Source: Sorangium aterium
GTDB lineage: Bacteria > Myxococcota_A > Polyangia > Polyangiales > Polyangiaceae
Assembly: GCF_028368935.1 (NCBI RefSeq)
Contig: NZ_JAQNDK010000006.1
Span: forward strand, 1-64,000
Direction: 5' to 3'
Length of the DNA: 64,000 bases
Positions 1-64,000 of this stretch are shown one piece after another (the first letter of the stretch is position 1; each line of letters begins with the position of its first letter). The position numbers and the translations under genes were made by a program. The notes under the pieces are model-generated. The model made no database searches. It saw only the letters and a list, made by a program, of their open reading frames with translations, and was not told the origin of the DNA.

Positions 1-666
1 AGAGCGCGTCGGCGGCCACCTCGGGCTGGAAGATCGGTGTGGCTTGTAGGGGAGGCGCGACTTCGACCAGAGGAACTGCGGCGTGTTCATCGCGGGCAGG
101 TGCACCATGCTCACGCGCACGCGGCTCCTGTCGTGGAACAGCTCGCTGCGCAGCGACTCGGTGAAGCCCACGATCGCGTGCTTGGACGCGCAGTAGGCCG
201 ACTGGAGCGGGATGCTCCGGTGAGCGAGCGCGGAGCTCGCCTGGACGATCGCGCCGTGATCGCGGGGGAGCATCCGCGAGAGCGCCGCGAGCGTCCCGTG
301 CACATAGCCGAGGTAGTTGACCTTCATGACGCGCTCGTACTCCTCCGGTCGCGTCTCCTTCACCGGCGAGAAGACCGACGTCATCGCGACGTTGATCCAG
401 GCGTCGATCGGGCCGAAGCGCTCCTCGACGGCCGCGGCCGCGGCCTCGACCTGCGCGAAATCGGCGACGTCGGTCGGCAGGACGAGCGCGCTCGCCCCGG
501 CGTCCTCTGCCTCGCGCCGCGCCCCCTCGAGCCCGTCGAGCCCGCGCGCGACGAGGCCGATGCGCGCGCCTTCGCGCGCGAACCGCCTCACCGTGGCGCG
601 CCCGACGCCCGCCGACGCCCCCGTGATCACCACGACCTTTGGCCGCCTGCCTCCGTCCATTCCCAT
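1..666 (-). CDS. Short-chain dehydrogenase/reductase, 3' end outside window
   Basis: NAD(P)-dependent oxidoreductase of the classical SDR family, substrate unknown. Reading leftward from the ATG at 666 (a second ATG lies at 660), about 222 codons stay open to the window edge. The dinucleotide-binding motif TGASAGVGRA lies near residue 18. An INVAM segment sits where NNAG is usual, followed by a Ser in QASSA and the catalytic YCASK (YxxxK). The C-terminal 50-100 residues are outside the window. It lies just downstream of, and in the same direction as, the multicopper oxidase, with a gap of about 70 bp, so co-transcription is possible. The family call is firm; the physiological substrate cannot be read from sequence. 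Confidence 0.9.
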   Translation of the reverse strand, partial: MGMDGGRRPKVVVITGASAGVGRATVRRFAREGARIGLVARGLDGLEGARREAEDAGASALVLPTDVADFAQVEAAAAAVEERFGPIDAWINVAMTSVFSPVKETRPEEYERVMKVNYLGYVHGTLAALSRMLPRDHGAIVQASSALAHRSIPLQSAYCASKHAIVGFTESLRSELFHDRSRVRVSMVHLPAMNTPQFLWSKSRLPYKPHRSSSPRWPPTRS

Positions 667-738
667 CGTGCTCTCACCTCGCCCGCGGCGTTAGGCAACG
701 TGAATGCCACCCGGCGAGTCAGCGACCGCGAGGGGAGC

Positions 739-2694
739 TCACGGCCCGCAGAGCTCCGGGTTCGGCGGCGGCGGCGCCGGGTACGCGTCCGTCGCCGTCT
801 TTGCGAACTGGCACGCGAGATCGTCCGGCTGACACCCCGCCTGGGAGATGCACGCGCCGCTCTCGTCCGTCCCCTGGCACAGGCACTCCTCATCTCCCGG
901 GTCGCAGATCTCGACGAGCTCCATCATCCCTTCGTCCTCGTGGTTCAGCTTGTGGCAGTGCAGCACGAACTGTCCCGTGAACCTCCGGGGGTTCATGATC
1001 ACGTCGCGCGGCCCGTCCTCGGCCTGGACCCACATCGTGTCCCGCCAGTGGGCGAAGTTGGGCTCCTTGTTCGATTTGTTGGGGCACACGAGGAACGGGT
1101 TGATGTGGATATGGAACGGGTGCCCGTCGAACGCGCGGATCTCCCAGCGCTCCGGGCTCCCGGCGGTCATGACGCGATCGCTCCGGTAGCCGCGGGCGCG
1201 CCGCTCGTCGAACTTGCGGCAGCTGATGTTCGGATCCGGGCAGATGCACACAGGGGCGTCCGGATCGACCTCGTGCGGGTGCTCTCCCGGGTCACATGAC
1301 ATGAGCGCCACATCGCTGCTGAGATCGGGCGGCTTGCTCCCCGGCGTGGGCACGAGGAGCACCACCTTCTGGTGCACGGTCTCGACCGAATCGCAGCTCA
1401 CCTCCATCTGCTCGCCGTCGACCGTGCCCGTCCACGAGGTGGGCGGCGCGAGCGCGGCCACGTCCGCCTCCGCGGGCAGGTTCACCTCGGTGGGCTCGCC
1501 CGCGCCCGGGTCCACGTCGACGATCGCGATCACGCTCCCCAGGAGATCGTTCGGCCGGCGCCCGACGAGGCAGAGCGTCTGCTTCCCTTCAGGCATCTTC
1601 ACCATCACGTCGGCGCGGTACCCGGGAGAGACCCACACCGTGTCGCTCCTGTAGAACTGCGGGAGCGTCAGCCCGTCGCGCGCGATCTGCGTGGTCTCGA
1701 TGGGCGTCTTGTCGAAGTCGGAGCACGAATCGTCCTTCGCGACGTGGAGCTTCATCCCCATCTCGTCCGGGCTGCCCGCGTAGACCATGCGCCAGCGCTC
1801 CACCTGCCCGGGGGGCGTCGTGAGCCGCGGCCTGAGCTTGCCGTTGATCAGCGTGGCCCGGAGCGACTCGACGGCGAGGAAGTCGGTCACCGACAGGTTG
1901 TCCTCGGTGCACTCCTCTCCCTCCTTCAAGGGCACCGTGTTCTCGTGATCGATGGGCACCTGCGTCATGACCATCACCCGCTCTCTGGCCTTGGCGATGC
2001 CGGGCAGCTCGTCGAGCGCGCCCTCGATGAGGAGCGCCCCGGCGGCCCCATCCATGACCTGGATGGCCGTGGAGCCGTGGATGTGAGGGTGGTACCAGTC
2101 CGTGCCCTCGTGGTGGATCCCGTCCTCGTCCAGGTCCCAGCGGTACCGGGCGCTCTCTCCCGGCCCCACCTCGTGCAGCACGTGGTCGCCGAAATACCTC
2201 CCTTCGGGCGCGCAGCCGTCCCCCTCGCACGGGTCCGCGGGATCGTCCGTCGCGAAGTTGGGCTGCACGTGCAGGCCGTGGCCGTGCAAGTTCGTCAGGT
2301 TGAAGTCGTGGCACGACCTGCTGCCATGGCCCATCATGCTCGCGATCTCGCGGAAGTCGCTCTTCGTGAAGTCGTTATGCAGGTTCACGTGGACCTTGCG
2401 ATCCTCGCCCTTCGGAATGCGGATCGTGGGGCCGCTCGTCATTCCGTTGTACGCGCGGAGACAGAACCGGCGCCCGTCGATCTCGACCTCGCTCGGGCCG
2501 AAACGCAGCTCGTACGCTCCATCCGCGCCCGGCTGGAGCTCGGGGGGGTCCTCGTATGTGGACGTCGGCCGCGGCGTCGTGCTCGTCGTGCTCGTCTCCT
2601 CGCCTCCGCCGCAGCCTGCGAGCGCCGCGAGGGAGAGGGTTAGCGCCGCGAGCGAGCCTGTGCGCCTGAGCGTGTGCGAATCGTCTCGTGCCAT
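739..2694 (-). CDS. Secreted multicopper oxidase lipoprotein
   Basis: A laccase/CotA-type multicopper oxidase, expected to oxidise a phenolic or metal substrate with O2 outside the inner membrane. The ATG at 2694 is chosen over an upstream in-frame ATG at 2760 because a strong GGAGGAG Shine-Dalgarno precedes it and the protein then opens with a lipoprotein signal (MARDDSH..., lipobox LAALAGC). All four copper-ligand blocks are visible: HGHGLH near residue 135, WYHPHIHG near 200, HPFHIHINPF near 523 and the HCH-x3-H-x4-M type T1 site (HCHKLNHEDEGMM) near 577. The 651-residue length is normal to slightly long. There are several Cys-rich acidic insertions, including a long one near residue 430-480. 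It is divergent from the LysR gene, which probably regulates it. Confidence 0.93.
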   Translation of the reverse strand: MARDDSHTLRRTGSLAALTLSLAALAGCGGGEETSTTSTTPRPTSTYEDPPELQPGADGAYELRFGPSEVEIDGRRFCLRAYNGMTSGPTIRIPKGEDRKVHVNLHNDFTKSDFREIASMMGHGSRSCHDFNLTNLHGHGLHVQPNFATDDPADPCEGDGCAPEGRYFGDHVLHEVGPGESARYRWDLDEDGIHHEGTDWYHPHIHGSTAIQVMDGAAGALLIEGALDELPGIAKARERVMVMTQVPIDHENTVPLKEGEECTEDNLSVTDFLAVESLRATLINGKLRPRLTTPPGQVERWRMVYAGSPDEMGMKLHVAKDDSCSDFDKTPIETTQIARDGLTLPQFYRSDTVWVSPGYRADVMVKMPEGKQTLCLVGRRPNDLLGSVIAIVDVDPGAGEPTEVNLPAEADVAALAPPTSWTGTVDGEQMEVSCDSVETVHQKVVLLVPTPGSKPPDLSSDVALMSCDPGEHPHEVDPDAPVCICPDPNISCRKFDERRARGYRSDRVMTAGSPERWEIRAFDGHPFHIHINPFLVCPNKSNKEPNFAHWRDTMWVQAEDGPRDVIMNPRRFTGQFVLHCHKLNHEDEGMMELVEICDPGDEECLCQGTDESGACISQAGCQPDDLACQFAKTATDAYPAPPPPNPELCGP

Positions 2695-2792
2695 CGACTT
2701 GTCTCCTCCTTCCGCGACACTATCGAGCGGCGCCGCATGTGGATGGCCGAAGACGGTCACCCCTGGCTAGAATGCGGACAGTGGCAGGGTGT

Positions 2793-3677
2793 ATGGACCT
2801 CGAAGAGCTTCGCGCCTTCCTCGCCGTGGTCGAGGCCGGCTCCTTCCTGGGCGCGGCCCGCGCGCTCGGCTCGTCGCGCACGACGCTCCGGCGTCAGGTC
2901 GCGTCGCTGGAGGCGCGCGCCGGCGTCCTCCTGCTCGAGAGCGTGCGGAACGGCGTCGTGCCGACCGAGGCCGGGCAGGTGCTCGCCCGGAAGGGGCGCG
3001 GCATGGTGCAGGAGGCCGCCGCGCTCCTCGCCTCGATCCGGGAGGTGGGCGACGCGCCCTCGGGCACCCTGCGGGTCATCCTGCCCGTGGGGCTGCCGCC
3101 GCACATGATGACGCCGCTCTTCGCCGCCGTTCGGAGCGCGTATCCGAGGCTCCACGTCCACTGCCGCTTCAGCAACGATCCGCTGGGGGAGGCGCTCACG
3201 GACATCGACATCGCTGTCCACTTCGGCGAGGACGCGCCGAGCGGACACTGGATATCGCACGTCGTCCTGCGCGTCCGCGAGTGGCTCATCGCCAGCCGCG
3301 CGTACCTGGAGAAGCGCGGCACGCCACGGACGATCGACGATCTGAAGCACCACGAGCTGTTCGCGTGGCAGGCCCCGGGCGAGGACGCGCGCACCTGGCG
3401 GACATGGCGGGGCGCGCCCTTCACCGTCCAGCCGGCCCTCATCGCGACGGACATCCACTTCATCCGGCACTGCTGCATCTCCGGCCTGGGCATCGGCCTC
3501 GTCCCCGACGCGCTCGTGCCCGACCCCGACGTGGGGCCGGGCGTGCTCGTGCCCGTGCTGCCCGACGTGGTGGGGCAGGAGCGGCCCGTGCGGCTCAGCG
3601 TCCCGGGGGCGCTGTCGGAGATACCGAAGATCAAGGTGTTCATCGGGCACGTGCGCGCGTCGCTCGGGAAGCTGTAG
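2793..3677 (+). CDS. LysR-family transcriptional regulator
   Basis: A 294-residue LysR-type regulator. The N-terminal winged HTH (MDLEELRAFLAVVEAGSF...) is followed by the co-inducer-binding domain with the usual TLRV strand near residue 95. ATG 2793 starts exactly at the canonical LysR N-terminus; an upstream in-frame ATG at 2772 would add only seven residues. The HTH reads SRTTLRRQVASLE, a variant of the usual SQSAVSRQIKxLE. It is transcribed divergently from the multicopper oxidase across 98 bp, the standard arrangement for a LysR regulator and its target, so control of that oxidase is the likely role (inference). Confidence 0.92.
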   Translation: MDLEELRAFLAVVEAGSFLGAARALGSSRTTLRRQVASLEARAGVLLLESVRNGVVPTEAGQVLARKGRGMVQEAAALLASIREVGDAPSGTLRVILPVGLPPHMMTPLFAAVRSAYPRLHVHCRFSNDPLGEALTDIDIAVHFGEDAPSGHWISHVVLRVREWLIASRAYLEKRGTPRTIDDLKHHELFAWQAPGEDARTWRTWRGAPFTVQPALIATDIHFIRHCCISGLGIGLVPDALVPDPDVGPGVLVPVLPDVVGQERPVRLSVPGALSEIPKIKVFIGHVRASLGKL

Positions 3678-3750
3678 CGGGGCGCCGATCGGAGCGCGCC
3701 GCCGCTGCGCCCTGCGCTCACGTCCTCTCAGCCCCATCCTCCACCTGCTG

Positions 3751-3780
3751 TTGCGAACGGACGGTAACCCGCCCTATACT
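3751..3780 (+). promoter_or_regulatory. Candidate sigma70-type promoter of the isoprenoid cluster
   Basis: TTGCGA (3751-3756) and TATACT (3775-3780) are separated by 18 bp, close to the -35/-10 consensus and unusual in this GC-rich background. Transcription would start near 3787, only about 8 nt before the ATG of a 29-codon ORF and about 95 nt before the prenyl synthase. Confidence 0.4.
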
Positions 3781-3794
3781 CCGCGTTTGGCTTG

Positions 3795-3880
3795 ATGGCG
3801 CGTCACACGGCCCCCGATCCCGAGACCCTCAGCGATCCCGCGCGCGCCGCCGCCGCGGCCGTGCTCGACCCATCCGGGCG

Positions 3881-3884
<4 letters not shown>
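3795..3884 (+). CDS. Possible 29-residue leader ORF
   Basis: The ATG at 3795 opens MARHTAPDPETLSDPARAAA..., rich in Ala and Asp, and ends in CGATGA, so its TGA overlaps the ATG of the prenyl synthase (ATGA). It sits immediately downstream of the best promoter-like sequence here. It could be a translationally coupled leader peptide, a chance ORF, or the natural N-terminus of the synthase displaced by a frameshift. Nothing in its composition decides between these. Confidence 0.3.
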
Positions 3885-5053
<1,169 letters not shown>

Positions 5054-5056
5054 GTG

Positions 5057-5803
5057 ATGGAAGAGATCTTTCGGATGTTCGCGGAAGCCTATCGCGCCAG
5101 CGTGGCGCATCCGTTCCTGGGAGGCTCGCTGTCGGGAGCGCCGTTTGCGGGAGCTCCTCGCGGAGCTCCGCTGCCGGGGCCGTCGGGCGGCGAGCCGGCG
5201 GCGGCGGAGCACGCAGGTGCGTCGCCGCCGGGCCCCGCTGGCAGCCCATGGGGGGTCGCACCTGCGCCAGGACTGCCGCATTCGCCCTCGATGTTCGACT
5301 GGATCCGCGTCCAGGCGCTCATCTACGAAGAGGTGCGGCGCATCCACGACCTCCTTGTCGAGCGCCTGGTCGCGCCGGCTTTGCACAGCTCCGCGCGAGG
5401 GCCGGATGGTGCCGCCGGGGCCGTGCCGCCCGAGGGGGCGACGGCCGATCCGCGCGAGCGCGAGGTCGTCGACGTCTTGTGCCGGGCGCAGCTCCTCCTG
5501 TTCCGGCACCCCGTCGCGGCACAGGCCGCCTTTTCTACCCTGATCGCCGAGGGGAGGCGGTTCGCCGCGACCCCGGAGGGCGCCGCGTGGACGGCGGCGC
5601 TCGCGTCCTCGGATCTGCTCCGCCACGGCCGGCGTGTGTGGGATGCGGTGTCGCTCAACCTGTTGGAAGAAGATCCAGAGACCATCGTCCCCTCGGCGTA
5701 CCTGGAGGCACTGCTCAGCGCCGCGAAATCCGCCGATCTCGACGGCTTGCTGAACGCGTTGCGGGACGCGCTGGGGGAGGGCGGCCGTGCCCCTGCTCGA
5801 TAG
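5057..5803 (+). CDS. Hypothetical protein, isoprenoid cluster
   Basis: Not recognised. It begins with ATG at 5057 (a GTG immediately precedes it), 3 bp after the prenyl synthase stop, and overlaps the next gene. The protein is about 248 residues. Residues 15-75 form a low-complexity Pro/Gly/Ala stretch, then residues 80-240 are mostly helical with well-formed amphipathic segments, such as IRVQALIYEEVRRIHDLLVE and YLEALLSAAKSADLDGLLNA. No signal peptide or membrane segment is evident. Tight coupling suggests a cytoplasmic partner or scaffold for the pathway (inference). Confidence 0.65.
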   Translation: MEEIFRMFAEAYRASVAHPFLGGSLSGAPFAGAPRGAPLPGPSGGEPAAAEHAGASPPGPAGSPWGVAPAPGLPHSPSMFDWIRVQALIYEEVRRIHDLLVERLVAPALHSSARGPDGAAGAVPPEGATADPREREVVDVLCRAQLLLFRHPVAAQAAFSTLIAEGRRFAATPEGAAWTAALASSDLLRHGRRVWDAVSLNLLEEDPETIVPSAYLEALLSAAKSADLDGLLNALRDALGEGGRAPAR

Positions 5804-6170
5804 CGTCCGCGACGAGTTCGCGAACCGCAATGCGCTCCTGCACCTTCTCCTGGGCGCCATCTCGATGGGCCGCAGGCTCGACGCGCTCCTCCCCGGTGCG
5901 CCGGCGATGTCGGAGCCGTCCGCGGGGGCACCCGAGAAGCGCCGCCTGCCGCCTCCGGACGGCGCCCCGCACGGCACGTCGGCAGGCGATCCCCGCGGAG
6001 CCAGCGATCAGCTCCTCTATCTGGTGCTCGGCGCGATCTCCCTCCGCCGAGCGCTGATGGCCGAGCTCGAACCCCTGCACGCCGCGCACGCCGCGGCCGT
6101 GCGGCAGGGCGCCGCGGGAGCGCAGGATCCCGCGGGACAGGCCGCGACGCTGCGGGATCTGCTCCGGTGA
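5787..6170 (+). CDS. Small hypothetical protein with internal repeat
   Basis: Not recognised. 127 residues starting at GTG 5787, overlapping the preceding gene by 17 bp and ending in a GTGA overlap with the next. It carries two copies of one hydrophobic helix: LLHLLLGAISMGRRLDALL near residue 18 and LLYLVLGAISLRRALMAEL near residue 75, separated by a Pro/Gly-rich linker. The shared pattern L-L-x-L-x-L-G-A-I-S-x-x-R suggests an internal duplication, perhaps two short membrane-associating helices. Coupling to both neighbours argues that it is real and part of the same pathway. Confidence 0.6.
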   Translation: MPLLDSVRDEFANRNALLHLLLGAISMGRRLDALLPGAPAMSEPSAGAPEKRRLPPPDGAPHGTSAGDPRGASDQLLYLVLGAISLRRALMAELEPLHAAHAAAVRQGAAGAQDPAGQAATLRDLLR

Positions 6171-7237
6171 TCCCCGCGCCGCCCTTCCCCGTGCCGTCAC
6201 CGGAGATCACCGCCGCGCTGCCCGGGATCGATTACTTCCGGCGCTCGCCGTCGCGCCTCACCGGCAGAGCCGATCACAAGGAGTGGCAGCACTTCCTGGT
6301 CCACACCGAGGCGGCTCACCTGCTCGTGAACTTCAACCTCACCGACGATCGCTGGGCTCGTGACGCGGTGCGCGCCGAGACCGCGCGGCTCATCGTGCTC
6401 GCGCGCGTCGGCGCCGGATGGGACGGCGAGATGGACCGCTTCGAGGAGACCGACGTCGAGGTGATCCCGGGCGGCATGAGCGCGCGCTTCGGCAGGAACG
6501 CGATGGGCTTCGAGGGCGGGCGGTACATGCTCTCGATCGCGCTGCGCGGCCGCCCGATCGCGGCCGAGCTCGAGCTCGTGCCGACGACCTTTCCCGCGCG
6601 CTGGTTGAATCAGCCGCTCTCGCGAGACAGGTACCTCTCGTGGGCGTTCGTGCCCCGCCTCATGGCGCGTGGCACCCTCTCCATCGGCGGCCGCGCCGAG
6701 CGCATCGAGTCCGCGCCCGCGTACCACGATCACAACTGGGGGCGCTTCCTCTGGGGCGACGATTTCTCGTGGGAGTGGGGCTCGGCGTTGCCGTGGGACG
6801 CGGGCAACGCGTGGAGCCTCGTCCACGTGCGGATGGCAGACCGCGGCCGCTCGGTGGTGCGCTATCAGGGGCTGTTCCTCTGGCGGGGCGCGCACCCGTT
6901 CCGGATCTTCCGCGACGAGGAGATGAGCGTGACCCACGACGGCTGCTTCGATCTTACGAGGCCGCTCAAGATTCCACGCGTCATGGCGATGCTGTCGCCC
7001 GGCACGGCGAGCGACGTGCCGCGGCGGATGGAGGTGCGCGCGCGTGGCGGCGGCGACGACCTCCGGGTGTGCTTCGAGTCGGAGGACGTCGCTCAGGTGG
7101 TGATGCCGAGCGAGCAGGATCTGGAAGGGGTCGTCACGCTGAACGAGGTGAGCGGGCGGGTCACCGTGGAGGGGCGCGTCCGCGGCATGCGCGTCGAGAT
7201 GGAGGGCCCCGGTGTCTTCGAGTTCATCCGCGACTAG
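6167..7237 (+). CDS. CrtC/AttH-like lipocalin-fold hydratase (carotenoid 1,2-hydratase-like)
   Basis: A 356-residue protein of the AttH/CrtC-like family, whose best-known members hydrate terminal isoprenoid double bonds in carotenoids (hydroxyneurosporene synthase). The diagnostic block YHDHNWGRFLWGDDFSWEWG lies near residue 185. The body alternates beta-strands rich in W, R and acidic residues, as expected of the two-lobed lipocalin-like fold. The start is GTG at 6167 overlapping the upstream TGA, so translation is probably coupled. With a prenyl synthase upstream and an FAD desaturase-like gene downstream, hydration or cyclisation of a prenyl chain is the likely job. A non-carotenoid substrate is equally possible, since no phytoene synthase is in the window. 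Confidence 0.75.
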   Translation: MIPAPPFPVPSPEITAALPGIDYFRRSPSRLTGRADHKEWQHFLVHTEAAHLLVNFNLTDDRWARDAVRAETARLIVLARVGAGWDGEMDRFEETDVEVIPGGMSARFGRNAMGFEGGRYMLSIALRGRPIAAELELVPTTFPARWLNQPLSRDRYLSWAFVPRLMARGTLSIGGRAERIESAPAYHDHNWGRFLWGDDFSWEWGSALPWDAGNAWSLVHVRMADRGRSVVRYQGLFLWRGAHPFRIFRDEEMSVTHDGCFDLTRPLKIPRVMAMLSPGTASDVPRRMEVRARGGGDDLRVCFESEDVAQVVMPSEQDLEGVVTLNEVSGRVTVEGRVRGMRVEMEGPGVFEFIRD

Positions 7238-7664
7238 GGGCTCCGTGGCGGCGCTGCTCGACGAGTCGTTCGCGACGCTGGCGAGGGAGCTGCCAGAGGC
7301 CTACGCGCGGATGTGCGCGCGGTTCGCCGGGAAGACGGTGCGGATCGAGGTGGACGGCGAGCGCTTCGTGGCCGCCTTCGAGAGCGCAGCGGCGCGCGTG
7401 CGCCGGGTGGGCACGGAGGACGACGTGGGCGCCGACGCGTCGATCACGACGAGCCGGCGAGCGATCCGGGACGTGCTCGAGGCACGGCGGTCGCTCTCGG
7501 ACGCGGTGCTCGCCGACGAGGTGGAAGCGGTGGCGCCGCTCGACAGCCTGGTGGAGGTCCTCGCCGGTCTATCGATGTACGTGCACGGCGCTGTGCGGTG
7601 TCCGTCGTTCCCGCGGCTCCTAGAGCGGTTTCAGGGGCTGCTGGCGGGCGACGAGGAAGTGTGA
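7212..7664 (+). CDS. Small SCP2-like (sterol-carrier type) protein
   Basis: 150 residues from a GTG at 7212 overlapping the end of the hydratase gene; a second in-frame GTG at 7245 is an alternative start. The pattern GKTVRIEVDGERFVAAFE, then DASITTSRRAIRDVLEAR, then a short C-terminal helix resembles the SCP2 lipid-transfer fold (beta-strand, 'D-x-x-I-x-x-x-x-x-x-x-x-x-L-x-G/A', helix). If correct, it would bind and present a hydrophobic isoprenoid intermediate to neighbouring enzymes. The similarity is by pattern only; no catalytic residue is expected in this family. Confidence 0.5.
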   Translation: MSSSSSATRGSVAALLDESFATLARELPEAYARMCARFAGKTVRIEVDGERFVAAFESAAARVRRVGTEDDVGADASITTSRRAIRDVLEARRSLSDAVLADEVEAVAPLDSLVEVLAGLSMYVHGAVRCPSFPRLLERFQGLLAGDEEV

Positions 7665-7746
7665 GACTCCAGGAGGAGCGAGGCGGCGCCCTCCGCGGCC
7701 CCGAGCAAGCGACCTTGCACGACGATCCCGCTGCGACGAGGCTTCC

Positions 7747-10704
7747 ATGACGAACGTTGCAAATTCCGGTCTTCGAGAGAGCGAGCAAGAGGGCGCCGCC
7801 GAGGCCGGCGGCCATTCCGGTCCGCGCGTGACCGTCTACGGCGCTGGCATCGCCGGCCTCACCGTCGCGCACGAGCTGGCTGAGCGTGGTTTCAAGGTCC
7901 GTGTCGTCGAGCGCGAAGAGGCCTACGACAGGCGCGGTGAGCTGCGCATGGCCATCGGCGGAGTCGCTCGCACGCACTATGCGGCGGCGCGTCGCGACGA
8001 TACCGGCAGGCCAAAGCCTATCCGGTGTACAAGCGAGCTCCGGACGGCGGAGGCGCGCCTCGATCCGGTCCGCAACCACCACGAGGCCGCTAGCGAACCC
8101 GGCGATGCGGACGACGAGCAGGTCGTGCGCGTGCACGCGAGCGCGTGGCGCCCGGTGGCCGTCCAGTTCGGGGTCGGGACCGACGAGCTCATGACCGGTC
8201 AGGACGAGGTGTTGAAGACCGAACTGGAGAGGTTCCTCCAGCACACGGACGACGAGGGGCTCCACCGGATTACCGTGACAGGGTATGTCGACGCCGAGCG
8301 GTCCAAGGCGTCGCACGGGAACGCTGCCGGCGACGCGCTCCCGGCCGACAAACGCGGGGCCACGGCGCTCGCCGAAGCGCGGGCGCTCGTCGTCAGGCAG
8401 CGCGTCGAGGAAGTGTTGGCGGGCGCTCGCTGTGGATACCGAGGCCAGTTCCATGTCGAGCTGCGCGCCGCACGTCCGGGAGAGCTCGCGGCCTCTGCCC
8501 TCGGCGAGCTCGTCGAGCACAACCGCATCGCCGTGGTCGACGTGCGCCGCATCATGCTTCCCGGCGAGCACGGCTTTCGATTCTTCCCCTCTTACTACAA
8601 CCACGTGTTCGACTCGATGCGCCGGATTCCGTTCCTCGACGCGGAGGGGCAAGCGACCGGCCGCACGGTGTACGACAACGTGATGCCGACGCCCAACCAA
8701 GGCATCGCCCAGAATGGGCTCAGTCCGCTCATCCTGCCGCGCTCACCCCCGGGGTCGGCCTATGAGCTGAAGGAGCGCTTCTCGGTGATGCGCGAGCTGG
8801 GCTACACGCCGCTCGATATCCTGCAGTTCATGCTGAGGACGGTCAGGTACATGTGCACCAGCTCGAAGCGACGGGCAGCGGAGCTGGAGAGGATCTCCTG
8901 GTGGGAATTCCTCCAGGGGTACAATCCCGCGAATGGTACGTTGAGGTACAGGTACAGCGAGCGATTCACGCGGGACATCACGACACAGGCGCGGGCGCTC
9001 GCTTCGTTCGACGCGGTGTGGGGGGACGCGCGGACGTGCGGCAACACCTGGGTCCAGCTGTTCTTGAACTGGCTGCAACCGGCCGCGAAGGTCGACGGCA
9101 CGCTCAACGGCCCCACGAGCGAGGCGTGGCTCGACCCGTGGAAACATTACCTCACGACGCGGCTCGATGTCGAGTTCGTGCAGGGGACGCTGGTCCGTGT
9201 CGAGTTGAAGGAGGAGAACGGGCGGCAGACAGTCGTGCCTCATGTGCGGCTGCTCAACGAGGCCGACGACGAGCGCGGCCCCGGGCCCCAGCGCGCTCTC
9301 TCGGACTACTACGTCATCGCGACGGATCCCAAGACTGCAGAGGAGGTGACCCGGGATCTCCGTGCTGCGCCCGATGGCCGCGGCCGGATCGGCGTCCCGC
9401 TCGGCTTGGATGGATTCACGACGCGGGTGCGTCCGCAGCCTCCCACGGAGGGGCCCGGCAAGGCACGCAGCCCGTCAGGCAAGTACGGTCTCGAGCTCTG
9501 GGATCGATTCCAGACCATGTCCGGCATCCAGTTCTTCTTCAAGAACGAAGATTTCAAGCTCAACGACGGCTATGTCTTCTTCAACAAGGCGGCGTGGGCG
9601 CTGACCTCGATCAACAGCGTCCAGTTCTGGACCCAGCGGCCGACTGCGCTGCGCGACGGCTTCACCTCGCTCATCAGCGTCGACCTCTGCGACTGGGGCG
9701 CGAAGGCCGATGGCGGCGAGGTGGCCGGCAAGTCGATGTGGGAGTGCACGGCGAACGAGATCGCCGACGAGGTCTGGCGCCAGCTCACGACGGAAATCAG
9801 GCTCGTCGCTCCGCCCGGGCACCTCGGGAGCCCGTTCGTCGGCCTTCCGCCGAACCCTACCTGGTTCCACATCGATCGGAACATCGAACTCGGGACGGCG
9901 CCGCCCGACGTCGGGCGCCCGGTCAGCAACCGGACACCGTACCTCGTGCCCATCAAGGGCGACTGGCACAACCGGCCGGGCGCCCAGCCTTGGGACCCGA
10001 GCCCGGCAGCTTTCAACCTCCCGCCGGAGCACCCGGAGGAACGGCGGCTCGATGGCGCGTGGCAGGCGAGGCACGGCGGATACCTCGTTCACTGGGACAA
10101 ACTCGTCTTCGCCGGCGTCTACCTCAAGACATTCACCCGCATGACGACCATGGAGGCCGCGAACGAATCCGGCCGGCATGCCGCGAACGCGATCCTCGAT
10201 CATTGGCTCGCCACGTCCCCCGGGAGGTGGTCGCCGCCGCACCAGGAGGCTGCGCGAGCGCGCGCGGAGGAGGACGAGGCGAAGCGCATCGAGGAAGCAC
10301 GGCATATGCGATCGAGCGTCTTCTACACGGCGACTCCACGCGGCGACTACTCCAAGATCTGGAACCCGGAGCGCTGGGAGATGCCTGAATTCCTGCTGGC
10401 CAAGCAGGTCGACGAGCGGTACTTCGACCTGGGCCTACCGCACCCGTGGGACATGTGGGGTGTGGAGACGATCCCGTCGCTCCTCTCCCATACCCTCAAC
10501 GCCACGATCGCCGGCGCCGCGCCGGACACGCGCGGCGCCTCCCCCCAGGACTCGATCGAGGCGGCGTTCGAGACCATGCTGCGATCCATCTACCCCGAAG
10601 GTGGTTGGGTCGCGATGCTCGACGTTTTGCGCAGGTACTGCCGCGAGATCGACAGGCAGACGCACAAGACTGCTCAGGCCGCGCGCGGCGGGTCGAACCC
10701 ATGA
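7747..10704 (+). CDS. FAD-dependent oxidoreductase (carotene desaturase/amine oxidase-like) with inserted OmpA-like domain
   Basis: A 985-residue flavoenzyme. The Rossmann motif VTVYGAGIAGLTVAHELAER (residues 28-47) and acidic strand end VRVVERE open the FAD domain. After GGVARTHY (71-78) the usual continuation, LPGEHGFRFFPSYYNHV, appears only at residue 271. The intervening ~190 residues contain an OmpA-like segment (about 137-267): VAVQFGVGTDEL, then ITVTGYVDAERS, then LAEARALVVRQRVEEVL, then HNRIAVVDVRR. The C-terminal FAD contact (TTMEAANESGRHAANAI) lies near residue 810, followed by a further 170 residues of unknown role. ATG 7747 is the first good start. It lies inside the isoprenoid run; desaturation or dehydroxylation of a prenyl chain is the likely chemistry. 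The OmpA-like part suggests anchoring to peptidoglycan or to a partner, but how a cytoplasmic flavoprotein would do this is unclear. Confidence 0.8.
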   Translation: MTNVANSGLRESEQEGAAEAGGHSGPRVTVYGAGIAGLTVAHELAERGFKVRVVEREEAYDRRGELRMAIGGVARTHYAAARRDDTGRPKPIRCTSELRTAEARLDPVRNHHEAASEPGDADDEQVVRVHASAWRPVAVQFGVGTDELMTGQDEVLKTELERFLQHTDDEGLHRITVTGYVDAERSKASHGNAAGDALPADKRGATALAEARALVVRQRVEEVLAGARCGYRGQFHVELRAARPGELAASALGELVEHNRIAVVDVRRIMLPGEHGFRFFPSYYNHVFDSMRRIPFLDAEGQATGRTVYDNVMPTPNQGIAQNGLSPLILPRSPPGSAYELKERFSVMRELGYTPLDILQFMLRTVRYMCTSSKRRAAELERISWWEFLQGYNPANGTLRYRYSERFTRDITTQARALASFDAVWGDARTCGNTWVQLFLNWLQPAAKVDGTLNGPTSEAWLDPWKHYLTTRLDVEFVQGTLVRVELKEENGRQTVVPHVRLLNEADDERGPGPQRALSDYYVIATDPKTAEEVTRDLRAAPDGRGRIGVPLGLDGFTTRVRPQPPTEGPGKARSPSGKYGLELWDRFQTMSGIQFFFKNEDFKLNDGYVFFNKAAWALTSINSVQFWTQRPTALRDGFTSLISVDLCDWGAKADGGEVAGKSMWECTANEIADEVWRQLTTEIRLVAPPGHLGSPFVGLPPNPTWFHIDRNIELGTAPPDVGRPVSNRTPYLVPIKGDWHNRPGAQPWDPSPAAFNLPPEHPEERRLDGAWQARHGGYLVHWDKLVFAGVYLKTFTRMTTMEAANESGRHAANAILDHWLATSPGRWSPPHQEAARARAEEDEAKRIEEARHMRSSVFYTATPRGDYSKIWNPERWEMPEFLLAKQVDERYFDLGLPHPWDMWGVETIPSLLSHTLNATIAGAAPDTRGASPQDSIEAAFETMLRSIYPEGGWVAMLDVLRRYCREIDRQTHKTAQAARGGSNP

Positions 10705-10735
10705 TCCGCGCGCCGCTACCCGCGGAAGATCAGCC

Positions 10736-11569
10736 GTGAACGACGGGATTCGACTCTACCTCATGCACCAGCTGGCGCTCTCCTTGCATTGGTGGAACGC
10801 GGTCGTGTTTCAGCCGGCGATCTACCGGAAGAAGCTTGGCCTCTACGTGCCCGCGACGCTCGGCGCGCCGCCGGCGCCCGGCGTCCCGACGGGGGGCGGG
10901 CAACGGCTCACGCTCCAGCACGACGAGCCTGATCTGCTCTCGGCCGAACCGGACGACTACGAGGGTGTGCGGGAGTTCGATGCGCACTCGGCGGATTACG
11001 ACGCTCTCGTCCGCCCCTTTTCCGATCCGATCGTCGCCGAGATGATCGGGCTCCTCCGGCCGCACCTGGCGCGGAACGCGCGGATCCTGGATCCGTCAGC
11101 CGGGCCGGGGAGCGCGGCGATCCAGCTCTCGTGGCTGGTCCCCGAGGGGGAGGTGATCGCCGCCGATCTCTCGCGAGGCATGGTGGAGACGGCCCATCGC
11201 AACGCGCGGGCGGCGGGGTGTCGGAACATGGCGTTTTTCCAGGCCGACGTGGCGCGGCCTCCGGCCGCGTTCGAGGGCTATTTCGACGCGATCTTCTGCT
11301 GCCTGTCGTTTCACCATTATCCGGACGGAGCGGCCGCCGCGCGCGCGTTCCGGGCGGTCCTGGCGCCGCACGGGAAGGCATTCATCGCCGATCCCGGGCC
11401 CGCCTGGTTCATCGAGCTTGCCCGGACGATCTCGGTGCTCGCGGATCCGGGGTTCGTCCAGCACCGGACGGGGGAGGAGTTTCAGCGACTGTTCACGGAG
11501 GCGGGGTTCTCGTCGGTATACTGGGTCGAGGCGCTGCCAGGGATCGGGGTGACGATCGCGTCGGTCTGA
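10736..11569 (+). CDS. SAM-dependent class I methyltransferase
   Basis: 277 residues from GTG 10736, 31 bp after the oxidoreductase stop; ATG 10763 is an alternative start. The SAM-binding motif I ILDPSAGPGSAAIQLS lies near residue 118, with the acidic ribose-binding end VIAADLSRGM at 140 and post-motif FFQADVARPP near 168. FDAIFCCLSFHHYPD matches motif II of UbiE/Coq5-like enzymes. The N-terminal ~75 residues (IRLYLMHQLALSLHWWNAV...) are hydrophobic and could contact membrane or a lipid substrate. It is the last gene of the run and probably methylates the isoprenoid product. Confidence 0.85.
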   Translation: MNDGIRLYLMHQLALSLHWWNAVVFQPAIYRKKLGLYVPATLGAPPAPGVPTGGGQRLTLQHDEPDLLSAEPDDYEGVREFDAHSADYDALVRPFSDPIVAEMIGLLRPHLARNARILDPSAGPGSAAIQLSWLVPEGEVIAADLSRGMVETAHRNARAAGCRNMAFFQADVARPPAAFEGYFDAIFCCLSFHHYPDGAAAARAFRAVLAPHGKAFIADPGPAWFIELARTISVLADPGFVQHRTGEEFQRLFTEAGFSSVYWVEALPGIGVTIASV

Positions 11570-11629
11570 CGGTCTGACGGGTTGACGCGCCGGCGGGTAC
11601 GTCGGTTGCTGACGTTGGGAGTGGGGGCC

Positions 11630-13603
11630 ATGGCAAGACACCACCGGAAGATCGCGATCTCGTGCGCGGCCGCTGCGATGGCCGTGACGGGCTTCGCGGG
11701 AACGGCGCGCGCGCAGATCGCCGACGCGGTCTACGAGGACGTGAGGGAGATCATCGAGGATCTGATCCAGCGGGAGGTCGCCGAGGCGGTCGCCCCGAAC
11801 CTGGTGTGCCAGACGGCGCGCCTGGCGAGCGTGGATCAGCGCCTCGAAGAATACGCAGGGATCCTCGACAAGCTCGAAGACGCGGCGGCGGGCCCCGAGA
11901 AGGACGCGCTCGAGAAGCGGCGCGACGCGCTGAAGCCCGTCCTGCGGAGCGGGTTCCCGATCCTCACCTATTTCCCCCTCACGCTCCAGCGGATCTTCCG
12001 GCGGCAGTTCAGCGCGATCCGGACGAGCGTCACGGACGAGGTCGCGGGCTTCGCGGGGCACATGGTCTATGTCGGGCTGACGTCGAACGAGGGCCAGATA
12101 AAGAAGCCGCAGGGGACGCAGAGCATCGAGCTCCTGCACAAGTTCGCGAGCGCCGACGACGCCCGCGCCGAGCGCGCGGCGGCGAGCAAGCTGACGTGGA
12201 CGAGGCTCGACCCGCAGTCGTTGAACACCTGTGTCTCCGTGCTCAAGGAGGAGCTCGCGTCGGGCGTCACCGACGCTGGCGCGCCATCGCCGCTCGAGAA
12301 GGACTGCGGCGCGAGCGCCGCGTCAGGGACCAGCTACGCGTGCGAGCTCGCGTTCGCCGTCCGCGCCATTCTCCAGAGGAAAGACGCCCTGGCGGAGGAG
12401 CACTTCATCAGGGCAGCCGCGGTCGTGGTCGGGGCGACCGCGGCGAAGGCCCTCGAGGTGACGGACGACGCCGCGAGGAGAACACTCCTGGACGAGGCGG
12501 TCCTGGTCACGCGAGACGTCCTGCGCGGCGGCAAGACGCTCGACGAGATCATCCCTGTCCTCTTGTCTGCCGTGCCCGCCGCGTCCGCCGCCGGGGAGGC
12601 AGACGCCGCCGCTCGGGCCCGGGAGCTGCGCTCCAGGTTGAGCAACCTCGATCGCCTCCGGGTCCAGTGGAACATCGGCACCCGGGGCGGCGCGAGCAAC
12701 CTGGAGCTCGTGAGCTTCGTGAACGTCATCGGCGGCGCCGGCGGCGCGCTCCGCGATCTCTGTGACAGGGACCTGATCGGCCAGGTCTGCGCTCAGATCG
12801 AGCGACAGTCCTCGGCGCTGACGAAGATCGGCGACCTCCAGGCGGACCTCTGGCCGGCGATCCGGCTCGCTGGCCAGGGCGAGTACGGGGAGGCAGCGAG
12901 CCGCGCGATCAGGACGTTCTTCTCCTCGCGCCCCGGAGGCGAGGGGGATCAGGTCGAGATCTACCGGCGCTTCGCCGAGGCGGTCCTCGTCTACGTGCTC
13001 GCGACGGCCAACGACAAGGTACCTTCGGACGCCGACCGCGCCGCGTTCCGGGAGGCCTCCGTCGAGGTGCTCCGGGAGCTGGGCACGGGGGGCGGCATGG
13101 ATCGCCCGTGGGGTCACGCCTTCTACAGGCCCGACATGGGGCTGCGCGTGTCGTGGAGCCCGAGCTACATCGACGGCGAGGGCGGATCGCCGAGGATCGT
13201 GCCGTCCGCGAACACCATCAACCTGCGCGGCGTCGTGCGTTATACGGATGCCTATTATCTCGCCCTCCAGCCCTCCTTCATCGACCTCCTCGCCCCGCTG
13301 AGCGAGCTCGCGCTCCGGCGCTCGGAGGCGGTCGAGTACGAGGATTCGGGCCGCGTCCTCCTGAACGCCGTGACCCCTCGGATCGAGGTGATGGTCGGCG
13401 TGCCCGCCCTCTCGAAGCACCTCGTCGTCTCCGGCGGCGCTTCCCTGCGCTTGGCGGCGCCCTTCAAGAAGAAGGATCAGGAGGGGTGCGACGGCACCTG
13501 CTATCGCTACAAGTTCCTCTGGAACAGGAAGGCCGATGTCGTCTCGGACCCGGCTGGGCTCGGGTTCATCGAGTTCGGCTTCGGGGTCAAGTACCTGCTC
13601 TGA
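11630..13603 (+). CDS. Exported protein of unknown function, probable outer-membrane association
   Basis: Not assigned to a family. ATG 11630 is preferred over TTG 11582 because it gives a clean Sec signal peptide (MARHHRKIAISCAAAAMAV..., cleavage after TARA). Residues 30-480 are largely helical. The last ~150 residues alternate aromatic and hydrophobic positions (MGLRVSWSPSYIDGEGG, VVRYTDAYYLALQPSFIDLL, LGFIEFGFGVKYLL), ending with a C-terminal aromatic-rich strand as in outer-membrane barrels. Proteins of this build are common in Sorangium-type genomes. It stands about 60 bp after the methyltransferase and may or may not belong to that operon. Confidence 0.7.
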   Translation: MARHHRKIAISCAAAAMAVTGFAGTARAQIADAVYEDVREIIEDLIQREVAEAVAPNLVCQTARLASVDQRLEEYAGILDKLEDAAAGPEKDALEKRRDALKPVLRSGFPILTYFPLTLQRIFRRQFSAIRTSVTDEVAGFAGHMVYVGLTSNEGQIKKPQGTQSIELLHKFASADDARAERAAASKLTWTRLDPQSLNTCVSVLKEELASGVTDAGAPSPLEKDCGASAASGTSYACELAFAVRAILQRKDALAEEHFIRAAAVVVGATAAKALEVTDDAARRTLLDEAVLVTRDVLRGGKTLDEIIPVLLSAVPAASAAGEADAAARARELRSRLSNLDRLRVQWNIGTRGGASNLELVSFVNVIGGAGGALRDLCDRDLIGQVCAQIERQSSALTKIGDLQADLWPAIRLAGQGEYGEAASRAIRTFFSSRPGGEGDQVEIYRRFAEAVLVYVLATANDKVPSDADRAAFREASVEVLRELGTGGGMDRPWGHAFYRPDMGLRVSWSPSYIDGEGGSPRIVPSANTINLRGVVRYTDAYYLALQPSFIDLLAPLSELALRRSEAVEYEDSGRVLLNAVTPRIEVMVGVPALSKHLVVSGGASLRLAAPFKKKDQEGCDGTCYRYKFLWNRKADVVSDPAGLGFIEFGFGVKYLL

Positions 13604-13744
13604 AACACCCCCTCGAATCCTCCGGGGGAATCCACAGGGAGGCAGGGAGTCGAGGAGAAAAATCCCAGATTTCCCCGTCTCCCCGGCTCTCTGTTCAATC
13701 TTGCGCCGAAGATGCCGGGGCGCGGAGGGACTGAAACTGTATAC

Positions 13745-13773
13745 TTGACAGTTGTAGTGTCTCGATGTAAGGT
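13745..13773 (+). promoter_or_regulatory. Candidate MerR-gene promoter with short dyad
   Basis: TTGACA (13745-13750) and TAAGGT (13768-13773) are separated by 17 bp. GACA-N7-TGTC (13747-13761) forms a small dyad overlapping the -35 element, as expected of an autoregulatory site. The MerR ATG is 10 bp downstream, which would leave an almost leaderless mRNA. Confidence 0.35.
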
Positions 13774-13783
13774 GCTCCTCGTG

Positions 13784-14251
13784 ATGACGTACAAGCTCGA
13801 CGAGCTCGCGGGCGAGGCGGGGGTGGCGCCGCGCACGGTGCGGTATTACGTGCAGCGCGGGCTCCTTCCGGCGCCGGAGTTCCGCGGGAAGGACACCTCC
13901 TACGGGCGAGAGCACCTCGCGCGGCTCCGCGCCATCAAGGTCCTCCAGCTGGCGCACTTGCCGCTCGAGGAGATCCAGGCGCGCCTCGCGGGCGCGGGCC
14001 TCGACGAGATCGAGCGCATCGCCGCGGGGGCGCCGCCGCGCGATCCGGACGTGCGCTGCGCCGCCCCGGAGGAGGTCGCCGCGGCTCCGCCCGTCGGCTC
14101 CGGCGCACAGCGCGGCGAGCGCTGGGAGCGGGTCGAGATCGCCGACGGGGTGGAGCTCCACGTGCGGACCGACGCCCCGGAGCGCTCGCGGCGCATCGCC
14201 CTCGATATCGAGTCTCGCTACACAACCCTTGCCCCGAAAGGCTCGCGATGA
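13784..14251 (+). CDS. MerR-family transcriptional regulator
   Basis: 155 residues. The N-terminal MerR winged HTH is clear (YKLDELAGEAGVAPRTVRYY, then the 'wing' around RGKDTSYGREHLARLRAI). It lacks the Cys set of metal-sensing MerR proteins. The C-terminal ~60 residues (GERWERVEIADGVELHVR...) are acidic and variable. ATG 13784 starts at the family N-terminus; the ORF extends 24 codons upstream without support. Its TGA overlaps the ATG of the VIT/vWA gene (ATGA at 14248-14251), so the two are translationally coupled and the regulator probably controls its own operon. Confidence 0.88.
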   Translation: MTYKLDELAGEAGVAPRTVRYYVQRGLLPAPEFRGKDTSYGREHLARLRAIKVLQLAHLPLEEIQARLAGAGLDEIERIAAGAPPRDPDVRCAAPEEVAAAPPVGSGAQRGERWERVEIADGVELHVRTDAPERSRRIALDIESRYTTLAPKGSR

Positions 14252-16908
14252 ACCCCTCCCACGATCCTTCGCACCCGTCGCCGATCTCGTGCCTTCGCTC
14301 CTCCGAGGGCCACCCGGTCCCCCTGCTCGGCGTCTCCCTCTCGGGCGAGGTCCTCGGCGGCGCGGCGCGGCTCGTCGTGCGGCAGCGCTACCGGAACGAG
14401 GAGCGCCGGCCGATCGAGGCGATCTACACCTTCCCGCTCCCGGGCGAGGCGAGCATCGCGGGCTTCGCCATGGAGTGCGCCGGCCGCCGGCTCGAGGGGG
14501 AGGTCAAGGAGCGCGAAGAGGCGTTCCAGGCCTACGACGAGGCGATCGCGACAGGCCACGGCGCGGCGCTGCTCGACGAGGAGCGGCGCAACGTGTTCAC
14601 GGCGAGCGTCGGCAACCTCCTTCCCGGGGAGGAGACGGTCGTCGAGGTCGCGTTCGTGCAGGCGCTCACGGCCGACGAGGGGGCGCTGCGGCTCATGATC
14701 CCGACCCTCGTCGCGCCCCGCTACATGCCGGGCGCGACAGGGGGCGACCGGACCGCGCACGGCGTCCACGCGCCCACGGGCGACGTGCCCGACGCCGACC
14801 GCATCTCCCCCGAGATCGCGCGGGTCGACTACGGGATCACCGTGGATATCGTCTTCGACCTCGGGCGCGACGTCGCGATAGAGAGCCCCTCGCACGCGCT
14901 CTCGGTGCGCCGCGAAGAGGGGTATCGCCAGCGGGTCTCGCTCCGGAACGACAAGGCCGCGCTCGATCGCGACATCGTGCTGCTCGCGGCGGGCGCGCCC
15001 GGCGTTCAGGCAGGTGTGGTGTGCGACAGGACCCCTGGCCAGGAGGGGACCTTTGCCCTCACCGTGGTGCCGGACCTCTTCGACACGCATGCGCACGCGA
15101 AGCGGGCGTCGTCCCGGCGCGACGTGGTGTTCGTCGTCGACGTGTCGGGATCCATGCAGGGCGAGTCGATCGACCAGGCGAAGCGCGCGCTCCGGCTTTG
15201 CCTCCGTCACCTCGCCGAGGGGGATCGGTTCGGGGTGATCGCGTTCTCCAGCGGTTTCCGGGCGCTCGAGCCGTCGCTCGCCCCGTTCACACAGGCGACG
15301 CTCAAGGCCGCGGACGCGTTCGTCGAGGGCCTCCGCGCGGACGGCGGGACGGAGATGCTGGAGCCGCTGCTCGCGGCCATGGGCATGCTCGGGGACGCGG
15401 AGCGAGATCGCGTGGTCGTGCTGCTCACGGACGGCCAGGTGGGCAACGAGGCGCAGATCGTCGAGCGCGTCGTCGAGCGGGGCAAGGGGGTGCGGATCTA
15501 CACGTTCGGCATCGGCACGAACGTGAGCGACGTGCTGGTGAACGATCTCGCGCGCCGGACGGAGGGCGCCGCGGAGTTCATCCACCCGGGCGAGCGCATC
15601 GACGAGAAGGTCACGGCCCAGTTCGCGCGGGCGACGGCGGTCCGGGTCACCGGGCTCGAGGCGCGCTTCGAGGGGATCGACGTCGGCGAGCTCGCGCCGG
15701 CCGAGCGCCCCGCGCTCGTCGACGGGGAGCCGTGGGTGCTCTACGGTCGCTACGGGCAGCCGGGGATGGGGCGCCTCTCGCTGCGCGGGACCCTGCGCGG
15801 GGAGCGCTTCCACCTCGACGTGCCGGTCGAGCTCGCGGCGGAGGCGTCGCGGCCCGGCCTCGAGGCGCTGTGGGCGGGCGCGCGGGTGCGCGAGCTCGAG
15901 GAGTCGGAGCGCGCGCTGTCCGGCAAGCGCGCCGAGGCGATGCGGAAGCGCATCGTGGACCTCGCGGTCCGGCACCGTGTGGCGTCGAAGCACGCGTCGT
16001 TCGTCGTGATCGAGCGGCGGACGGGCGACCGGCGGGCCCATGGGCAGCCCGAGGCGCGGCCCGTGCCGGTGAGCGCGCCGGCGGGGTGGGGGATGTCGAG
16101 CCACCGCGGCCCGGCGGCGCCCGCGGTGTACGCCGCGATGTCGATGGGCGGGGGCGGCCCGATGATCGGCGGTCCGGTCGTCATGAGGGCCAGGGCCTCC
16201 GCGGCCGCTCCCGGGGCGCCCGCTCCCGCGGCGCCCGCGGCCCCGCCCAGGTCGACGCCGGCCGCGAGCGGCCTGCTGGCGCGCGCCAAGCAGCTCTTCC
16301 AGCCGAGCGCGCGGGCCGCGGCCGCGGGCGGCTCGGACGAACGGTCGGTGAGCTGGGTCGCGCCCCCGGCCGCCGCCGCGCCGGGCGGCCCCCCGCACCC
16401 GGTTCCCCCGCCGGCCCCGGCCGCCGCGCCGGCGCCGCAGCACGTGCCCCCGCCGGCCGCGGCCGTCGCGCCGGCGCCGAGCGCAGCCCCTGGAGTCCCG
16501 CCCCAGGGCCACGGCCTGGGGAGCCTCTTCGAGGAGCAGCTCGCGTCCGGGCTCTGGGAGCGCGGCGACTCGACCGATCTCGGCCGGCTCACCAGCACGG
16601 CCGCATGCCTCGCGGCGTGCCATGACCAGGGCGTCGACTCGGCCCACCCCATCTACGGCGCCCAGGTCGCCAAGGCGATCGAGGCGCTCTGCTCGCTGGC
16701 CGGGGCGCTCCTCCAGCGCGGTGGCGCCGACGGGGAGGTGGCCGCGGCGCTCGCGGCGGCCTACCTCGCCGCGAGCGGTCGGCGGCTGCGGGCGCAGGTC
16801 CGCGACGCCGTGGCGGCCGCCGCGCCGGAGGCGGTGCGCGCGCTGCTGGGCGAGCTCGGGGATGCTGCGGCGCTCAGGAGAAGGGTCGACGCGCTGCGCG
16901 GCGCATGA
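14248..16908 (+). CDS. VIT domain / von Willebrand factor A domain protein
   Basis: 886 residues related to inter-alpha-trypsin-inhibitor heavy chains. The N-terminal VIT domain (about residues 20-160) includes YRNEERRPIEAIYTFPLPG. The vWA domain begins at DVVFVVDVSGS with the MIDAS residues D298-x-S300-x-S302, followed by the conserved Thr in DGGTEM and the Asp in LLTDGQVGNE. Residues 640-780 are an Ala/Pro/Gly-rich linker. The last ~110 residues form a helical domain (STDLGRLTSTAACLAAC...). No signal peptide is seen, so the protein is likely cytoplasmic or non-classically exported. Its role is probably protein-protein interaction dependent on a divalent cation. It is coupled to the MerR gene upstream and convergent with the OmpA-like lipoprotein gene. 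Confidence 0.9.
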   Translation: MNPSHDPSHPSPISCLRSSEGHPVPLLGVSLSGEVLGGAARLVVRQRYRNEERRPIEAIYTFPLPGEASIAGFAMECAGRRLEGEVKEREEAFQAYDEAIATGHGAALLDEERRNVFTASVGNLLPGEETVVEVAFVQALTADEGALRLMIPTLVAPRYMPGATGGDRTAHGVHAPTGDVPDADRISPEIARVDYGITVDIVFDLGRDVAIESPSHALSVRREEGYRQRVSLRNDKAALDRDIVLLAAGAPGVQAGVVCDRTPGQEGTFALTVVPDLFDTHAHAKRASSRRDVVFVVDVSGSMQGESIDQAKRALRLCLRHLAEGDRFGVIAFSSGFRALEPSLAPFTQATLKAADAFVEGLRADGGTEMLEPLLAAMGMLGDAERDRVVVLLTDGQVGNEAQIVERVVERGKGVRIYTFGIGTNVSDVLVNDLARRTEGAAEFIHPGERIDEKVTAQFARATAVRVTGLEARFEGIDVGELAPAERPALVDGEPWVLYGRYGQPGMGRLSLRGTLRGERFHLDVPVELAAEASRPGLEALWAGARVRELEESERALSGKRAEAMRKRIVDLAVRHRVASKHASFVVIERRTGDRRAHGQPEARPVPVSAPAGWGMSSHRGPAAPAVYAAMSMGGGGPMIGGPVVMRARASAAAPGAPAPAAPAAPPRSTPAASGLLARAKQLFQPSARAAAAGGSDERSVSWVAPPAAAAPGGPPHPVPPPAPAAAPAPQHVPPPAAAVAPAPSAAPGVPPQGHGLGSLFEEQLASGLWERGDSTDLGRLTSTAACLAACHDQGVDSAHPIYGAQVAKAIEALCSLAGALLQRGGADGEVAAALAAAYLAASGRRLRAQVRDAVAAAAPEAVRALLGELGDAAALRRRVDALRGA

Positions 16909-16916
16909 CGGGCTCA

Positions 16917-16936
16917 CCGCGGCCGGATGGCCGCGG
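16917..16936. terminator. Hairpin between convergent genes
   Basis: CCGCGGCC-GGAT-GGCCGCGG is a perfect 8-bp stem with a 4-nt loop, placed in the 45-bp gap between the VIT/vWA gene (ending 16908) and the lipoprotein gene (ending 16954 on the other strand). There is no T-tract on either side, so it would act as a bidirectional structural stop rather than a textbook intrinsic terminator. Confidence 0.45.
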
Positions 16937-16953
16937 CAGCCCTCGCGTCGCTC

Positions 16954-17907
16954 TCACGGATACGTGTCGTCCCCACCCTTCGTGCCAGCTCCCGGGCGGG
17001 CCTCGCCGGCCGGGCGGGCCGCACCGCCCGGGCGAGGCTCGCCAGCCGGCGCTGCGCCAGCCGGTGCCGCACCCGTCGGTGCCGCACCCGTCGGTGCCGC
17101 GCCTGCAGGGCGAACGGGGCCCTCTGGGAGCTGCGCTGTCCCCTCGATCACGATCTCCACGCGCGGCTCCGGCGGTTGCGCCGGGGCGCCTCCGCCCGCG
17201 TCGGCAGCCGGCAGATCGGCGAAGCTCGCCAGGCTGAGCCGCGCGAGGGGCACGCCGGCCTCCTTGGGCTGCGCCAGGAAGAGCAGCACGGCGCGCGCCT
17301 GGGCGACCGTCACGTCCCAGCCGTTGCGCCACGCCACGCCGGGCGTGCCGCTCGCCGTGTGGCCGACGATCTGGTAGCCGAGGCCCTTGAGCGGCTCGTT
17401 GCTGCGGATGATCGCGGCGATGTCCCGCAGCACCTTCTCCCCCGCCGGGGAGAGCGCGTCGCGGTTCCCCTTGAACAGGACCCGGCTCGGGATCGAGATG
17501 ACCACGCGGCCGTCGCGCGGCGCGACCGTGACGTCTCCGCTGGCGACCGGCAGGAACGCCCTGAGGACGTCGCTGTCGCGCTCCGACGCCGGGCGGGCCC
17601 CGGCCGGCTCGCCGCGCGGCGGCGTCGCGCCCAGCCCGACGTCGAGGCCCGAGATCGGATCGTTCGCCCAGTGTGGATCGGCCGCGGCGCCGCCGCGCGG
17701 GCCCTGCTCTTCCAGCTGGCGGACCCGCGCCTGGCTGGCCACGAGCTCGCGCTGGAGGCGCTCGGACCGGTCGAGCTGAGCTTGCCATTCGAACTCGGTG
17801 TAGCCGCACCCGACGAGGAGCGCAGACGCGACCAGCGCGGCCAGGCCGCGCCCGGCCAAAGCGGCCCGGACAGCGCGGGGAGGGGAGACCTCGGCGCGCC
17901 CCTTCAC
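16954..17907 (-). CDS. OmpA/MotB-like lipoprotein
   Basis: 317 residues from GTG 17907, chosen because AGAGGT lies a few bases upstream and the signal peptide then has a normal n-region; ATG 17970 would add 21 residues. The lipobox is ASALLVGC. A short coiled coil (QLDRSERLQRELVASQARVR) follows, then the OmpA-like peptidoglycan-binding domain from residue ~135: RVLFKGNRDALSPAGEKVLR, QIVGHTAS, QARAVLLFLA, and the terminal RVEIVIEG strand. The last 45 residues are a Gly-Ala-Pro tail encoded partly by 15-bp tandem repeats (GAAPT/GAAPA units). It probably tethers the envelope to the cell wall. It is convergent with the vWA gene. Confidence 0.85.
   Translation of the reverse strand: MKGRAEVSPPRAVRAALAGRGLAALVASALLVGCGYTEFEWQAQLDRSERLQRELVASQARVRQLEEQGPRGGAAADPHWANDPISGLDVGLGATPPRGEPAGARPASERDSDVLRAFLPVASGDVTVAPRDGRVVISIPSRVLFKGNRDALSPAGEKVLRDIAAIIRSNEPLKGLGYQIVGHTASGTPGVAWRNGWDVTVAQARAVLLFLAQPKEAGVPLARLSLASFADLPAADAGGGAPAQPPEPRVEIVIEGTAQLPEGPVRPAGAAPTGAAPTGAAPAGAAPAGEPRPGGAARPAGEARPGAGTKGGDDTYP
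17063..17107 (-). repeat. 15-bp tandem repeat, ~3 units, in lipoprotein tail
   Basis: GGTGCCGCACCCGTC repeats exactly twice (17063-17092), followed by a diverged third unit. It is in frame and encodes the GAAPT pentapeptides of the C-terminal tail, a likely site of slippage-driven length variation. Confidence 0.7.
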
Positions 17908-17970
17908 GCTCACCTCTGCGACACCCGAAACAGGCAATTGCACTTGGCAGGCTCCTTCTCGCCCGATCAT

Positions 17971-18303
17971 CCGGATCCATCCTCCTCGCGCCGGTGCGCT
18001 GAGCGGGCGGGAGCCTATCCGAGCGGCCGTGATCCCACAAGGCGCGGGCGGCGCTCACTCCACGTTTGGGCCAGGCTCGGGCCACATCTGGGCCAGGTTC
18101 GGGGCGCCCCCGAGCGGGGGATGCGCGCGTCGCGCGCCATCTGTCGACGCGTCGACGCGCGCGGCCCCACGTCGCGGCCGGGCCTGGGCGCGCGCCCCGG
18201 CCTCGGAGACCTCGGCAGGGGACCGGGCTGAGGGACCGATCCGGTCCGGGATCGATCCCCCTGCGCGCGGCCCCGCGCTCGCTGGGCGTGCGGGTGAGGC
18301 TGC
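17971..18303. other. Intergenic, no gene seen
   Basis: About 330 bp without a credible gene. It holds short GGGCCAGG-type direct repeats near 18066-18105 and a perfect 14-bp palindrome GTCGACGCGTCGAC at 18143-18156, which could be an operator but is also favoured by base composition. Confidence 0.5.
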
Positions 18304-18714
18304 CTACGACAGGCGCTCGTGGCCGGCGCCGTTCGGCAGCGAGGCCTGGTGCACTTTCCTGCGTTGCTCGAGCTCGGCAGAGATGAGCCGCACGAGCTCC
18401 GTCGAGAGGACGATCGCCTCCCGAGGACCATATCCATGCTTGCTCAGCTCCCGCGCGACCGACTTGGCCAGGATCTTCATGGCCGAGTCGATCTCTCCCG
18501 GCGTCTTCGATGTCGACGTCGAGAAGAGGCTCGCGGTCATCTGGGTGTCGGCGCCTCGCCCCTGGCCGTCCTCGGGCGTTCGGCGCAGCGTCGGCTCGAG
18601 CTCCGGAGGCGCCGCGCTCCGGAGCGATGGCCGATCGATCGCGTTGCTTTCGTGGTTTTCGGCCGATGCGGGCGTCGTCGTGCTCGTCGTGCTGTCCGTA
18701 TGCAGCGATGTCAT
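18304..18714 (-). CDS. Small hypothetical protein
   Basis: About 136 residues from ATG 18714; a GTG at 18729 with GGGGAT upstream is an equally reasonable start. The N-terminal half is Ser/Thr/Pro-rich and disordered (SLHTDSTTSTTTPASAEN). The C-terminal 60 residues form two amphipathic helices: DSAMKILAKSVARELSKHGY and REAIVLSTELVRLISAELEQ. Not recognised. The combination of disordered tail and compact helical end is seen in small regulatory or adaptor proteins, but no function is claimed. The open frame continues upstream to 19110 with non-coding character. Confidence 0.55.
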   Translation of the reverse strand: MTSLHTDSTTSTTTPASAENHESNAIDRPSLRSAAPPELEPTLRRTPEDGQGRGADTQMTASLFSTSTSKTPGEIDSAMKILAKSVARELSKHGYGPREAIVLSTELVRLISAELEQRRKVHQASLPNGAGHERLS

Positions 18715-18729
18715 GTTGTGCGCGCTCAC

Positions 18730-19684
18730 GGTGGATCCCCGTCGTCGTTGAACCGGTTTTCTCGCCTTCGTCCTTCGTTTCCGCGCGTGAGAGGTGCTAT
18801 CGATGGCGAGCTCACGCCGCTCGTCGCAGCGGCAGGCATCGGTGGATTTACGTCGCGAGACGAAGTTGACGGTAAAAGCAGGAATGGCACCTGCGGGGAC
18901 CGTGTGGAGGCGGACCACATTGGCCCCTGACCCCACGATAGCAGGGCTCCGATGAAAGGCATCGATCCATCGGTCGTTCGCGCGGGAACACCCATGTTCG
19001 CGAGCGCCGCCGGCGACGCGCGGCGCCTCCCGCCGCCCACGCTGCTCAGGAATCGTCATGTGGCCTGGCGAAGCCTCGTGCCGCCGCGAGCGATCTGGGC
19101 CGCTCGACACACCGGGGCTGGCGCACGATGTCCGCGCGTTCAGCGCCTGACATGGAAAACGCGGGTGGGCGCCGAGGGGCGATCGCGCGAGACTGCGACT
19201 CTGAACGTGCGCGCCAATGCTCGCCCGATGGGGGCGCCGTCCGCGCTGCGCTGCGAGCGCGAGAGATGGCTTGCCCGGGGCAGACCCGGGTGTGTCTGGC
19301 GCGCTCGCAGCGCGGGGCGCGGCGCGCCGCCGCCCGCGCTGCGCTCCGCCGGGGAGCGCGGACGCACGCGTCCACGTATGAGGAACAATCGACGTTGAGC
19401 ACGGATGGCGAGTCCGGTGTTCGCTGGTTGGACACAGCTTGTTACGAATCGCGCGCCTTCCATTGACGATGTGTGTTTCCTGCGGTACTCGATGGAATCG
19501 TTGGCGGCCTGACGCTGCGGCGCCATGGGCGTCCGGATGGAATTCCGGGCTTTGTAGAGCCGACGGCGCGGTAGCGCGGTAGATCGACGCGACGTCCTTG
19601 CTTCCGTGTGCCGCTCCATGGCGCCGTTCGCTTCGGCTCGGCCGACGCCGGACGTTCCGAGTTCATCATGGCTAGGGGGGAAGT
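18730..19684. other. Long intergenic region before the type III PKS
   Basis: About 950 bp with no credible gene. Base composition is patchy and locally lower in GC (around 18740-18960 and 19440-19640) and the open frames on both strands read as low-complexity Arg/Ala-rich shadow. It ends with AGGGGGGA at 19674-19681, the ribosome-binding site of the PKS gene. A TTGACG with a weak TACTCG 17 bp on (near 19464) is the only promoter-like pair noticed. Confidence 0.5.
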
Positions 19685-20776
19685 ATGGCCACACTGTGCA
19701 GGCCGGAGGTCGCGGTTCCGGAGTTCATCATCACGCGGGAAGACACGCTGAAGCTGGCGGAGCGGCTGCACGCGAGAAACCCGCAGCTGAAGCTCGTGCT
19801 GCGGCTCATCAACGGCACCGGGGTGCAGAAGCGGCACATCGTGCAGCCTCTGGAGCAGGCGCTCTCTCACCCTGGTCTCGAGATCCGAAATAGAATTTAC
19901 GAACGGGAGGCCAAGCGCCGGGTGCCGCCGGTGATACGGCAGGCGCTGGAGAACGCCGAGCTCACGGCGCGGGACATCGACGCCATCATCTTCGTCTCGT
20001 GCACCGGCTTCATGATGCCGTCTATGACGGCCCATCTGATCAACGCCATGGGCTTCCGGCACGACACGCGGCAGATCCCGATGGCGCAGCTCGGCTGCGC
20101 GGCCGGGGCGGCGGCCATCAACCGCGCGCACGACTTCTGCGCGGCTCACCCGCAGGCCAACGCGCTCATCGTGGCCTGCGAGTTCTGCTCCCTCTGCTAC
20201 CAGCCGACGGACGATGACGTCGGATCGCTCCTGTCCGACGGCCTCTTCGGGGACGCGGTGGGCGCTGTCGTCGTCCGGGGCAGCGGAGGCACCGGCATCC
20301 GGCTGGAGCGGAACGAGGCGTATCTCATCCCGGACACCGAGGAGTGGATCTCGTACGCCGTCAAGGACACCGGGTTTCACTTCCGGCTCGACAAGCGGGT
20401 CCCCGGGACTATGAAGCCCCTCGCCCCCGTGATGCGCCGGCTCGTCGCGAGCCACGGCTGGGACGTGGGCAACCTCGACTTCTACATCGTCCACGCGGGC
20501 GGTCCGCGCATCCTCAACGATCTGTGCAAGTACCTGGAGGTGCCCCAGGAGGCGTTCCGGTACAGCAGGGCCACGCTGACGGAGTACGGCAACATCGCGA
20601 GCGCGGTGGTGCTCGACTCCCTAGGACGCCTGTTCGCGGACAGGCCGATGCCCGACGGCGCGCGCGGCGTGATCGCGGGGTTCGGCCCGGGGATCACGGC
20701 GGAGATGGCCGTCGGTTCCTGGGTGAACGATCACGGCCAGAGCAGGGGCGGAGGGCGTTCGTCCGCCGCCGCGTGA
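19685..20776 (+). CDS. rppA: Type III polyketide synthase, RppA (tetrahydroxynaphthalene synthase) type
   Basis: Iterative homodimeric chalcone synthase-like enzyme. RppA proteins condense five malonyl-CoA into 1,3,6,8-tetrahydroxynaphthalene, which oxidises to flaviolin. The 363-residue protein keeps the Cys-His-Asn triad at C138 (QLGCAAGAAA), H270 (YIVHAGGPRI) and N303 (LTEYGNIASA), the same numbers as characterised Streptomyces enzymes, plus C106 in VSCTGFMMPS. That agreement and AGGGGGGA upstream fix ATG 19685 as the start. GFGPGITAEM, the CoA-site loop, is intact. An aldo/keto reductase (frameshifted) and a SnoaL-like gene follow and probably once tailored the product. A Sorangium homologue (SoceCHS1) was shown to make flaviolin in a heterologous host. 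Confidence 0.93.
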   Translation: MATLCRPEVAVPEFIITREDTLKLAERLHARNPQLKLVLRLINGTGVQKRHIVQPLEQALSHPGLEIRNRIYEREAKRRVPPVIRQALENAELTARDIDAIIFVSCTGFMMPSMTAHLINAMGFRHDTRQIPMAQLGCAAGAAAINRAHDFCAAHPQANALIVACEFCSLCYQPTDDDVGSLLSDGLFGDAVGAVVVRGSGGTGIRLERNEAYLIPDTEEWISYAVKDTGFHFRLDKRVPGTMKPLAPVMRRLVASHGWDVGNLDFYIVHAGGPRILNDLCKYLEVPQEAFRYSRATLTEYGNIASAVVLDSLGRLFADRPMPDGARGVIAGFGPGITAEMAVGSWVNDHGQSRGGGRSSAAA

Positions 20777-20832
20777 CAGCGGCCCTGTCGCTCCTGCCAT
20801 GTAAATCGTGTGAGAAGAGGAAGGGAAGGCTG

Positions 20833-21794
20833 ATGACCAACGCATCGCTGAAAACTCCATCGCTGAGGTTCGCGCTCGGAGGCGACCGTCCCGTCTGCCG
20901 CATGGGCTATGGCGCCATGTACCTGACCGGGCCGGGCTACTGGGGGCCGCCGGCCGACCCGGACGCGGCCGTCCGGCTCCTGCGGCGCGCCGTCGACCTC
21001 GGGGTCAACTTCATCGACACCGCCGACGCCTACGGCCCGGACACCAACGAGCAGATCATCCGCCGCGCCCTCCATCCGTACCCGGCGGGGCTCGTGATCA
21101 CCACCAAGGGCGGGCTGCTGCGCTCCGGACCGGAGGACTGGACGGTGCAGGGGCGCCCGTACATCGTCCCGTGCGGGCGTCCGGCGTACCTCCGCCAGCA
21201 GGTGGAGATGAGCCTGCGAAACCTCGGGCTCGAGCGCATCGAGCTCTATCAGCTCCACCGCATCGACCCGGCCGTACCGCTGGCCGATCAGCTCGGCGAG
21301 CTCGCGCGGCTCCGGGAGCAGGGCAAGATCCACCATATCGGGCTCTCCGGCAGCCCGAGGTCACCGTGGAGCAGCTCGCCAAGGCGCGCGAGATCACCGA
21401 GATCGCCGCCGTGGAGAACCTGTACAACGTCGCGGACCGCTCCGGGGAGAAGGCCCTTCGGTACGCCGAGCAGCACGGCATGGCGTTCATTCCGTGGTTC
21501 CCCATGGGCCACGGCGACCTCGCCAAGCCCGGCAGCGTCCTCTCCGGGCTCGCCAAGGAGCGCGGCGCGACGCCCGCCCAGCTGGCCCTCGCCTGGCTGC
21601 TGCACAGGTCACCGTCCATCCTCGCCATCCCCGGCACCTCGTCCATCAAGCACCTGGAGGAGAACTGTCGCGCCGCGGACATGAAGCTCGACGAGAGCGA
21701 GCTGGCCGCCATCGAGGACGCCGCCGCCGCCGCGAAGACGTGGCGTCCATCGACGTCGGAATCGGGGTCCGCCCACACGGAGGAGACGCCATGA
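20833..21794 (+). pseudogene. Aldo/keto reductase split by one frameshift
   Basis: NADPH-dependent aldo/keto reductase of about 320 residues when the frame is restored. The first frame (ATG 20833, AAGGGAAGG upstream) carries FIDTADAYGPDTNEQ (Asp, Tyr), ITTKGG (Lys) and YQLHRID (His), the full catalytic tetrad, and runs to IGLSG near 21350. The family then continues in the next frame as QPEVTVEQLAKAREITEIAA... through to the stop at 21794, with the NADP-binding AIPGTSSIKHLEENC. A single missing base in the run CTCTCCGGCAGC (about 21348-21351) explains the break. Either the gene is a recent pseudogene or the base is a sequencing error; no other damage is visible, which favours a recent or artefactual event. 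Confidence 0.8.
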
Positions 21795-22225
21795 GCACCC
21801 AGCAGCAAACCAGCGCCGCCCATCCGAACGTCCAGAAGCTGCGCACCCTCTACGCCGATCTGTCGCGCATCGGGGAGTTCGTCGCCGACGACATGGTCCT
21901 GCACACCGCGCACCGGGAGCTCTGCCGCGACAGGGCCGCCGGCCGCGTCGTCGGCAGGGCGGCCGCCGCCACCCACGAGCGCGAGCTGATCCGCATGACC
22001 GGCGGCACCCTGCAGATGGATGTGCAGCACATCTTCGCCAACGATCACTTCGGCGCCGCCTTCGGCTTGCTGCGGGCCCACCTCGGCGGCGCGAGCCTCG
22101 CGATGCCGTTCTGCGGGGTCTGGCGCTTCCGCGGGGGCCTGATCACGGAGCACTGGGAGAACGCGTACGACGTGGCCTCCGTGATGGCGTTCCTCGGCGA
22201 CGAGAGCGGCGCCCCGCCCGCCTGA
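21791..22225 (+). CDS. SnoaL/NTF2-like protein
   Basis: 144 residues from ATG 21791, overlapping the reductase stop (ATGA). The order helix, HTAHRELCRDRAAGRVVGRA, central strands (LQMDVQHIFANDHFGAAFGL) and the C-terminal FRGGLITEHWENAYD match the NTF2-like SnoaL fold, members of which catalyse aldol cyclisation or hydroxylation of aromatic polyketides or bind them. Its place at the end of the PKS operon supports a tailoring role. SnoaL-type catalytic Asp/His pairing cannot be assigned confidently. Confidence 0.75.
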   Translation: MSTQQQTSAAHPNVQKLRTLYADLSRIGEFVADDMVLHTAHRELCRDRAAGRVVGRAAAATHERELIRMTGGTLQMDVQHIFANDHFGAAFGLLRAHLGGASLAMPFCGVWRFRGGLITEHWENAYDVASVMAFLGDESGAPPA

Positions 22226-22370
22226 GGCGCCGAGGGGCCGCGCTACGAGGGCCTTGCCCCCTCCTTTGTCGCTCCCGCCGTCCTCCCGGATCTGCTACTG
22301 CTGCCCGCCGCGCCGGTGCCCTCCCGGGACCGGCGAGCTCCCCCGAGAGCGCGCTCGCCGCACGTCAGCC

Positions 22371-22742
22371 ATGGCTCAAGGTTACCTCTTCCTGATCATC
22401 GCCCTCGTCTTCAACGCGACAGCGAACATCCTGATGAAGCTGGCGTCGCGGCGCGTCCCCTCGATGGAGGGGCTGTCCCTCGTCGAGAAGGCCCTCGCGC
22501 TCGTCACGAACTACCACCTCGTGCTGGGGCTCGTGCTCTTCGCGTCGAACATCCTGTTCTACGTCCTGGCGCTCAAGCGCATCAACCTGTCGATCGCCTA
22601 TCCGATCATGTCGTCGGGCGGCTTCCTGCTCATCTCGGTCTTCTCGGTGTACTTCCTGCGCGAGACGCTGACGGCGCTGCAGATCGGCGGCATCGTCCTG
22701 ATCGCGGCGGGGATCGCGCTGCTCGCGTACAACATCGCCTAG
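22371..22742 (+). CDS. Small four-helix membrane protein, SMR/EamA-type
   Basis: 123 residues with four transmembrane helices (YLFLIIALVFNATANILMK, NYHLVLGLVLFASNILFYVL, YPIMSSGGFLLISVFSVYFL, IGGIVLIAAGIALLAYNIA). ATG 22371 begins at the usual first helix; the open frame extends upstream without support. The position of the essential Glu of drug-exporting EmrE-type SMR proteins in helix 1 holds Asn, so proton-coupled drug efflux is unlikely. ArnE/ArnF-like lipid flippase subunits or EamA-type small transporters are closer. It may export the polyketide, but it is separated from that operon by 145 bp. Confidence 0.8.
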   Translation: MAQGYLFLIIALVFNATANILMKLASRRVPSMEGLSLVEKALALVTNYHLVLGLVLFASNILFYVLALKRINLSIAYPIMSSGGFLLISVFSVYFLRETLTALQIGGIVLIAAGIALLAYNIA

Positions 22743-22875
22743 GCCTCCGGCCGGCCTCCGCGGCGCGACGTCGGACCGCCGGACCGGCCTGCCTCTCCGC
22801 CCTCCCTCGGCGTGGGGCCGTGGTACGGTGGCGCGCGCCTCGCGCCCGAACGCCCTCATCCCGGAGACCGCCGCC

Positions 22876-23331
22876 ATGCGCAGCCGAACGCTCCCGCGTG
22901 CCTTGCTCGCCGTGCTCCTCGCGGCGCCCCTCGCGACCGCGTGCCACGGCGCCCGCCAGGACGCCGCGCACCCCTCGCCCGGCCGGGCCGGCGCCGCCTG
23001 CGGGCGCGGCGATCCGATGACGCGGACCGAGCTCTTCTTCGGCCTGGATCGGTTCGAGCTGCCCCCCGTGACGCAGGCGGAGTGGCAGCAGTTCGTCGAC
23101 ACGGCGGTCACCCCGCGCTTCAAGGAAGGGCTGACCCAGTTCGATGTCGACGGCCAGTACCTCGCGAAGACGGGGAAGCTGATCCGCGAGGACAGCCGGC
23201 TGATCATGCTCCTCCACGACGGCGGCCAGGTCGCCTCGGACGCCATCGACGCGATCCGCAAGGAATACAAGGTTCGCTTCAACCAGGAGTCCGTGCTGCG
23301 TATCGACGAGCCCGTCTGCGTCGGCTTCTGA
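22876..23331 (+). CDS. DUF3574 lipoprotein
   Basis: 151 residues from ATG 22876; an upstream in-frame start at 22828 lacks support. The signal ends in LLAAPLATAC, a usable lipobox. The mature part has the DUF3574 signature: RTELFFGLDRFELPPVTQAEW, VTPRFKEGLTQFDVDGQY, then the strand IREDSRLIMLLHD and a C-terminal helix, VASDAIDAIRKEYKVRFNQE. The family has no known function; members are secreted or lipoproteins about this size. Confidence 0.85.
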   Translation: MRSRTLPRALLAVLLAAPLATACHGARQDAAHPSPGRAGAACGRGDPMTRTELFFGLDRFELPPVTQAEWQQFVDTAVTPRFKEGLTQFDVDGQYLAKTGKLIREDSRLIMLLHDGGQVASDAIDAIRKEYKVRFNQESVLRIDEPVCVGF

Positions 23332-23628
23332 CGCCTGGGACCGCTGCTGAGGGTGGAGCTCCGCCCGCCGCGGGGACAGCGCATGTCCCGCGCGTGTCTG
23401 TTCGGAACAGCGCCTGTTCTCCCCCTTCGGCGGTCGCCTGATCGCGAAGATTCTTGACCCGCGGGGTGCTGGGAGACAGAGTTTTATTACAACTGCCAGG
23501 CTTCGGTCGGCGCATGGCCGCGCATTGCGTTGCGCGCATCCGTCGGCGTGCTCGTGCCTGGCGTTCATAACGACAAGCGTTCGACGTGAGCGCTCCTGCT
23601 CGGCTCCAACGGGAGCAAGGAGATCCCC
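23332..23628 (+). promoter_or_regulatory. Upstream region of the giant oxidase operon, with alternative hairpins
   Basis: About 300 bp between genes. Three mutually complementary 6-mers lie in a row: CTGTTC 23398-23403, GAACAG 23405-23410 and CTGTTC 23414-23419. The middle arm can pair with either neighbour. A GC-rich stem (CGGGGACA...TGTCCCG) lies just before at 23371-23390. They could terminate the DUF3574 transcript or form an attenuator-like switch upstream of the oxidase. A TTGACC at about 23456 has no well-spaced -10. Confidence 0.3.
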
Positions 23629-26600
23629 GTGCTGATGAGGCTTCCCTGGCGGCTCGGATGGGCCATGACGATGGTGGCTGTCGTTGGGTGCTCGGGCTCC
23701 GAAGCGCCTCCTCAGGAGGAGGAGAGCGTAGTGGAGAGCCAAGATGAGGTGCGCTACGACTTCCATGCACCCGCGTCTGGAAGGACGGTGTTCGCGGACG
23801 TCGTGGCCATCGATCAGATGTTCGTCTACGACCGCCTCGGCGCGTTCAACCCTGGAGGCATGGTGTACGCGCTCCGCCGAGACGTGGTGGCCGCCGACCC
23901 GTCGAAGGCCATCGGGCCGGGCAACGCGACGCTGCGGCCGGGCAAGCGCCCGAGGCCCCTCGTCCTGCGGGTCAACGCCGGAGACAGGCTCTCCATCAAG
24001 TTCACCAACTGGCTCACGCCCGCGACAGGCGCGCTGCCGAGCACCTCGACGTCGACCCGCGACGCCTCGATCCAGGTGGTCGGGCTCCAGATCCGGAGCA
24101 TCGACGCGCTCGCCGCCGACGTCGGGAAGAACGAGAGCTCGCTGGCCGCGCCGGGCGAGACGCGCACGTACGAGCTCTTCGCCGGCCGCGAGGGCACGTT
24201 CCTCATGCACAGCGGGGGCGCCACGGTCGGCTCGGAGCCCGGGCCGGGGCGGCGGATCTCGCAGACGCTGTACGGCGCTGTCACCGTCGAGCCGCCGGGC
24301 GCGGTCGCGTACCGCTCGCAGGTGACGGCGGCCGAGCTCGAGGACGCGTCCCTGAGCCCCTCGAACCCGGACGGCACCCCGCGCATCGACTACGACGCGG
24401 TCGACGCGTCCGGTCAGCCGATCCTGAAGATGATCGACGACGCCGGAGAGATCGTGCACGGCGACGTCAACGCCATCATCGCGGGCTTCGACGAGACGGA
24501 GGCCGGGTCCCCGGCCTCGGAGAACATGGGCTATTTCCGCGAGTTCACGGTGCTCTTCCACGACATCCTGAGCGTCGTCCAGCCCATCGCGGAGTACCAG
24601 GCGGATCCGCGCTACAACGGCGTGCGCACCGGCTTCGGCATCAACTACGGCGCCGCCAGCCTGGGCAGCGCCGTCTTCGCCAACAAGCAGAGGATCGGCC
24701 CGAGCAAGCGCTGCGAGGAGTGCAAGTTCGAGGAGTTCTTCCTGAGCTCGTGGGTCAACGGGGATCCGGCGCTGAACATCGACCGGGACGACGCCGGCAA
24801 CGCGACAGAGGCCCTCTATCCGGACGACCCCTCCAACGTATCCCACGGTTACCTCGGGGATCCCGTCCGCATCCGGAACCTGCACGCCGGCCCCAGCGAG
24901 ACGCACGTCTTCCACGTCCACGGCCACCAGTGGCTGCGGTCGCCGGGCAACGACAAGAGCGCGTACATCGACTCGCAGACCATCGGCCCGCGGGCCGCCT
25001 ACACGTATGACATCACCTATGGCGGAGGCGGCAACCGCAACCTCTCCGTGGGAGACGCCATCTACCACTGCCACCTGTATGCCCATTTCGCGCAGGGCAT
25101 GTGGGGGCTCTGGCGCACACACGACGTCTTCGAGGCGGGCACGCCGGACCGCTCGCTCCCGGACGGCGAGCTCGCGGCGGGGACGCCCACGCCCGCGGTC
25201 GTGCCGATCCCCGGCGTCGCGCTGGCGCCGATGCCGACCTACGCGCGGACGTCGGTCAGGATGGCCGACGGGAAGACCGAGGAGCGCGACCCCATGCCGG
25301 GTTATCCGTTCTACGTCGCCGCGGTGGCCGGGCACCGGCCGCCGCAGCCGCCCCGCGACATGGAGAACGACGGCGGGCTCCCGCGCCACTACATCGCGAA
25401 CGTCCCGCAGGGGGGCGCGGCGGTCGGCGGCCGCGGCCTCTTCGACGTGCAGCTCTCCAAAGCCGACGTGCAGCTCTTGCCGAAGGACGGCACCCCGTCG
25501 GAGGTGGCGGCCGCCAACTTCCACGCCGGCGCGTTCCCGGGTGCCGTGCGCGCGCCGGAGCGCTACGGCTTCCCCGTCAAGGGCTACCCGGCCTTCACGG
25601 CGGACGGCAAGCCGGCGCTCTTCCTCGTGAACGGCCAGCCGCCGGCCGCGGGCGCCCCCTTTGCGGACCCGTGCCCGCCAGGCGCGCCGGTGCGCACCTA
25701 CCGCGCGGCCTATGTCCAGACCAACGCCCCGGTGAACCGGGCCGGCTGGCACGACGCGCAGGCGCGCATGATCGTCCTCGAGAAGGACGTCGAGGCCACC
25801 CTCGACGGCACGAAGGCGCCGGAGCCGCTGTTCATCCGCGCGCAATCCGGCGAGTGCGTCGTGTTCCACGCGACGAACCTCATCCCGGCGGCGCTCGCGG
25901 CGGACGACTTCCAGGTCTTCACGCCCACCGACGTCATCGGCCAGCACATCCACCTCGTGAAGTTCGACGTCACCGCCTCGGACGGCGGGGCGAACGGCTT
26001 CAACTACGAGGACGGGTCCCTGGCGATGGAGGAGGTAGCGGCGCGCATCCAGGCGGCCAACGCGCTCGGCGGGGCCCTCGCCGCCGACGTCAGGAGCCGT
26101 GAGGCCGGGGCGCGCGTGCTGCTCGATGACCCGACGCGCCACCCGCGCATGACCACCCCGTCGTTCGGGGCGCAGACAACGATACAGCGCTGGTGGGCCG
26201 ATTCGATCCTGAGCGAGGCCGGCCAGGACCGCGCGCTGAACACGGCCTTCACCCACGATCACTTCGCCGCCTCATCGCACCAGCAGCACGGGCTCTACGG
26301 CGGCCTCGTCGTCGAGCCGGCCGGCTCGATCTGGCGCGATCCGGAGACCGGAGCGGTCTTCGGCGATCGCAGCGACGGCGGGCCGACGAGCTACCGCGCC
26401 GACATCCTGTTTCCCCCGGGCGACCACCGGAGCCCGTTCCGCGAGTTCAACCTGAGCATCGCCGATTACGGCCCCATCTACGACGAGTGCGGCCGGCCGG
26501 TGAACCCGTCGTCGCAGGCGCCGGCGCCGCTGCCGCTGGCCATCACCCATGGGCCCTCCACCCCCGACGCGATCTCGTGGCGTGACTCGGGCGTCGGGCT

Positions 26601-28377
26601 CATCAACTACCGGAACGAGCCGATCCCGCTCCGGATCGCCGAGCGCAACTGCAGCACGCGCGCGGTCGTCCAGAAGAGCGGCGACGCCGGTGACATGCAC
26701 AACGTCTTCAGCTCGCGTGTCCACGGCGATCCGGCGACACCGCTGCTCCGCGCGTACGAGGGCGATCGCACGCTGATCCGCCTCACCCAGGGCGCGCAGG
26801 CGGAGCAGCACGTGTTCACCGTGCACGGGAAGAAGTGGCTGAACGAGGCGACCGATCCCGACAGCGGCTACGCCAACGGGCAGCCCATCGGCGTCTCGGA
26901 GCAGGCGGATCTCGCGCTCGATGGGGCGCCCCTCTTCCGGAAGAACGCGGCGGGCGGCGCGGACTACCTCTATGCGGGCGCGCCGACGGACGATCTCTGG
27001 GAGGGGCGGTGGGGCATCCTGCGCGTCCACGGCGAGCGGCAGACGGATCTCTTGCCGCTCTCGGGCGCGTCGCTGCCGAGCGGCAGGCGCCGGGAGGTCG
27101 AGGTGTGCCCGCCAGAGGCCCAGAAGAGGGCGTATACAGTCCACGCGATCACCGCGAGGGGCAACCTGCCGGGCGATCGCCTCACGTACAACGCGACGTA
27201 CGGGCTCAACGATCCCGACGCCATCCTGTTCGTCCTCGAGGAGGATCTGGCCGCCCTGCGCTCGGGCGCGCGCCCGCCCGAGCCGCTCGTCCTGCGCGCG
27301 GCGGCCGGCGAGTGCGTCGAGGTCACGCTCGTCAACGACCTGCCCGAGGATCTGCCGAAGTCGCCTCAGTGGAACTACAACGCTCCCATCGTCGACGGGT
27401 TCAACGTCAACCAGGTGAGGCCGTCGAACCGCGTCTCGCTGCACGCGCAGCTCGTGGGGTATGACGTCACGGCGGGCGACGGCGCGAACGTGGGCGAAAA
27501 CCCCGATCAGACGGTCGAGCGCGGAAAGCAGCGGACGTACACCTGGTACGCCGGCGACATCTCCGTGACGACCCGGGGCGACGTCCGCTGGCAGCCCGTC
27601 GAGCTCGGCGCCGTGAACCTCAAGGACATGGCGGACGTGGTGAACCACCCGATGCACGGCGGGATCGGCGCGCTGGTCGTCGAGCCGGAGGGCGCCGTCT
27701 GGTACCCGAGCCGGGACTCGCGCGCGGCGGCCCAGGTGAAGTACCGGGACGAGAACGGCTCCGAGATCTGGTTCCGCGAGTTCGTGCTCCTCTACCAGGA
27801 CGAGGTGCCCTTGCAGTCGGATCAGGCGGCGTTCCGATGCCTCAACCCGGCCCTGGCCTGCGGCGCTGTCCTCGCGAACGTCCTGGGCCCTCCCGATCCC
27901 GACTTCACCGGCCACAAGGCGTTCAACTACCGCGCCGAGCCCATCTGGGCGCGGCTCGGCGTGGGGCCCGACGCGCATCTCGGCACCATGCCGGGCCTCG
28001 ACGTCAGCGGCGTCTTCAGCTCGGCGGGGCGCGGCGATCCCGCGACGCCGATCTTCACGGCGGGGCGCTATGACCGCGTGCGCTTCCGCGTGCTGCAGGC
28101 CTCGGGGCACCGGCGCCAGCACTCGTTCGGGCTCTCGAACACGGAGTGGGCGTACAACCCGTGGGCGCAAGGCTCGGGATCCCGGTACCAGGGCCGGAAC
28201 AGCAAGAGCTTCGCCGTGAGCGCGCATGGCGGCATCGGCCCCATGACCGCGTGGAACGTGACTCCCTACTTCAGGTCGGGCGGCATGTTCGAGGTCCCCG
28301 GCGATCGCCTCTACCTGGACCAGTCGAACGCCATGCTCACCGGCGGGCTCTGGGGCATCTGGCGGGTCACGCCGTGA
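23629..28377 (+). CDS. Giant multidomain multicopper oxidase lipoprotein (MnxG-like)
   Basis: 1582 residues, several times a laccase. Start GTG 23629 or ATG 23635; the lipobox lies at VAVVGC (~residue 20). Copper-ligand blocks recur along the chain: VFHVHGHQW (~427), IYHCHLYAHFAQGMW (~477), QHIHLVKFDV (~771), a second cupredoxin set with THDHFAASSHQQHG (~875), QHVFTVHGKKW (~1060), LHAQLVGYDV (~1271), HPMHGGIGALVVEP (~1341) and HSFGLSN (~1498). This many-cupredoxin layout with HCH...HFAQGMW resembles MnxG-type Mn(II) oxidases by motif layout. The downstream genes (propeller, two Sco chaperones, cytochrome c fusion) fit a copper-loaded extracellular oxidase linked to electron transfer. The metal or substrate oxidised is not provable here. 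Confidence 0.85.
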   Translation: MLMRLPWRLGWAMTMVAVVGCSGSEAPPQEEESVVESQDEVRYDFHAPASGRTVFADVVAIDQMFVYDRLGAFNPGGMVYALRRDVVAADPSKAIGPGNATLRPGKRPRPLVLRVNAGDRLSIKFTNWLTPATGALPSTSTSTRDASIQVVGLQIRSIDALAADVGKNESSLAAPGETRTYELFAGREGTFLMHSGGATVGSEPGPGRRISQTLYGAVTVEPPGAVAYRSQVTAAELEDASLSPSNPDGTPRIDYDAVDASGQPILKMIDDAGEIVHGDVNAIIAGFDETEAGSPASENMGYFREFTVLFHDILSVVQPIAEYQADPRYNGVRTGFGINYGAASLGSAVFANKQRIGPSKRCEECKFEEFFLSSWVNGDPALNIDRDDAGNATEALYPDDPSNVSHGYLGDPVRIRNLHAGPSETHVFHVHGHQWLRSPGNDKSAYIDSQTIGPRAAYTYDITYGGGGNRNLSVGDAIYHCHLYAHFAQGMWGLWRTHDVFEAGTPDRSLPDGELAAGTPTPAVVPIPGVALAPMPTYARTSVRMADGKTEERDPMPGYPFYVAAVAGHRPPQPPRDMENDGGLPRHYIANVPQGGAAVGGRGLFDVQLSKADVQLLPKDGTPSEVAAANFHAGAFPGAVRAPERYGFPVKGYPAFTADGKPALFLVNGQPPAAGAPFADPCPPGAPVRTYRAAYVQTNAPVNRAGWHDAQARMIVLEKDVEATLDGTKAPEPLFIRAQSGECVVFHATNLIPAALAADDFQVFTPTDVIGQHIHLVKFDVTASDGGANGFNYEDGSLAMEEVAARIQAANALGGALAADVRSREAGARVLLDDPTRHPRMTTPSFGAQTTIQRWWADSILSEAGQDRALNTAFTHDHFAASSHQQHGLYGGLVVEPAGSIWRDPETGAVFGDRSDGGPTSYRADILFPPGDHRSPFREFNLSIADYGPIYDECGRPVNPSSQAPAPLPLAITHGPSTPDAISWRDSGVGLINYRNEPIPLRIAERNCSTRAVVQKSGDAGDMHNVFSSRVHGDPATPLLRAYEGDRTLIRLTQGAQAEQHVFTVHGKKWLNEATDPDSGYANGQPIGVSEQADLALDGAPLFRKNAAGGADYLYAGAPTDDLWEGRWGILRVHGERQTDLLPLSGASLPSGRRREVEVCPPEAQKRAYTVHAITARGNLPGDRLTYNATYGLNDPDAILFVLEEDLAALRSGARPPEPLVLRAAAGECVEVTLVNDLPEDLPKSPQWNYNAPIVDGFNVNQVRPSNRVSLHAQLVGYDVTAGDGANVGENPDQTVERGKQRTYTWYAGDISVTTRGDVRWQPVELGAVNLKDMADVVNHPMHGGIGALVVEPEGAVWYPSRDSRAAAQVKYRDENGSEIWFREFVLLYQDEVPLQSDQAAFRCLNPALACGAVLANVLGPPDPDFTGHKAFNYRAEPIWARLGVGPDAHLGTMPGLDVSGVFSSAGRGDPATPIFTAGRYDRVRFRVLQASGHRRQHSFGLSNTEWAYNPWAQGSGSRYQGRNSKSFAVSAHGGIGPMTAWNVTPYFRSGGMFEVPGDRLYLDQSNAMLTGGLWGIWRVTP

Positions 28378-28397
28378 GCGGGAGGAGGGGCGCTGTG

Positions 28398-30632
28398 ATG
28401 CGAAGGATCTCGATGGGCGGGACCTCGATGGGCTCGCGCGGACTCTGGCTCTCGCTGGCCTGGCTCGGTGCCTCGACGGCGCTCGGCTGCGGCAGGAGAG
28501 AGGCGCTCCCCGCCCCGGAGGACCCGGGGGCCGAGCCGCCGACGCAGCCGGCGCAGCTCGCGCAGCCGGCGCAGCCCGAGGAGCCGGCGGCTCCCCTGCA
28601 GGAGAGCCGGGTCGAGCGCGATGGGCTCTCCATCGCGTTCGCCCTGCGGCCGCTGGACCGCGGCCAGCAGGGCGGGGAGAGCGGCCTTGGCGCGGCGCCG
28701 GCCGCGGCGGTGGCGGGCTCCGACGTCGTGGCCGAGTTCACCATCACCGACGCGTCCACCGGCGCGCCGGTCCGTGGCCTCACGCCGCTCGGCTGGATGT
28801 CGCGCCGCGCCGGGGCCGACGGCGCCGCCGCGGCGAGCTTCTCCGGCGGCGCGCCCGAGGCGAGCCTCGCCAGCGGCGCGCCTGCGGCGAGCCTCGCCAG
28901 CGGCGTGTCCGCGGCGAGCCTCGCCAGCGGCGCGGTCGACGCCGCGCCGGACGAGGCGGCGTGCCGGGGGAAGATCAGGAGCTTCATGGCGGGCCTCCTG
29001 TCCGTGCGCCCCGAGGTCGACATGAACGCCTACCTCCTCTGGACGCTGAACCAGGACAACACCCTCTCGGCCATCAACCCGCAGGTCACCCTCGCCAGGA
29101 CGCAGCTCCGGAGCGTGGTCAGCCTCGCGGGCCCCGGCGTCTCGTTCGTCCTGCACCCCGACCGGGAGAGCCTCTACGTCACGCTCCGGGGCGGGCGGGG
29201 CCTCGCCGTGGTGGACACGCGGAGGGGGCTCGTCCGGACGAACGTCCCCGTCGGCCAGGATCCGTCGCGCGTCGTGATCGCGCCCGACGGGCGCACGGTC
29301 TGGGTGGGCAACGACGGCGACAGGACGGTGAGCGTGATCGACGCCCGCTCGACGGACGTCCTGAAGACGCTCCCGGTGGGCCCGGGCCACCACGAGATCG
29401 CCTTCACCGGCGGCGGCCGCGCCGCGTGGATCACGAGCCAGCAGGGCGAGTCGGTGGCGGTGGTGGACGGCGAGACGCTCGAGCCGCTCGGCGAGATCGC
29501 GGTGGGCGAGGGGGTCGTCTCCATCGCGGCGAGCGATGAGGCGGGCGTTGTCCACGCGGCGAACGCCGCGCGCGGCGAGGTCGTCGTCCTCGACGCCGCG
29601 CGGCGCGCCGTCGCCGGGCGCGTCGCCCTGAAGCCCGGGCTCGGCGCGCTCCAGTTCGATCCGCGCGGGCGGTTCTCGTTCGCGCTGAACCCGACAGCGA
29701 ACGAGGTCGCCGTCCTCGACGGCGCGACGGGCGCGGTGGCGCACACGCTCAGCGGGCTGGCCGCGCCGGACGCGGTCACCTTCACTGGGGCCTTCGCCTA
29801 CATCCGCAACCGGGGCGCCGCGCGGGTCTCGCTCGTCGACCGGGCGGCCCTCGGCGGCGCGGCGGCTCCGCCCCTCGTCAACATCGCGGTCGGCCAGGGC
29901 CCGCCTCTGGCCGCCGCGGCGCGGCCTGGCCCGGCCGCGCTCGCCACGCCCATCGCCCCCCTGCCCGAGGGCAACGGCGCCCTCGTCGCGAGCCCGGCCG
30001 ACAAGGCGCTCTACGTCTACGTGGAGGGCATGATGGCCCCGATCGGCACCTTGCCGAGCTACGGCCGCGAGCCGCGATCGCTCCTCGTCGAGGACAGGTC
30101 GCTCAAGGAGGTGCGTCCGGGCGTGTACGCGACCACGGTGCGCCTCGGCGAGGGGGGGCGCTACGACGTCGAGCTCCTCCTCGACCGCCCGCGGACGGGG
30201 GTGTGCCTCGAGGCCACCGTGGCGCCCGCGCGCTGCGCCCCGGGCGACGGCGAGGCCGACGGGTCCGGCTGCGGGGGCGATCCCGTGAAGGACATCGCGA
30301 TCGCGCCGCTCTTCGAGCCCGACCTGCGGCTCGCGGCGGGCGAGCCCGCGACGCTCCGCTTCCGCGCGACCGCCGGCGAGGGGGGCCCTCCGCTCGACGC
30401 GGAAGACATCGAGGTGATGGTCGTCCGGTTCCCGACCGGGTACCGCTTCCGCGGCGCGCCGCGGGCCGAGGGGGACGGCACGTTCTCCGTCGCGTTCACC
30501 CCGCCCGCGCCGGGCCAGTACCGCTTCCTCGCCGCCGTTCCGGGGCGCGGGGCGCCTGTCGGCGCGCTCCCGTCCGTCCCGCTGCGGGTCTCGCCGCGCG
30601 GCGCCGGCGCGCACGTCGGAGGTGGGCGATGA
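28398..30632 (+). CDS. YVTN-type beta-propeller lipoprotein
   Basis: 744 residues from ATG 28398 with GGAGGAGGGG at 28381-28390, 20 bp after the giant oxidase. Lipobox STALGC. Residues 20-60 are Pro/Gln/Ala-rich, residues 155-185 carry three 9-residue repeats (ASLASGAPA-like). Residues 210-480 contain propeller blades of the YVTN/YncE kind: SRVVIAPDGRTVWVGNDGDR, VSVIDARSTDVLKTLPVG, VAVVDGETLEPLGEIAVGEG. The C-terminus (540-740) is two Ig-like beta domains with a Cys-rich loop (CLEATVAPARCAPG). Family members act as extracellular binding or electron-transfer scaffolds. It stands in a tight operon with the oxidase and Sco genes (ATGA with the next). Confidence 0.8.
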   Translation: MRRISMGGTSMGSRGLWLSLAWLGASTALGCGRREALPAPEDPGAEPPTQPAQLAQPAQPEEPAAPLQESRVERDGLSIAFALRPLDRGQQGGESGLGAAPAAAVAGSDVVAEFTITDASTGAPVRGLTPLGWMSRRAGADGAAAASFSGGAPEASLASGAPAASLASGVSAASLASGAVDAAPDEAACRGKIRSFMAGLLSVRPEVDMNAYLLWTLNQDNTLSAINPQVTLARTQLRSVVSLAGPGVSFVLHPDRESLYVTLRGGRGLAVVDTRRGLVRTNVPVGQDPSRVVIAPDGRTVWVGNDGDRTVSVIDARSTDVLKTLPVGPGHHEIAFTGGGRAAWITSQQGESVAVVDGETLEPLGEIAVGEGVVSIAASDEAGVVHAANAARGEVVVLDAARRAVAGRVALKPGLGALQFDPRGRFSFALNPTANEVAVLDGATGAVAHTLSGLAAPDAVTFTGAFAYIRNRGAARVSLVDRAALGGAAAPPLVNIAVGQGPPLAAAARPGPAALATPIAPLPEGNGALVASPADKALYVYVEGMMAPIGTLPSYGREPRSLLVEDRSLKEVRPGVYATTVRLGEGGRYDVELLLDRPRTGVCLEATVAPARCAPGDGEADGSGCGGDPVKDIAIAPLFEPDLRLAAGEPATLRFRATAGEGGPPLDAEDIEVMVVRFPTGYRFRGAPRAEGDGTFSVAFTPPAPGQYRFLAAVPGRGAPVGALPSVPLRVSPRGAGAHVGGGR
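28860..28940 (+). repeat. 27-bp tandem repeat, 3 units
   Basis: Three in-frame 27-bp units start at 28860, 28887 and 28914, each opening GCGAGCCTCGCCAGCGGCG and encoding ASLASG plus three residues. They form a flexible linker in the propeller lipoprotein and are a plausible site of length variation. Confidence 0.7.
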
Positions 30633-31246
30633 GGCCCGGGGCGGCCCTCGCCGCGGTGGCCCTCGCGCTCGCGCTGTCCTCGTCCGCGCGCTTCTCGCCC
30701 GCAGAGGGCAAGGCGCCGCGCGTGGAGCGCATGAAGATCGGCGGCGTCTCCAGGGAGGACGACGCCGCCGCGGAGCGGTACTTCACCAACACCGAGCTCG
30801 TCGACCAGCACGGCCGCGCGCACCGCTTCTATGCCGGGCTGCTGCGGGGCCGGAAGGTGCTCATCAACTTCGCCTTCACCTCGTGCAAGGGCGCCTGCCC
30901 CACGATGACGGCGAACCTCGCGCGCGTGCAGGCGCTGCTCCGGGCGCGCGGGCAGGCGGTGACGATGCTGACGATCACGGTCGACCCGGAGAACGACACG
31001 CCGACCGCGCTGAAGGAGTACGCCGCGAAGTTCAAGGCGGGCGAGGGCTGGTACTTCCTGACCGGCACGCCCGAGAACGTCGCCACGGTGCTGAAGCGCC
31101 TCGGCGGCCAGGTGCGGCGGCCCGACGAGCACACGATGACGCTGCTCGTCGGCGACACGTCCACCGGCATGTGGCTGAAGGCGTTCGCCACCGAGGAGCC
31201 CGAGGCGCTCGCGCGCGCCGTCCAGCACCTCAACGACCCACGGTGA
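30629..31246 (+). CDS. Sco1/SenC-type copper chaperone (first copy)
   Basis: 205 residues from ATG 30629 overlapping the upstream TGA. An N-terminal hydrophobic segment (ALAAVALALALSSSARF) exports or anchors it. The thioredoxin fold carries the Cu-binding CxxxCP (C86 and C90 in FTSCKGACPTM), the DPENDTP loop and the distal His in RPDEHTMTLLVGD. Sco proteins deliver copper to oxidases, classically CuA of cytochrome c oxidase. Here, next to a giant multicopper oxidase, loading that enzyme is the simpler reading; the Bacillus Mnx operon also includes a Sco-like gene (MnxC). Confidence 0.9.
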   Translation: MRPGAALAAVALALALSSSARFSPAEGKAPRVERMKIGGVSREDDAAAERYFTNTELVDQHGRAHRFYAGLLRGRKVLINFAFTSCKGACPTMTANLARVQALLRARGQAVTMLTITVDPENDTPTALKEYAAKFKAGEGWYFLTGTPENVATVLKRLGGQVRRPDEHTMTLLVGDTSTGMWLKAFATEEPEALARAVQHLNDPR

Positions 31247-31253
31247 GGCCGAC

Positions 31254-31970
31254 ATGCGTTTCCTGTCGCTCTGTGCATTGAAAGCGCTGGTCCTCGCCGG
31301 CGCGCTCGCCGCGGCCTCGTGCGGCCGCGGGAGCGCGCCTCCTGGCGAGCACGCCGCCCCCGCTCCCGCGGGGCCGCCTGGGCGTCCTCCGGACGTCGCT
31401 GCGGCCGCGGGGCCGCCTGGGCTCTCCCCGGACGGCGCGGCGGAGGTGCGCGCCTCGCCGGCGACGGGCGTCGAGGTCCTGGACGAGGAGCTCGTGGATC
31501 AGGACGGCCGGCCCGTCCGTCTCCGCGAGCTCGCGAAGGACCGGGTGCTCGTCGTCAATTTCATCTTCACGACCTGCACGACGATCTGCTCGCCGATGAC
31601 GGCCATCTTCGGCCGGCTCCAGGCCCAGCTCGGCGACGCGCTGGACCGGGACGTGCGGCTCGTCTCGATCTCGCTGGACCCCGCCATGGACACGCCGGAG
31701 CGGCTGAACGTCTACGCCGAGAAGTTCGGCCGGCGGAAGGGCTGGTCCTTCCTGACGGGGCGGCGCGAGCGCGTGAACCGCGTGCTGGACGCGCTCGGGG
31801 GGCGCGCCCCGATCAAGGAGCGGCACGCGCCGATCACGCTCATCGGGCGCGAGGCGGAGGGCCGCTGGACGCGGGTCGAGGGCATCGCGCCGCCGGGGCG
31901 CCTCGCGGACGAGGTCCGGGCCTTCCTGCCGTCGCGAGGGCCTGTGGCGCGGAGCGCGGGCGGTGGATAG
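31254..31970 (+). CDS. Sco1/SenC-type copper chaperone lipoprotein (second copy)
   Basis: 238 residues from ATG 31254, 7 bp after the first Sco gene. Lipobox AAASC followed by a Pro/Ala-rich spacer of 45 residues, then the Sco thioredoxin fold: C108 and C112 in TTCTTICSPM, DPAMDTP, and the ligand His in KERHAPITLIG. It differs from the first copy in its lipid anchor and in CTTIC versus CKGAC, so the two likely act at different sites or in sequence (one delivering, one reducing). Its stop overlaps the GTG of the next gene. Confidence 0.9.
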   Translation: MRFLSLCALKALVLAGALAAASCGRGSAPPGEHAAPAPAGPPGRPPDVAAAAGPPGLSPDGAAEVRASPATGVEVLDEELVDQDGRPVRLRELAKDRVLVVNFIFTTCTTICSPMTAIFGRLQAQLGDALDRDVRLVSISLDPAMDTPERLNVYAEKFGRRKGWSFLTGRRERVNRVLDALGGRAPIKERHAPITLIGREAEGRWTRVEGIAPPGRLADEVRAFLPSRGPVARSAGGG

Positions 31971-33741
31971 GCCGAGGGCCCGTCGGCCGAGGGCCCGTCG
32001 TCCTGGCAGGGCGCGGCTCGGCCTCCTGGCAGCGGTGCCGGCGCTGGGGCTCTGCGCGGTCGCGGCGTGGGCGCTCGGCCGGGATGAAGGCGCGCCCCGA
32101 GCGCATGCGGCTGCGGCGGGCGAGGTGGGGTCGTGCGAGGAGCTCTCGCCGGCCGCCCGGCGCGGCAAGCGCATCTACCAGCGTGGCGCGACCGAGGACG
32201 GCCGGCCCATCGAGGGCGCGATCGTCGGCGGAGCCGCGGCGCTCTCCGGCCGCGAGGCCGCCTGCGCGGGCTGCCATGGCCCCAGCGGGCAGGGGACGAC
32301 CGAGGGCGGCGTCACGGCGCCGCCGCTCGCGGCCGAGCGGCGCCTTGCGTCGAGCGGCGAGCGGGGTGGGGGAGCTGGGCAGGGGAGGCGGCCAGGCGAG
32401 GGAGCGATGAGCGCCGCCGCGCTGGTGACGGCCATCCGCGAGGGGCGAGGGCCCGCGGGGCCGTGGCTGAGCCCGGTGATGCCGCGGTACCGCCTGGAAG
32501 AGGCGGATCTATCGGATCTTGTTGAATATCTGGGCTGCGTCGGCCGGGATCTGGATCCTGGCATCACGGCGGGCTCGGTGGCGCTGGGCGCCGCGCTGCC
32601 GCTGACCGGGCCGGATGCGCCGGTCGGCGCGGCTGCGCGCGACGTGCTGATCGCGGCGTTCGCCGACGTGAACGCGCAGGGCGGCATCTACCGGCGGCGG
32701 CTCGAGCTGCGCGTGGAGGACAGCGCCGGGCCGTCGGGCGAGGCCGGGGCGACGGCGCGCCTGCTGGACCGGGGCGTGCTGGCGCTGGTGGGGAGCGCCT
32801 TCGACGGGGATCCGGCGCTGCGGGCGCGTCTCTCGGAGGAGCGGGCGCCGCTCGTGGGGCCCTTGGCGCTGGCGGGCGCACCCGGGTTGCCCGGCGGCGT
32901 CCCGGCGGCGAGCGCACCCGGGTTGGCCGACGGCGCCCCTGGTCGCGCGCGGGAGGCAGCCGGAGGGGGCGCGGCTGGGGCCAACGACGTCGTGTTCCAG
33001 GTGCTGCCGGGGCCCGACGTGCTGGCCCGCGTGGCGATCAAGCACCTCGCCGGCGCTCCTGCGAACGCGGGGTCGCTCGCGCTGGTCGTGCACACGCGCG
33101 ACCGCGCCGGCGAGGCCTGGGCGTCGGGCGCGCGCGCGGAGGCAGCTCACCGCGATCTTCCTGCACCGCCGGCGCTCTCCTTCGAGCCAGGCCGCCTCTC
33201 GCCGCGCGACGTGGCCGGCGCGGTGCGGGCGCACGGGGCGCGGGCCGTCCTCTTCTGGGGCCCCGGCGCGGACCTCGCGAGCGCCCGGGCGGCGCTGGAC
33301 GACGCCGGATCGGCCGCGCCGATCTACGCCTCGCTGGGATCGATCGCCGGGAGCGCCGGGGCGCCGTCCCGCGAGATCGCCGGCCGCGTGCTGTTCCTGT
33401 ACCCAGGCTCCCTGGGTGAGCGGGAGCGGGCGTCGGAGGACGCGCTGCAGGCGTTCCTGCGCCGGGCGGGCGTCGCGCCGGGGCCGCTCGGGGTCCAGGC
33501 GAGCGCGTACGTCGCGGCGCAGATCGCGATCGAGGCGCTGAAGCGCGCCGGCGCCCATGCGACGCGGGAGGGGCTGATCGCGGCGCTCGAGCAGCTGCGC
33601 GACTTCGACGCAGGCCCGGCCCCGCCCGTGACCTTCGCCCGGAACCGCCGGACCGGGGTGCTCGGAGCGAGCGTCTTCCGGATGGATCCGGCGTCCGACG
33701 CCGCCGTGCGCGCGTCGGTGTGGATCGAGGTGGTTCCGTAG
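31963..33741 (+). CDS. Cytochrome c fused to a periplasmic ligand-binding protein
   Basis: 592 residues from GTG 31963. An Arg-rich N-terminus and single membrane helix (LGLLAAVPALGLCAVAAWAL) precede a class I cytochrome c domain: CAGCH at residues 101-105 and axial-Met segment PVMPRYRLEEADLSDLVEYL near 170. From residue ~205 the chain is a type I periplasmic-binding fold as in branched-chain amino acid receptors: VALGAALPLTGPDAPVGAAA, DVNAQGGIYRRRLELRVEDS, ALVGSAFDG. A ligand-gated or ligand-tethered electron carrier is implied. It is the last gene of the oxidase operon and the likely electron outlet or sensor. Both domains look intact. Confidence 0.85.
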   Translation: MDRPRARRPRARRPGRARLGLLAAVPALGLCAVAAWALGRDEGAPRAHAAAAGEVGSCEELSPAARRGKRIYQRGATEDGRPIEGAIVGGAAALSGREAACAGCHGPSGQGTTEGGVTAPPLAAERRLASSGERGGGAGQGRRPGEGAMSAAALVTAIREGRGPAGPWLSPVMPRYRLEEADLSDLVEYLGCVGRDLDPGITAGSVALGAALPLTGPDAPVGAAARDVLIAAFADVNAQGGIYRRRLELRVEDSAGPSGEAGATARLLDRGVLALVGSAFDGDPALRARLSEERAPLVGPLALAGAPGLPGGVPAASAPGLADGAPGRAREAAGGGAAGANDVVFQVLPGPDVLARVAIKHLAGAPANAGSLALVVHTRDRAGEAWASGARAEAAHRDLPAPPALSFEPGRLSPRDVAGAVRAHGARAVLFWGPGADLASARAALDDAGSAAPIYASLGSIAGSAGAPSREIAGRVLFLYPGSLGERERASEDALQAFLRRAGVAPGPLGVQASAYVAAQIAIEALKRAGAHATREGLIAALEQLRDFDAGPAPPVTFARNRRTGVLGASVFRMDPASDAAVRASVWIEVVP

Positions 33742-33874
33742 GACGGATCGAGCTCGACCTGGGTGTTCCACGAGGACGAACCGGCAGGGGAGAACCGTCG
33801 CGATCCACCGGTTCCACCGCTGCTGCCATCTGCCTCGCGGCGCCCTCGTCGCCAGGTCGCGGGGCCGCGGTCCG

Positions 33875-34480
33875 TCACCGCTGCCGCTCCTCCTCGTCCT
33901 CGTCGTCGTCGAACAGCGCGCCTACCTTCAGGACGATCGCATCGAAAGGCTCGGGCCTGACCCGATCCTCCCGCTCGGCCGCCAGCACCAGCAGATATCC
34001 CTCTGTCGTCCACCGGTAGACCATGAGCGTCTCCGTCTCGGGGTCGACGATGCAGTAGTGGGGCACCTTGCAGTGCTGGTAGGTTCGGAGCTTCTTGAAC
34101 AGATCGTTGCGGCTGTTCGACGGCGATAGCACCTCACACACCCAGTCCGGCCGCACCCGGATGGGCACCTCCCTAAGCAGCTCCGGCAAGCGCTCGCGCA
34201 GCCACCCCGTCACATCGGGGCGGTAGACCTCATGGGTTTCCAGCTCGACCTCGACCTCGGTCGCGAACCACCAGCCGCCGGGCCAGCGTCCGCCGGGCCG
34301 TCGATCATACGGTCCGCTGATCCGGCTCCCGATCCGTAGCTGGGCGCGCCCGTGTGGGCCGCTCGGCATGGCCTTGCGAACGAGCTCGCCACCGATGACC
34401 TCGTGGAAGCGCTCGCGCTCGGGGATGGCCAGGAGATCGTCCGCGGTGGCGAGGCGGCGGGCGGAAGCGGCTCCGGACAT
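33875..34480 (-). CDS. Uma2-family (DUF820) putative nuclease
   Basis: 201 residues. The Uma2 fold of the PD-(D/E)XK superfamily is shown by FHEVIGGELVRKAMPSGPHG, VYRPDVTGWLRE (Asp), DWVCEVLSPSNSRNDLFKK (E/K region) and the strand PHYCIVDPETETLMVYRW. It ends in a run of Asp/Glu. Uma2 proteins are numerous in cyanobacteria and myxobacteria, with unknown physiological role. It is a single gene, convergent to the oxidase operon. Confidence 0.9.
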   Translation of the reverse strand: MSGAASARRLATADDLLAIPERERFHEVIGGELVRKAMPSGPHGRAQLRIGSRISGPYDRRPGGRWPGGWWFATEVEVELETHEVYRPDVTGWLRERLPELLREVPIRVRPDWVCEVLSPSNSRNDLFKKLRTYQHCKVPHYCIVDPETETLMVYRWTTEGYLLVLAAEREDRVRPEPFDAIVLKVGALFDDDEDEEERQR

Positions 34481-34632
34481 GCGCGCAGGATAGCGCCGGC
34501 GGCTGTCGAGGGCACCACCGGCGTCGCCGACACATCACCGCGACCGACCAGAAGGAGAGGGAGCACGGCCTCGACGCGCTCGCCCGGGGAAGCTCGCGTG
34601 CGGTCCGGTCGAGCGCATCGCCTTGTTCAGCC

Positions 34633-35127
34633 TCATTCGCGGGTCTCGCGTTTCGCGTACCTGCTGACAGCCAGCTGATGGGCCTCAGCCAGCAGCGGCC
34701 GCACCGCCTCGAAGGTTGCCTCGCTGGGGTTGAGCACGCAGACCCAGGACTGCGGTGCGTACACGGGGTGCGGCAGCAGTCGATCCAGGGCGGCGAAGTC
34801 GTGGCCGGTCTCCACGGCTCTGCCAGCAGGAGGAGGAGACGGCTGGGGGCCAAACAAGGAGCGGTACGTCTCCTTGCTGACGCCGATGTTCAGCCGGAAG
34901 ACTCCCGGGCGATCCAGCTGGGAGGCGCAGTCGAATTCGCCATAGTCTTTGGTGACGATCGTCGCGAACGGGAACCGGCGAGCAGGCGGGAGCTGGCGTC
35001 CGGGGTCGTAGCTGAAGAAGGTGTCGCCCCAGGCGAGCTCGGGAGACCCGGCCTCGCGGGATGCGACGACCACATCGACGCCATCCAATGTGTCGGTGAT
35101 GTACCGGGTGATCGAGGCCTCGTTCAT
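34633..35127 (-). CDS. DUF6194-family protein
   Basis: 164 residues. SPELAWGDTFFSYDP, FATIVTKDYGEFDCASQLDR, FRLNIGVSKETYRSLFG and the YAPQSWVCVLNPSEATFEAV block match DUF6194 proteins of actinobacteria. A YjbR/CyaY-like DNA-binding relationship has been proposed for such small alpha/beta proteins, but function is unknown. The start ATG 35127 gives the family N-terminus. Confidence 0.75.
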   Translation of the reverse strand: MNEASITRYITDTLDGVDVVVASREAGSPELAWGDTFFSYDPGRQLPPARRFPFATIVTKDYGEFDCASQLDRPGVFRLNIGVSKETYRSLFGPQPSPPPAGRAVETGHDFAALDRLLPHPVYAPQSWVCVLNPSEATFEAVRPLLAEAHQLAVSRYAKRETRE

Positions 35128-35377
35128 CGGAGTCTCCGCGGGAGTGTCTGCCAGCAGGTGTGTGGGGCGAGGCCGCGCGCCAGGCGCTGAGCGTCGGGCG
35201 AAGCCCGTCGTGAGTTCGCTTAGCGGACTTGGCCTCTTGATTCAACTTCAACGTGGCCGTCCTCCGTACCGGCGTCAGGCGCGTAGCTCACTCCCTGTGA
35301 ACTCGGCGTTCTTGGCGGCTCCTCTCTCTCCGCCATGAAGCTCCCGCAGCAGCGCTGGACACGCCATCCGCGCCCGC
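35128..35377. other. Intergenic, no gene seen
   Basis: About 250 bp between two minus-strand genes; open frames on both strands are short and unsupported, and no clear hairpin or promoter was noticed. Confidence 0.4.
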
Positions 35378-36640
35378 TCACTCATAGCCAGCCGCGATGA
35401 TGTTGTTTTGGAGCGCGTCCTCCGTAGCATCGTTCGGGTAGCCGGCGGCGATCGCGCCCTCGTAGAACGTACCTGCGCTGTCGTTCGCGCCGCCGTCGGG
35501 CTTGCAGCAATCACCACCACTGCCGAGCACGATGGCGCCTTGCTTCTTCATCGGGCTATAGTTGGGCGGCAGCGAGCCCTCGTAAAGCTTGGTCAGACTT
35601 CCCGACTGGGCGTTGCCGCCCTTCAGCGCGAAGCGCGTGGTCCCGTCGTTCTTCAGGATCGCGGTGACGTACTTGTGCGGAAGCGCCTTTTGGTTCGGGT
35701 TCCAGCTGCTGCTGCCGCCCGGAAACAGACCCCACTCCAGGTCGGCCTGCACCCACGGACCGGTGCCGGAGCAGCCTCCGAACCAGCACTGCTTGCTGAA
35801 GTTGATGGCGTCCATGGCGCCAGCTCTGTCGGCCTTTCGGGTGGTCTCGCTGTTGCCGTAGTCGAAGCAGCACCCGCCGTTGACGTGGATGCCGCTCGTC
35901 ACCATGTACAGGCCTTCCGGCGCGCTTCCCGTCGGAACGCCGGTGGTGTGGCCGTCGCGCCAGTAGCTGTTGCCGGGGTTGATGTAAAGCGAGTAGACCT
36001 TGCTCCCGCTCACCTGCAGCGACTCCGTGGTGGCCTTCGCTGGGCTGCTCCTCGGTGAGCCGGGCACCACGTCGGAGCCCTGGTACCAGAGGTCATTCCC
36101 GTGTCCGGATTGGTCGTAGAGCACCGTGATCACGCACGAGGTCCCGGCGCAGAACGCGTCCTGTGGTGCGGAATCGGCGGGGCCCCCGGCTTTGAGCACG
36201 GAGATGTCCCTGGTCGCGTTGTCCGAGGCACGCCGGACTTGGTAGAGCTTCCCGGCGTAGGCGCCGAACAGGGCGCGCACCGTGCTATGGGCGGCAACAC
36301 ACGGCGTGCCGCCGCTCTCGTAAAGATCGCACGGCCCGGTCGATGCGTTCACGTCACCGGAACCGCCAGTGCCACCAGCTCCCCCGCTTGTTGCGCCGCC
36401 GCCGTCTCCCGCTCCCCCGCTTGTTGCGCCGCCGCCGTCTCCCGCTCCCCCGCTTGTTGCGCCGCCGCCATCCCCCGCTCCCCCGGTTGCTGCGCCGCCG
36501 CCGTTACCACCAGCGCCTCCTCCAGCAGTTGCCCCGCCAGCGTCTCCGGTCGCCGTGGGCTTCTCGGCTCCGGGGTTGTCAGCGGTGCAGCTCAAGCCTT
36601 GTGCGGCCAATACGAACGCGAGCATCAGCGTCTTTCTCAT
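35378..36640 (-). CDS. GH54 alpha-L-arabinofuranosidase-like lipoprotein
   Basis: 420 residues from ATG 36640, chosen for AGGAGAAAAG upstream and a lipobox (AAQGLSC); the frame is open 27 codons further. A Gly/Ala/Ser linker (residues 20-95), partly of 33-bp repeats, precedes a full GH54 (AbfB) catalytic domain: GPCDLYESGGTPCVAAHSTV, YDQSGHGNDL, CCFDYGNSETT, the acidic pair region QADLEWGLFPGG and the terminal AGTFYEGAIAAGYP. Glu in DLEWGLF matches the nucleophile and Asp in GSGGDCC the acid/base of characterised AbfB. The usual C-terminal arabinose-binding CBM42 is missing. It would release arabinose from plant polysaccharide at the cell surface. GH54 is mainly fungal, so transfer is possible. 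Confidence 0.85.
   Translation of the reverse strand: MRKTLMLAFVLAAQGLSCTADNPGAEKPTATGDAGGATAGGGAGGNGGGAATGGAGDGGGATSGGAGDGGGATSGGAGDGGGATSGGAGGTGGSGDVNASTGPCDLYESGGTPCVAAHSTVRALFGAYAGKLYQVRRASDNATRDISVLKAGGPADSAPQDAFCAGTSCVITVLYDQSGHGNDLWYQGSDVVPGSPRSSPAKATTESLQVSGSKVYSLYINPGNSYWRDGHTTGVPTGSAPEGLYMVTSGIHVNGGCCFDYGNSETTRKADRAGAMDAINFSKQCWFGGCSGTGPWVQADLEWGLFPGGSSSWNPNQKALPHKYVTAILKNDGTTRFALKGGNAQSGSLTKLYEGSLPPNYSPMKKQGAIVLGSGGDCCKPDGGANDSAGTFYEGAIAAGYPNDATEDALQNNIIAAGYE
36382..36481 (-). repeat. 33-bp tandem repeat, 3 units, in GH54 linker
   Basis: Three nearly identical 33-bp units encode GGAGDGGGATS-type 11-mers of the flexible linker between lipid anchor and catalytic domain. Confidence 0.7.
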
Positions 36641-36721
36641 CTTTTCTCCTGATCGGGCGCTATTGCCGAGTGAATGCGGCTCGCAACGCCAAGTGGCCAC
36701 CTGACTTGGCCACTGTGCCAC

Positions 36722-37470
36722 GGGCCTGTGGCGCCCGTAGCGACGCCAGTTTGCCTCGAGCGAACGAAGACAGTAGTCCCAGTGGCATCTCTCCTCGATT
36801 CGGGTCGCTGGTCGAGCCGGATGGGAACTGAGATCGCCGAAGCAGAAGGATGCCCCTGCAGGTCAATGTGAACGTTCACATTCCGGATGTCAATTCCAAT
36901 CGACCGGCCTCCCGCTGTCCTCGATCCCGGGGGGAGGACGAGGCTGGCGGGGCTCCTTCGGAGCGCCGCGTCGAGCGAGGGATCGTTCGGAGCGCGGCGT
37001 CAGGAGAGATCGGCACAGGATCGCGATCTTCGCCGGCCCGCTCGTCTACCAGGCCTCCAACGGCGTCTGGCTGACCGACCACGTGTCGCCTGCCTTGCGT
37101 GTCGGGCTGGCCCGGCCAGGGTCCCGCCCAGCAAGCGGGAAGGCCGCACCTTCGCATGTCGGGATTCCGACATACCCATCGTGCTTCACGTCCTGCAAAT
37201 ATTCAATCGCTGGATGTCCATGTCCTCCAGGATGAAGGCGAACGACGCCGTTCCGGTCTTGGTCCGGATGTCGTGCTCAACCTTCCTCCTGCTGCGTGCA
37301 TGGGGCGATCAGCGGTCGACTGGAACGACGACAAGCCCCGAGGGCCTCCTGGGGTCGGTCATCATCTGCTCATGGTCGACGGATGCGAGGCACCGCCGCG
37401 AGCGCCCGGCGGCCGTCTCCTGCTTGCCTTCGCCGCTCCCGCTCGGTAGCGTCGGTCCCGGGTAGACCTC
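36722..37470. other. Decayed intergenic region
   Basis: About 750 bp with no intact gene. It contains AT-richer patches, a short inverted motif TGTGAACGTTCACA at about 36868-36881, and a 3'-end fragment reading like RNA 2'-phosphotransferase (annotated separately). Confidence 0.5.
37015..37100 (+). pseudogene. kptA: Possible kptA 3'-end remnant
   Basis: In one frame the stretch reads AGPLVYQASNGVWLTDHVSP, close to the C-terminal signature of Tpt1/KptA RNA 2'-phosphotransferases (F/Y-x-S-x-NGVWLTDHVPP). The upstream sequence does not encode the rest and the frame degenerates at once. It is too short for certainty; if real it marks loss of a gene at this accessory-region boundary. Confidence 0.3.
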
Positions 37471-38409
37471 TTGCCGGCCCCGATCGTCGTCGATATCGCG
37501 TCGGGCCCTGCCGTACAAGGCGAGCTCCCGGCGCTCCTCGTCGAGGCGTGCTCCCGCGCCGCCGGCGGCGGCGGGTGCGCGCTCGGCGATCCGAAGCGCG
37601 CCGGGACCCCGCTCCGGGCGCTCGCCGTCGTCTGGCTGGACGGCCCGGACTACCGCCGGCTGCGGGTCGACGTCGCCTCCCTCGGCGCCCCCGAGGGCAC
37701 GCTGTCATCGCGCGAGATCGAGTTCCGCGAGGAGGATCCGCTGCCCGACCGCTACCGCACCGCGGGGCTGCTGGTCGCGGCCCTGGCGTCGGAGCGCGCC
37801 GGCTCCGCGACGCCGCCCGACCCGACCGCCGCCGCCCCGACCGCCGCTGAGCCGGCCGCGGACGCACCGCCGCCGCGCCCGCTGGGCTGGTTCCTCGCCG
37901 CCGGCGGGCTGGTCGGCAACGGCCTCGATGTCGGCCCCGCGCGCGCCGCCGGCCCCGCCCGCGTCGGCGGCTGGGTCATGGCCACGTCGCTCGACCGGCG
38001 CTCGGGCTTCTTCGGGACCCTCTCGGTGTCCTATGCCGCGGCCCTGCGCGAGCCGGCCCCGGGCCTGTCCGTCCAGTGGCTCACGCTCGGGGGCGGCGGC
38101 GGCATCGCCGCGCCCATCGCGCCGCTCGACGCGCTCGTCCGGGCGAGGATCGAGGCCGCCGCCGACTGGGTGATGGCCTCCCCGCGCGACCCGAAGAAGC
38201 CGGAAGAGACAGGGCACGGGTGGGCCTTCGGGACGCGCACGGCGATCGACCTCGTATGGCCGGCCGAGGGCAGCGTGGCCCTCCTCGGGAGCGCCGAGGC
38301 GTTCGTGCGGATCCACCAGACCGACCTCCACCTCACCCCGAAGCCCGAGGCCGCGCTGCCGAAGGGCGGCGTCACGGGGATGCTGGGGGTGCAGCTGCGC
38401 CTGCGCTGA
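37471..38409 (+). CDS. Hypothetical protein, possibly 5'-truncated
   Basis: About 312 residues opening at TTG 37471; the frame is closed by TAG at 37447 and no ATG or GTG lies between. The protein begins abruptly with PAPIVVDIASGPAVQGELPA and lacks the signal peptide expected for this build. The C-terminal half alternates as in an outer-membrane barrel (GWFLAAGGLVGNGLD, GFFGTLSVSYAAALRE, VTGMLGVQLRLR at the end). Either the start is a poor TTG or the 5' end has been lost in the decayed region upstream. Function unknown. Confidence 0.55.
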   Translation: MPAPIVVDIASGPAVQGELPALLVEACSRAAGGGGCALGDPKRAGTPLRALAVVWLDGPDYRRLRVDVASLGAPEGTLSSREIEFREEDPLPDRYRTAGLLVAALASERAGSATPPDPTAAAPTAAEPAADAPPPRPLGWFLAAGGLVGNGLDVGPARAAGPARVGGWVMATSLDRRSGFFGTLSVSYAAALREPAPGLSVQWLTLGGGGGIAAPIAPLDALVRARIEAAADWVMASPRDPKKPEETGHGWAFGTRTAIDLVWPAEGSVALLGSAEAFVRIHQTDLHLTPKPEAALPKGGVTGMLGVQLRLR

Positions 38410-38418
38410 CTCCGCGTG

Positions 38419-40170
38419 TCAGAAACCCCGCCAGGATTTCTGTGACGACGAGGCGGAGGCGGACGAAATGTCAATGATTCCAACACGTTCTGTCTGATTC
38501 GCGGTCGGGCAGCTCGCCGGTGTGGCCCAACGCGGGCCCAACGGGGCGCCTGCAGCCACCGGGGCGCCCGCTACGAGCTGGCCGGCGTGGTCAACGACCG
38601 CGGCCGGCGCTCGGTGGTGCAGCGCGCGGACAAGGGACGCGTCGTTGCTCGGCGACGACGCGCTCGCCTCCGGTCCCGCGGACATGGGATCACTTCCACC
38701 TGAACGGCCGCCCCTGCCGTTCAGCTCGGGGATCGCCTCGTCCAAAGGAGCGAAGTCCCCCAAGCCGAGCTCTGCGACCTTGCGCGCCGCGCGCTTGTAG
38801 TGGTGAATCTGACGGCTCGATTTATGCCCGGTCCGATCGGAGATCCACGTCTCCGTGCGGCCGTTTGCGAGCTTGATCGTGATGAAAGTCGCGCGGGTGT
38901 CGTGCAAGCGTATATTCAGCCGTGACTGCGTGGTCTCGAACAACTCGGGCCGATCGATGCCAGCACGGCGCAGGTGATTTCGAAAGTTGTGCGCCCCACT
39001 GCGCCCCGGCAGGGGCCCGCTCGGCCCAATGAAGACACGCTCCTTCGGGGGACATATAGCGAAATAGGTCCGAAGCGCGCGCACGACGTCGGGTGAGAGT
39101 GCCCACGCGCGTGGGTCATCCGTCTTGTTCTCGTCGAGCACCACGGCGCCGCGATCGAGATCCAGGTCGGACGGCTCCAGCCTTCCGGCCTCGTCTGCCC
39201 GCATTCCCTCGCGAATCAGGAAGCCATAATAGATCCGATAAGACAGCGGAATATTCACCGCCGCCATGAGGCGCCTATCCTCGTCGGGATAGAGGGAGCC
39301 TTTGGCCTTGTTGTCCTCGGCCTTGGGGATCCATCCACGTGGCAGCGGATTGCTGGCGATGATGCGCGCCGGATAGGTCGCGAGCGCGAGTATCCGATGA
39401 ATGACCTTTGCGACTCCTTGACGCGAGGAGTCCTCAAGATGTCCTGGCAGCATGGAGATCGCTCGATCCGCATGATCGAGCATCAAACGAGAGAGAGGAA
39501 CGGGGCCGAGTACCCCCAGAACATGATTGAGCTTATGCCGGTATTGCTCCGGATGGCGAAGCGCTTTCACATGCAGTGGGTATTGCTCGGCGAGCCTTCC
39601 AGAAACAACCAACTCGGCGAACTCAGCGAAGGTTGTTTCCCCGGACGCGCGAGCACGCGCTTCGCCCCTGCAGAGCTGCTCGATGGCAAGCCGGACGTCG
39701 CGGAGCGCGCTGCCCTCGCGCGCAGCAGCCCGCTCCAGCAGCGGCAAGCCGAGCACGATCTGGCCGGCCGCGAGCAGACGCCCGGCGAGCTCGGACAGCA
39801 CCTCCAAGCGCGCGTTGGCTTCCTGCTCGGTCCGGCACGTCGGCAAGCTGAACGTGGATCGACCGGCCTCGCCGAGGCTGAGTCGCGCGGTCCACGTCTT
39901 CCTGCGCAGCCGGACGGACCCGGAGCCGTTGGCGCGCTTGTCTCCTGCGGGCCTGCCGGGTGCGCGAGTCGCCAGCTTCGGGTGCTCCGTCGTGCTCGCC
40001 GAGCCCGGCGAGTCTGCGGCGACCGCCGCTGCTTCCTCCACCGGAGTGGCACGTCCGGCGGAGCGGCTCGAACGCAGACGCCGATCAGTCGATGCCGGTG
40101 CAGGGAGGGATGAGGCGGGGGACGACGCCGAGCGCTTGGCGCGCACCCGTCGCTGGGGTACGTCGGTCAT
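38419..40170 (-). CDS. Tyrosine recombinase/integrase (intact copy)
   Basis: 583 residues from ATG 40170. The N-terminal 70 residues are basic and low-complexity; residues 80-130 form an arm-type DNA-binding part (NGSGSVRLRRKTWTARLSLG). The core holds the catalytic set R324 (REGMRADEAGRL), K349, H423-x-x-R426 (LHDTRATFITI), H449 (DRTGHKSSRQ) and Y458 (IHHYKRAARK). A 125-residue tail after the tyrosine is long and mostly disordered. It lies 71 bp downstream of the excisionase-like gene, in the same direction, forming a module that is repeated, with its integrase truncated, just to the right. All catalytic residues are present, so it may be active. Confidence 0.9.
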   Translation of the reverse strand: MTDVPQRRVRAKRSASSPASSLPAPASTDRRLRSSRSAGRATPVEEAAAVAADSPGSASTTEHPKLATRAPGRPAGDKRANGSGSVRLRRKTWTARLSLGEAGRSTFSLPTCRTEQEANARLEVLSELAGRLLAAGQIVLGLPLLERAAAREGSALRDVRLAIEQLCRGEARARASGETTFAEFAELVVSGRLAEQYPLHVKALRHPEQYRHKLNHVLGVLGPVPLSRLMLDHADRAISMLPGHLEDSSRQGVAKVIHRILALATYPARIIASNPLPRGWIPKAEDNKAKGSLYPDEDRRLMAAVNIPLSYRIYYGFLIREGMRADEAGRLEPSDLDLDRGAVVLDENKTDDPRAWALSPDVVRALRTYFAICPPKERVFIGPSGPLPGRSGAHNFRNHLRRAGIDRPELFETTQSRLNIRLHDTRATFITIKLANGRTETWISDRTGHKSSRQIHHYKRAARKVAELGLGDFAPLDEAIPELNGRGGRSGGSDPMSAGPEASASSPSNDASLVRALHHRAPAAVVDHAGQLVAGAPVAAGAPLGPRWATPASCPTANQTERVGIIDISSASASSSQKSWRGF

Positions 40171-40241
40171 GGGTCGGTCTCCGGTGAACGCGGGGGTCGA
40201 TCAAGGGCCCGTCCGGCGTTCCAGCGCCGAGCGGGCCCGCT

Positions 40242-40769
40242 CTACTTCGGCGGCAGCCTAGCACGGCTTGTTGCTGCGGAAGGAGCGCTCGCCCGGTCGG
40301 TGCGCGGGCATGGGACAGATTCGAGACCGGCGGAGGCCAGCACGGCGGCAACCCGCGTGCGCTCATCCGCCTCTGTCGTGCGACGCAAGGCCGGCTCACT
40401 GGCCAGCGCCCGGAGGTAGGCCACGAACGCCTCGCGCTGGACCAAGCGCAACTTGCCGAGTTTCGTGATCAGCAGGGGAAAGCCCGGCGCGCGGATCGTG
40501 TCGAGGAAGACGCGCGCGGGGATGCCGGTTACCGACTCGACGTTCTTCTGTGAGAGCATCTCCGGCGGCGGTGCCGTAATCGTCAGCCCATCCAGGGGGA
40601 TCGCGAGCGTTGCGGTTGCCGTCGCCGTCGCTGTCTGGTCGATCACCTTCGGGCTGGACCATCCGCCGGGGGGAAGCTCCAGGCTCTCTCTGTAGCTGGC
40701 GCGCACGCCGCTGCCGGCCTGACGAAGAGCAAGCGGTGCCGATACACGGGCGAGAGCCGCTCGTGTCAT
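40242..40769 (-). CDS. Excisionase-like HTH protein, copy 1
   Basis: 175 residues from ATG 40769. The core EMLSQKNVESVTGIPARVFL, DTIRAPGFPLLITKLGKLRL, VQREAFVAYLRAL reads as a MerR/Xis-like winged helix: HTH, wing with GK, recognition helix. The N-terminus includes (TA)n-type dipeptide repeats. It is about 75% identical by eye in the HTH to copy 2 at 41615-42157. It is the first gene of the integrase module and likely controls recombination direction or transcription. Confidence 0.75.
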   Translation of the reverse strand: MTRAALARVSAPLALRQAGSGVRASYRESLELPPGGWSSPKVIDQTATATATATLAIPLDGLTITAPPPEMLSQKNVESVTGIPARVFLDTIRAPGFPLLITKLGKLRLVQREAFVAYLRALASEPALRRTTEADERTRVAAVLASAGLESVPCPRTDRASAPSAATSRARLPPK

Positions 40770-40836
40770 GCTGTACCTCCATCTGTGTTGTGTTCGTGCG
40801 CAACCGTGACCGACGCCGCCGGAAGGTGCCCGAAAA

Positions 40837-40990
40837 GGTATCTCGGAGCCGACGGTATCTCACTGCGAGATACCCGCTGTACGCGCCTGAGAAAACACCG
40901 CGTCGTGTCGCGGGGTTAGGTGTTCTGAAAGGCGCCGAAGAGGGGTCGAAAGATGGGAGGAGCGAAGGGCATCATTTGGTATCTCGGAGC
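40837..40990 (-). promoter_or_regulatory. Operator/recombination-site array, copy 1 (GGTATCTC type)
   Basis: Upstream of excisionase copy 1 three related sites occur: direct 13-mer GGTATCTCGGAGC at 40837-40849, an inverted repeat GGTATCTC-ACTGC-GAGATACC at 40854-40874, and the 13-mer again at 40978-40990. Spacings are 17 and 141 bp from the first site. The same architecture recurs in copy 2 with a different core sequence. They may bind the excisionase, the integrase, or form the recombination core. Confidence 0.7.
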
Positions 40991-41139
40991 GACCCGCCGG
41001 CACCGCCCGGGGAGGTCGCGCCGCGGCGTGCGCTGAGACCGGCTGCGATAGTGGGCGCGGCCGTGCCGTGGCGGTAGGGGCCATCGGCGGCATCGCGTCG
41101 TCGCCATCGCCGATCGGCACACGCTGCCCACGGAACTGC

Positions 41140-41564
41140 GTCAATTTCGTGCGGTGTCCGTCGTGGGGCGCTCCTCGTCGGCAACGAGCTCGGGCGGCCT
41201 CCAAGCGCCCGGCGCGCTCGGCGAGCACCTCCAGCCGCGCGTTGGTTTCGTCCTCGGTCCAGTACGCGGGCAGGCTGGCGGTCCAGGTGTTCCCGCGCAG
41301 CCGGACGGAGCCCACGCCGTTGGTGCGCATCACTGTCGTTGGTTGGCGGGCGGCGCGAGCGTCTGGCTTCCGACATTCCGTCAAGCTCGCCGGCTCGGCG
41401 AGGCCGCGTCGGGTGCAGCTGTCTCCCAGCGCGACGACGGGCCCCCGCCGCAGCGGCTCGAGCGCGCCCGCCGGTTCGGCGGACGACGGCGCGGGGAGGC
41501 ACGCGGCGGAGAGCGAAGGCGAGCGCTTGGCACGCGCCCGCCTTAGCTGGGCGAGATGAATCAT
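41140..41564 (-). pseudogene. Truncated integrase N-terminus, copy 2
   Basis: From ATG 41564 the first ~145 residues parallel intact integrase: basic low-complexity region, then NGVGSVRLRGNTWTASLPA and ETNARLEVLAERAGRLEAA, after which homology stops near 41200. The remaining catalytic domain is absent; the junction runs directly into the leader of module copy 1. The frame stays open to 40860, giving a chimeric ORF that has no catalytic residues. This looks like a tandem array in which copy 2 lost its recombinase body. Confidence 0.75.
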
Positions 41565-41614
41565 GGGTCGTCTCCGGTTGCCTGGGGGTCCGATGACGGG
41601 CTCGCGCGGCATTT

Positions 41615-42157
41615 TCAACGCCGGACGAGCCCACCACGCGTCCGCCGCAGCCTGCCACCGCCTGCGCCGTGGGGAGGCGCGACCGCTCGGCCGGTGCGTG
41701 CGCACGGGATGAGCTCCAGGCCAGCAGCCGCCAGCACGGCGGCAACGCGCGTTTGCTCATCCCCGTCTGCGTCACGGCGCGACGCTGGGTCACCAGCCAG
41801 CGCCTGGAGGTAGGCGACGAATGCTTCGCGCTGGACGAGGCGCAGCTTGCCGAGCCTCGTGACCGGCAGCGGGAAGCCCGGCCCGCGGATCGTGTCGAGG
41901 AAGACGCGTGCCGGGATCCCGGTGACCGACTCGACGTTCTTCTGCGAGAGCATCTCCGGGTGCGGCGCTGTGAGCGTGAGCCCGTCCAGCGGGATCGCGA
42001 GCGTCGCGGTGGCGGCGGCCGTAGGCGTGCTAATCCTGGGGCTCTGCGATCCTCCGACGGGCGCCTTCAGGATCGTCCTCTCCATCGCGCGCATGCCGTT
42101 GTCAGCCTGACGATGAACAAGTTGTGCCGATACACGCGCGAGAGCCGCGGATGCCAT
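41615..42157 (-). CDS. Excisionase-like HTH protein, copy 2
   Basis: 180 residues from ATG 42157, paralogue of the protein at 40242-40769. The core is nearly identical (EMLSQKNVESVTGIPARVFL, then GKLRLVQREAFVAYLQAL). Differences concentrate in the flanks and a few wing residues (ITKLG versus VTRLG). It precedes the truncated integrase by 50 bp. The DNA upstream carries the second operator array. Confidence 0.75.
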   Translation of the reverse strand: MASAALARVSAQLVHRQADNGMRAMERTILKAPVGGSQSPRISTPTAAATATLAIPLDGLTLTAPHPEMLSQKNVESVTGIPARVFLDTIRGPGFPLPVTRLGKLRLVQREAFVAYLQALAGDPASRRDADGDEQTRVAAVLAAAGLELIPCARTGRAVAPPHGAGGGRLRRTRGGLVRR

Positions 42158-42224
42158 TCCGTACCTCCGTCCGTTTTGGGTTCGGGAGCAACCGTGACCG
42201 ACGCCGCCGGAAGGTGCCCGAAAC

Positions 42225-42378
42225 GGTAGTTCTGCGCTCCCGGTAGTTCAACGCGAACTACCGGTGTACACGCCCGGAAAGAACATCAAGCGATGTCGCG
42301 GGGTTAGGTGTTTTTGGAAGCGCCGCTGAGGGGCCGAAAAACGGGGAAAACGAAGGGCGCGATTTGGTAGTTCTGCGC
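42225..42378 (-). promoter_or_regulatory. Operator/recombination-site array, copy 2 (GGTAGTTC type)
   Basis: Matches copy 1 in layout: 13-mer GGTAGTTCTGCGC at 42225-42237, inverted repeat GGTAGTTC-AACGC-GAACTACC at 42242-42262, 13-mer again at 42366-42378. Spacing is identical (17 and 141 bp). All half-sites have shifted together from TATCTC to TAGTTC. The flanking sequence between the sites is otherwise conserved, including CGCGGGGTTAGGTGTT. Confidence 0.7.
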
Positions 42379-42519
42379 GCCCCCTCAGCGCCGCGCGCAG
42401 AGGTGACACCGAGGGGTGCGCCGGGACCGACTGCGATGGCCGGTGCGGCCGTGCCGTGGCGGTGAGGGCCATCGGCGGTACCGGCTCATCTCCATCGCAC
42501 ACCGGCGCACATTGCCAAC

Positions 42520-43131
42520 CGAAACATGGGGCCGCCGCCTTTCAGCGACGGAAAGTCGACGCCAGGGACAGAGGCCGCGAACGTGTCCACGCTTCAATGG
42601 GGCCACCGCCGTTTAGCGGCGGAAAAGACGGCTTCGCTCGCGGCGATCTCTGCCGACGTCACGCTTCAATGGGTCGCATTTCAGCGGCGGAAAGCTTGGT
42701 ACGCCGTCGCGGACGAGACGCCGAGAGCGCGACTTCACTGGGGCCGCCGCCCTTCAGCGGAGGAGAGCACCTACGACACGGTGAAGCGCGTCATCAGTGG
42801 CGAGCTTCAATGGGGCCGCCGCCTTTCAGCGACGGAGAGGTCGCTATCAAGTCGTGAGGTAGGGGCGATGGACGCGCTTCAATGGGGCTGCCACCTTTCA
42901 GCGACGGAGACGCGGAATGGGCGCGCGTCACCGAGAAGAAGTGCTTGTGGCTTCAATGGGGCCGCCGCCTTTCAGCGGCGGAGAGGGTAGAGGTTCGTGA
43001 GCGCCGTGTGGCGCAGGTGGTGGCTTCAATGGGGCCGCCGCCTTTCAGCGGCGGACAGCGGGCGCGTCCTATCACGACCTGCCGAACCTGAAGTGGCTTC
43101 AATGGGGCCGCCGCCTTTCAGCGGCGGAGAG
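42520..43131 (-). CRISPR. Orphan CRISPR array, 9 repeats, 8 spacers
   Basis: A 36-bp repeat beginning GCTTCAATGGGGCCGCCGCC and ending AGCGGCGGAGAG occurs at 42520, 42591, 42663, 42732, 42804, 42876, 42950, 43023 and 43096, with eight unique spacers of 35-38 bp. The repeat holds a 7-bp perfect stem CCGCCGC-CTTTCA-GCGGCGG. Read on the minus strand it ends in ATTGAAGC, the usual 5' handle type, so transcription runs leftward with the leader on the right (43132 on). Repeats on the right are near perfect; those on the left are mutated (42663 has lost 4 bp; 42520 has a scrambled end), matching leader-distal decay. No cas gene is in the window. Confidence 0.92.
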
Positions 43132-43400
43132 TGGGCACGGAGACTACAAGACATTTCGCGCACTTGCGACCCGGTTTGCGAGAGATTCCCGATCCGCTCC
43201 TCGCTCGGGCACCCGAGGCGCTCCGCACACCCCAGATCGCCCCAATTTTCGTCGCCATTTCAAACACCTGTCAGCGTTGCGAGCGCCTCCGGGGATTTTC
43301 GTATCACTCCCCCTCTCGAAACCGGTCTGCCGTCCCCTTCTACGCGGCATCTCCCCCCGCCGTCCAGTCCCTCGTGCGCAGCCATCGACTGACGGCGTGA
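43132..43400 (-). promoter_or_regulatory. Probable CRISPR leader
   Basis: The sequence adjoining the best-preserved repeat end is locally AT-richer than its surroundings (for example ATTTTCGTCGCCATTTCAAA around 43246-43265) and contains no gene. On the minus strand TTGAAA near 43262 is the only -35-like hexamer noticed. Assignment rests mainly on the polarity of repeat decay. Confidence 0.45.
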
Positions 43401-43519
43401 GCTCCTGCGGCTCCTGAATGGAGCACCGCGGGCGCTTCAGTGGGGGCGATCGGCGCAGCCACCTCAGTCACCACCACGACGGCCCGAGCCCATGCTGCCC
43501 GCGCCCCACGCCCTCCTGG

Positions 43520-43744
43520 CGCCACCGCTCCGCCGCCCAGCTCGCCCGCCAGGTCCTGCCCCGCCACCTCCGCGCCTTCGAGGGGGCGCCCGAAGGCGTC
43601 GTTGCCGTCCCACAAGAACGTCGTCTCGCTGTTCGGCTCGCAGGGGCAGGCGAATCGCTCCTCCGAAGCGCCAACCGGCGATCTCGACGATCAGGTCGAT
43701 GCGCTCGAGCGAGGCGGGCACGCGGCGGCGGCTGAGCGGGATCG
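43520..43744 (-). pseudogene. Rhs/YD-repeat protein remnant with frameshift
   Basis: Directly after the stop of the next gene, the minus strand reads IPLSRRRVPASLERIDLIVE then IAGWRFGGAIRLPL, shifts frame near 43640, and continues EPNSETTFLWDGNDAFGRPL. The pair resembles a conserved segment of myxobacterial Rhs-type proteins (a beta domain followed by TFTWDGxDAYGRxLxG). It then degenerates. It suggests that an Rhs toxin gene once stood next to the polymorphic toxin operon. Confidence 0.45.
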
Positions 43745-44818
43745 TTAGGGCATCATGCCGAGCGCGGAGAGAGCATCGACCCAGAGCGGCCAGAGCGTGC
43801 GGTAGAAATGGGTCGCCATCATCATGCCGCCGCTCGGGAGGCGGCGAATGGTGAACGGGGCGTGGTCGGCGAGGAAGTAGACGTGCTCGCCCGTCATCTC
43901 GACGTACCACAGCGGTGGCCCTTTTAGGCTCGCGGGGAGCTGCTCGCCGCGCGCCTTGGCCTGCACCGTCAGGTTGTGGATCTCCTCGGCGCGCGGCTCC
44001 GCGGCGCGCCACGCCTCGTCGGGCACATCCGCGGCGGCCACGAGCGCCTCGATGAGGGCGGAGGCCGGCAGCGCCAGGGCCTTGATGACGGTCTCGCGGG
44101 AGAGCGGGATCGAGCGCCCGCTCTTGTCCGTCGGAACCACGCGCGCCCCGGCCGGCGCGGCTTCCACCCGCGCGCGAAGCGCCTCGATCGACAGGCGCGC
44201 GATCCGCGAGACGCTTTCGTTCTCGTGAAGGCTGACCCACGACAGCGCGAGATCGCGCGCGATGTCGTGGGCGTTCGCGTGGTACGTCGCGCACATCGAG
44301 ACCGGCGCGAGCCAGGTCCAGGCGGTCGTGCAGCCGCCGGTCGAGACGCGCCTGCTCGCGTCGGGCGCGCAGAGGCGGAGGAGAAAGTCCTCGGTGTCGG
44401 TGACGACCTTGTGCCATGCCAGCACGGCCTCGGCCCCGACCGAGGACGAGCCGCTGCCCAAGTCGAGGATCATGTACTTCGGGGCGAATTCCTGGAGATT
44501 TTCAGGGTGCAGGTGGAGGGGGCCCCATGACGTGGAGCGTTCGCTCCTGTCGGTGAAGCAGCGAAGGTTGCAACGGACGAACTGTCCGGAGCTCGAGATC
44601 GAGTGGAGGACGACCTCCGCATCGGCGCGTCGGAAGCGGGCGCGGATCGCCGCGACCGCCTCGTCGACAGGAGCCTCGTGAGTCTCCGGGCCGGGGTAGA
44701 GGCGAACGCCGACCGTATGCGGAGGCTCGTCGACGAGCGCCGACAGCGCCGCGCCGAGCGCGTCGACCCGCGCGGCCTCGTCGCACCAGGCATAGAAGTA
44801 AGGTCCTGCTCTCATCAC
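43745..44818 (-). CDS. Candidate immunity protein, paralogue 1
   Basis: 357 residues starting MMRAGPYFYAWCDEAARVDA, 13 bp after paralogue 2. The two share N-terminal FYAWCDEA-R-VDAL-AALS, mid-region CATYxANAxxIARDLAxSWVxLH, SRETVxKALA and the C-terminal LASGG/LPSGG...TLWPLW-DAL. Not assigned to a known family by me. Position after an exported nuclease-like toxin, tight spacing, duplication, and lack of a signal peptide all fit cytoplasmic immunity proteins. The second copy may protect against a lost toxin variant. Confidence 0.65.
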   Translation of the reverse strand: MMRAGPYFYAWCDEAARVDALGAALSALVDEPPHTVGVRLYPGPETHEAPVDEAVAAIRARFRRADAEVVLHSISSSGQFVRCNLRCFTDRSERSTSWGPLHLHPENLQEFAPKYMILDLGSGSSSVGAEAVLAWHKVVTDTEDFLLRLCAPDASRRVSTGGCTTAWTWLAPVSMCATYHANAHDIARDLALSWVSLHENESVSRIARLSIEALRARVEAAPAGARVVPTDKSGRSIPLSRETVIKALALPASALIEALVAAADVPDEAWRAAEPRAEEIHNLTVQAKARGEQLPASLKGPPLWYVEMTGEHVYFLADHAPFTIRRLPSGGMMMATHFYRTLWPLWVDALSALGMMP

Positions 44819-44831
44819 TCGACGTTCGTTG

Positions 44832-45983
44832 TCAGCACGACAGGCCGAGCGTGTCGAGCGCGTCGGCCCAGAGCGGCCAGAGCGAGCAGAACGGATGGGT
44901 CGCCAGCACCACGCCGCCGCTCGCGAGGCGGCGCACGAGAAACGGCGGGTGCGTTTTCAGGAAGCGGAAGTGACGGTGCTTGTCTGTGTCAACCGGCCAG
45001 GTCGGTGGACCATCACCGGTCTCCGCGAGCCTTCGTGTCCACTCCAGGATCTCAGCGGCGCGCGGCGCGGCCGCACGCCAGGCGCCGTCGGGCAACGCCG
45101 AGGCTTCCAGCGCGTCGAGCAGCGCCGAGGGCGGCGTGGCCAGCGCCTTGAGGACGGTCTCGCGGGAGAGCGACCACGTCGGCGCGCCGCCCCCTTTCCT
45201 GGCGACGCGCGATCCGCGTGGCGGCGCGAGGGCCACGCGCGCCCCGCGCGGCGCGGCTTCGACGCGCGCGTGGAGCATGGACAACGGGATGCCCGCGATG
45301 CGCGACACGTTGTCCTGGTCGTGGAGGTGTACCCACGACACGGCGAGGTCGCGCGCGATCTCGCGGGCGTCCGCGTTGTACGTCGCGCATGTGGTGACCG
45401 GCGCGTGCCAGTGCCATGCGTTCGTGCACGCGCCGGTTCGGACGCGCCCGCTCCCGTCCGGCTCGCAGAAGCGGAGCAGAAGATCCTCGAGGTCGATCTG
45501 CAGGAGGTGCCAGGCCAGCTCGGCCTCGACCTCGAAGGAGCGCGGTCCCCTGCCCCAGGCGAGCTCGAGGATGAAGCCGAAAAAGTGCATGCAGTTCTCC
45601 GGGTACATCTCGAGGGGGCCTTGCGGCTCGTGGGGGCCTCGCAACGACCAGCGAGGTTCGTACGCTTCGGTGAAACACTGAAGATCGACAAGAATGCTGC
45701 GCATGGCAGGGGAGTGGGGTCCACGCTGGTCCGGAAGGGCCAAGCGCTGGGCGCCGGGAAGGATCGTGCTGCACGTGGCGTGAGCCGTGCCGGTGCATGG
45801 GTACTGGGTGCGGATCATGGCGACGGCCGCCTCGATGGATTTCGTGGCGCATCTCACGTCGAAGTTTGCCCACGCATCCAGGAACCCCCCTGGGCGCGCA
45901 AGCGTCGACAGCGCCGCGGCGAGCGCGTCGACCCGCGACGCCTCATCACACCAGGCGTAGAAGCGAGGCCCCGGAGTGCTCAT
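44832..45983 (-). CDS. Candidate immunity protein, paralogue 2
   Basis: 383 residues from ATG 45983, whose first bases overlap the toxin stop (ATGA). It shares the scaffold of the downstream paralogue but differs in the first 130 residues and carries a longer acidic centre. Direct translational coupling to the toxin is the strongest argument that this one is the cognate immunity protein. No signal peptide or membrane helix is seen, so it would act in the cytoplasm where the nuclease must be neutralised. Confidence 0.65.
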   Translation of the reverse strand: MSTPGPRFYAWCDEASRVDALAAALSTLARPGGFLDAWANFDVRCATKSIEAAVAMIRTQYPCTGTAHATCSTILPGAQRLALPDQRGPHSPAMRSILVDLQCFTEAYEPRWSLRGPHEPQGPLEMYPENCMHFFGFILELAWGRGPRSFEVEAELAWHLLQIDLEDLLLRFCEPDGSGRVRTGACTNAWHWHAPVTTCATYNADAREIARDLAVSWVHLHDQDNVSRIAGIPLSMLHARVEAAPRGARVALAPPRGSRVARKGGGAPTWSLSRETVLKALATPPSALLDALEASALPDGAWRAAAPRAAEILEWTRRLAETGDGPPTWPVDTDKHRHFRFLKTHPPFLVRRLASGGVVLATHPFCSLWPLWADALDTLGLSC

Positions 45984-48187
45984 AGCCGGATCACCTTGAT
46001 GGGCATATTGAAGCCTTTCAGGCTCGCCCTCTTGCCTTTCTGCGTGTCGAAGAGGTAACCGTCCTGCGCGATGTACTGGGTGCCACCGAACTTTCCGCCC
46101 CGCTCCATGAGGAGCTGGACCTCCTCGACATCTCCCACGAGTCCGTTCTGCCGTACCCCCTCCATCCCGCTCGACAACTGCTCGATGACGTCATTGCCAT
46201 TGACATTGGCCCCTCCTTTCGCCTCGCTCAGGACGAGCTTGCCCTGCGCGGACACCGTGATGAAGTCGGGCGCCCTTGGCTTGGTGGCCGCATTGCCGGT
46301 CAACTTAGGCCAGAGCGTCGCGCGCACGCCGTCATCGCCGACGCCGAGGAGCGTCCGCCCATCGCGGGCGAGGAACTTCGCCGCCGTCTTCTCGAACGGG
46401 TAGAGCGGCTGCGCCGTCACCGCTCCCCTCAGCGTCTTGTACGCGCGAAGCCTGCGTACCTCAAATCCCTTGACAAGGACATCATCGACCTCCGCGATCT
46501 CCCCAGCGATCCGGATCCCACGCGGCGGTAGCGCGCCGGCGGCAGCAACGCCGTGCCAGATGTGCCCGACCGCCCCGAGCCCGAAGCCGAGCCCCGAGAA
46601 GATCCGCTCCTCATCGCTGAGCTCTCGCCCCGACGGCACACACCACTCCTTGCCCGTCACGGCCTCGCATAGGTCGAGCGTCGGCCCGACCACGGGGACG
46701 AACCCCACCCCGATGCGCGTCGTCGCGTGCACCAGCGTCTGCATCACCTCCCCGTACGCCTCGAAGCCTTCGGCGACCGTCGACATCGCGCCCGCGAACG
46801 CGCTGATCGTCTGGTAGAGCTGCGTCTGCTCCAGGTCGAGCCCGCCCCCCGTCCACAGGTTGAGGTTGTCCTTCATCTGGTCCGCGAGCGCATCGAACCG
46901 TGGCTTCAGCACCGTGTCCACCTGCGCCCGCAGGTCGGCAGGCACGGGCGAGTCCTCGAACCAGTCCGACGCATCCATGAACTGCCGCACGAACCCGGTG
47001 ATCCGGCTCTGCGCCTTCAGGAACGCGTTGGTCTCCGCGAATGACACCCCCATCCGGTCGCGCAGCGCGATCTCCAGCGCCGCGCTGTTGGCCCTCCACG
47101 CCCGCACGTTTGCCACGAAGTCCGCCCGGAGGACCACCACCCGGCCGCTGACGTCCGCCTCCAGCGCCGCGAGCACCGCGTCCGCGTACGCCGCGTAGGG
47201 ATCCCGCCCCTCCTCGAACGCGCCGTCCACCTCCGCGATGTCCGGCACCTCGACCCACGGCACCTCGCTCTCCCCGAGCGCGTACGCCTGCGGGTCGTCC
47301 GGGTCCCACCCCTCGGCGCGCGCGTCTTCCGTCGCCAGGTCCGCCACCTCGTCGGCCTGCGCGCCGAACTCGTCCATCAGTCGCGCGACCTCGTCCTCGA
47401 GATCGCTGACGCTCTTCTTCAGGTCGTCGACGAGCTGCTCCATCGCCGCGCGCGTCTCCGGTGCGACCGCGTCCTCATACCGGTCCAGGATCGCCTCGAG
47501 GTCGGTCCGCGAGATCTCGTCCAGCGGCCGGCCGACAAGGTCCTTGAGCTCGGTGTCGAGCTGCTGGAGCAGGTCCATCTTCTCCGCGAGCAGGCCCACC
47601 GCCCGTGCGTTCGCCACGAGCGCCGCGCGCTCCTTGGCGATCTCGGTCAGCAGGATCTCGATGTCGCGCGCCAGCGCCGGGTTGATCTCCGCGAGGCTCA
47701 GGTCGACGCTCCGGCTGCCCTCGAAACCGGTTGCATCGCGGCGGATATCGAAAAGCGGCTTGTTCAGCCCGAGCGGCTCCGAGACGAGGTGCACCACCTC
47801 GTGCGAGTGGGTACACCAGTCGCCGCCGTTGACGGTGTGGACTCGGAAGTGGAAGTCGTTGCTGCCCGTGCGGAGCAGCACCGAGTCGAACTCCGCCTCG
47901 AAGATGTTGCTCTGGGAGCCATCGGCTTCGATCCGCAGCGCGTCCGGAACCGAGTACGTGGGCAGCGGCGTCTGGTTCACCTCGAAGAATGCCTCGCCCT
48001 CCCTCTCCAGCTCGGCCTTCCCGCATGAGGTCGCGTCCTCGCGCTCGTTCCAGAGCAAGGTGTACGGCGTTCCCGCCCACCCCACCGACGGCGCCAGCAC
48101 CGCCACCATCGTGACCAGCGCGACGAGCTTCCGCAGCACAGCGGCGCGAACGCCACGCGGAGCAACGTTCTTCTTCGACCGCCTCAT
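45980..48187 (-). CDS. Exported polymorphic toxin with PD-(D/E)XK-like C-terminal nuclease
   Basis: 735 residues. A Sec signal (LRKLVALVTMVAVLAPSVGWA) opens the chain. Residues 150-300 are long acidic coiled coils, 400-490 helical. Residues 494-535 (VGFVPVVGPTLDLCEAVTGK) match a pretoxin-TG type segment common before toxin domains. The C-terminal ~95 residues carry PDF (640-642), then LVLSEAKGG with E655 and K657, the D-x(n)-E-x-K signature of PD-(D/E)XK nucleases, followed by a helix (NDVIEQLSSGMEGVRQ) and strands. DNA or RNA cleavage in competitor cells is implied. Its ATG overlaps the stop of the lipoprotein gene and its TGA overlaps immunity paralogue 2. Confidence 0.75.
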   Translation of the reverse strand: MRRSKKNVAPRGVRAAVLRKLVALVTMVAVLAPSVGWAGTPYTLLWNEREDATSCGKAELEREGEAFFEVNQTPLPTYSVPDALRIEADGSQSNIFEAEFDSVLLRTGSNDFHFRVHTVNGGDWCTHSHEVVHLVSEPLGLNKPLFDIRRDATGFEGSRSVDLSLAEINPALARDIEILLTEIAKERAALVANARAVGLLAEKMDLLQQLDTELKDLVGRPLDEISRTDLEAILDRYEDAVAPETRAAMEQLVDDLKKSVSDLEDEVARLMDEFGAQADEVADLATEDARAEGWDPDDPQAYALGESEVPWVEVPDIAEVDGAFEEGRDPYAAYADAVLAALEADVSGRVVVLRADFVANVRAWRANSAALEIALRDRMGVSFAETNAFLKAQSRITGFVRQFMDASDWFEDSPVPADLRAQVDTVLKPRFDALADQMKDNLNLWTGGGLDLEQTQLYQTISAFAGAMSTVAEGFEAYGEVMQTLVHATTRIGVGFVPVVGPTLDLCEAVTGKEWCVPSGRELSDEERIFSGLGFGLGAVGHIWHGVAAAGALPPRGIRIAGEIAEVDDVLVKGFEVRRLRAYKTLRGAVTAQPLYPFEKTAAKFLARDGRTLLGVGDDGVRATLWPKLTGNAATKPRAPDFITVSAQGKLVLSEAKGGANVNGNDVIEQLSSGMEGVRQNGLVGDVEEVQLLMERGGKFGGTQYIAQDGYLFDTQKGKRASLKGFNMPIKVIRL

Positions 48188-49650
48188 GTCCCCTCCGCGC
48201 CGCGCACGGCGGCGTCATACGCGATCGCGGCGCCCTTCACGTCCCCCGCGTCGAGCCTCGCCTGAGCCGCGTCGAGCTCCGCCGCGGCCATGCCCTTCTC
48301 CCGCAGCGCCGCGAGACCCGCCGCGATCTTCTGCGGCACCCCCGTGCTGAGCTCGGCCGCCGCGGCGTCGAACCTTCCTCGAAGCTCCGCGCACCCGGCC
48401 TCGCGCCAGGACGACCCCGCCGCCTCGCAGAGCGGTCGCAGCTGCGCCAGCGCCAGGAGCTCGCCGCACCGCTCGGCCAAGAGCGGCAGCCCGAGCTTCT
48501 CGCTCACCGGCGGCGCCGCCGACAGCGCCGCGACCTGCGCGCGCGCCCGCTCCCCGAAGGCGTCCGACGCCTTACGGGTCCGCGCCTCTGCGATCGCCTC
48601 GCGCGCCCCCTCGTCCATCTGCAGTACGCGGAGCGCCTGCCGGCGCAGCGCGATGCCGCCGAGCAGCGCCGACGCGGTCGCGTCGCTCCGGGCGACGCGA
48701 CCCTTCACGTAACCCAGCATCGCGTTCAGCGAGCGCAGCGCGCCCGAGGTCATGTCCGGCAGCACCGCGCCGTGCGTGGCGAGCAGCTCCCTGTGCGGCG
48801 CCATCGCCTCATCGAAGGAGGCCGCGAAGACCTGGAGCGTCGCCGACCAGCTCAGGATCTCCGCGGTGAGCTCGCCGGGCGCGCGGCTCGCCTCGCGCGC
48901 CGCCGCGAGCACGGCCTGCTCCACGCCGTCGAGGCCGTCGATGTCCGACCGCGACGCCTGCTTCGAGAGCGCCGCGTACGCCGCCGTCTCCGCCGCCTCG
49001 GTCGCGCGATACGCGGCGAAGCGCGCCGCGACGCCCGCGTACTTCGATCGCAGCGGCGCGACGTCGCTCCGGGCCTGGTCGAAGACCGCCTGCACGGCCG
49101 CCATCGCCTGCCGGTCGGCCGCGAGCGTGGCGGCGAGCGGTTCCCTCTCGGCGCTGGCCTTGTCGAGCATCGCCGCCTTGAAGTTGCCGGCCGCGTCGAC
49201 CGGCGCCTCCGCGAGCAGCACCCTCTGGCGGTCCCTCGCCTCGTCGAGCAGCGACGCGAGCTTGCCCGCGAGCGTCGCCCGCAGCGACTCGGCGTTCCTC
49301 GCGTCGTCGCGCACGTACGCGATCGCCTCGTCGATGTGGCCGAACCAGACGCCGAGCGAGGTTTCGCTCGCGACGATCTCCTCCGGCGTCTTGTTGTTCG
49401 GCCAGGTGGCCCACACCTCGATGGGCAGAGCGCCGTCCTTCTCGGCCTGGGCCCACGCGGCGCCCGGCCCCTGATTCTCGCCCACGCAGTGCTCCTCGCC
49501 ACCCACCGCCGCCGCGCAGAAGCTCCCGAACGTGTCGTCCCCGAACTCCCACAAGCACCCGGCCCCTGCCGCGCCGAGCGCCAGGGCGGCCACAGCGACC
49601 GCAAGGATCGTCCTCCGTCGCCTCGGTCTGGATCTTTCGCCCATGCTCAT
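48184..49650 (-). CDS. Helical lipoprotein, first gene of toxin operon
   Basis: 488 residues from ATG 49650, chosen because GGTGGAGG lies just upstream; GTG 49659 is an alternative. Lipobox LGAAGAGC. The mature protein (LWEFGDDTFGSFC...) has a short Cys-containing head and then is almost wholly alpha-helical and Ala-rich, like an extended coiled-coil stalk, with a C-terminal TPR-like helix pair (ARLDAGDVKGAAIAYDAAVR). It overlaps the toxin gene by 4 bp. The order lipoprotein, toxin, immunity recalls myxobacterial sitBAI loci, where an accessory lipoprotein helps toxin transfer, but no sequence similarity is claimed. Confidence 0.75.
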   Translation of the reverse strand: MSMGERSRPRRRRTILAVAVAALALGAAGAGCLWEFGDDTFGSFCAAAVGGEEHCVGENQGPGAAWAQAEKDGALPIEVWATWPNNKTPEEIVASETSLGVWFGHIDEAIAYVRDDARNAESLRATLAGKLASLLDEARDRQRVLLAEAPVDAAGNFKAAMLDKASAEREPLAATLAADRQAMAAVQAVFDQARSDVAPLRSKYAGVAARFAAYRATEAAETAAYAALSKQASRSDIDGLDGVEQAVLAAAREASRAPGELTAEILSWSATLQVFAASFDEAMAPHRELLATHGAVLPDMTSGALRSLNAMLGYVKGRVARSDATASALLGGIALRRQALRVLQMDEGAREAIAEARTRKASDAFGERARAQVAALSAAPPVSEKLGLPLLAERCGELLALAQLRPLCEAAGSSWREAGCAELRGRFDAAAAELSTGVPQKIAAGLAALREKGMAAAELDAAQARLDAGDVKGAAIAYDAAVRGAEGT

Positions 49651-50044
49651 TGCCTCCACCCCGCGATTTTTCTCGCTCGCGCACGCTCGCCCGCATGTTT
49701 TCCAGAAGCAAGCGTCCCCACCAGAGCGCTAGGACATTGCTCGGCCGTGGATCGCGCCCCGAGCGCCAGGTTGTCCGTCCTCAATGCGCGGACAGTCGCG
49801 GAACCGGAGAGGTGTGCTTGGGGGTGCGTGACGCCACGGCCTGCGGACCGGGGTCGAGGCGGACGCCGCTGAGCTCGTGACCCTCGGCGGCGAGCTCCCC
49901 GAGCGAGGTCTCGGCGTCGTGCTCTTGGGGCGCCGCGCGGCTGTCGACGTCGCCACCAGCAGGCCCGCGGGCGCCCTCGTGGAGCTCCGAGCGTGCCACC
50001 GTCGGCGCCCTGTCACACCAGGGTTCGCCTGAAGTGTCGTGATC
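49651..50044. other. Intergenic, no gene seen
   Basis: About 390 bp separating two minus-strand operons. On the plus strand 49843-50030 one frame reads smoothly (AELVTLGGELPERGLGVVLL) without a convincing start, perhaps a decayed fragment. It should also hold the toxin-operon promoter, which I could not identify. Confidence 0.4.
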
Positions 50045-51559
50045 CTATTCAGGGAAACGCAGCGTCTCGACCCGGGTGCCGTCCTCCCCCCGGATCTCTT
50101 CGCCAGACCAATCCCAGCTCACGCCGCCCTTGCCTGGCAGCCCCAGCTTGTAGGTGACACCCTCGATCGTGAGCTGGTCCTCGTCGAGGTAGGCGATGCC
50201 GATCGAGTCGCCGCCGCGCCCCGGGCCGCCGTAGCCGCCATCGCCACCTCGGCCGCCGTTGCCGCCTTCACAGCCCCACCTGCCATCGCCCACGGCCCCG
50301 CCAGGTGCGCCTCGGCCGCCTTTGCCGCCATCCTCGGGCTCCCCGCCGTCACCCCCCGTCCCCGCGTCGAGCGTCTCGATCTCGCTATCGCGCACCGTCA
50401 GCTTGGCGTGGAGCGCGACGATGCCGATCGTTGGCTGGCCGTTCCCGCCCCCTCGGCCGCCTCGTCCGCCGCAGCCCCCTGCGCCGCCCGAGCCGCCGCC
50501 GGCGCCTCCCTTCGCGGCCTCGCCGCACACGACGAGCCCGCCGCGACGGCCGCCGCCCCCGCCGCCGCCTTGGCCCGGCATGCCGCGGCTGCCCTCGGCT
50601 GCCCCATCGCCCTCCCATCCGGTCTCGGTGATCCGCCCGATGCCCTCGCCAACCGCGCCCGGTGTTCCCCAGAGGCCAGGACTGCCGTGGAATCCACTGT
50701 CGCAACCGCCGTCTACTTCGCGGTCTCCGTCCCCGCCCCGTCCTGAGCTGGTGGGGTCGGACGCAAGGACGGGCGTGCCGGTGTCGCCATCCTCCGCGCC
50801 GTCGGGAAGCCCGTCACCACCCTTGCCACTGACGCTCGGCATTCCGCCGTCGCACGGGTTGACCACCGCCGGCCCGCCGGCGATCGTGGCCGCCGAGCAC
50901 GCATCCCCGCCGTACATGCCGTGCGGGCCGTCCGCTGCCTGGGATGGCCAGGGCCACTCTTCGCCATCGCGGCCTCCCAATCCCCAGGATGCGCGGATCT
51001 TGCCCCGGGTGAACTCCACCACGGTATCCGACCGGACCAGCATCCCGACATGAATCCCGCCCAGGACGGTCACATGGTCGATCGTCGAGACGCCATCCGC
51101 TGCCCCGGTGTCGCCCGCGCCCGCTGGCTCGACGATCAGCGCGATGCTCCTACCGGAGCGGGGGACGATCTTGGTCGTATCACCCGGCCCGCGTCCCCAA
51201 TCGACGAGCTGGAAGCCTCCATAGATATCCACGCCGGAGGGCAGCGTGACGTGCTCGTCAAGGCTGAGGTTGGTTAGGAACACGCGACCGCGCCCGGTGC
51301 GTGCGAGCTCGATCCCGCGCTGCATCGAACGAACCGGCCTGTCCTTCGTGCCGGGGTTCGCGTCGTCGCCGCCGAAAAACGGGTCAGTGACGAACACGCC
51401 GCAGCCATCGATCACCTGATCCATGGCAAGCTGCTCGATGCATAGCGATTCTGGGACCGCCTCGCCGGGATCGTTCACCCCTGGAGTGGTGCCGCAACCG
51501 GCAGCGACGAGCGGAACAACAAGGAGAACGAAGAACGTTGAATTGGACATCATCGGCAT
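50045..51559 (-). CDS. Glycine-rich PGRS-like lipoprotein, paralogue 1
   Basis: 504 residues, lipobox VVPLVAAGC. After a Cys-containing head the start of a right-handed beta-helix is seen (DDANPGTKDRPVRSMQRGIE, LPSGVDIYGGF). Residues 200-450 are glycine-rich repeats (GGAGGGSGGAGGCGGRGGRG and similar) with interspersed Asp/Cys. The C-terminus returns to ordinary composition. Such proteins are frequent in myxobacteria and probably form surface coats or bind calcium or carbohydrate. It is 30 bp downstream of paralogue 2 in the same operon. Confidence 0.75.
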   Translation of the reverse strand: MPMMSNSTFFVLLVVPLVAAGCGTTPGVNDPGEAVPESLCIEQLAMDQVIDGCGVFVTDPFFGGDDANPGTKDRPVRSMQRGIELARTGRGRVFLTNLSLDEHVTLPSGVDIYGGFQLVDWGRGPGDTTKIVPRSGRSIALIVEPAGAGDTGAADGVSTIDHVTVLGGIHVGMLVRSDTVVEFTRGKIRASWGLGGRDGEEWPWPSQAADGPHGMYGGDACSAATIAGGPAVVNPCDGGMPSVSGKGGDGLPDGAEDGDTGTPVLASDPTSSGRGGDGDREVDGGCDSGFHGSPGLWGTPGAVGEGIGRITETGWEGDGAAEGSRGMPGQGGGGGGGRRGGLVVCGEAAKGGAGGGSGGAGGCGGRGGRGGGNGQPTIGIVALHAKLTVRDSEIETLDAGTGGDGGEPEDGGKGGRGAPGGAVGDGRWGCEGGNGGRGGDGGYGGPGRGGDSIGIAYLDEDQLTIEGVTYKLGLPGKGGVSWDWSGEEIRGEDGTRVETLRFPE

Positions 51560-51588
51560 CCCTCGACGGCAGCGCTGCGGTGAGCGAC

Positions 51589-53247
51589 TCAGCGGGGTAG
51601 CTCGTTTTCCGCACCGAAACGATAGAGTTGACCCGATGGGCCGGGCCCGCCTTTGCCCACCTCGTCATTGGCATCGGCGTTTCCTGCGGGGCCGCCGTCT
51701 CCAGCTCCCCCAACCTCGATGGTCGTGCCGGGCAGGATGGCGAAATGGGGGACCACGTAGGCGATGCCGACCGAAGCGCCACCGAGCCCGCCACCGGCAT
51801 CACCGCCGCGGCCGCCGTCACCCCCCCGGCCGCCGTCGCACGCGTTCCACATACCATTACCAAAACCCAAACCGCCTTGACCTCCCAGTTGACCGACGCC
51901 GCCCAGTTGGCCCGTTCCGCCAACCCCGCCCTTGCCACCGTTGCCCGCGACAACCAGCGTCGCCGCTAGCTCTAACTCGGTGTCCTCCAGTGCAACGATG
52001 GCGATGCTCGCGCCGCCATAACCGCCGCCCCTGCCCCCCGTGCCGCCGCAGCCGCCACTTCCGCCCGAGCCACCGGCCGCACCACTTTGGGGGCGGCTTG
52101 TCGGACACGCATACATGGGCCCGCGCGACTTGCTGCCGCCACCCCCGCCGCCCGCTTGGCCGACGCCGCCCGTCTCTCCGTCTTCGCCCAGAACGCCGAC
52201 CCATCCGTGGATGTTGAGATACCCTTCATCAGCCGCGCCGTCAGCGCGACCACGGTCGGCGCCCGCCGCGCCTTTCGCCCCGTCTTTGCACGGTGCGCTG
52301 CCTGCACCGCTTCCTCCAAGGCCTTTGCCCTCGGGATTTTCCGCGGGCTCGGGCTGTCCTCGCGTGCCATCGCCACCGCCGTTAAGCCCGCCGTCGCCGC
52401 CGTATCCGCCCGTCGACTCGATGCCGTCGTCGCACATGTTGGCCACCGGAAGGGCGCCCACGGCAGCGTCGGCCGTGCAGGAAGACGCGCCATCGTTCCC
52501 CTCCACGCCATCCAGTGCTCGATAGCTCGGCGCGTCCTTGCCCGGCTCTCCATCTTTGCCGTCGCCCGCGAGAATGACGCTCTCCCGCACGCTCGCCCTG
52601 GCCCCCGTGCTCAGAATCATCCCGATCGACGACTTGCCATCGCGCGCCGAGGCGTCCGCCGCGACAACGCGCACGCCGGCGATCACCGACGTCGCGTCGT
52701 TCCCCACGAGCGCCGTACCCTCCTCCCCGAGGATCCGCAGCGGGATCCCCCCCGGCGGAGCGATGATCGTCGGGTGATCCGGCCCTTCGAATGAGCCCTC
52801 GTACGACCAATCCCCGCCGTCACACCGACGCCCTCCCCAGAGGTCGACGCCCGAGGGCAGCGAGATCGTCTCCGTGAACTCCCCGCCGCACGCGTACACG
52901 CGCCGGGTCGGCTCCTCGTCGTGGCTTCGCCCATGCGCGGCGAGCCCAATCGCGTGTTGCAGGGTCTTCACCGGAGCGTCCTTCGTTCCGGGGCTGTTGT
53001 CGTCGCCCAACTCGCTGACGAACACCCCGCATTCGTCGAGCGCCATCGCGGTCACTGGGTCGCCGTCACAGAAAGTCGGCTCAGGCGCAGGGACACACTC
53101 CATCACTTCCCAGCAATCGTCACGGTACGAAGTGCAAGCCATCAGCGTGCTGCTCGCTCCCCACGCACAGACCACGACAGCAACGGCGGCGGCCAACGCT
53201 CTTCGGCCTTCCCGTGGCTGCATCCCTTCGGTATTCGGTATGGTCAC
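51589..53247 (-). CDS. Glycine-rich PGRS-like lipoprotein, paralogue 2
   Basis: 552 residues from GTG 53247, which overlaps the TGA of the preceding gene (GTGA); ATG 53223 is an alternative. Lipobox SSTLMAC. The domain order matches paralogue 1: CGVFVSELGDDNSPGTKDAP, beta-helix entry LPSGVDLWGGRRCDGG, then glycine-rich repeats (GGSGGSGGCGGTGGRGGGYG) and a final polar strand region. The two are homologous and probably arose by tandem duplication. Confidence 0.75.
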   Translation of the reverse strand: MTIPNTEGMQPREGRRALAAAVAVVVCAWGASSTLMACTSYRDDCWEVMECVPAPEPTFCDGDPVTAMALDECGVFVSELGDDNSPGTKDAPVKTLQHAIGLAAHGRSHDEEPTRRVYACGGEFTETISLPSGVDLWGGRRCDGGDWSYEGSFEGPDHPTIIAPPGGIPLRILGEEGTALVGNDATSVIAGVRVVAADASARDGKSSIGMILSTGARASVRESVILAGDGKDGEPGKDAPSYRALDGVEGNDGASSCTADAAVGALPVANMCDDGIESTGGYGGDGGLNGGGDGTRGQPEPAENPEGKGLGGSGAGSAPCKDGAKGAAGADRGRADGAADEGYLNIHGWVGVLGEDGETGGVGQAGGGGGGSKSRGPMYACPTSRPQSGAAGGSGGSGGCGGTGGRGGGYGGASIAIVALEDTELELAATLVVAGNGGKGGVGGTGQLGGVGQLGGQGGLGFGNGMWNACDGGRGGDGGRGGDAGGGLGGASVGIAYVVPHFAILPGTTIEVGGAGDGGPAGNADANDEVGKGGPGPSGQLYRFGAENELPR

Positions 53248-54365
53248 CACACCCCCTCGATGCTCACGCCCGTTTCGTGCCCGGTCACGACGGGCGATAT
53301 CTGGACCCGATCCTGAGCTGACGTGCGGCCCAGGAAGGAGAAGTCCGTGAAGAAGGACGCGGCGGTGGCCGCGCCGATCACACCGCCCGTGATGACCAGC
53401 GCCGTGCCCACCCGGTCCGACAGGTTGCGCGCGTCGCGCAGGCGCCGCAGCTCGCCGCACGGCGAGCGCTCTGGCGCTTGCCAGCACATGGACGAGTTCG
53501 ATCTCGGGTCGCTCTCGAGCTGGTCACGCCGCGCGCTCATGTCCTGATCGAGCTTGCTGGCGCTGATCATGAGGATGGCGCCTGCCGATACGGTGCCCGT
53601 CGCGAGCGTGATTCCCACGACACGCAGCGTCCCCGGCCACGAGGCCCACGGGCTGGAGGCCTGCGCGCGCGGAGCGGGCAAAGCGCGCACCGGAGTCGGC
53701 GTCGCGGTCGTGGTCCCCCTGGCGCTGCTCGCCTCCTTGGCGCCGCTCGCCGCCGCACACAGCAACGGCATCGTGAACTCGTGCTCCGCGCCTGCGACGG
53801 CGCGCAAGGAATGAAGCGCGTCCTTACAGCCCGGTGCACGGCCCCGCACCATGTGTTGGCCCGGCTCGAAGAACAGCGTGTAGGTCCGCGCGGTCCGGCC
53901 GATGCGCTTGCCGTCGACGAGCACCTCGGCGTCGGGCGGATCGACGCCCAGCACGAGCCGCGCGACGTGCGGCGCTGCGTTGCGCTGCCCGGCCTCGAAT
54001 CGCTGCTGGAGCGCTTCCGGCAACGCTTCGCGCTGTTCTAGGCTCCTGGCCAGGTGCTCGGCCGCGTCGCGGTACTTGTGCAGCGCGAGCTCGCAAAGGC
54101 CGAGCTCGCCGGCGAGCTCCGCGCGCTCCACCTCGGTGCTGGTCGACGCGTCCGCGGCCTCCAAAGCTGCCTTGTATTCAGCGGTTGCCTCGGTCCACTG
54201 CCCGGCCTTGCGCGCTCTCCGACCACGGCGAACATGCTCCTTCACCGTCGACCCGTCGCTCGGTCCCGCCTTCGGATGGGTATCGTCCGCACTGGACGAT
54301 TTCGGGAAGCCTGTTGCGGCCCCGAGCGCAAGAAAAATTGAGAGCGAATGCGCAATGCAACGCAT
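53244..54365 (-). CDS. TPR/PEGA-domain exported protein
   Basis: 373 residues from ATG 54365; the open frame extends another 141 codons without coding character. An N-terminal signal (CIAHSLSIFLALGAATGFP) precedes TPR-like helices (residues 35-125: RARKAGQWTEATAEYKAALE). A PEGA-type beta domain follows (LGVDPPDAEVLVDGKRIGRT, EPGQHMVRGRAPGC). Two C-terminal hydrophobic segments (VVGITLATGTVSAGAILMIS and GTALVITGGVIGAATAASFF) probably anchor it. It is the first gene of an operon with the two glycine-rich lipoproteins, and divergent from the sigma factor gene. Confidence 0.75.
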   Translation of the reverse strand: MRCIAHSLSIFLALGAATGFPKSSSADDTHPKAGPSDGSTVKEHVRRGRRARKAGQWTEATAEYKAALEAADASTSTEVERAELAGELGLCELALHKYRDAAEHLARSLEQREALPEALQQRFEAGQRNAAPHVARLVLGVDPPDAEVLVDGKRIGRTARTYTLFFEPGQHMVRGRAPGCKDALHSLRAVAGAEHEFTMPLLCAAASGAKEASSARGTTTATPTPVRALPAPRAQASSPWASWPGTLRVVGITLATGTVSAGAILMISASKLDQDMSARRDQLESDPRSNSSMCWQAPERSPCGELRRLRDARNLSDRVGTALVITGGVIGAATAASFFTDFSFLGRTSAQDRVQISPVVTGHETGVSIEGVW

Positions 54366-54579
54366 CCCGCGACGGTACCGACGCCGGCTGCTCGGCGTCA
54401 ACCGGCAGAAATCGGCACGTCTCGGCGGCTTGGGTGGGAATTGGCGGTCGAATGAGGGAATGCGTTCAACCATCCGTCGGACATGGTCAAGCGCGGCCTG
54501 GCCGACTACATGGCGGCACACTATCCGACCGAAGTTGCTCCTCGACTCATTTTTCTGAACCTTTTGGGCCGCCTCGCGT

Positions 54580-55722
54580 GTGCTGCTTATCGTGGCCAAG
54601 CCAGAGACCGTCTCCCCCGGCTTCGAGCTCTTCCGGCGCCTGGCCAGGCGCCACGGTGTACCGGCGCGAAACGCCGAGGATATCGCCCAGGAAGCGCTGC
54701 TGCGGGGGCTCGACGCCGACCAACGTATCGAGCCGGGCGGCGACCCGGGGCCGTACCGCATCACGATCGCCGTCAACCAGGCGCGCAATCACGTCCGGGA
54801 CGCGCGCAGCCGCGGCGAGGTGCTCACGTCCTTCGATGAGCGTGAGATCCGAGATGAGCTCCCCACGCCGGAAGAGTTGCTCCGCAGACGGCAGCGGGAA
54901 AAGCTCACCCGGCAGCTGATCGACCAACTCGAGCCCAAGTACCGGGATCTCGTGATCAAGCACGACCTCGAGGAGGTCCCGCTCGCCGAGATCGCCGCCG
55001 AGCAGGGGCTCCCGCTGGACACGGTGAAGACGCGACACCGGCGGGCGCACAAGGAGCTCGAGGTGCAGGGGGGACGGTGGCAGGCGCAGGAGCGCTCTCA
55101 GGGAAGGGACGGGAGCATTTGCGTGCCGCTTGCACTGGGCTTCGGCCGTCGCGCGTCGTGGGTGGCCTCGCTGCGCCGGCTGGGCCTGAGGATCCTCGTT
55201 CAGGCCGCGCTCGTCCTGCTGACCGGCGCGCTCGTCTCCGCCGTGCCGCCATTGACCGACCTGGAATCGTGGATCAGGGCGGCGGCGGTCCGCGCCCCTG
55301 CCACCGCGCCCGCGGAGCAGGACGCCGTGGCGCCCCGCGCGCGAGATGGCGCCCAGAGCGCCGCGGGGCCCGCCAGCGGAGATGGGGCGCCCGACGCTGC
55401 GGCGCCCGCCGCGGCGACCGCGCACGAGATCTCGTCGCGCACAGAACACGGAAGCGCGCACGGCGAGGCGATGGCGACCGGCACGCCTGCTCCCCCGAAC
55501 GCGACGACGAGAAGTCACCGGGCCGCGCCTCCGGCGGGCGCCGTTCGACCGACCGCCGGCGAGGTCGAGAGGAGCCTGGTCAACCAGGCGCGGAGGGCCA
55601 TCGAGGCCAACGACGTCATGGCCGACGTCGAGGCTCGGCGGCTGCTCGAGGCTCACGCGCGGCAGTTCCCGCGAGGGCGGCTCGCCGCGGAGCGCGAAGC
55701 GCTGCTCAGGCAGCTTCGCTGA
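54580..55722 (+). CDS. Sigma-70-family factor with C-terminal transmembrane tail
   Basis: 380 residues from GTG 54580. Region 2 (FRRLARRHGVPARNAEDIAQ) and region 4 (RQLIDQLEPKYRDLVIKHDL, then IAAEQGLPLDTVKTRHRRAH) form an ECF-like core within ~165 residues. The rest is unusual: a hydrophobic helix (LRILVQAALVLLTGALVSAV) at ~205-230 and a ~150-residue Ala/Pro-rich tail with a helical end. A sigma factor carrying its own membrane segment would be held at the membrane until released. It diverges from the TPR/PEGA-PGRS operon across 214 bp, its likely target. Confidence 0.8.
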   Translation: MLLIVAKPETVSPGFELFRRLARRHGVPARNAEDIAQEALLRGLDADQRIEPGGDPGPYRITIAVNQARNHVRDARSRGEVLTSFDEREIRDELPTPEELLRRRQREKLTRQLIDQLEPKYRDLVIKHDLEEVPLAEIAAEQGLPLDTVKTRHRRAHKELEVQGGRWQAQERSQGRDGSICVPLALGFGRRASWVASLRRLGLRILVQAALVLLTGALVSAVPPLTDLESWIRAAAVRAPATAPAEQDAVAPRARDGAQSAAGPASGDGAPDAAAPAAATAHEISSRTEHGSAHGEAMATGTPAPPNATTRSHRAAPPAGAVRPTAGEVERSLVNQARRAIEANDVMADVEARRLLEAHARQFPRGRLAAEREALLRQLR

Positions 55723-55842
55723 ATCGTCGGCTACCCATCAACAGCTAAGCAGGCGGGGATAGCGGTGCTGCTTTCGCGCAGCGCAACGCCGAGATCCGCC
55801 TTGCGTCGGACAACAACGCTCAGGTCCAGGAGGCGAAAGTTC

Positions 55843-56739
55843 ATGGAAGACATGCTGGGTGCGATGTGGCTCGTGTCGCCGCTCGGGCTCGCGATGATCG
55901 CGTGCGTCGCGATCGGCTTCGCGGTCACCGCGCGCGAAGCGCTGGGACGAGAGCGCGGGCTTCGCGAGGCGCGCGAGCACGCGCATGATGACGAGGAGGC
56001 GGCCCTCACCGATGCGAAGCAGCAGGCAGCGGGGGAACGCGACCGATATCGGCGCCTTCTGGACTGTCACGTCGACGCGGCGCTTGCAGAGCTGACAGAC
56101 GCCCGAGCGCGCCCCGCTCCCCGGCCGGGCAGGGTCCTGGAGTCGTTCTGTGCGACGACGCCTTCGTGGAGGAGAAAGCTGGGCGAGAGCACGGGGTTGG
56201 AACCAAGGGAGGTGGAGCGGTTGCTGAGGAGCGACCTCCCCATGACGCCCGGCCTCGCGCGGCAGCTGGAGGCCTTCACCGGCGCGCCTGCGCGGTACTG
56301 GGAGCGCCTGTGGCGGCTGCACGACGACCACCGAACGGACGCGGAGACGACGGTGGTAATGCAGATCGGTGCGCCAAGCACCAAGCGTGAGAGCTCGGCG
56401 CTTCCCGCGGCGTCGTCGGCGCCGAGCTCGGCGCCACCGACTCCGCCGACGATACCTCCCCGCGCGCTCGACGTTCCTCCGCCCGTGGTGCCGTCTCCCG
56501 AGCTTGCGGCCAGGAGCCCGCGGGCGAAGCTCCCGCCGCCTCCGCTGCCGCGGCTTCGGTCGCCGCTCCCTGTCCGCACCGCCGCGGGGGCGGAGCTCGT
56601 CCAGCGCGCCGCCACGCTGACGAGCTTCCCGCTACAGCGTGACGAAGGGGGGACGAGCTCCGCCAACGCGTCCGACTGGGAGGACGCAGAGCACTCGCAG
56701 CTGAATACGACACTTCCGGGAGTAGGGAGCCATGGATGA
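55843..56739 (+). CDS. Membrane protein with XRE/HigA-like HTH
   Basis: 298 residues from ATG 55843, preferred because CCAGGAGG lies 12 bp upstream. An N-terminal helix (MWLVSPLGLAMIACVAIGFA) anchors it. Residues 35-85 form a coiled coil, then a Xre-type HTH reads LGESTGLEPREVERLLRSDL followed by LARQLEAFTGAPARYWERLW, as in HigA-like antitoxin or HTH_XRE domains. The C-terminal 130 residues are Pro/Ser-rich and disordered. A membrane-held DNA-binding protein between two sigma factor genes suggests a signal relay. Confidence 0.7.
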   Translation: MEDMLGAMWLVSPLGLAMIACVAIGFAVTAREALGRERGLREAREHAHDDEEAALTDAKQQAAGERDRYRRLLDCHVDAALAELTDARARPAPRPGRVLESFCATTPSWRRKLGESTGLEPREVERLLRSDLPMTPGLARQLEAFTGAPARYWERLWRLHDDHRTDAETTVVMQIGAPSTKRESSALPAASSAPSSAPPTPPTIPPRALDVPPPVVPSPELAARSPRAKLPPPPLPRLRSPLPVRTAAGAELVQRAATLTSFPLQRDEGGTSSANASDWEDAEHSQLNTTLPGVGSHG

Positions 56740-56824
56740 GCGCCGCCGCGCCTCGCAGCTACACGCCATCAGGCGCCTGCTGGCGAGCATGCCGGCCCTA
56801 CGGGAACTGAGCAGCTACGGCTGA
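56732..56824 (+). CDS. Possible 30-residue ORF
   Basis: ATG 56732 overlaps the end of the preceding gene by 8 bp after AGTAGGGAG. It encodes MDERRRASQLHAIRRLLASM plus ten residues, a basic amphipathic helix. Only the spacing and helix-like composition support it. Confidence 0.3.
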   Translation: MDERRRASQLHAIRRLLASMPALRELSSYG

Positions 56825-56931
56825 CGTCTTCCTTTGGTAGCGGACGGGGAAGACCGCGAACCGGTGCCGCATGAGGCGGACGCGCGGCATCACCCGCTTA
56901 CGGGCGATTGCCCGCGGGGGAGGGTAACGCC

Positions 56932-57495
56932 ATGGATCGTCTGTCGAATGAAGACGAGCGCGCCGCTGCGCACGCGCGCCTGTTTTGCCCGGCGCAGGTT
57001 CGTGCCGTCCTGCGCTGGCTGGGGAGGCTTGGGGTCCCACGGTGCCATCGTACCGACGTCGCAGGCCAAGTCTGGCTCAAAGCCTGGGAGAGCTGGCCCA
57101 GGTTCGATCCGAAGCGTGGCAGGCCGGAACGCTGGTTGAACGGGATCACCGTACACGTTGCGTCGCACTATCACCAGCGTATGCAGCACCGCAGGGAGGA
57201 GCTCGTCGATTTGATCGATGTGACCGATCCAGCCCCGGATGCCGCTGCTAGGATGGAATCCGACAGCGTCAGGACGGGCACCATCGACGCGGTGAACGAG
57301 CTCGATCCGAAGCTGCGATTTGTTCTCGTGGCACACGATCTGAATGGGATCCCGATGGCCCAGGTGGCAGAAGACGCAGGGCTACCTCTCTCTACGCTCT
57401 ACAAGCGACGCACAAAGGCCATCGGTGCGCTGCGCGATATCATCGGGCTTCGTGGAACCCAGGGGGACTTCGCCCGGAGAGTGGGGCAACAATGA
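56932..57495 (+). CDS. Sigma-70-family (ECF-like) RNA polymerase factor
   Basis: 187 residues from ATG 56932; an in-frame GTG/ATG at 56908 is possible. Region 2 is VWLKAWESWPRFDPKRGRPE with WLNGITVHVASHYHQR, region 4 reads LDPKLRFVLVAHDLNGIPMA with EDAGLPLSTLYKRRTKAIGA, a clear -35-recognition HTH. Distantly similar in order to the factor at 54580 but without its membrane tail. Its stop overlaps the ATG of a short ORF (57492-57572) of unclear reality. It probably acts with the adjoining HTH membrane protein. Confidence 0.8.
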   Translation: MDRLSNEDERAAAHARLFCPAQVRAVLRWLGRLGVPRCHRTDVAGQVWLKAWESWPRFDPKRGRPERWLNGITVHVASHYHQRMQHRREELVDLIDVTDPAPDAAARMESDSVRTGTIDAVNELDPKLRFVLVAHDLNGIPMAQVAEDAGLPLSTLYKRRTKAIGALRDIIGLRGTQGDFARRVGQQ

Positions 57496-57869
57496 GCATC
57501 AATGCCTCGTTGTTTACTGCCAGCGCAACTTCGACGACCATGAGGCGGAGCGAATGTTCGACGCTCTTATGATGTTCAGGGGGCGTTGCCAGGGTGTCAG
57601 CGATCGTTTCCGGCCATGAGGACGACTTAAACCCGCCAGCGTGTCAATCGAGAATTACTTGACACGTTCCGCGCGCTTCTGATTGACAACTAGATACGCC
57701 TTGGCTTCGAGCTCGCTTGCGCACGTTGCTCAAAGTGCTCGCCCCTTGATGACCGCATGGCGAGCTCGGCGTTCCTCGCATCCTCGTCACCCTGCTACAG
57801 AACCCGAGAGGCGGAAGCCGAGCAAGCCCAGCTCGATTCACCTGAGGACCAGAGCGTCATAAATATCAT
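57496..57869. other. Intergenic between sigma gene and DISARM
   Basis: About 370 bp, lower in GC than neighbours. It contains a 27-codon ORF 57492-57572 (MSINASLFTASATSTT...), probably chance, and a perfect inverted repeat CGTGTCAA...TTGACACG (57639-57665, 11-nt loop) that could be an operator or the downstream end of the drm transcript. Base composition changes here, marking a likely island boundary. Confidence 0.5.
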
Positions 57870-58703
57870 CTACCAGGCCACTTTTCTCATCTTCCCCTTA
57901 TATGCCAATTGCTCGAACTGTTGCGCCAACTCCTTGGCAAACTGAGGATCCCGCACGATAACTCCAGCCTCGAAATTGTCTGTGTGCGCCCACTTGCTCA
58001 GGTTTGCCGATCCCACGTAGGCCACTTCATCATCCACGATGACGCACTTCGCATGCAGCACGAACTGCTTCCGGGTGTCGTAAAAGACCTGCGGCAGGAG
58101 CGCATCGGGCCAGTACTTCCTCTTGAACCTCTCTCGGAACACCGCCTCTGGATCTTCCGGGTAACGGCGCTTCTTGCCCCGCTCGGATGTGTCTTGGACC
58201 ATGGTGTCCCTCTCCATCCACCCCCGCATCAGCTGCTTATTGATACACAGGAACAGTCGCACATCGAGATGAGGGGGATTCTTCTGGCGCTCCACGAGCG
58301 GCTTCAGGAGATCCGGAGTACCCAGGTTGAAGGTCGACAGCAGCACCTTCCGCTTCGCCGTCGTGAACAGCTCCTTCACTGCCACTGCGGTGTCCCGGCT
58401 CTGCGACGCCCCTTCGGGCCCCGACCATACCAGGGTCAGACGGCGTCGCTGCTCTTCCTCGCAGCGCGCCCGCTCCGTCTTCAGCAGCTTGAGAACCGCG
58501 ACGCCTTCCTCGATAGACGAGAACGCGGCGTGAAGTGCCTTCAAATCTGTGGCCAGCGCCTCGGAATTTTCGTGTATCTGCTTACTCCGTAGCGCTGTCG
58601 CTGTAGGTGGCCACGCGAGCAGGCGCCGCTCTAGCGCCTCGACTAGCCGCTTCAGCGCCGGCACTCCGAGCTTCTCTAGCTCCGGGCCCATCGTGCTTAC
58701 CAT
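57870..58703 (-). CDS. drmC: DISARM protein DrmC, phospholipase D-like
   Basis: 277 residues from ATG 58703, which overlaps the drmB stop by 7 bp; the frame extends upstream without support. One PLD HKD motif is visible (HAKCVIVDD with GSANLSKWAHTDNFE, near residue 216-240), a half-site enzyme that would act as a dimer. N-terminal helices (residues 1-95) precede it. DrmC is a core but sometimes dispensable subunit of the DISARM anti-phage system. The identification rests on gene order with DrmB and DrmA as well as the domain. Confidence 0.88.
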   Translation of the reverse strand: MVSTMGPELEKLGVPALKRLVEALERRLLAWPPTATALRSKQIHENSEALATDLKALHAAFSSIEEGVAVLKLLKTERARCEEEQRRRLTLVWSGPEGASQSRDTAVAVKELFTTAKRKVLLSTFNLGTPDLLKPLVERQKNPPHLDVRLFLCINKQLMRGWMERDTMVQDTSERGKKRRYPEDPEAVFRERFKRKYWPDALLPQVFYDTRKQFVLHAKCVIVDDEVAYVGSANLSKWAHTDNFEAGVIVRDPQFAKELAQQFEQLAYKGKMRKVAW

Positions 58704-60598
58704 GTACCAGTATCCGGCCCGAACAGCTCCGCTCCGATCGGTTCTACCGTAGGCATCACCAGTGCTCGGTCCAAGAGCTCGTTCCGGTGCTCGCAGCTCG
58801 TCTCCGGCAGGAGAAGGCATCCGTGGCAAGCCGCCCCGTGCAGAAAGCGCTCCTCAAGGGCCTGGCGCGGCTCGTGCTGAGCGCAGACCGGATCGTTCGA
58901 ACACAGCGATCCGTAAGCGAGAGCCGCCTGGAGATGTCGATCGAGCCGCCCCGCCGCCCCGGCCAGTCCGCCGAGCGTCCCCTCCGCGTCCGCCGTCGCC
59001 GTGTAGAGCAGCACCCCATACCCCTCTGGCCCCGCGTAGACCCGTTCGCGGATCGAGCTTGCCGCATAGCCGCACTCAAGCGCCACCGCGGTCAGCAGTA
59101 GGTGCGACAGCGAATGAAGCATCACGTACGCCACTCCGGGAAATCGCGCTGCCGCGTCGGCGTGCCTCGCCGCCCAGGCCACAAACCCCGCGCGCAACTC
59201 GGTCTCGCGCTGCTCCACCTTCGGCCGCGTCATCCACGACACCACCACGCCTGGGTCGAGGGCCACGAACAGCCCTTCTCCCTGGTTTTCCACGGCAGGC
59301 ACCCACCGTGCCTCTGCTGACAGCCGCGCCCGCCGCGCGCCCACGGCCAGCGCCCCCTCCGCGTCGCGCGTCGGCTGATCGATCCGCGTGAACCCGATCA
59401 GCGCAACCACCTCTCGCAGCCGGTGCACGGAGAGCACTCGCCGGACAGCCTGAAGCCGCGGCGGACGAGGCTCGGGGAGCGCGACTTCCGTCGCGAACAG
59501 CTCGCTTTCCTCCTTATCCACCCCGAGATCCTCACTCAGCAGGCGTGCGATCTCGGGCCCTTTCAGGCCTCCCTGGGCGGTGGCGCGATCGCGCCGCCGC
59601 CGCTCGATGGCCGCCAGCACGTTCGCGTCGTCCAGTTCCAGCCTCTTGAAGGCATCCTCCAACTTGGGTAAAAGTTTCCTTGCCAGGCGCAGCGCCTCTC
59701 CGGTATCGATAACCTCCAAGCGCGCCTCTTCCCACAGCTCTGCCACCATGCGATCAGCCAGCGATGCGCCGCCCGGAATCGAAATCGCCGTCATGAGCTC
59801 CGGGAAATATGCATTCGTCGCGGAGCGCACGAGCAGCCGAGCCGGTGCATCGCATCGGCCGGGCCCGCCGCGCCAGTGCAATGGTCCCAGCCAGGGCTCA
59901 CCGCCCGGGCACATCCCGAGCGGCATCTCATTCGAATCGTCCTTGTGGCGGGGGATGGCGTCGAGCAGCGCCCGACTGGCACGGCACGCGCAGCGCACGA
60001 AGATCTCGGCGAAGTCCCCGGTCGTCCCGACCTCGTCGAGGTACAGCGCCTCGCAGTTGCTCTCCCCCCGGTGCACGAACGTCATCCAGTCGACGTCGCC
60101 CACGTGCCCGTGAATGCAGGCCTGCACGAACCGGATCGGCACCACTGGGCGGCCGCCCCACGTCATGCCCTCGAACGCGCTACGGTGAACCATCCGGCGC
60201 GAGCGTCGCGCGCGGTCTTCCCCCTGGGGCGCATGGGGGTCCACGAGAAACCACCGCGGCAGCTCCCAGACAGGGATTTCGGCTTTTGCGTCGTCACGGC
60301 TGGGTGCCGCAGGCGGCGTGTAGAGCCCCGTGATCCCAGCCTCTGCCAGGTGGGCGAGCAGCCGGGGCTCCTCGATGCGACGGAGCCGCGAATCCTCCGC
60401 TGCAGGGTCGCCCCAGTGGTCGGGCCCCGACACGATGCCCGATCGCGCTGGTAGGTCTACAAGCGCCCCAGGGCCGAAAGTCGTTACGGCCTGACTCCGC
60501 CGGATGTGTCCGTCGGGCGGCGCGGGGCCCTCCCCTTGGCCGCCCGCGCGGCCCTTCCTGGCGCCGGCCCCCCGGTTGCCGGTCCTCTTCGTAGCCAT
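58697..60598 (-). CDS. drmB: DISARM protein DrmB (DUF1998)
   Basis: 633 residues from ATG 60598, immediately after the drmA stop. The N-terminal signature RRSQAVTTFGPGALVDLPAR and HW (about residues 32-60) is that of DrmB. The C-terminal DUF1998 region carries YVMLHSLSHLLLTAVALECG (~490) and zinc-type cysteines (CSNDPVCAQH, then HGAACHGCLLLPETSCEHR). DrmB pairs with the DrmA helicase to bind and process unmodified phage DNA. Tight spacing with drmA and drmC shows one transcript. Confidence 0.92.
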   Translation of the reverse strand: MATKRTGNRGAGARKGRAGGQGEGPAPPDGHIRRSQAVTTFGPGALVDLPARSGIVSGPDHWGDPAAEDSRLRRIEEPRLLAHLAEAGITGLYTPPAAPSRDDAKAEIPVWELPRWFLVDPHAPQGEDRARRSRRMVHRSAFEGMTWGGRPVVPIRFVQACIHGHVGDVDWMTFVHRGESNCEALYLDEVGTTGDFAEIFVRCACRASRALLDAIPRHKDDSNEMPLGMCPGGEPWLGPLHWRGGPGRCDAPARLLVRSATNAYFPELMTAISIPGGASLADRMVAELWEEARLEVIDTGEALRLARKLLPKLEDAFKRLELDDANVLAAIERRRRDRATAQGGLKGPEIARLLSEDLGVDKEESELFATEVALPEPRPPRLQAVRRVLSVHRLREVVALIGFTRIDQPTRDAEGALAVGARRARLSAEARWVPAVENQGEGLFVALDPGVVVSWMTRPKVEQRETELRAGFVAWAARHADAAARFPGVAYVMLHSLSHLLLTAVALECGYAASSIRERVYAGPEGYGVLLYTATADAEGTLGGLAGAAGRLDRHLQAALAYGSLCSNDPVCAQHEPRQALEERFLHGAACHGCLLLPETSCEHRNELLDRALVMPTVEPIGAELFGPDTGTW

Positions 60599-60599
60599 C

Positions 60600-63500
60600 T
60601 CAGGTCTCCTCCGGCAGTTCGGGCACCTGGACGCGCAGCGCCACAATCGGCTCCACGTCGCGGAGCGAGCGCGGCGCCCGGAACTTCTCGCGGTCATCGT
60701 TCGTGGGCCGCTCCGCCAACGGATCATAGAGCAACGTCGGAGCCTTCTTCTCCGCGCGCGCGTAGCGCAGGCCTGTGTGCTCGTCGGCCAGTTCCGACCA
60801 TGAATCGAAGAGATCTTGGGCCCGCTTTCCCAAGTCGACGTGCAGCGCCGCCCTCTCTTCGGACGAGATGGCTTCTGCCACCCGCTGCCTGAGCAACTCT
60901 TCGACCTGTTCCTGGAGCGGCTTCACCCTGCCGATGCCCGCCGCGGCCCCCTCCGGCGTCATCCTGGGGTCCAGCAGCCGCGTGAGCGCCACGAGCACCG
61001 CCGCGCCGCCTCGATCGATCGCGCGTGGCGAGAACGGCGTCACGCTGGTCGCCTCCACCGCCCGGTAGAAGCTTGCGTGGTAGGCTTCAAACCGCTCGTA
61101 GTGCGACCGATCGCGCGGCCGGTGCACGTTGAGCAGCGTCACGACGAGCCCTGGCCGCTGGGGATCGCGCCCGACCCGGCTCGTTGCCTGGATGTACTCG
61201 GCAGTCGCCCTGGGCTGGCCGGCAACCATCATCAACCCAAGTCGCGGGATGTCGAGCCCGACCGAGATCATGTTGGTCGCCAGCGCCACGTCGACCGGCT
61301 GAAGTGTCTTCTCCCGTGGCTGCACCTCCAGGCGCTGGCGTGACGACGAGATACGCGACGTAGGCTCGCGGCTCGTCAACTCGACCACTTCACCCATCGA
61401 CCGCCGTGCGAAGACCGGCGCAGCCCGTTCGGGTCGCTGCCGTTCGTCGTACCGGCGCAACCGCGTGGCGACCTCGTCCTCGATTATCCTCCGGCTCCCG
61501 CCGAGCTCGCGCAGGCTGTTGAAGTACCCGAGCAGCGTCATGTATGGCGCCGCTGGGTTGTGCTCGACCGCGTCGCCGCCGGCCTCCTCGTAAAGCTGCT
61601 GCGCCCCCGCGAGCAGTGCCAGAGACACCTGGAGCATCACCTTTTTCAGGCTCCGCCCCGGCGCGGCCACGCCCACATACCGCCGCGCGTGGGCGTACGC
61701 CGTGTCCGCGCGTTCCTCGGGCGTCCGTGGGGCCGGCACCGTCTTCGCGAAGAACGAGTCCTTCCGGTCGGGCCCCGGCGGCGGGAACACCACCGTGCTA
61801 TCGCGGGCGAAGAGCGCCTGGATCTGCCGCGCTGCCCGTCGCACCGTCGCCGTCGAGGCCACCACTTTCGGCGCCGCTTCTTCCTCGGCACAGAGCCCGT
61901 CCACAGCCGTTTCGTAAAGCCCCACCATCGTCCCGAGCGGTCCGGAGATGAGGTGTAGCTCGTCCTGGATCACCAGGTCCAGCGGCGGCAGCCGCCCTCC
62001 AGGAATTGGCGTCCCGATCCCGGGCCTGTCGCAGGGCCCGTAGAAGCCCTCGGCGTCGTATCGGGTTACGCGCCCGAATAGCGCTCCCGTCTCACCCACC
62101 CAGGGGAGTTGCGCGATCTTGTCCACGGTCGCGATCAGGAAGCAGGGCAGCCGTCGGTAGATCGGTTCGTCCACGGCGACGATCGGCAGCGGTCGGCTTG
62201 ACCAGCGACACGACGCGGACGCGCAGTACACATGGAGCCGCTCCGGCTTCTCGTCATCAGGGAGCAGCCGGAAACTCAGCGGCTTGAATACCTGATGGCA
62301 CCACGGGCAGCGCTCGATGGGGATCGGCGAGGGGTTCCGGCCAGAGTGCAGCCGGAATGCCAGCGTCTTCTCCCGCGCCGAGTGTGGATTCCGATCTCCC
62401 GCCCGGCCCATCCGGTTGGGCGTGGCGGCTTCGCCGACCCAGAGCCCGATCTCGAAGGGCCACGTCCCGAGCCGCGGATCGGCTTCCCGGGCGATCTCCA
62501 GCGCGCACATCAGGGCCGCAGCCCGCTCGAGCTGATCGAGCGTGAGCAGCCTCAGCGTGTAGCGCATCAGCACGCTCACCCCGGCCCCTCGCACGCCCGG
62601 ATGCCGAAGGCGCCGGTACACCAGCGTGAACGCGGCAAGGCCTAGGTACGCCTCCGTCTTCCCGCCGCCCGTCGGGAAAAACAGCAGGTCCACGTCCCTG
62701 CGCGTCGTACCCTGTGGATGGACGATTCCGGGCACGTTCATCAGCACGAACGCGAGCTGGAACGGGTACCACGCCGGCGTCACCGTGGGCCGCCGGGCGC
62801 GCGCCACCTGGGCCATCACCCGGCAGGTGATTCGCAGCGCCGCGTCGGCCCTCTCGTCCACGAGCGCCGCGATCCCCTCTGCGATGCGCCCCTGCACGCA
62901 GCGGGCGTCGCGCAGCAGCTGTTCCAGCATGTGCCGCTGGGCCTCATCTGCGAGGCGCGCCGCAGCCTGCTGCTCGATCCACGCCTTGTAGGCATCGGCG
63001 ATCGGCGAGAGCGCTGCGCGCAGATCTGGCACACTCGCGAGCGCCTCCATGCGAGCATCGAGCCCCTCGAGCGTAGCAGGCACCACCCGCTCGACCTCGG
63101 CACTCGGGATCCACACGGTCTCGACCTGCCGGCAAACCCCATCCGCGTCCAGGCGAGCCGCCGTGGCCACGTTGTGGCCGACCGCATGCTCAACCGCGTC
63201 GCGGTACTGGAGCTCGGCCACCTGCTCGTCCGCATCGACATTATCGCTCCCATCGTCGCGGCCGCGCAGGTTGGGCCTCGCCGTCAGTCCCTCCTTGCAA
63301 TGGAGAGCGAGCGCCGCCTGGAAGGCGAAGGCCGCGTCGCGCGGCGACCCCGGCGGACGCCGGTTGACGAGGAACACGGAGACGGTGAGCCCGTCCCCGT
63401 CGGCGCGGCGCCGGCTCAGCACGACGAGAGTGAGCCCGCTCTCGTCTGCCTCCAGAGGGTAGGACTGCAGCGAGCCGGCCGGGTCGACGAGGAGTTCGCG

Positions 63501-63941
63501 CGTGACCTCCCGGGGCGCCCGGCGCCAGGGCCGTGCGACGGGCCGCGTCTCGTCGGCCTCCTCGGAGCAGGATGGGGTAGTTTGACAATCCGGTGGAGCC
63601 TCAGGTGCGTAGTCCCCCCACGTGGCCGTAACCCGGAGGTTGCGCACCGACGACGGCACGAGAACGCTGAGCCCGAGCGATGCAGGAAGCAGCACGCGCC
63701 GACGCGACGTGGGATCCGGCGCGCGGGCGTCGGCGGCCCGGGGATCATCCCCGATCTCGTCCGGCTCCTCCTGCGCCTCGGGATCGACGCGGTCCCCCTC
63801 GTCCCCCTCGAACGGGACGAGGAAGCCGGTGAGATACCAGCGGGACGGCGGAATTGCGAGGCGCTCGTCCGGCACGGCCGGCCCCACGAGGTCCTCGCGG
63901 AGGATCTCCACAAGACGCTCGCGTACGTCCACAGGCTCCAC
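60600..63941 (-). CDS. drmA: DISARM protein DrmA, helicase
   Basis: 1113 residues from ATG 63941 with GGGAGG upstream. Superfamily 2 helicase motifs: Walker A LLFFPTGGGKTEAYLGL (~418), DEXX VIQDELHLISG (~655), motif III ASTAT (~693), and motif VI QATSRVGRDPQR (~915). A zinc-type insert (CPWCHQVFKP...CASASCRW) lies between I and II. It unwinds invading DNA with DrmB. Other DISARM genes (a methyltransferase and drmD or drmE) are expected upstream, past position 64000, so class 1 or 2 cannot be decided here. Confidence 0.93.
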   Translation of the reverse strand: MEPVDVRERLVEILREDLVGPAVPDERLAIPPSRWYLTGFLVPFEGDEGDRVDPEAQEEPDEIGDDPRAADARAPDPTSRRRVLLPASLGLSVLVPSSVRNLRVTATWGDYAPEAPPDCQTTPSCSEEADETRPVARPWRRAPREVTRELLVDPAGSLQSYPLEADESGLTLVVLSRRRADGDGLTVSVFLVNRRPPGSPRDAAFAFQAALALHCKEGLTARPNLRGRDDGSDNVDADEQVAELQYRDAVEHAVGHNVATAARLDADGVCRQVETVWIPSAEVERVVPATLEGLDARMEALASVPDLRAALSPIADAYKAWIEQQAAARLADEAQRHMLEQLLRDARCVQGRIAEGIAALVDERADAALRITCRVMAQVARARRPTVTPAWYPFQLAFVLMNVPGIVHPQGTTRRDVDLLFFPTGGGKTEAYLGLAAFTLVYRRLRHPGVRGAGVSVLMRYTLRLLTLDQLERAAALMCALEIAREADPRLGTWPFEIGLWVGEAATPNRMGRAGDRNPHSAREKTLAFRLHSGRNPSPIPIERCPWCHQVFKPLSFRLLPDDEKPERLHVYCASASCRWSSRPLPIVAVDEPIYRRLPCFLIATVDKIAQLPWVGETGALFGRVTRYDAEGFYGPCDRPGIGTPIPGGRLPPLDLVIQDELHLISGPLGTMVGLYETAVDGLCAEEEAAPKVVASTATVRRAARQIQALFARDSTVVFPPPGPDRKDSFFAKTVPAPRTPEERADTAYAHARRYVGVAAPGRSLKKVMLQVSLALLAGAQQLYEEAGGDAVEHNPAAPYMTLLGYFNSLRELGGSRRIIEDEVATRLRRYDERQRPERAAPVFARRSMGEVVELTSREPTSRISSSRQRLEVQPREKTLQPVDVALATNMISVGLDIPRLGLMMVAGQPRATAEYIQATSRVGRDPQRPGLVVTLLNVHRPRDRSHYERFEAYHASFYRAVEATSVTPFSPRAIDRGGAAVLVALTRLLDPRMTPEGAAAGIGRVKPLQEQVEELLRQRVAEAISSEERAALHVDLGKRAQDLFDSWSELADEHTGLRYARAEKKAPTLLYDPLAERPTNDDREKFRAPRSLRDVEPIVALRVQVPELPEET

Positions 63942-64000
63942 GGCGCGTTCCTCCCTTCTCCCGACCCACCGTCAGGAGCGTACAGTCGGGGTCGGCGAGA

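Follow-up and report, generated by a model that had tools for sequence, protein, structure and literature searches.

Concerted but incomplete change of a four-site array, possibly integrase arm-type sites, in small Sorangium elements

The window, that is, the whole stretch of 64,000 nucleotides of Sorangium aterium DNA analysed here, contains two leaders of putative xis genes that carry the same array of four short sites. Among related modules of the genus Sorangium, the sites of an array change in concert, and this concert is real and statistically solid, yet incomplete. At about even odds (a probability of roughly 0.5), the array consists of arm-type sites of the integrase (Int) that are situated within the right end of a minimal integrative element, where they also serve as the operator of xis and int.

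Element ends and unfilled left junctions support the view that each module is an integrated element of about 2.7-2.8 kb. The elements and genes in the window are as follows.

38437..41142, minus strand: element 1 (copy 1), comprising int, xis and the leader; about 2.7 kb, ends approximate
38704..40170, minus strand: int of copy 1, tyrosine recombinase (PF00589, E 2.7e-14); the open frame extends to 38419
40242..40769, minus strand: putative xis of copy 1, 175 aa, with a predicted winged helix-turn-helix
41143..42523, minus strand: element 2 (copy 2), internally deleted, probably in tandem with element 1
41193..41546, minus strand: int remnant of copy 2, the predicted N-terminal arm-binding part, 49% identical to Int residues 6-135
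41615..42157, minus strand: putative xis of copy 2, 180 aa, 69% identical to the copy 1 xis

An earlier note on this DNA described duplicated int/xis modules; copy 2 is not a full module and retains only the N-terminal piece of int (41193-41546). Judging from its sequence, the copy 1 Int is a tyrosine recombinase (phage integrase), with the PF00589 domain and the R..HxxR..H..Y signature. Residues R324, H423, R426, H449 and Y458, presumably the catalytic ones, are invariant in 23 aligned sequences, and the fold matches include XerA, full-length lambda Int and Tn1549 Int. In the predicted structure, the N-terminal domain contains strands 84-89, 92-98 and 104-109 and a helix (115-135), the three-stranded sheet plus helix of lambda-type integrases, with the core-binding and catalytic domains after it. 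The putative xis adjoins int, and its 175-aa product belongs to no Pfam or NCBIfam family; it has a confidently predicted winged helix-turn-helix (about residues 71-124), and fold comparison links it only weakly, with E values of about 1 to 2.4, to RdfS and Pukovnik Xis.

In each leader, GGTANNTC occurs fourfold: site A, site B 17 bp on, the inverted site B' 5 bp past B, and site C 141 bp from A. The word is GGTATCTC in copy 1 and GGTAGTTC in copy 2.

40837..40849, plus strand: site A of copy 1, GGTATCTCGGAGC (8-mer GGTATCTC from 40837)
40854..40874, plus strand: sites B and B' of copy 1, an 8-5-8 inverted repeat (B 40854-40861, GGTATCTC; B' 40867-40874, GAGATACC)
40978..40990, plus strand: site C of copy 1, GGTATCTCGGAGC
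42225..42237, plus strand: site A of copy 2, GGTAGTTCTGCGC, which contains GGTAGTTC
42242..42262, plus strand: sites B and B' of copy 2, an 8-5-8 inverted repeat (B at 42242, GGTAGTTC; B' at 42255, its complement)
42366..42378, plus strand: site C of copy 2, GGTAGTTCTGCGC, which contains GGTAGTTC

The offsets 0/17/30/141 (A/B/B'/C) are common to copy 1 and copy 2, in agreement with the earlier claim of one array with the same spacings in both leaders. The two copies are 72% identical over 260 nt spanning A, B and B' and 74% identical over 250 nt spanning C. Six of the 7 plus-strand matches to GGTA[AGT][CT]TC in the 64-kb window are A, B or C sites, and 2 of the 8 matches to its complement are the B' sites; the array matches in the window are not due to chance. 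Upstream of the copy 1 xis start codon, A is 68 bp and C 209 bp away. A sigma-70 promoter scan of 40700-41200 detected none, a model that Sorangium promoters may not fit, and there is no tRNA in the 64-kb window.

Matches to xis are present in 12 of the 144 genomes, four of these within the genus Sorangium; the count includes the genome of the window itself, with five matches, and the named loci come from Sorangium cellulosum So0157-2, So ce26 and So0008-312. The A-B-B' pattern, with free dinucleotides and at most 2 mismatches, has 22 matches (16 mismatch-free) in 4 of the 6 Sorangium genomes, vs 4 for the reversed control. The set of 22 arrays used below differs from these matches by one removal (G001:C1:2902811, with 2 mismatches, taken as chance on its A-B-B' match) and one addition (S10.2, missed by the pattern); 16 of the arrays have a xis gene or its start and six have no xis. 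The motif is GGTA-D-Y-TC (GGTADYTC), which varies mainly at positions 5-6. Of the 87 half-sites, all have T at position 7, 86 have A at position 4 and 85 have G at position 2; the dinucleotide at positions 5-6 is AT in 39, TC in 23, AC in 14, GT in 9 and AG in 2. The distance from C to A is 139-141 bp wherever C fits the motif exactly. Position 11 of A tracks the TC type, being A in 5/5 TC modules and in 0/11 of the others, and thus the word is longer than 8 bp.

Outside Sorangium, the arrangement was sought in 37 integrase regions (out of 40 fetched, 39 of which are a selection of the matches, with array matches filtered at no more than 2 mismatches); the 17/5 geometry appears in a single one, G019 L132, with an unrelated word. 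A search for perfect 8-bp inverted repeats found none in 7 of nine non-Sorangium upstream regions and repeats of another kind in the other two (L024 and L025), and none in the upstream regions of three shortened Sorangium copies.

The ends of the elements can be traced by comparison with relatives. On the left of element 1, chromosomal homology to two genomes (G004 and G001) stops at 38437-38438, and that of two others (G002 and G003) stops about 33 bp earlier, at 38404-38405; on the right, an 87% match to a So0157-2 element stops at 41142. The four loci that give the left junction of copy 1 contain no match to window positions 41101-60000. For element 2, similarity stops on the right at 42523. 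Over about 12 bp, the bases that follow 41142 (AATTTCGTGCGG at 41143) resemble the S3.8/c5.48 element at its left end, and therefore the two window copies are probably in tandem, joined at an attachment site. So0157-2 contains a comparable tandem, TC beside AT, with a deletion different from that in the window.

An example of a mobile unit is the element shared by S3.8 and c5.48, with 91.6% identity across 2.8 kb and flanks that are unrelated; this element has defined ends and sits as a unit in unrelated surroundings, as an integrative mobile element does. The left junction of c5.48 is unfilled in four genomes, three of which read GCCGGTTTTTCCGGCGC and one ACCGGTTTTTCCCGCGC, and c5.48 itself reads GCCGGTTTTTCCGTGCGG. 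On its right side, c5.48 lacks synteny with these four genomes, and the flank there is not the expected continuation, so that the comparison yields only the left half of the empty site. The flank of c1.74 is partly repeated sequence. The arrays lie about 150-430 bp inside the right end of the element. In 15 module regions, searched for exact matches from -2600 to +700 of A, the motif falls within the arrays, on one side of the core; the exceptions are one match where the S3.8 element begins on the left and one each at -142 in c1.74 and +485 in S9.8. S10.2 has no exact match because its sites deviate. Sites on both sides of the core are not required in every known system.

The concert of the sites was assessed in the 16 modules with xis. 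Of the 96 pairs of half-sites, 61 share the same dinucleotide, vs a mean of 27.5 and a maximum of 45 in 20000 column permutations. When independent sites were simulated on a tree of xis and the leader with the sites removed (two parts whose histories may differ, so that the tree is built from a mosaic, and in which the S10.43 row has data in just 31% of columns), none of the 2000 runs in any of the four settings attained an agreement of 61 at the fitted rates; with the rates halved, 0 to 19 of 2000 runs did. Position by position, clear excess agreement is confined to position 5 (81/96, mean 39.9) and position 6 (70/96, mean 45.1). The six xis-less arrays lie outside the agreement test, the simulations and the position-wise permutations, and tests on independent pairs had too few pairs, 2 to 4. 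The concert is considered real because the agreement exceeds both the permutations and the simulations at fitted rates; to this extent, the argument that independent drift cannot explain the agreement is borne out.

The concert is not strict. All four sites are alike in 7 of the 16 modules (copy 1, copy 2, S1.89a, S1.89b, S9.8, S10.2 and S10.43), the dinucleotides are mixed in the other nine, and none of the five xis-less arrays that keep four sites has all four alike. Hence, the earlier claim that the sites changed in concert holds as an excess of agreement but not as a rule, and the separate variation that its author had named as counting against it is seen in 9/16 modules and 5/5 xis-less arrays, although overall agreement is in excess. 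Some of the exceptions look like half-finished changes: the A/B/B'/C dinucleotides are GT/GT/TC/AT in S3.8, AC/AC/TC/AT in c5.48 and AT/GT/GT/GT in c1.74, whose relative S1.89b has AT in all four. S3.8 and c5.48 differ (GT vs AC) at both A and B, where positions 9-10 of each site keep their own letters; thus, B did not receive a contiguous tract copied from A.

Which protein follows the site type was examined for both candidates. The Xis helix-turn-helix is identical in copy 1 (TC in all four sites) and C7_563 (AT) and differs at only a few residues in copy 2, in line with the earlier argument against Xis as the protein that tells the sites apart. Nor is the type followed by the predicted arm-binding sheet of Int, which the earlier note had proposed to compare with the sites and which varies at a few residues: S1.89a (TC), c7.48 and So0008 (both AT) are identical over 27 residues, NGSGSVRLRGKTWTARLSLGEAGRPTF, and at the following residue, which belongs to the third strand, they have S, N and T, respectively; S is found in AT modules as well. 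The arm-domain windows of int are similar throughout (0.82-0.91 identity). Across the middle of int (window positions 38889-39683), the identities of copy 1 and S1.89a range from 0.79 to 0.87 with S3.8 and c5.48 and from 0.65 to 0.77 with the five other modules compared; c7.48 is absent from this comparison, and its Int type is taken from the trees. Copy 1, S1.89a, S3.8 and c5.48 (type I) form a supported clade of the Int tree, and the other six modules do not. Ten modules have an int of their own. All four of type I have TC at B', against 0/6 of the others, and none of the four has AT at A, against 6/6 of the others; each split has an exact probability of 1 in 210, found post hoc in modules that are related. 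In these 10 related modules, then, the middle of Int (the core-binding and part of the catalytic domain) appears, post hoc, to follow the site type. S3.8 and c5.48 nevertheless differ at A and B with Ints that are 90% identical.

The histories of xis and int are in conflict: each of the two trees rejects the grouping seen in the other (type I on the xis tree, AU p 0.0009; the xis grouping on the Int tree, p 0.0001), so that the elements are mosaic. The leader between the sites groups type I weakly, without support (44/18), and is compatible with a single clade of the five TC modules (p-AU 0.21). These patterns suggest that the sites are passed on together with the leader, and perhaps also with the middle of Int; the concert may be due in part to leaders inherited or exchanged as blocks. 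The earlier conclusion that a cognate reader or a copying mechanism is implied can be kept only in part: drift is insufficient, but neither the Xis helix-turn-helix nor the predicted Int sheet follows the site type, and block exchange of leaders had been overlooked.

The arrangement that we favor is the following. The element's own Int would bind the array, with its arm-binding domain holding the sites. The array sits in the leader of xis and int, and hence Int probably controls its own expression along with that of xis. The concert would have two sources, the exchange of leaders as blocks, perhaps together with the matching Int type, and selection that keeps the sites of an element alike when the preferred word shifts, mixed arrays being the intermediates.

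On the favorable side, we counted the element of S3.8 and c5.48 in its unrelated surroundings, the left junctions of c5.48 and copy 1, the predicted Int N-terminal domain, a word longer than 8 bp, the TGGTATC likeness described below, the agreement of the sites, the parallel between site type and the Int middle, the discordant xis history, and the precedents in cluster K1, cluster J and KplE1. Counted against the Int reading were the arm sheet that does not follow the site type, the difference between S3.8 and c5.48 at A and B, and the five mixed xis-less arrays, as well as the one-sided position of the sites, about 150-430 bp from the crossover, and the post hoc nature of the Int-middle link in 10 related modules. 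In lambda, the arm sites are nearer the crossover than this.

It is conceivable, if on the unlikely side, that there is no discriminating reader at all, the dinucleotide being near-neutral within the D-Y range and the agreement arising from whole-leader swaps by ordinary recombination plus some chance. The mosaic elements, the single TC clade, which the between-site leader does not reject, the frequency of mixed arrays and a simulation tree that is itself derived from a mosaic are all compatible with this explanation. However, the 91.6% identical S3.8 and c5.48 differ at both A and B with no contiguous A-to-B tract, and leader swaps leave the first matching of the sites within a leader unexplained. 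We also regard as unlikely an operator function in which the winged helix-turn-helix Xis (or a host regulator) reads the array, with a dimer on B/B', monomers on A and C, and repression by looping. The inverted repeat in the upstream region, the distances of A and C from the xis start and the confident prediction of the Xis fold fit such an operator, and RdfS, the winged helix-turn-helix excisionase of a Mesorhizobium integrative and conjugative element, binds both attP and its own promoter, according to part of a published study (PMC11963761). The near-constant helix-turn-helix across TC and AT arrays argues against it, as does the conflict of the xis tree with the Int grouping that the site types follow.

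The association of A and B' with the middle block of Int, rather than with the arm domain, would be expected if the half-sites were core-type sites, bound by the core-binding and catalytic domains. The direct repeats beside the integron attI are core-type sites that the integrase binds next to the crossover. The element ends of S3.8 and c5.48 carry GGTATTTCC, GGTTTTTCC and GGTACTTCC, which are near GGTAATTCT of many arrays; in comparison with attI, however, the array words that resemble some element ends are about 150-430 bp away. Furthermore, the unfilled site is GCCGG-TTTTT-CCGGC, so that the likeness of the ends to the array word may be fortuitous, and the ends of other elements match less well; we consider a core-type array improbable. 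Lower still in our estimate stands the notion that the sites have to match each other rather than a changing protein, with a recombinase that tolerates any D-Y, an assembly that needs equal copies and a word that drifts. Least credible is an RNA leader with mutually pairing copies, acting as an attenuator or guide. B' can pair with A, B or C, and both-sided changes, in at least one sequence, occur at 6/34 predicted pairs, three in the B/B' stem and three elsewhere, but the latter three are broken in 3 to 5 of the 16 sequences and the total covariation term from alifold of 16 leaders is 0.04. Across the 16 modules, the site pairs agree in 12 (A-B), 12 (A-C), 10 (B'-C), 9 (A-B') and 8 (B-B') cases, that is, the inverted arm agrees least, the opposite of what pairing would select. 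An RNA copy as the reader, one of the options raised earlier, is accordingly not favored; in Rfam, the window region 37000-48000 has only a sub-threshold CRISPR repeat match.

Concerted change of arm-type sites has a published precedent, by analogy, in the cluster K1 mycobacteriophages. In the sections of that report used here (PMC3203893), one arm-type position is T in all CrimD sites and G in all Anaya sites and is split in Adephagia, also of cluster K1, which the authors consider a possible transitional state; the sites come in pairs that flank the core, and substitutions at positions 17 and 19 of the Int N-terminus are named as candidates. As far as this account goes, the Sorangium arrays are similar in having several short sites per element and an all-sites switch along with mixed cases, and differ in that the sites lie on one side, one arm is inverted, the switch involves two positions, and the predicted arm sheet shows no change to match (PMC3203893). 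Excerpts on the cluster J mycobacteriophages mention inverted arm-type-like sites at the int start, for which a regulatory role is raised as a possibility, and describe no systematic relationship of the N-terminal domain to the sequence of the sites (PMC3706429). In those phages, attP is downstream of int, unlike the array upstream of xis in the ~2.7 kb Sorangium element (PMC3706429). For ICEMlSym-R7A, the portion of the study at hand reports an IntS arm-type consensus TGKTGGTATC, with five sites in a 283-bp attP; TGGTATC is common to this consensus and site C of copy 1 (PMC11963761). The same portion describes an integrative and conjugative element with rdfS apart from intS, unlike the Sorangium arrangement (PMC11963761). 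Finally, KplE1 IntS, in a partial account, represses its own gene via sites that overlap the promoter (PMC2951348); there, arm and core sites both overlap it, whereas the Sorangium core is elsewhere and the regulation is putative. The titles and abstract openings found for Sorangium cellulosum integrases and excisionases, and for tyrosine recombinases and mobile elements of myxobacteria, do not mention such elements, which may still have been described.

Stepwise change of a multi-site word via mixed stages has so far been suggested, in the part of the literature cited here, for the cluster K1 phages from a handful of genomes (PMC3203893). If the arrays are indeed bound by Int, Sorangium would provide a naturally occurring set of very small elements with several shifts of the word and most of the protein unchanged. 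It would then become possible to ask which part of the integrase reads the site and how a word present at several sites changes through mixed stages.

The two integrative elements, element 1 (copy 1) and element 2 (copy 2), probably in tandem, are accompanied in the window by several further features:

38415-38440, insertion point of copy 1
38889-39683, type-specific part of the mosaic tyrosine recombinase gene (int)
40898-40913, minus strand, terminator-like hairpin with a T run
42525-43139, CRISPR-like array of about nine repeats
50045-51559, gene for a glycine-rich protein

The insertion point of copy 1 and the left junction of the related module c5.48 both resemble inverted repeats with a T-rich part (GCCGG-TTTTT-CCGGC), and these insertion points are perhaps transcription terminators. 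The terminator-like hairpin is located upstream of the putative excisionase gene (xis), between half-sites C and B' of the array in the xis-int leader. At the other boundary, the CRISPR-like array, the first repeat of which is incomplete, begins directly where element 2 ends; six more matches to its repeat are present in the same genome (C2:1704791-1705195). DNA homologous to the segment containing the glycine-rich protein gene adjoins several related modules (S3.8, c10.14 and c1.74) on their right side.

Three related elements (loci L058, L057 and L062) have a second, inverted array about 1.6 kb from the first. In L058 (approximately 12970-14610), the A-to-C distance of this second array is again 141 bp, and the segment bounded by the two inverted arrays contains a 161-aa frame. 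Such pairs may represent either head-to-head elements or an invertible segment. Outside Sorangium, the leader of a distant xis in G019, a genome of another genus (L132, at about 3333, and the L025 leader), contains three 17-bp direct repeats, with a spacing equal to that between A and B of the Sorangium array but an unrelated word.

In the single-contig genomes of So ce26 and So0157-2 (G001 and G004), all xis matches (12 of 12) are on the minus strand, although, given that some of the loci are linked, the number of independent cases is smaller. Unlike these matches, an int fragment at 210 kb in G001 is on the plus strand.

The int gene in the window is itself a mosaic, in which the core-binding region and the first catalytic part are type-specific and the remainder is common to the types, as if the elements had swapped target specificity.
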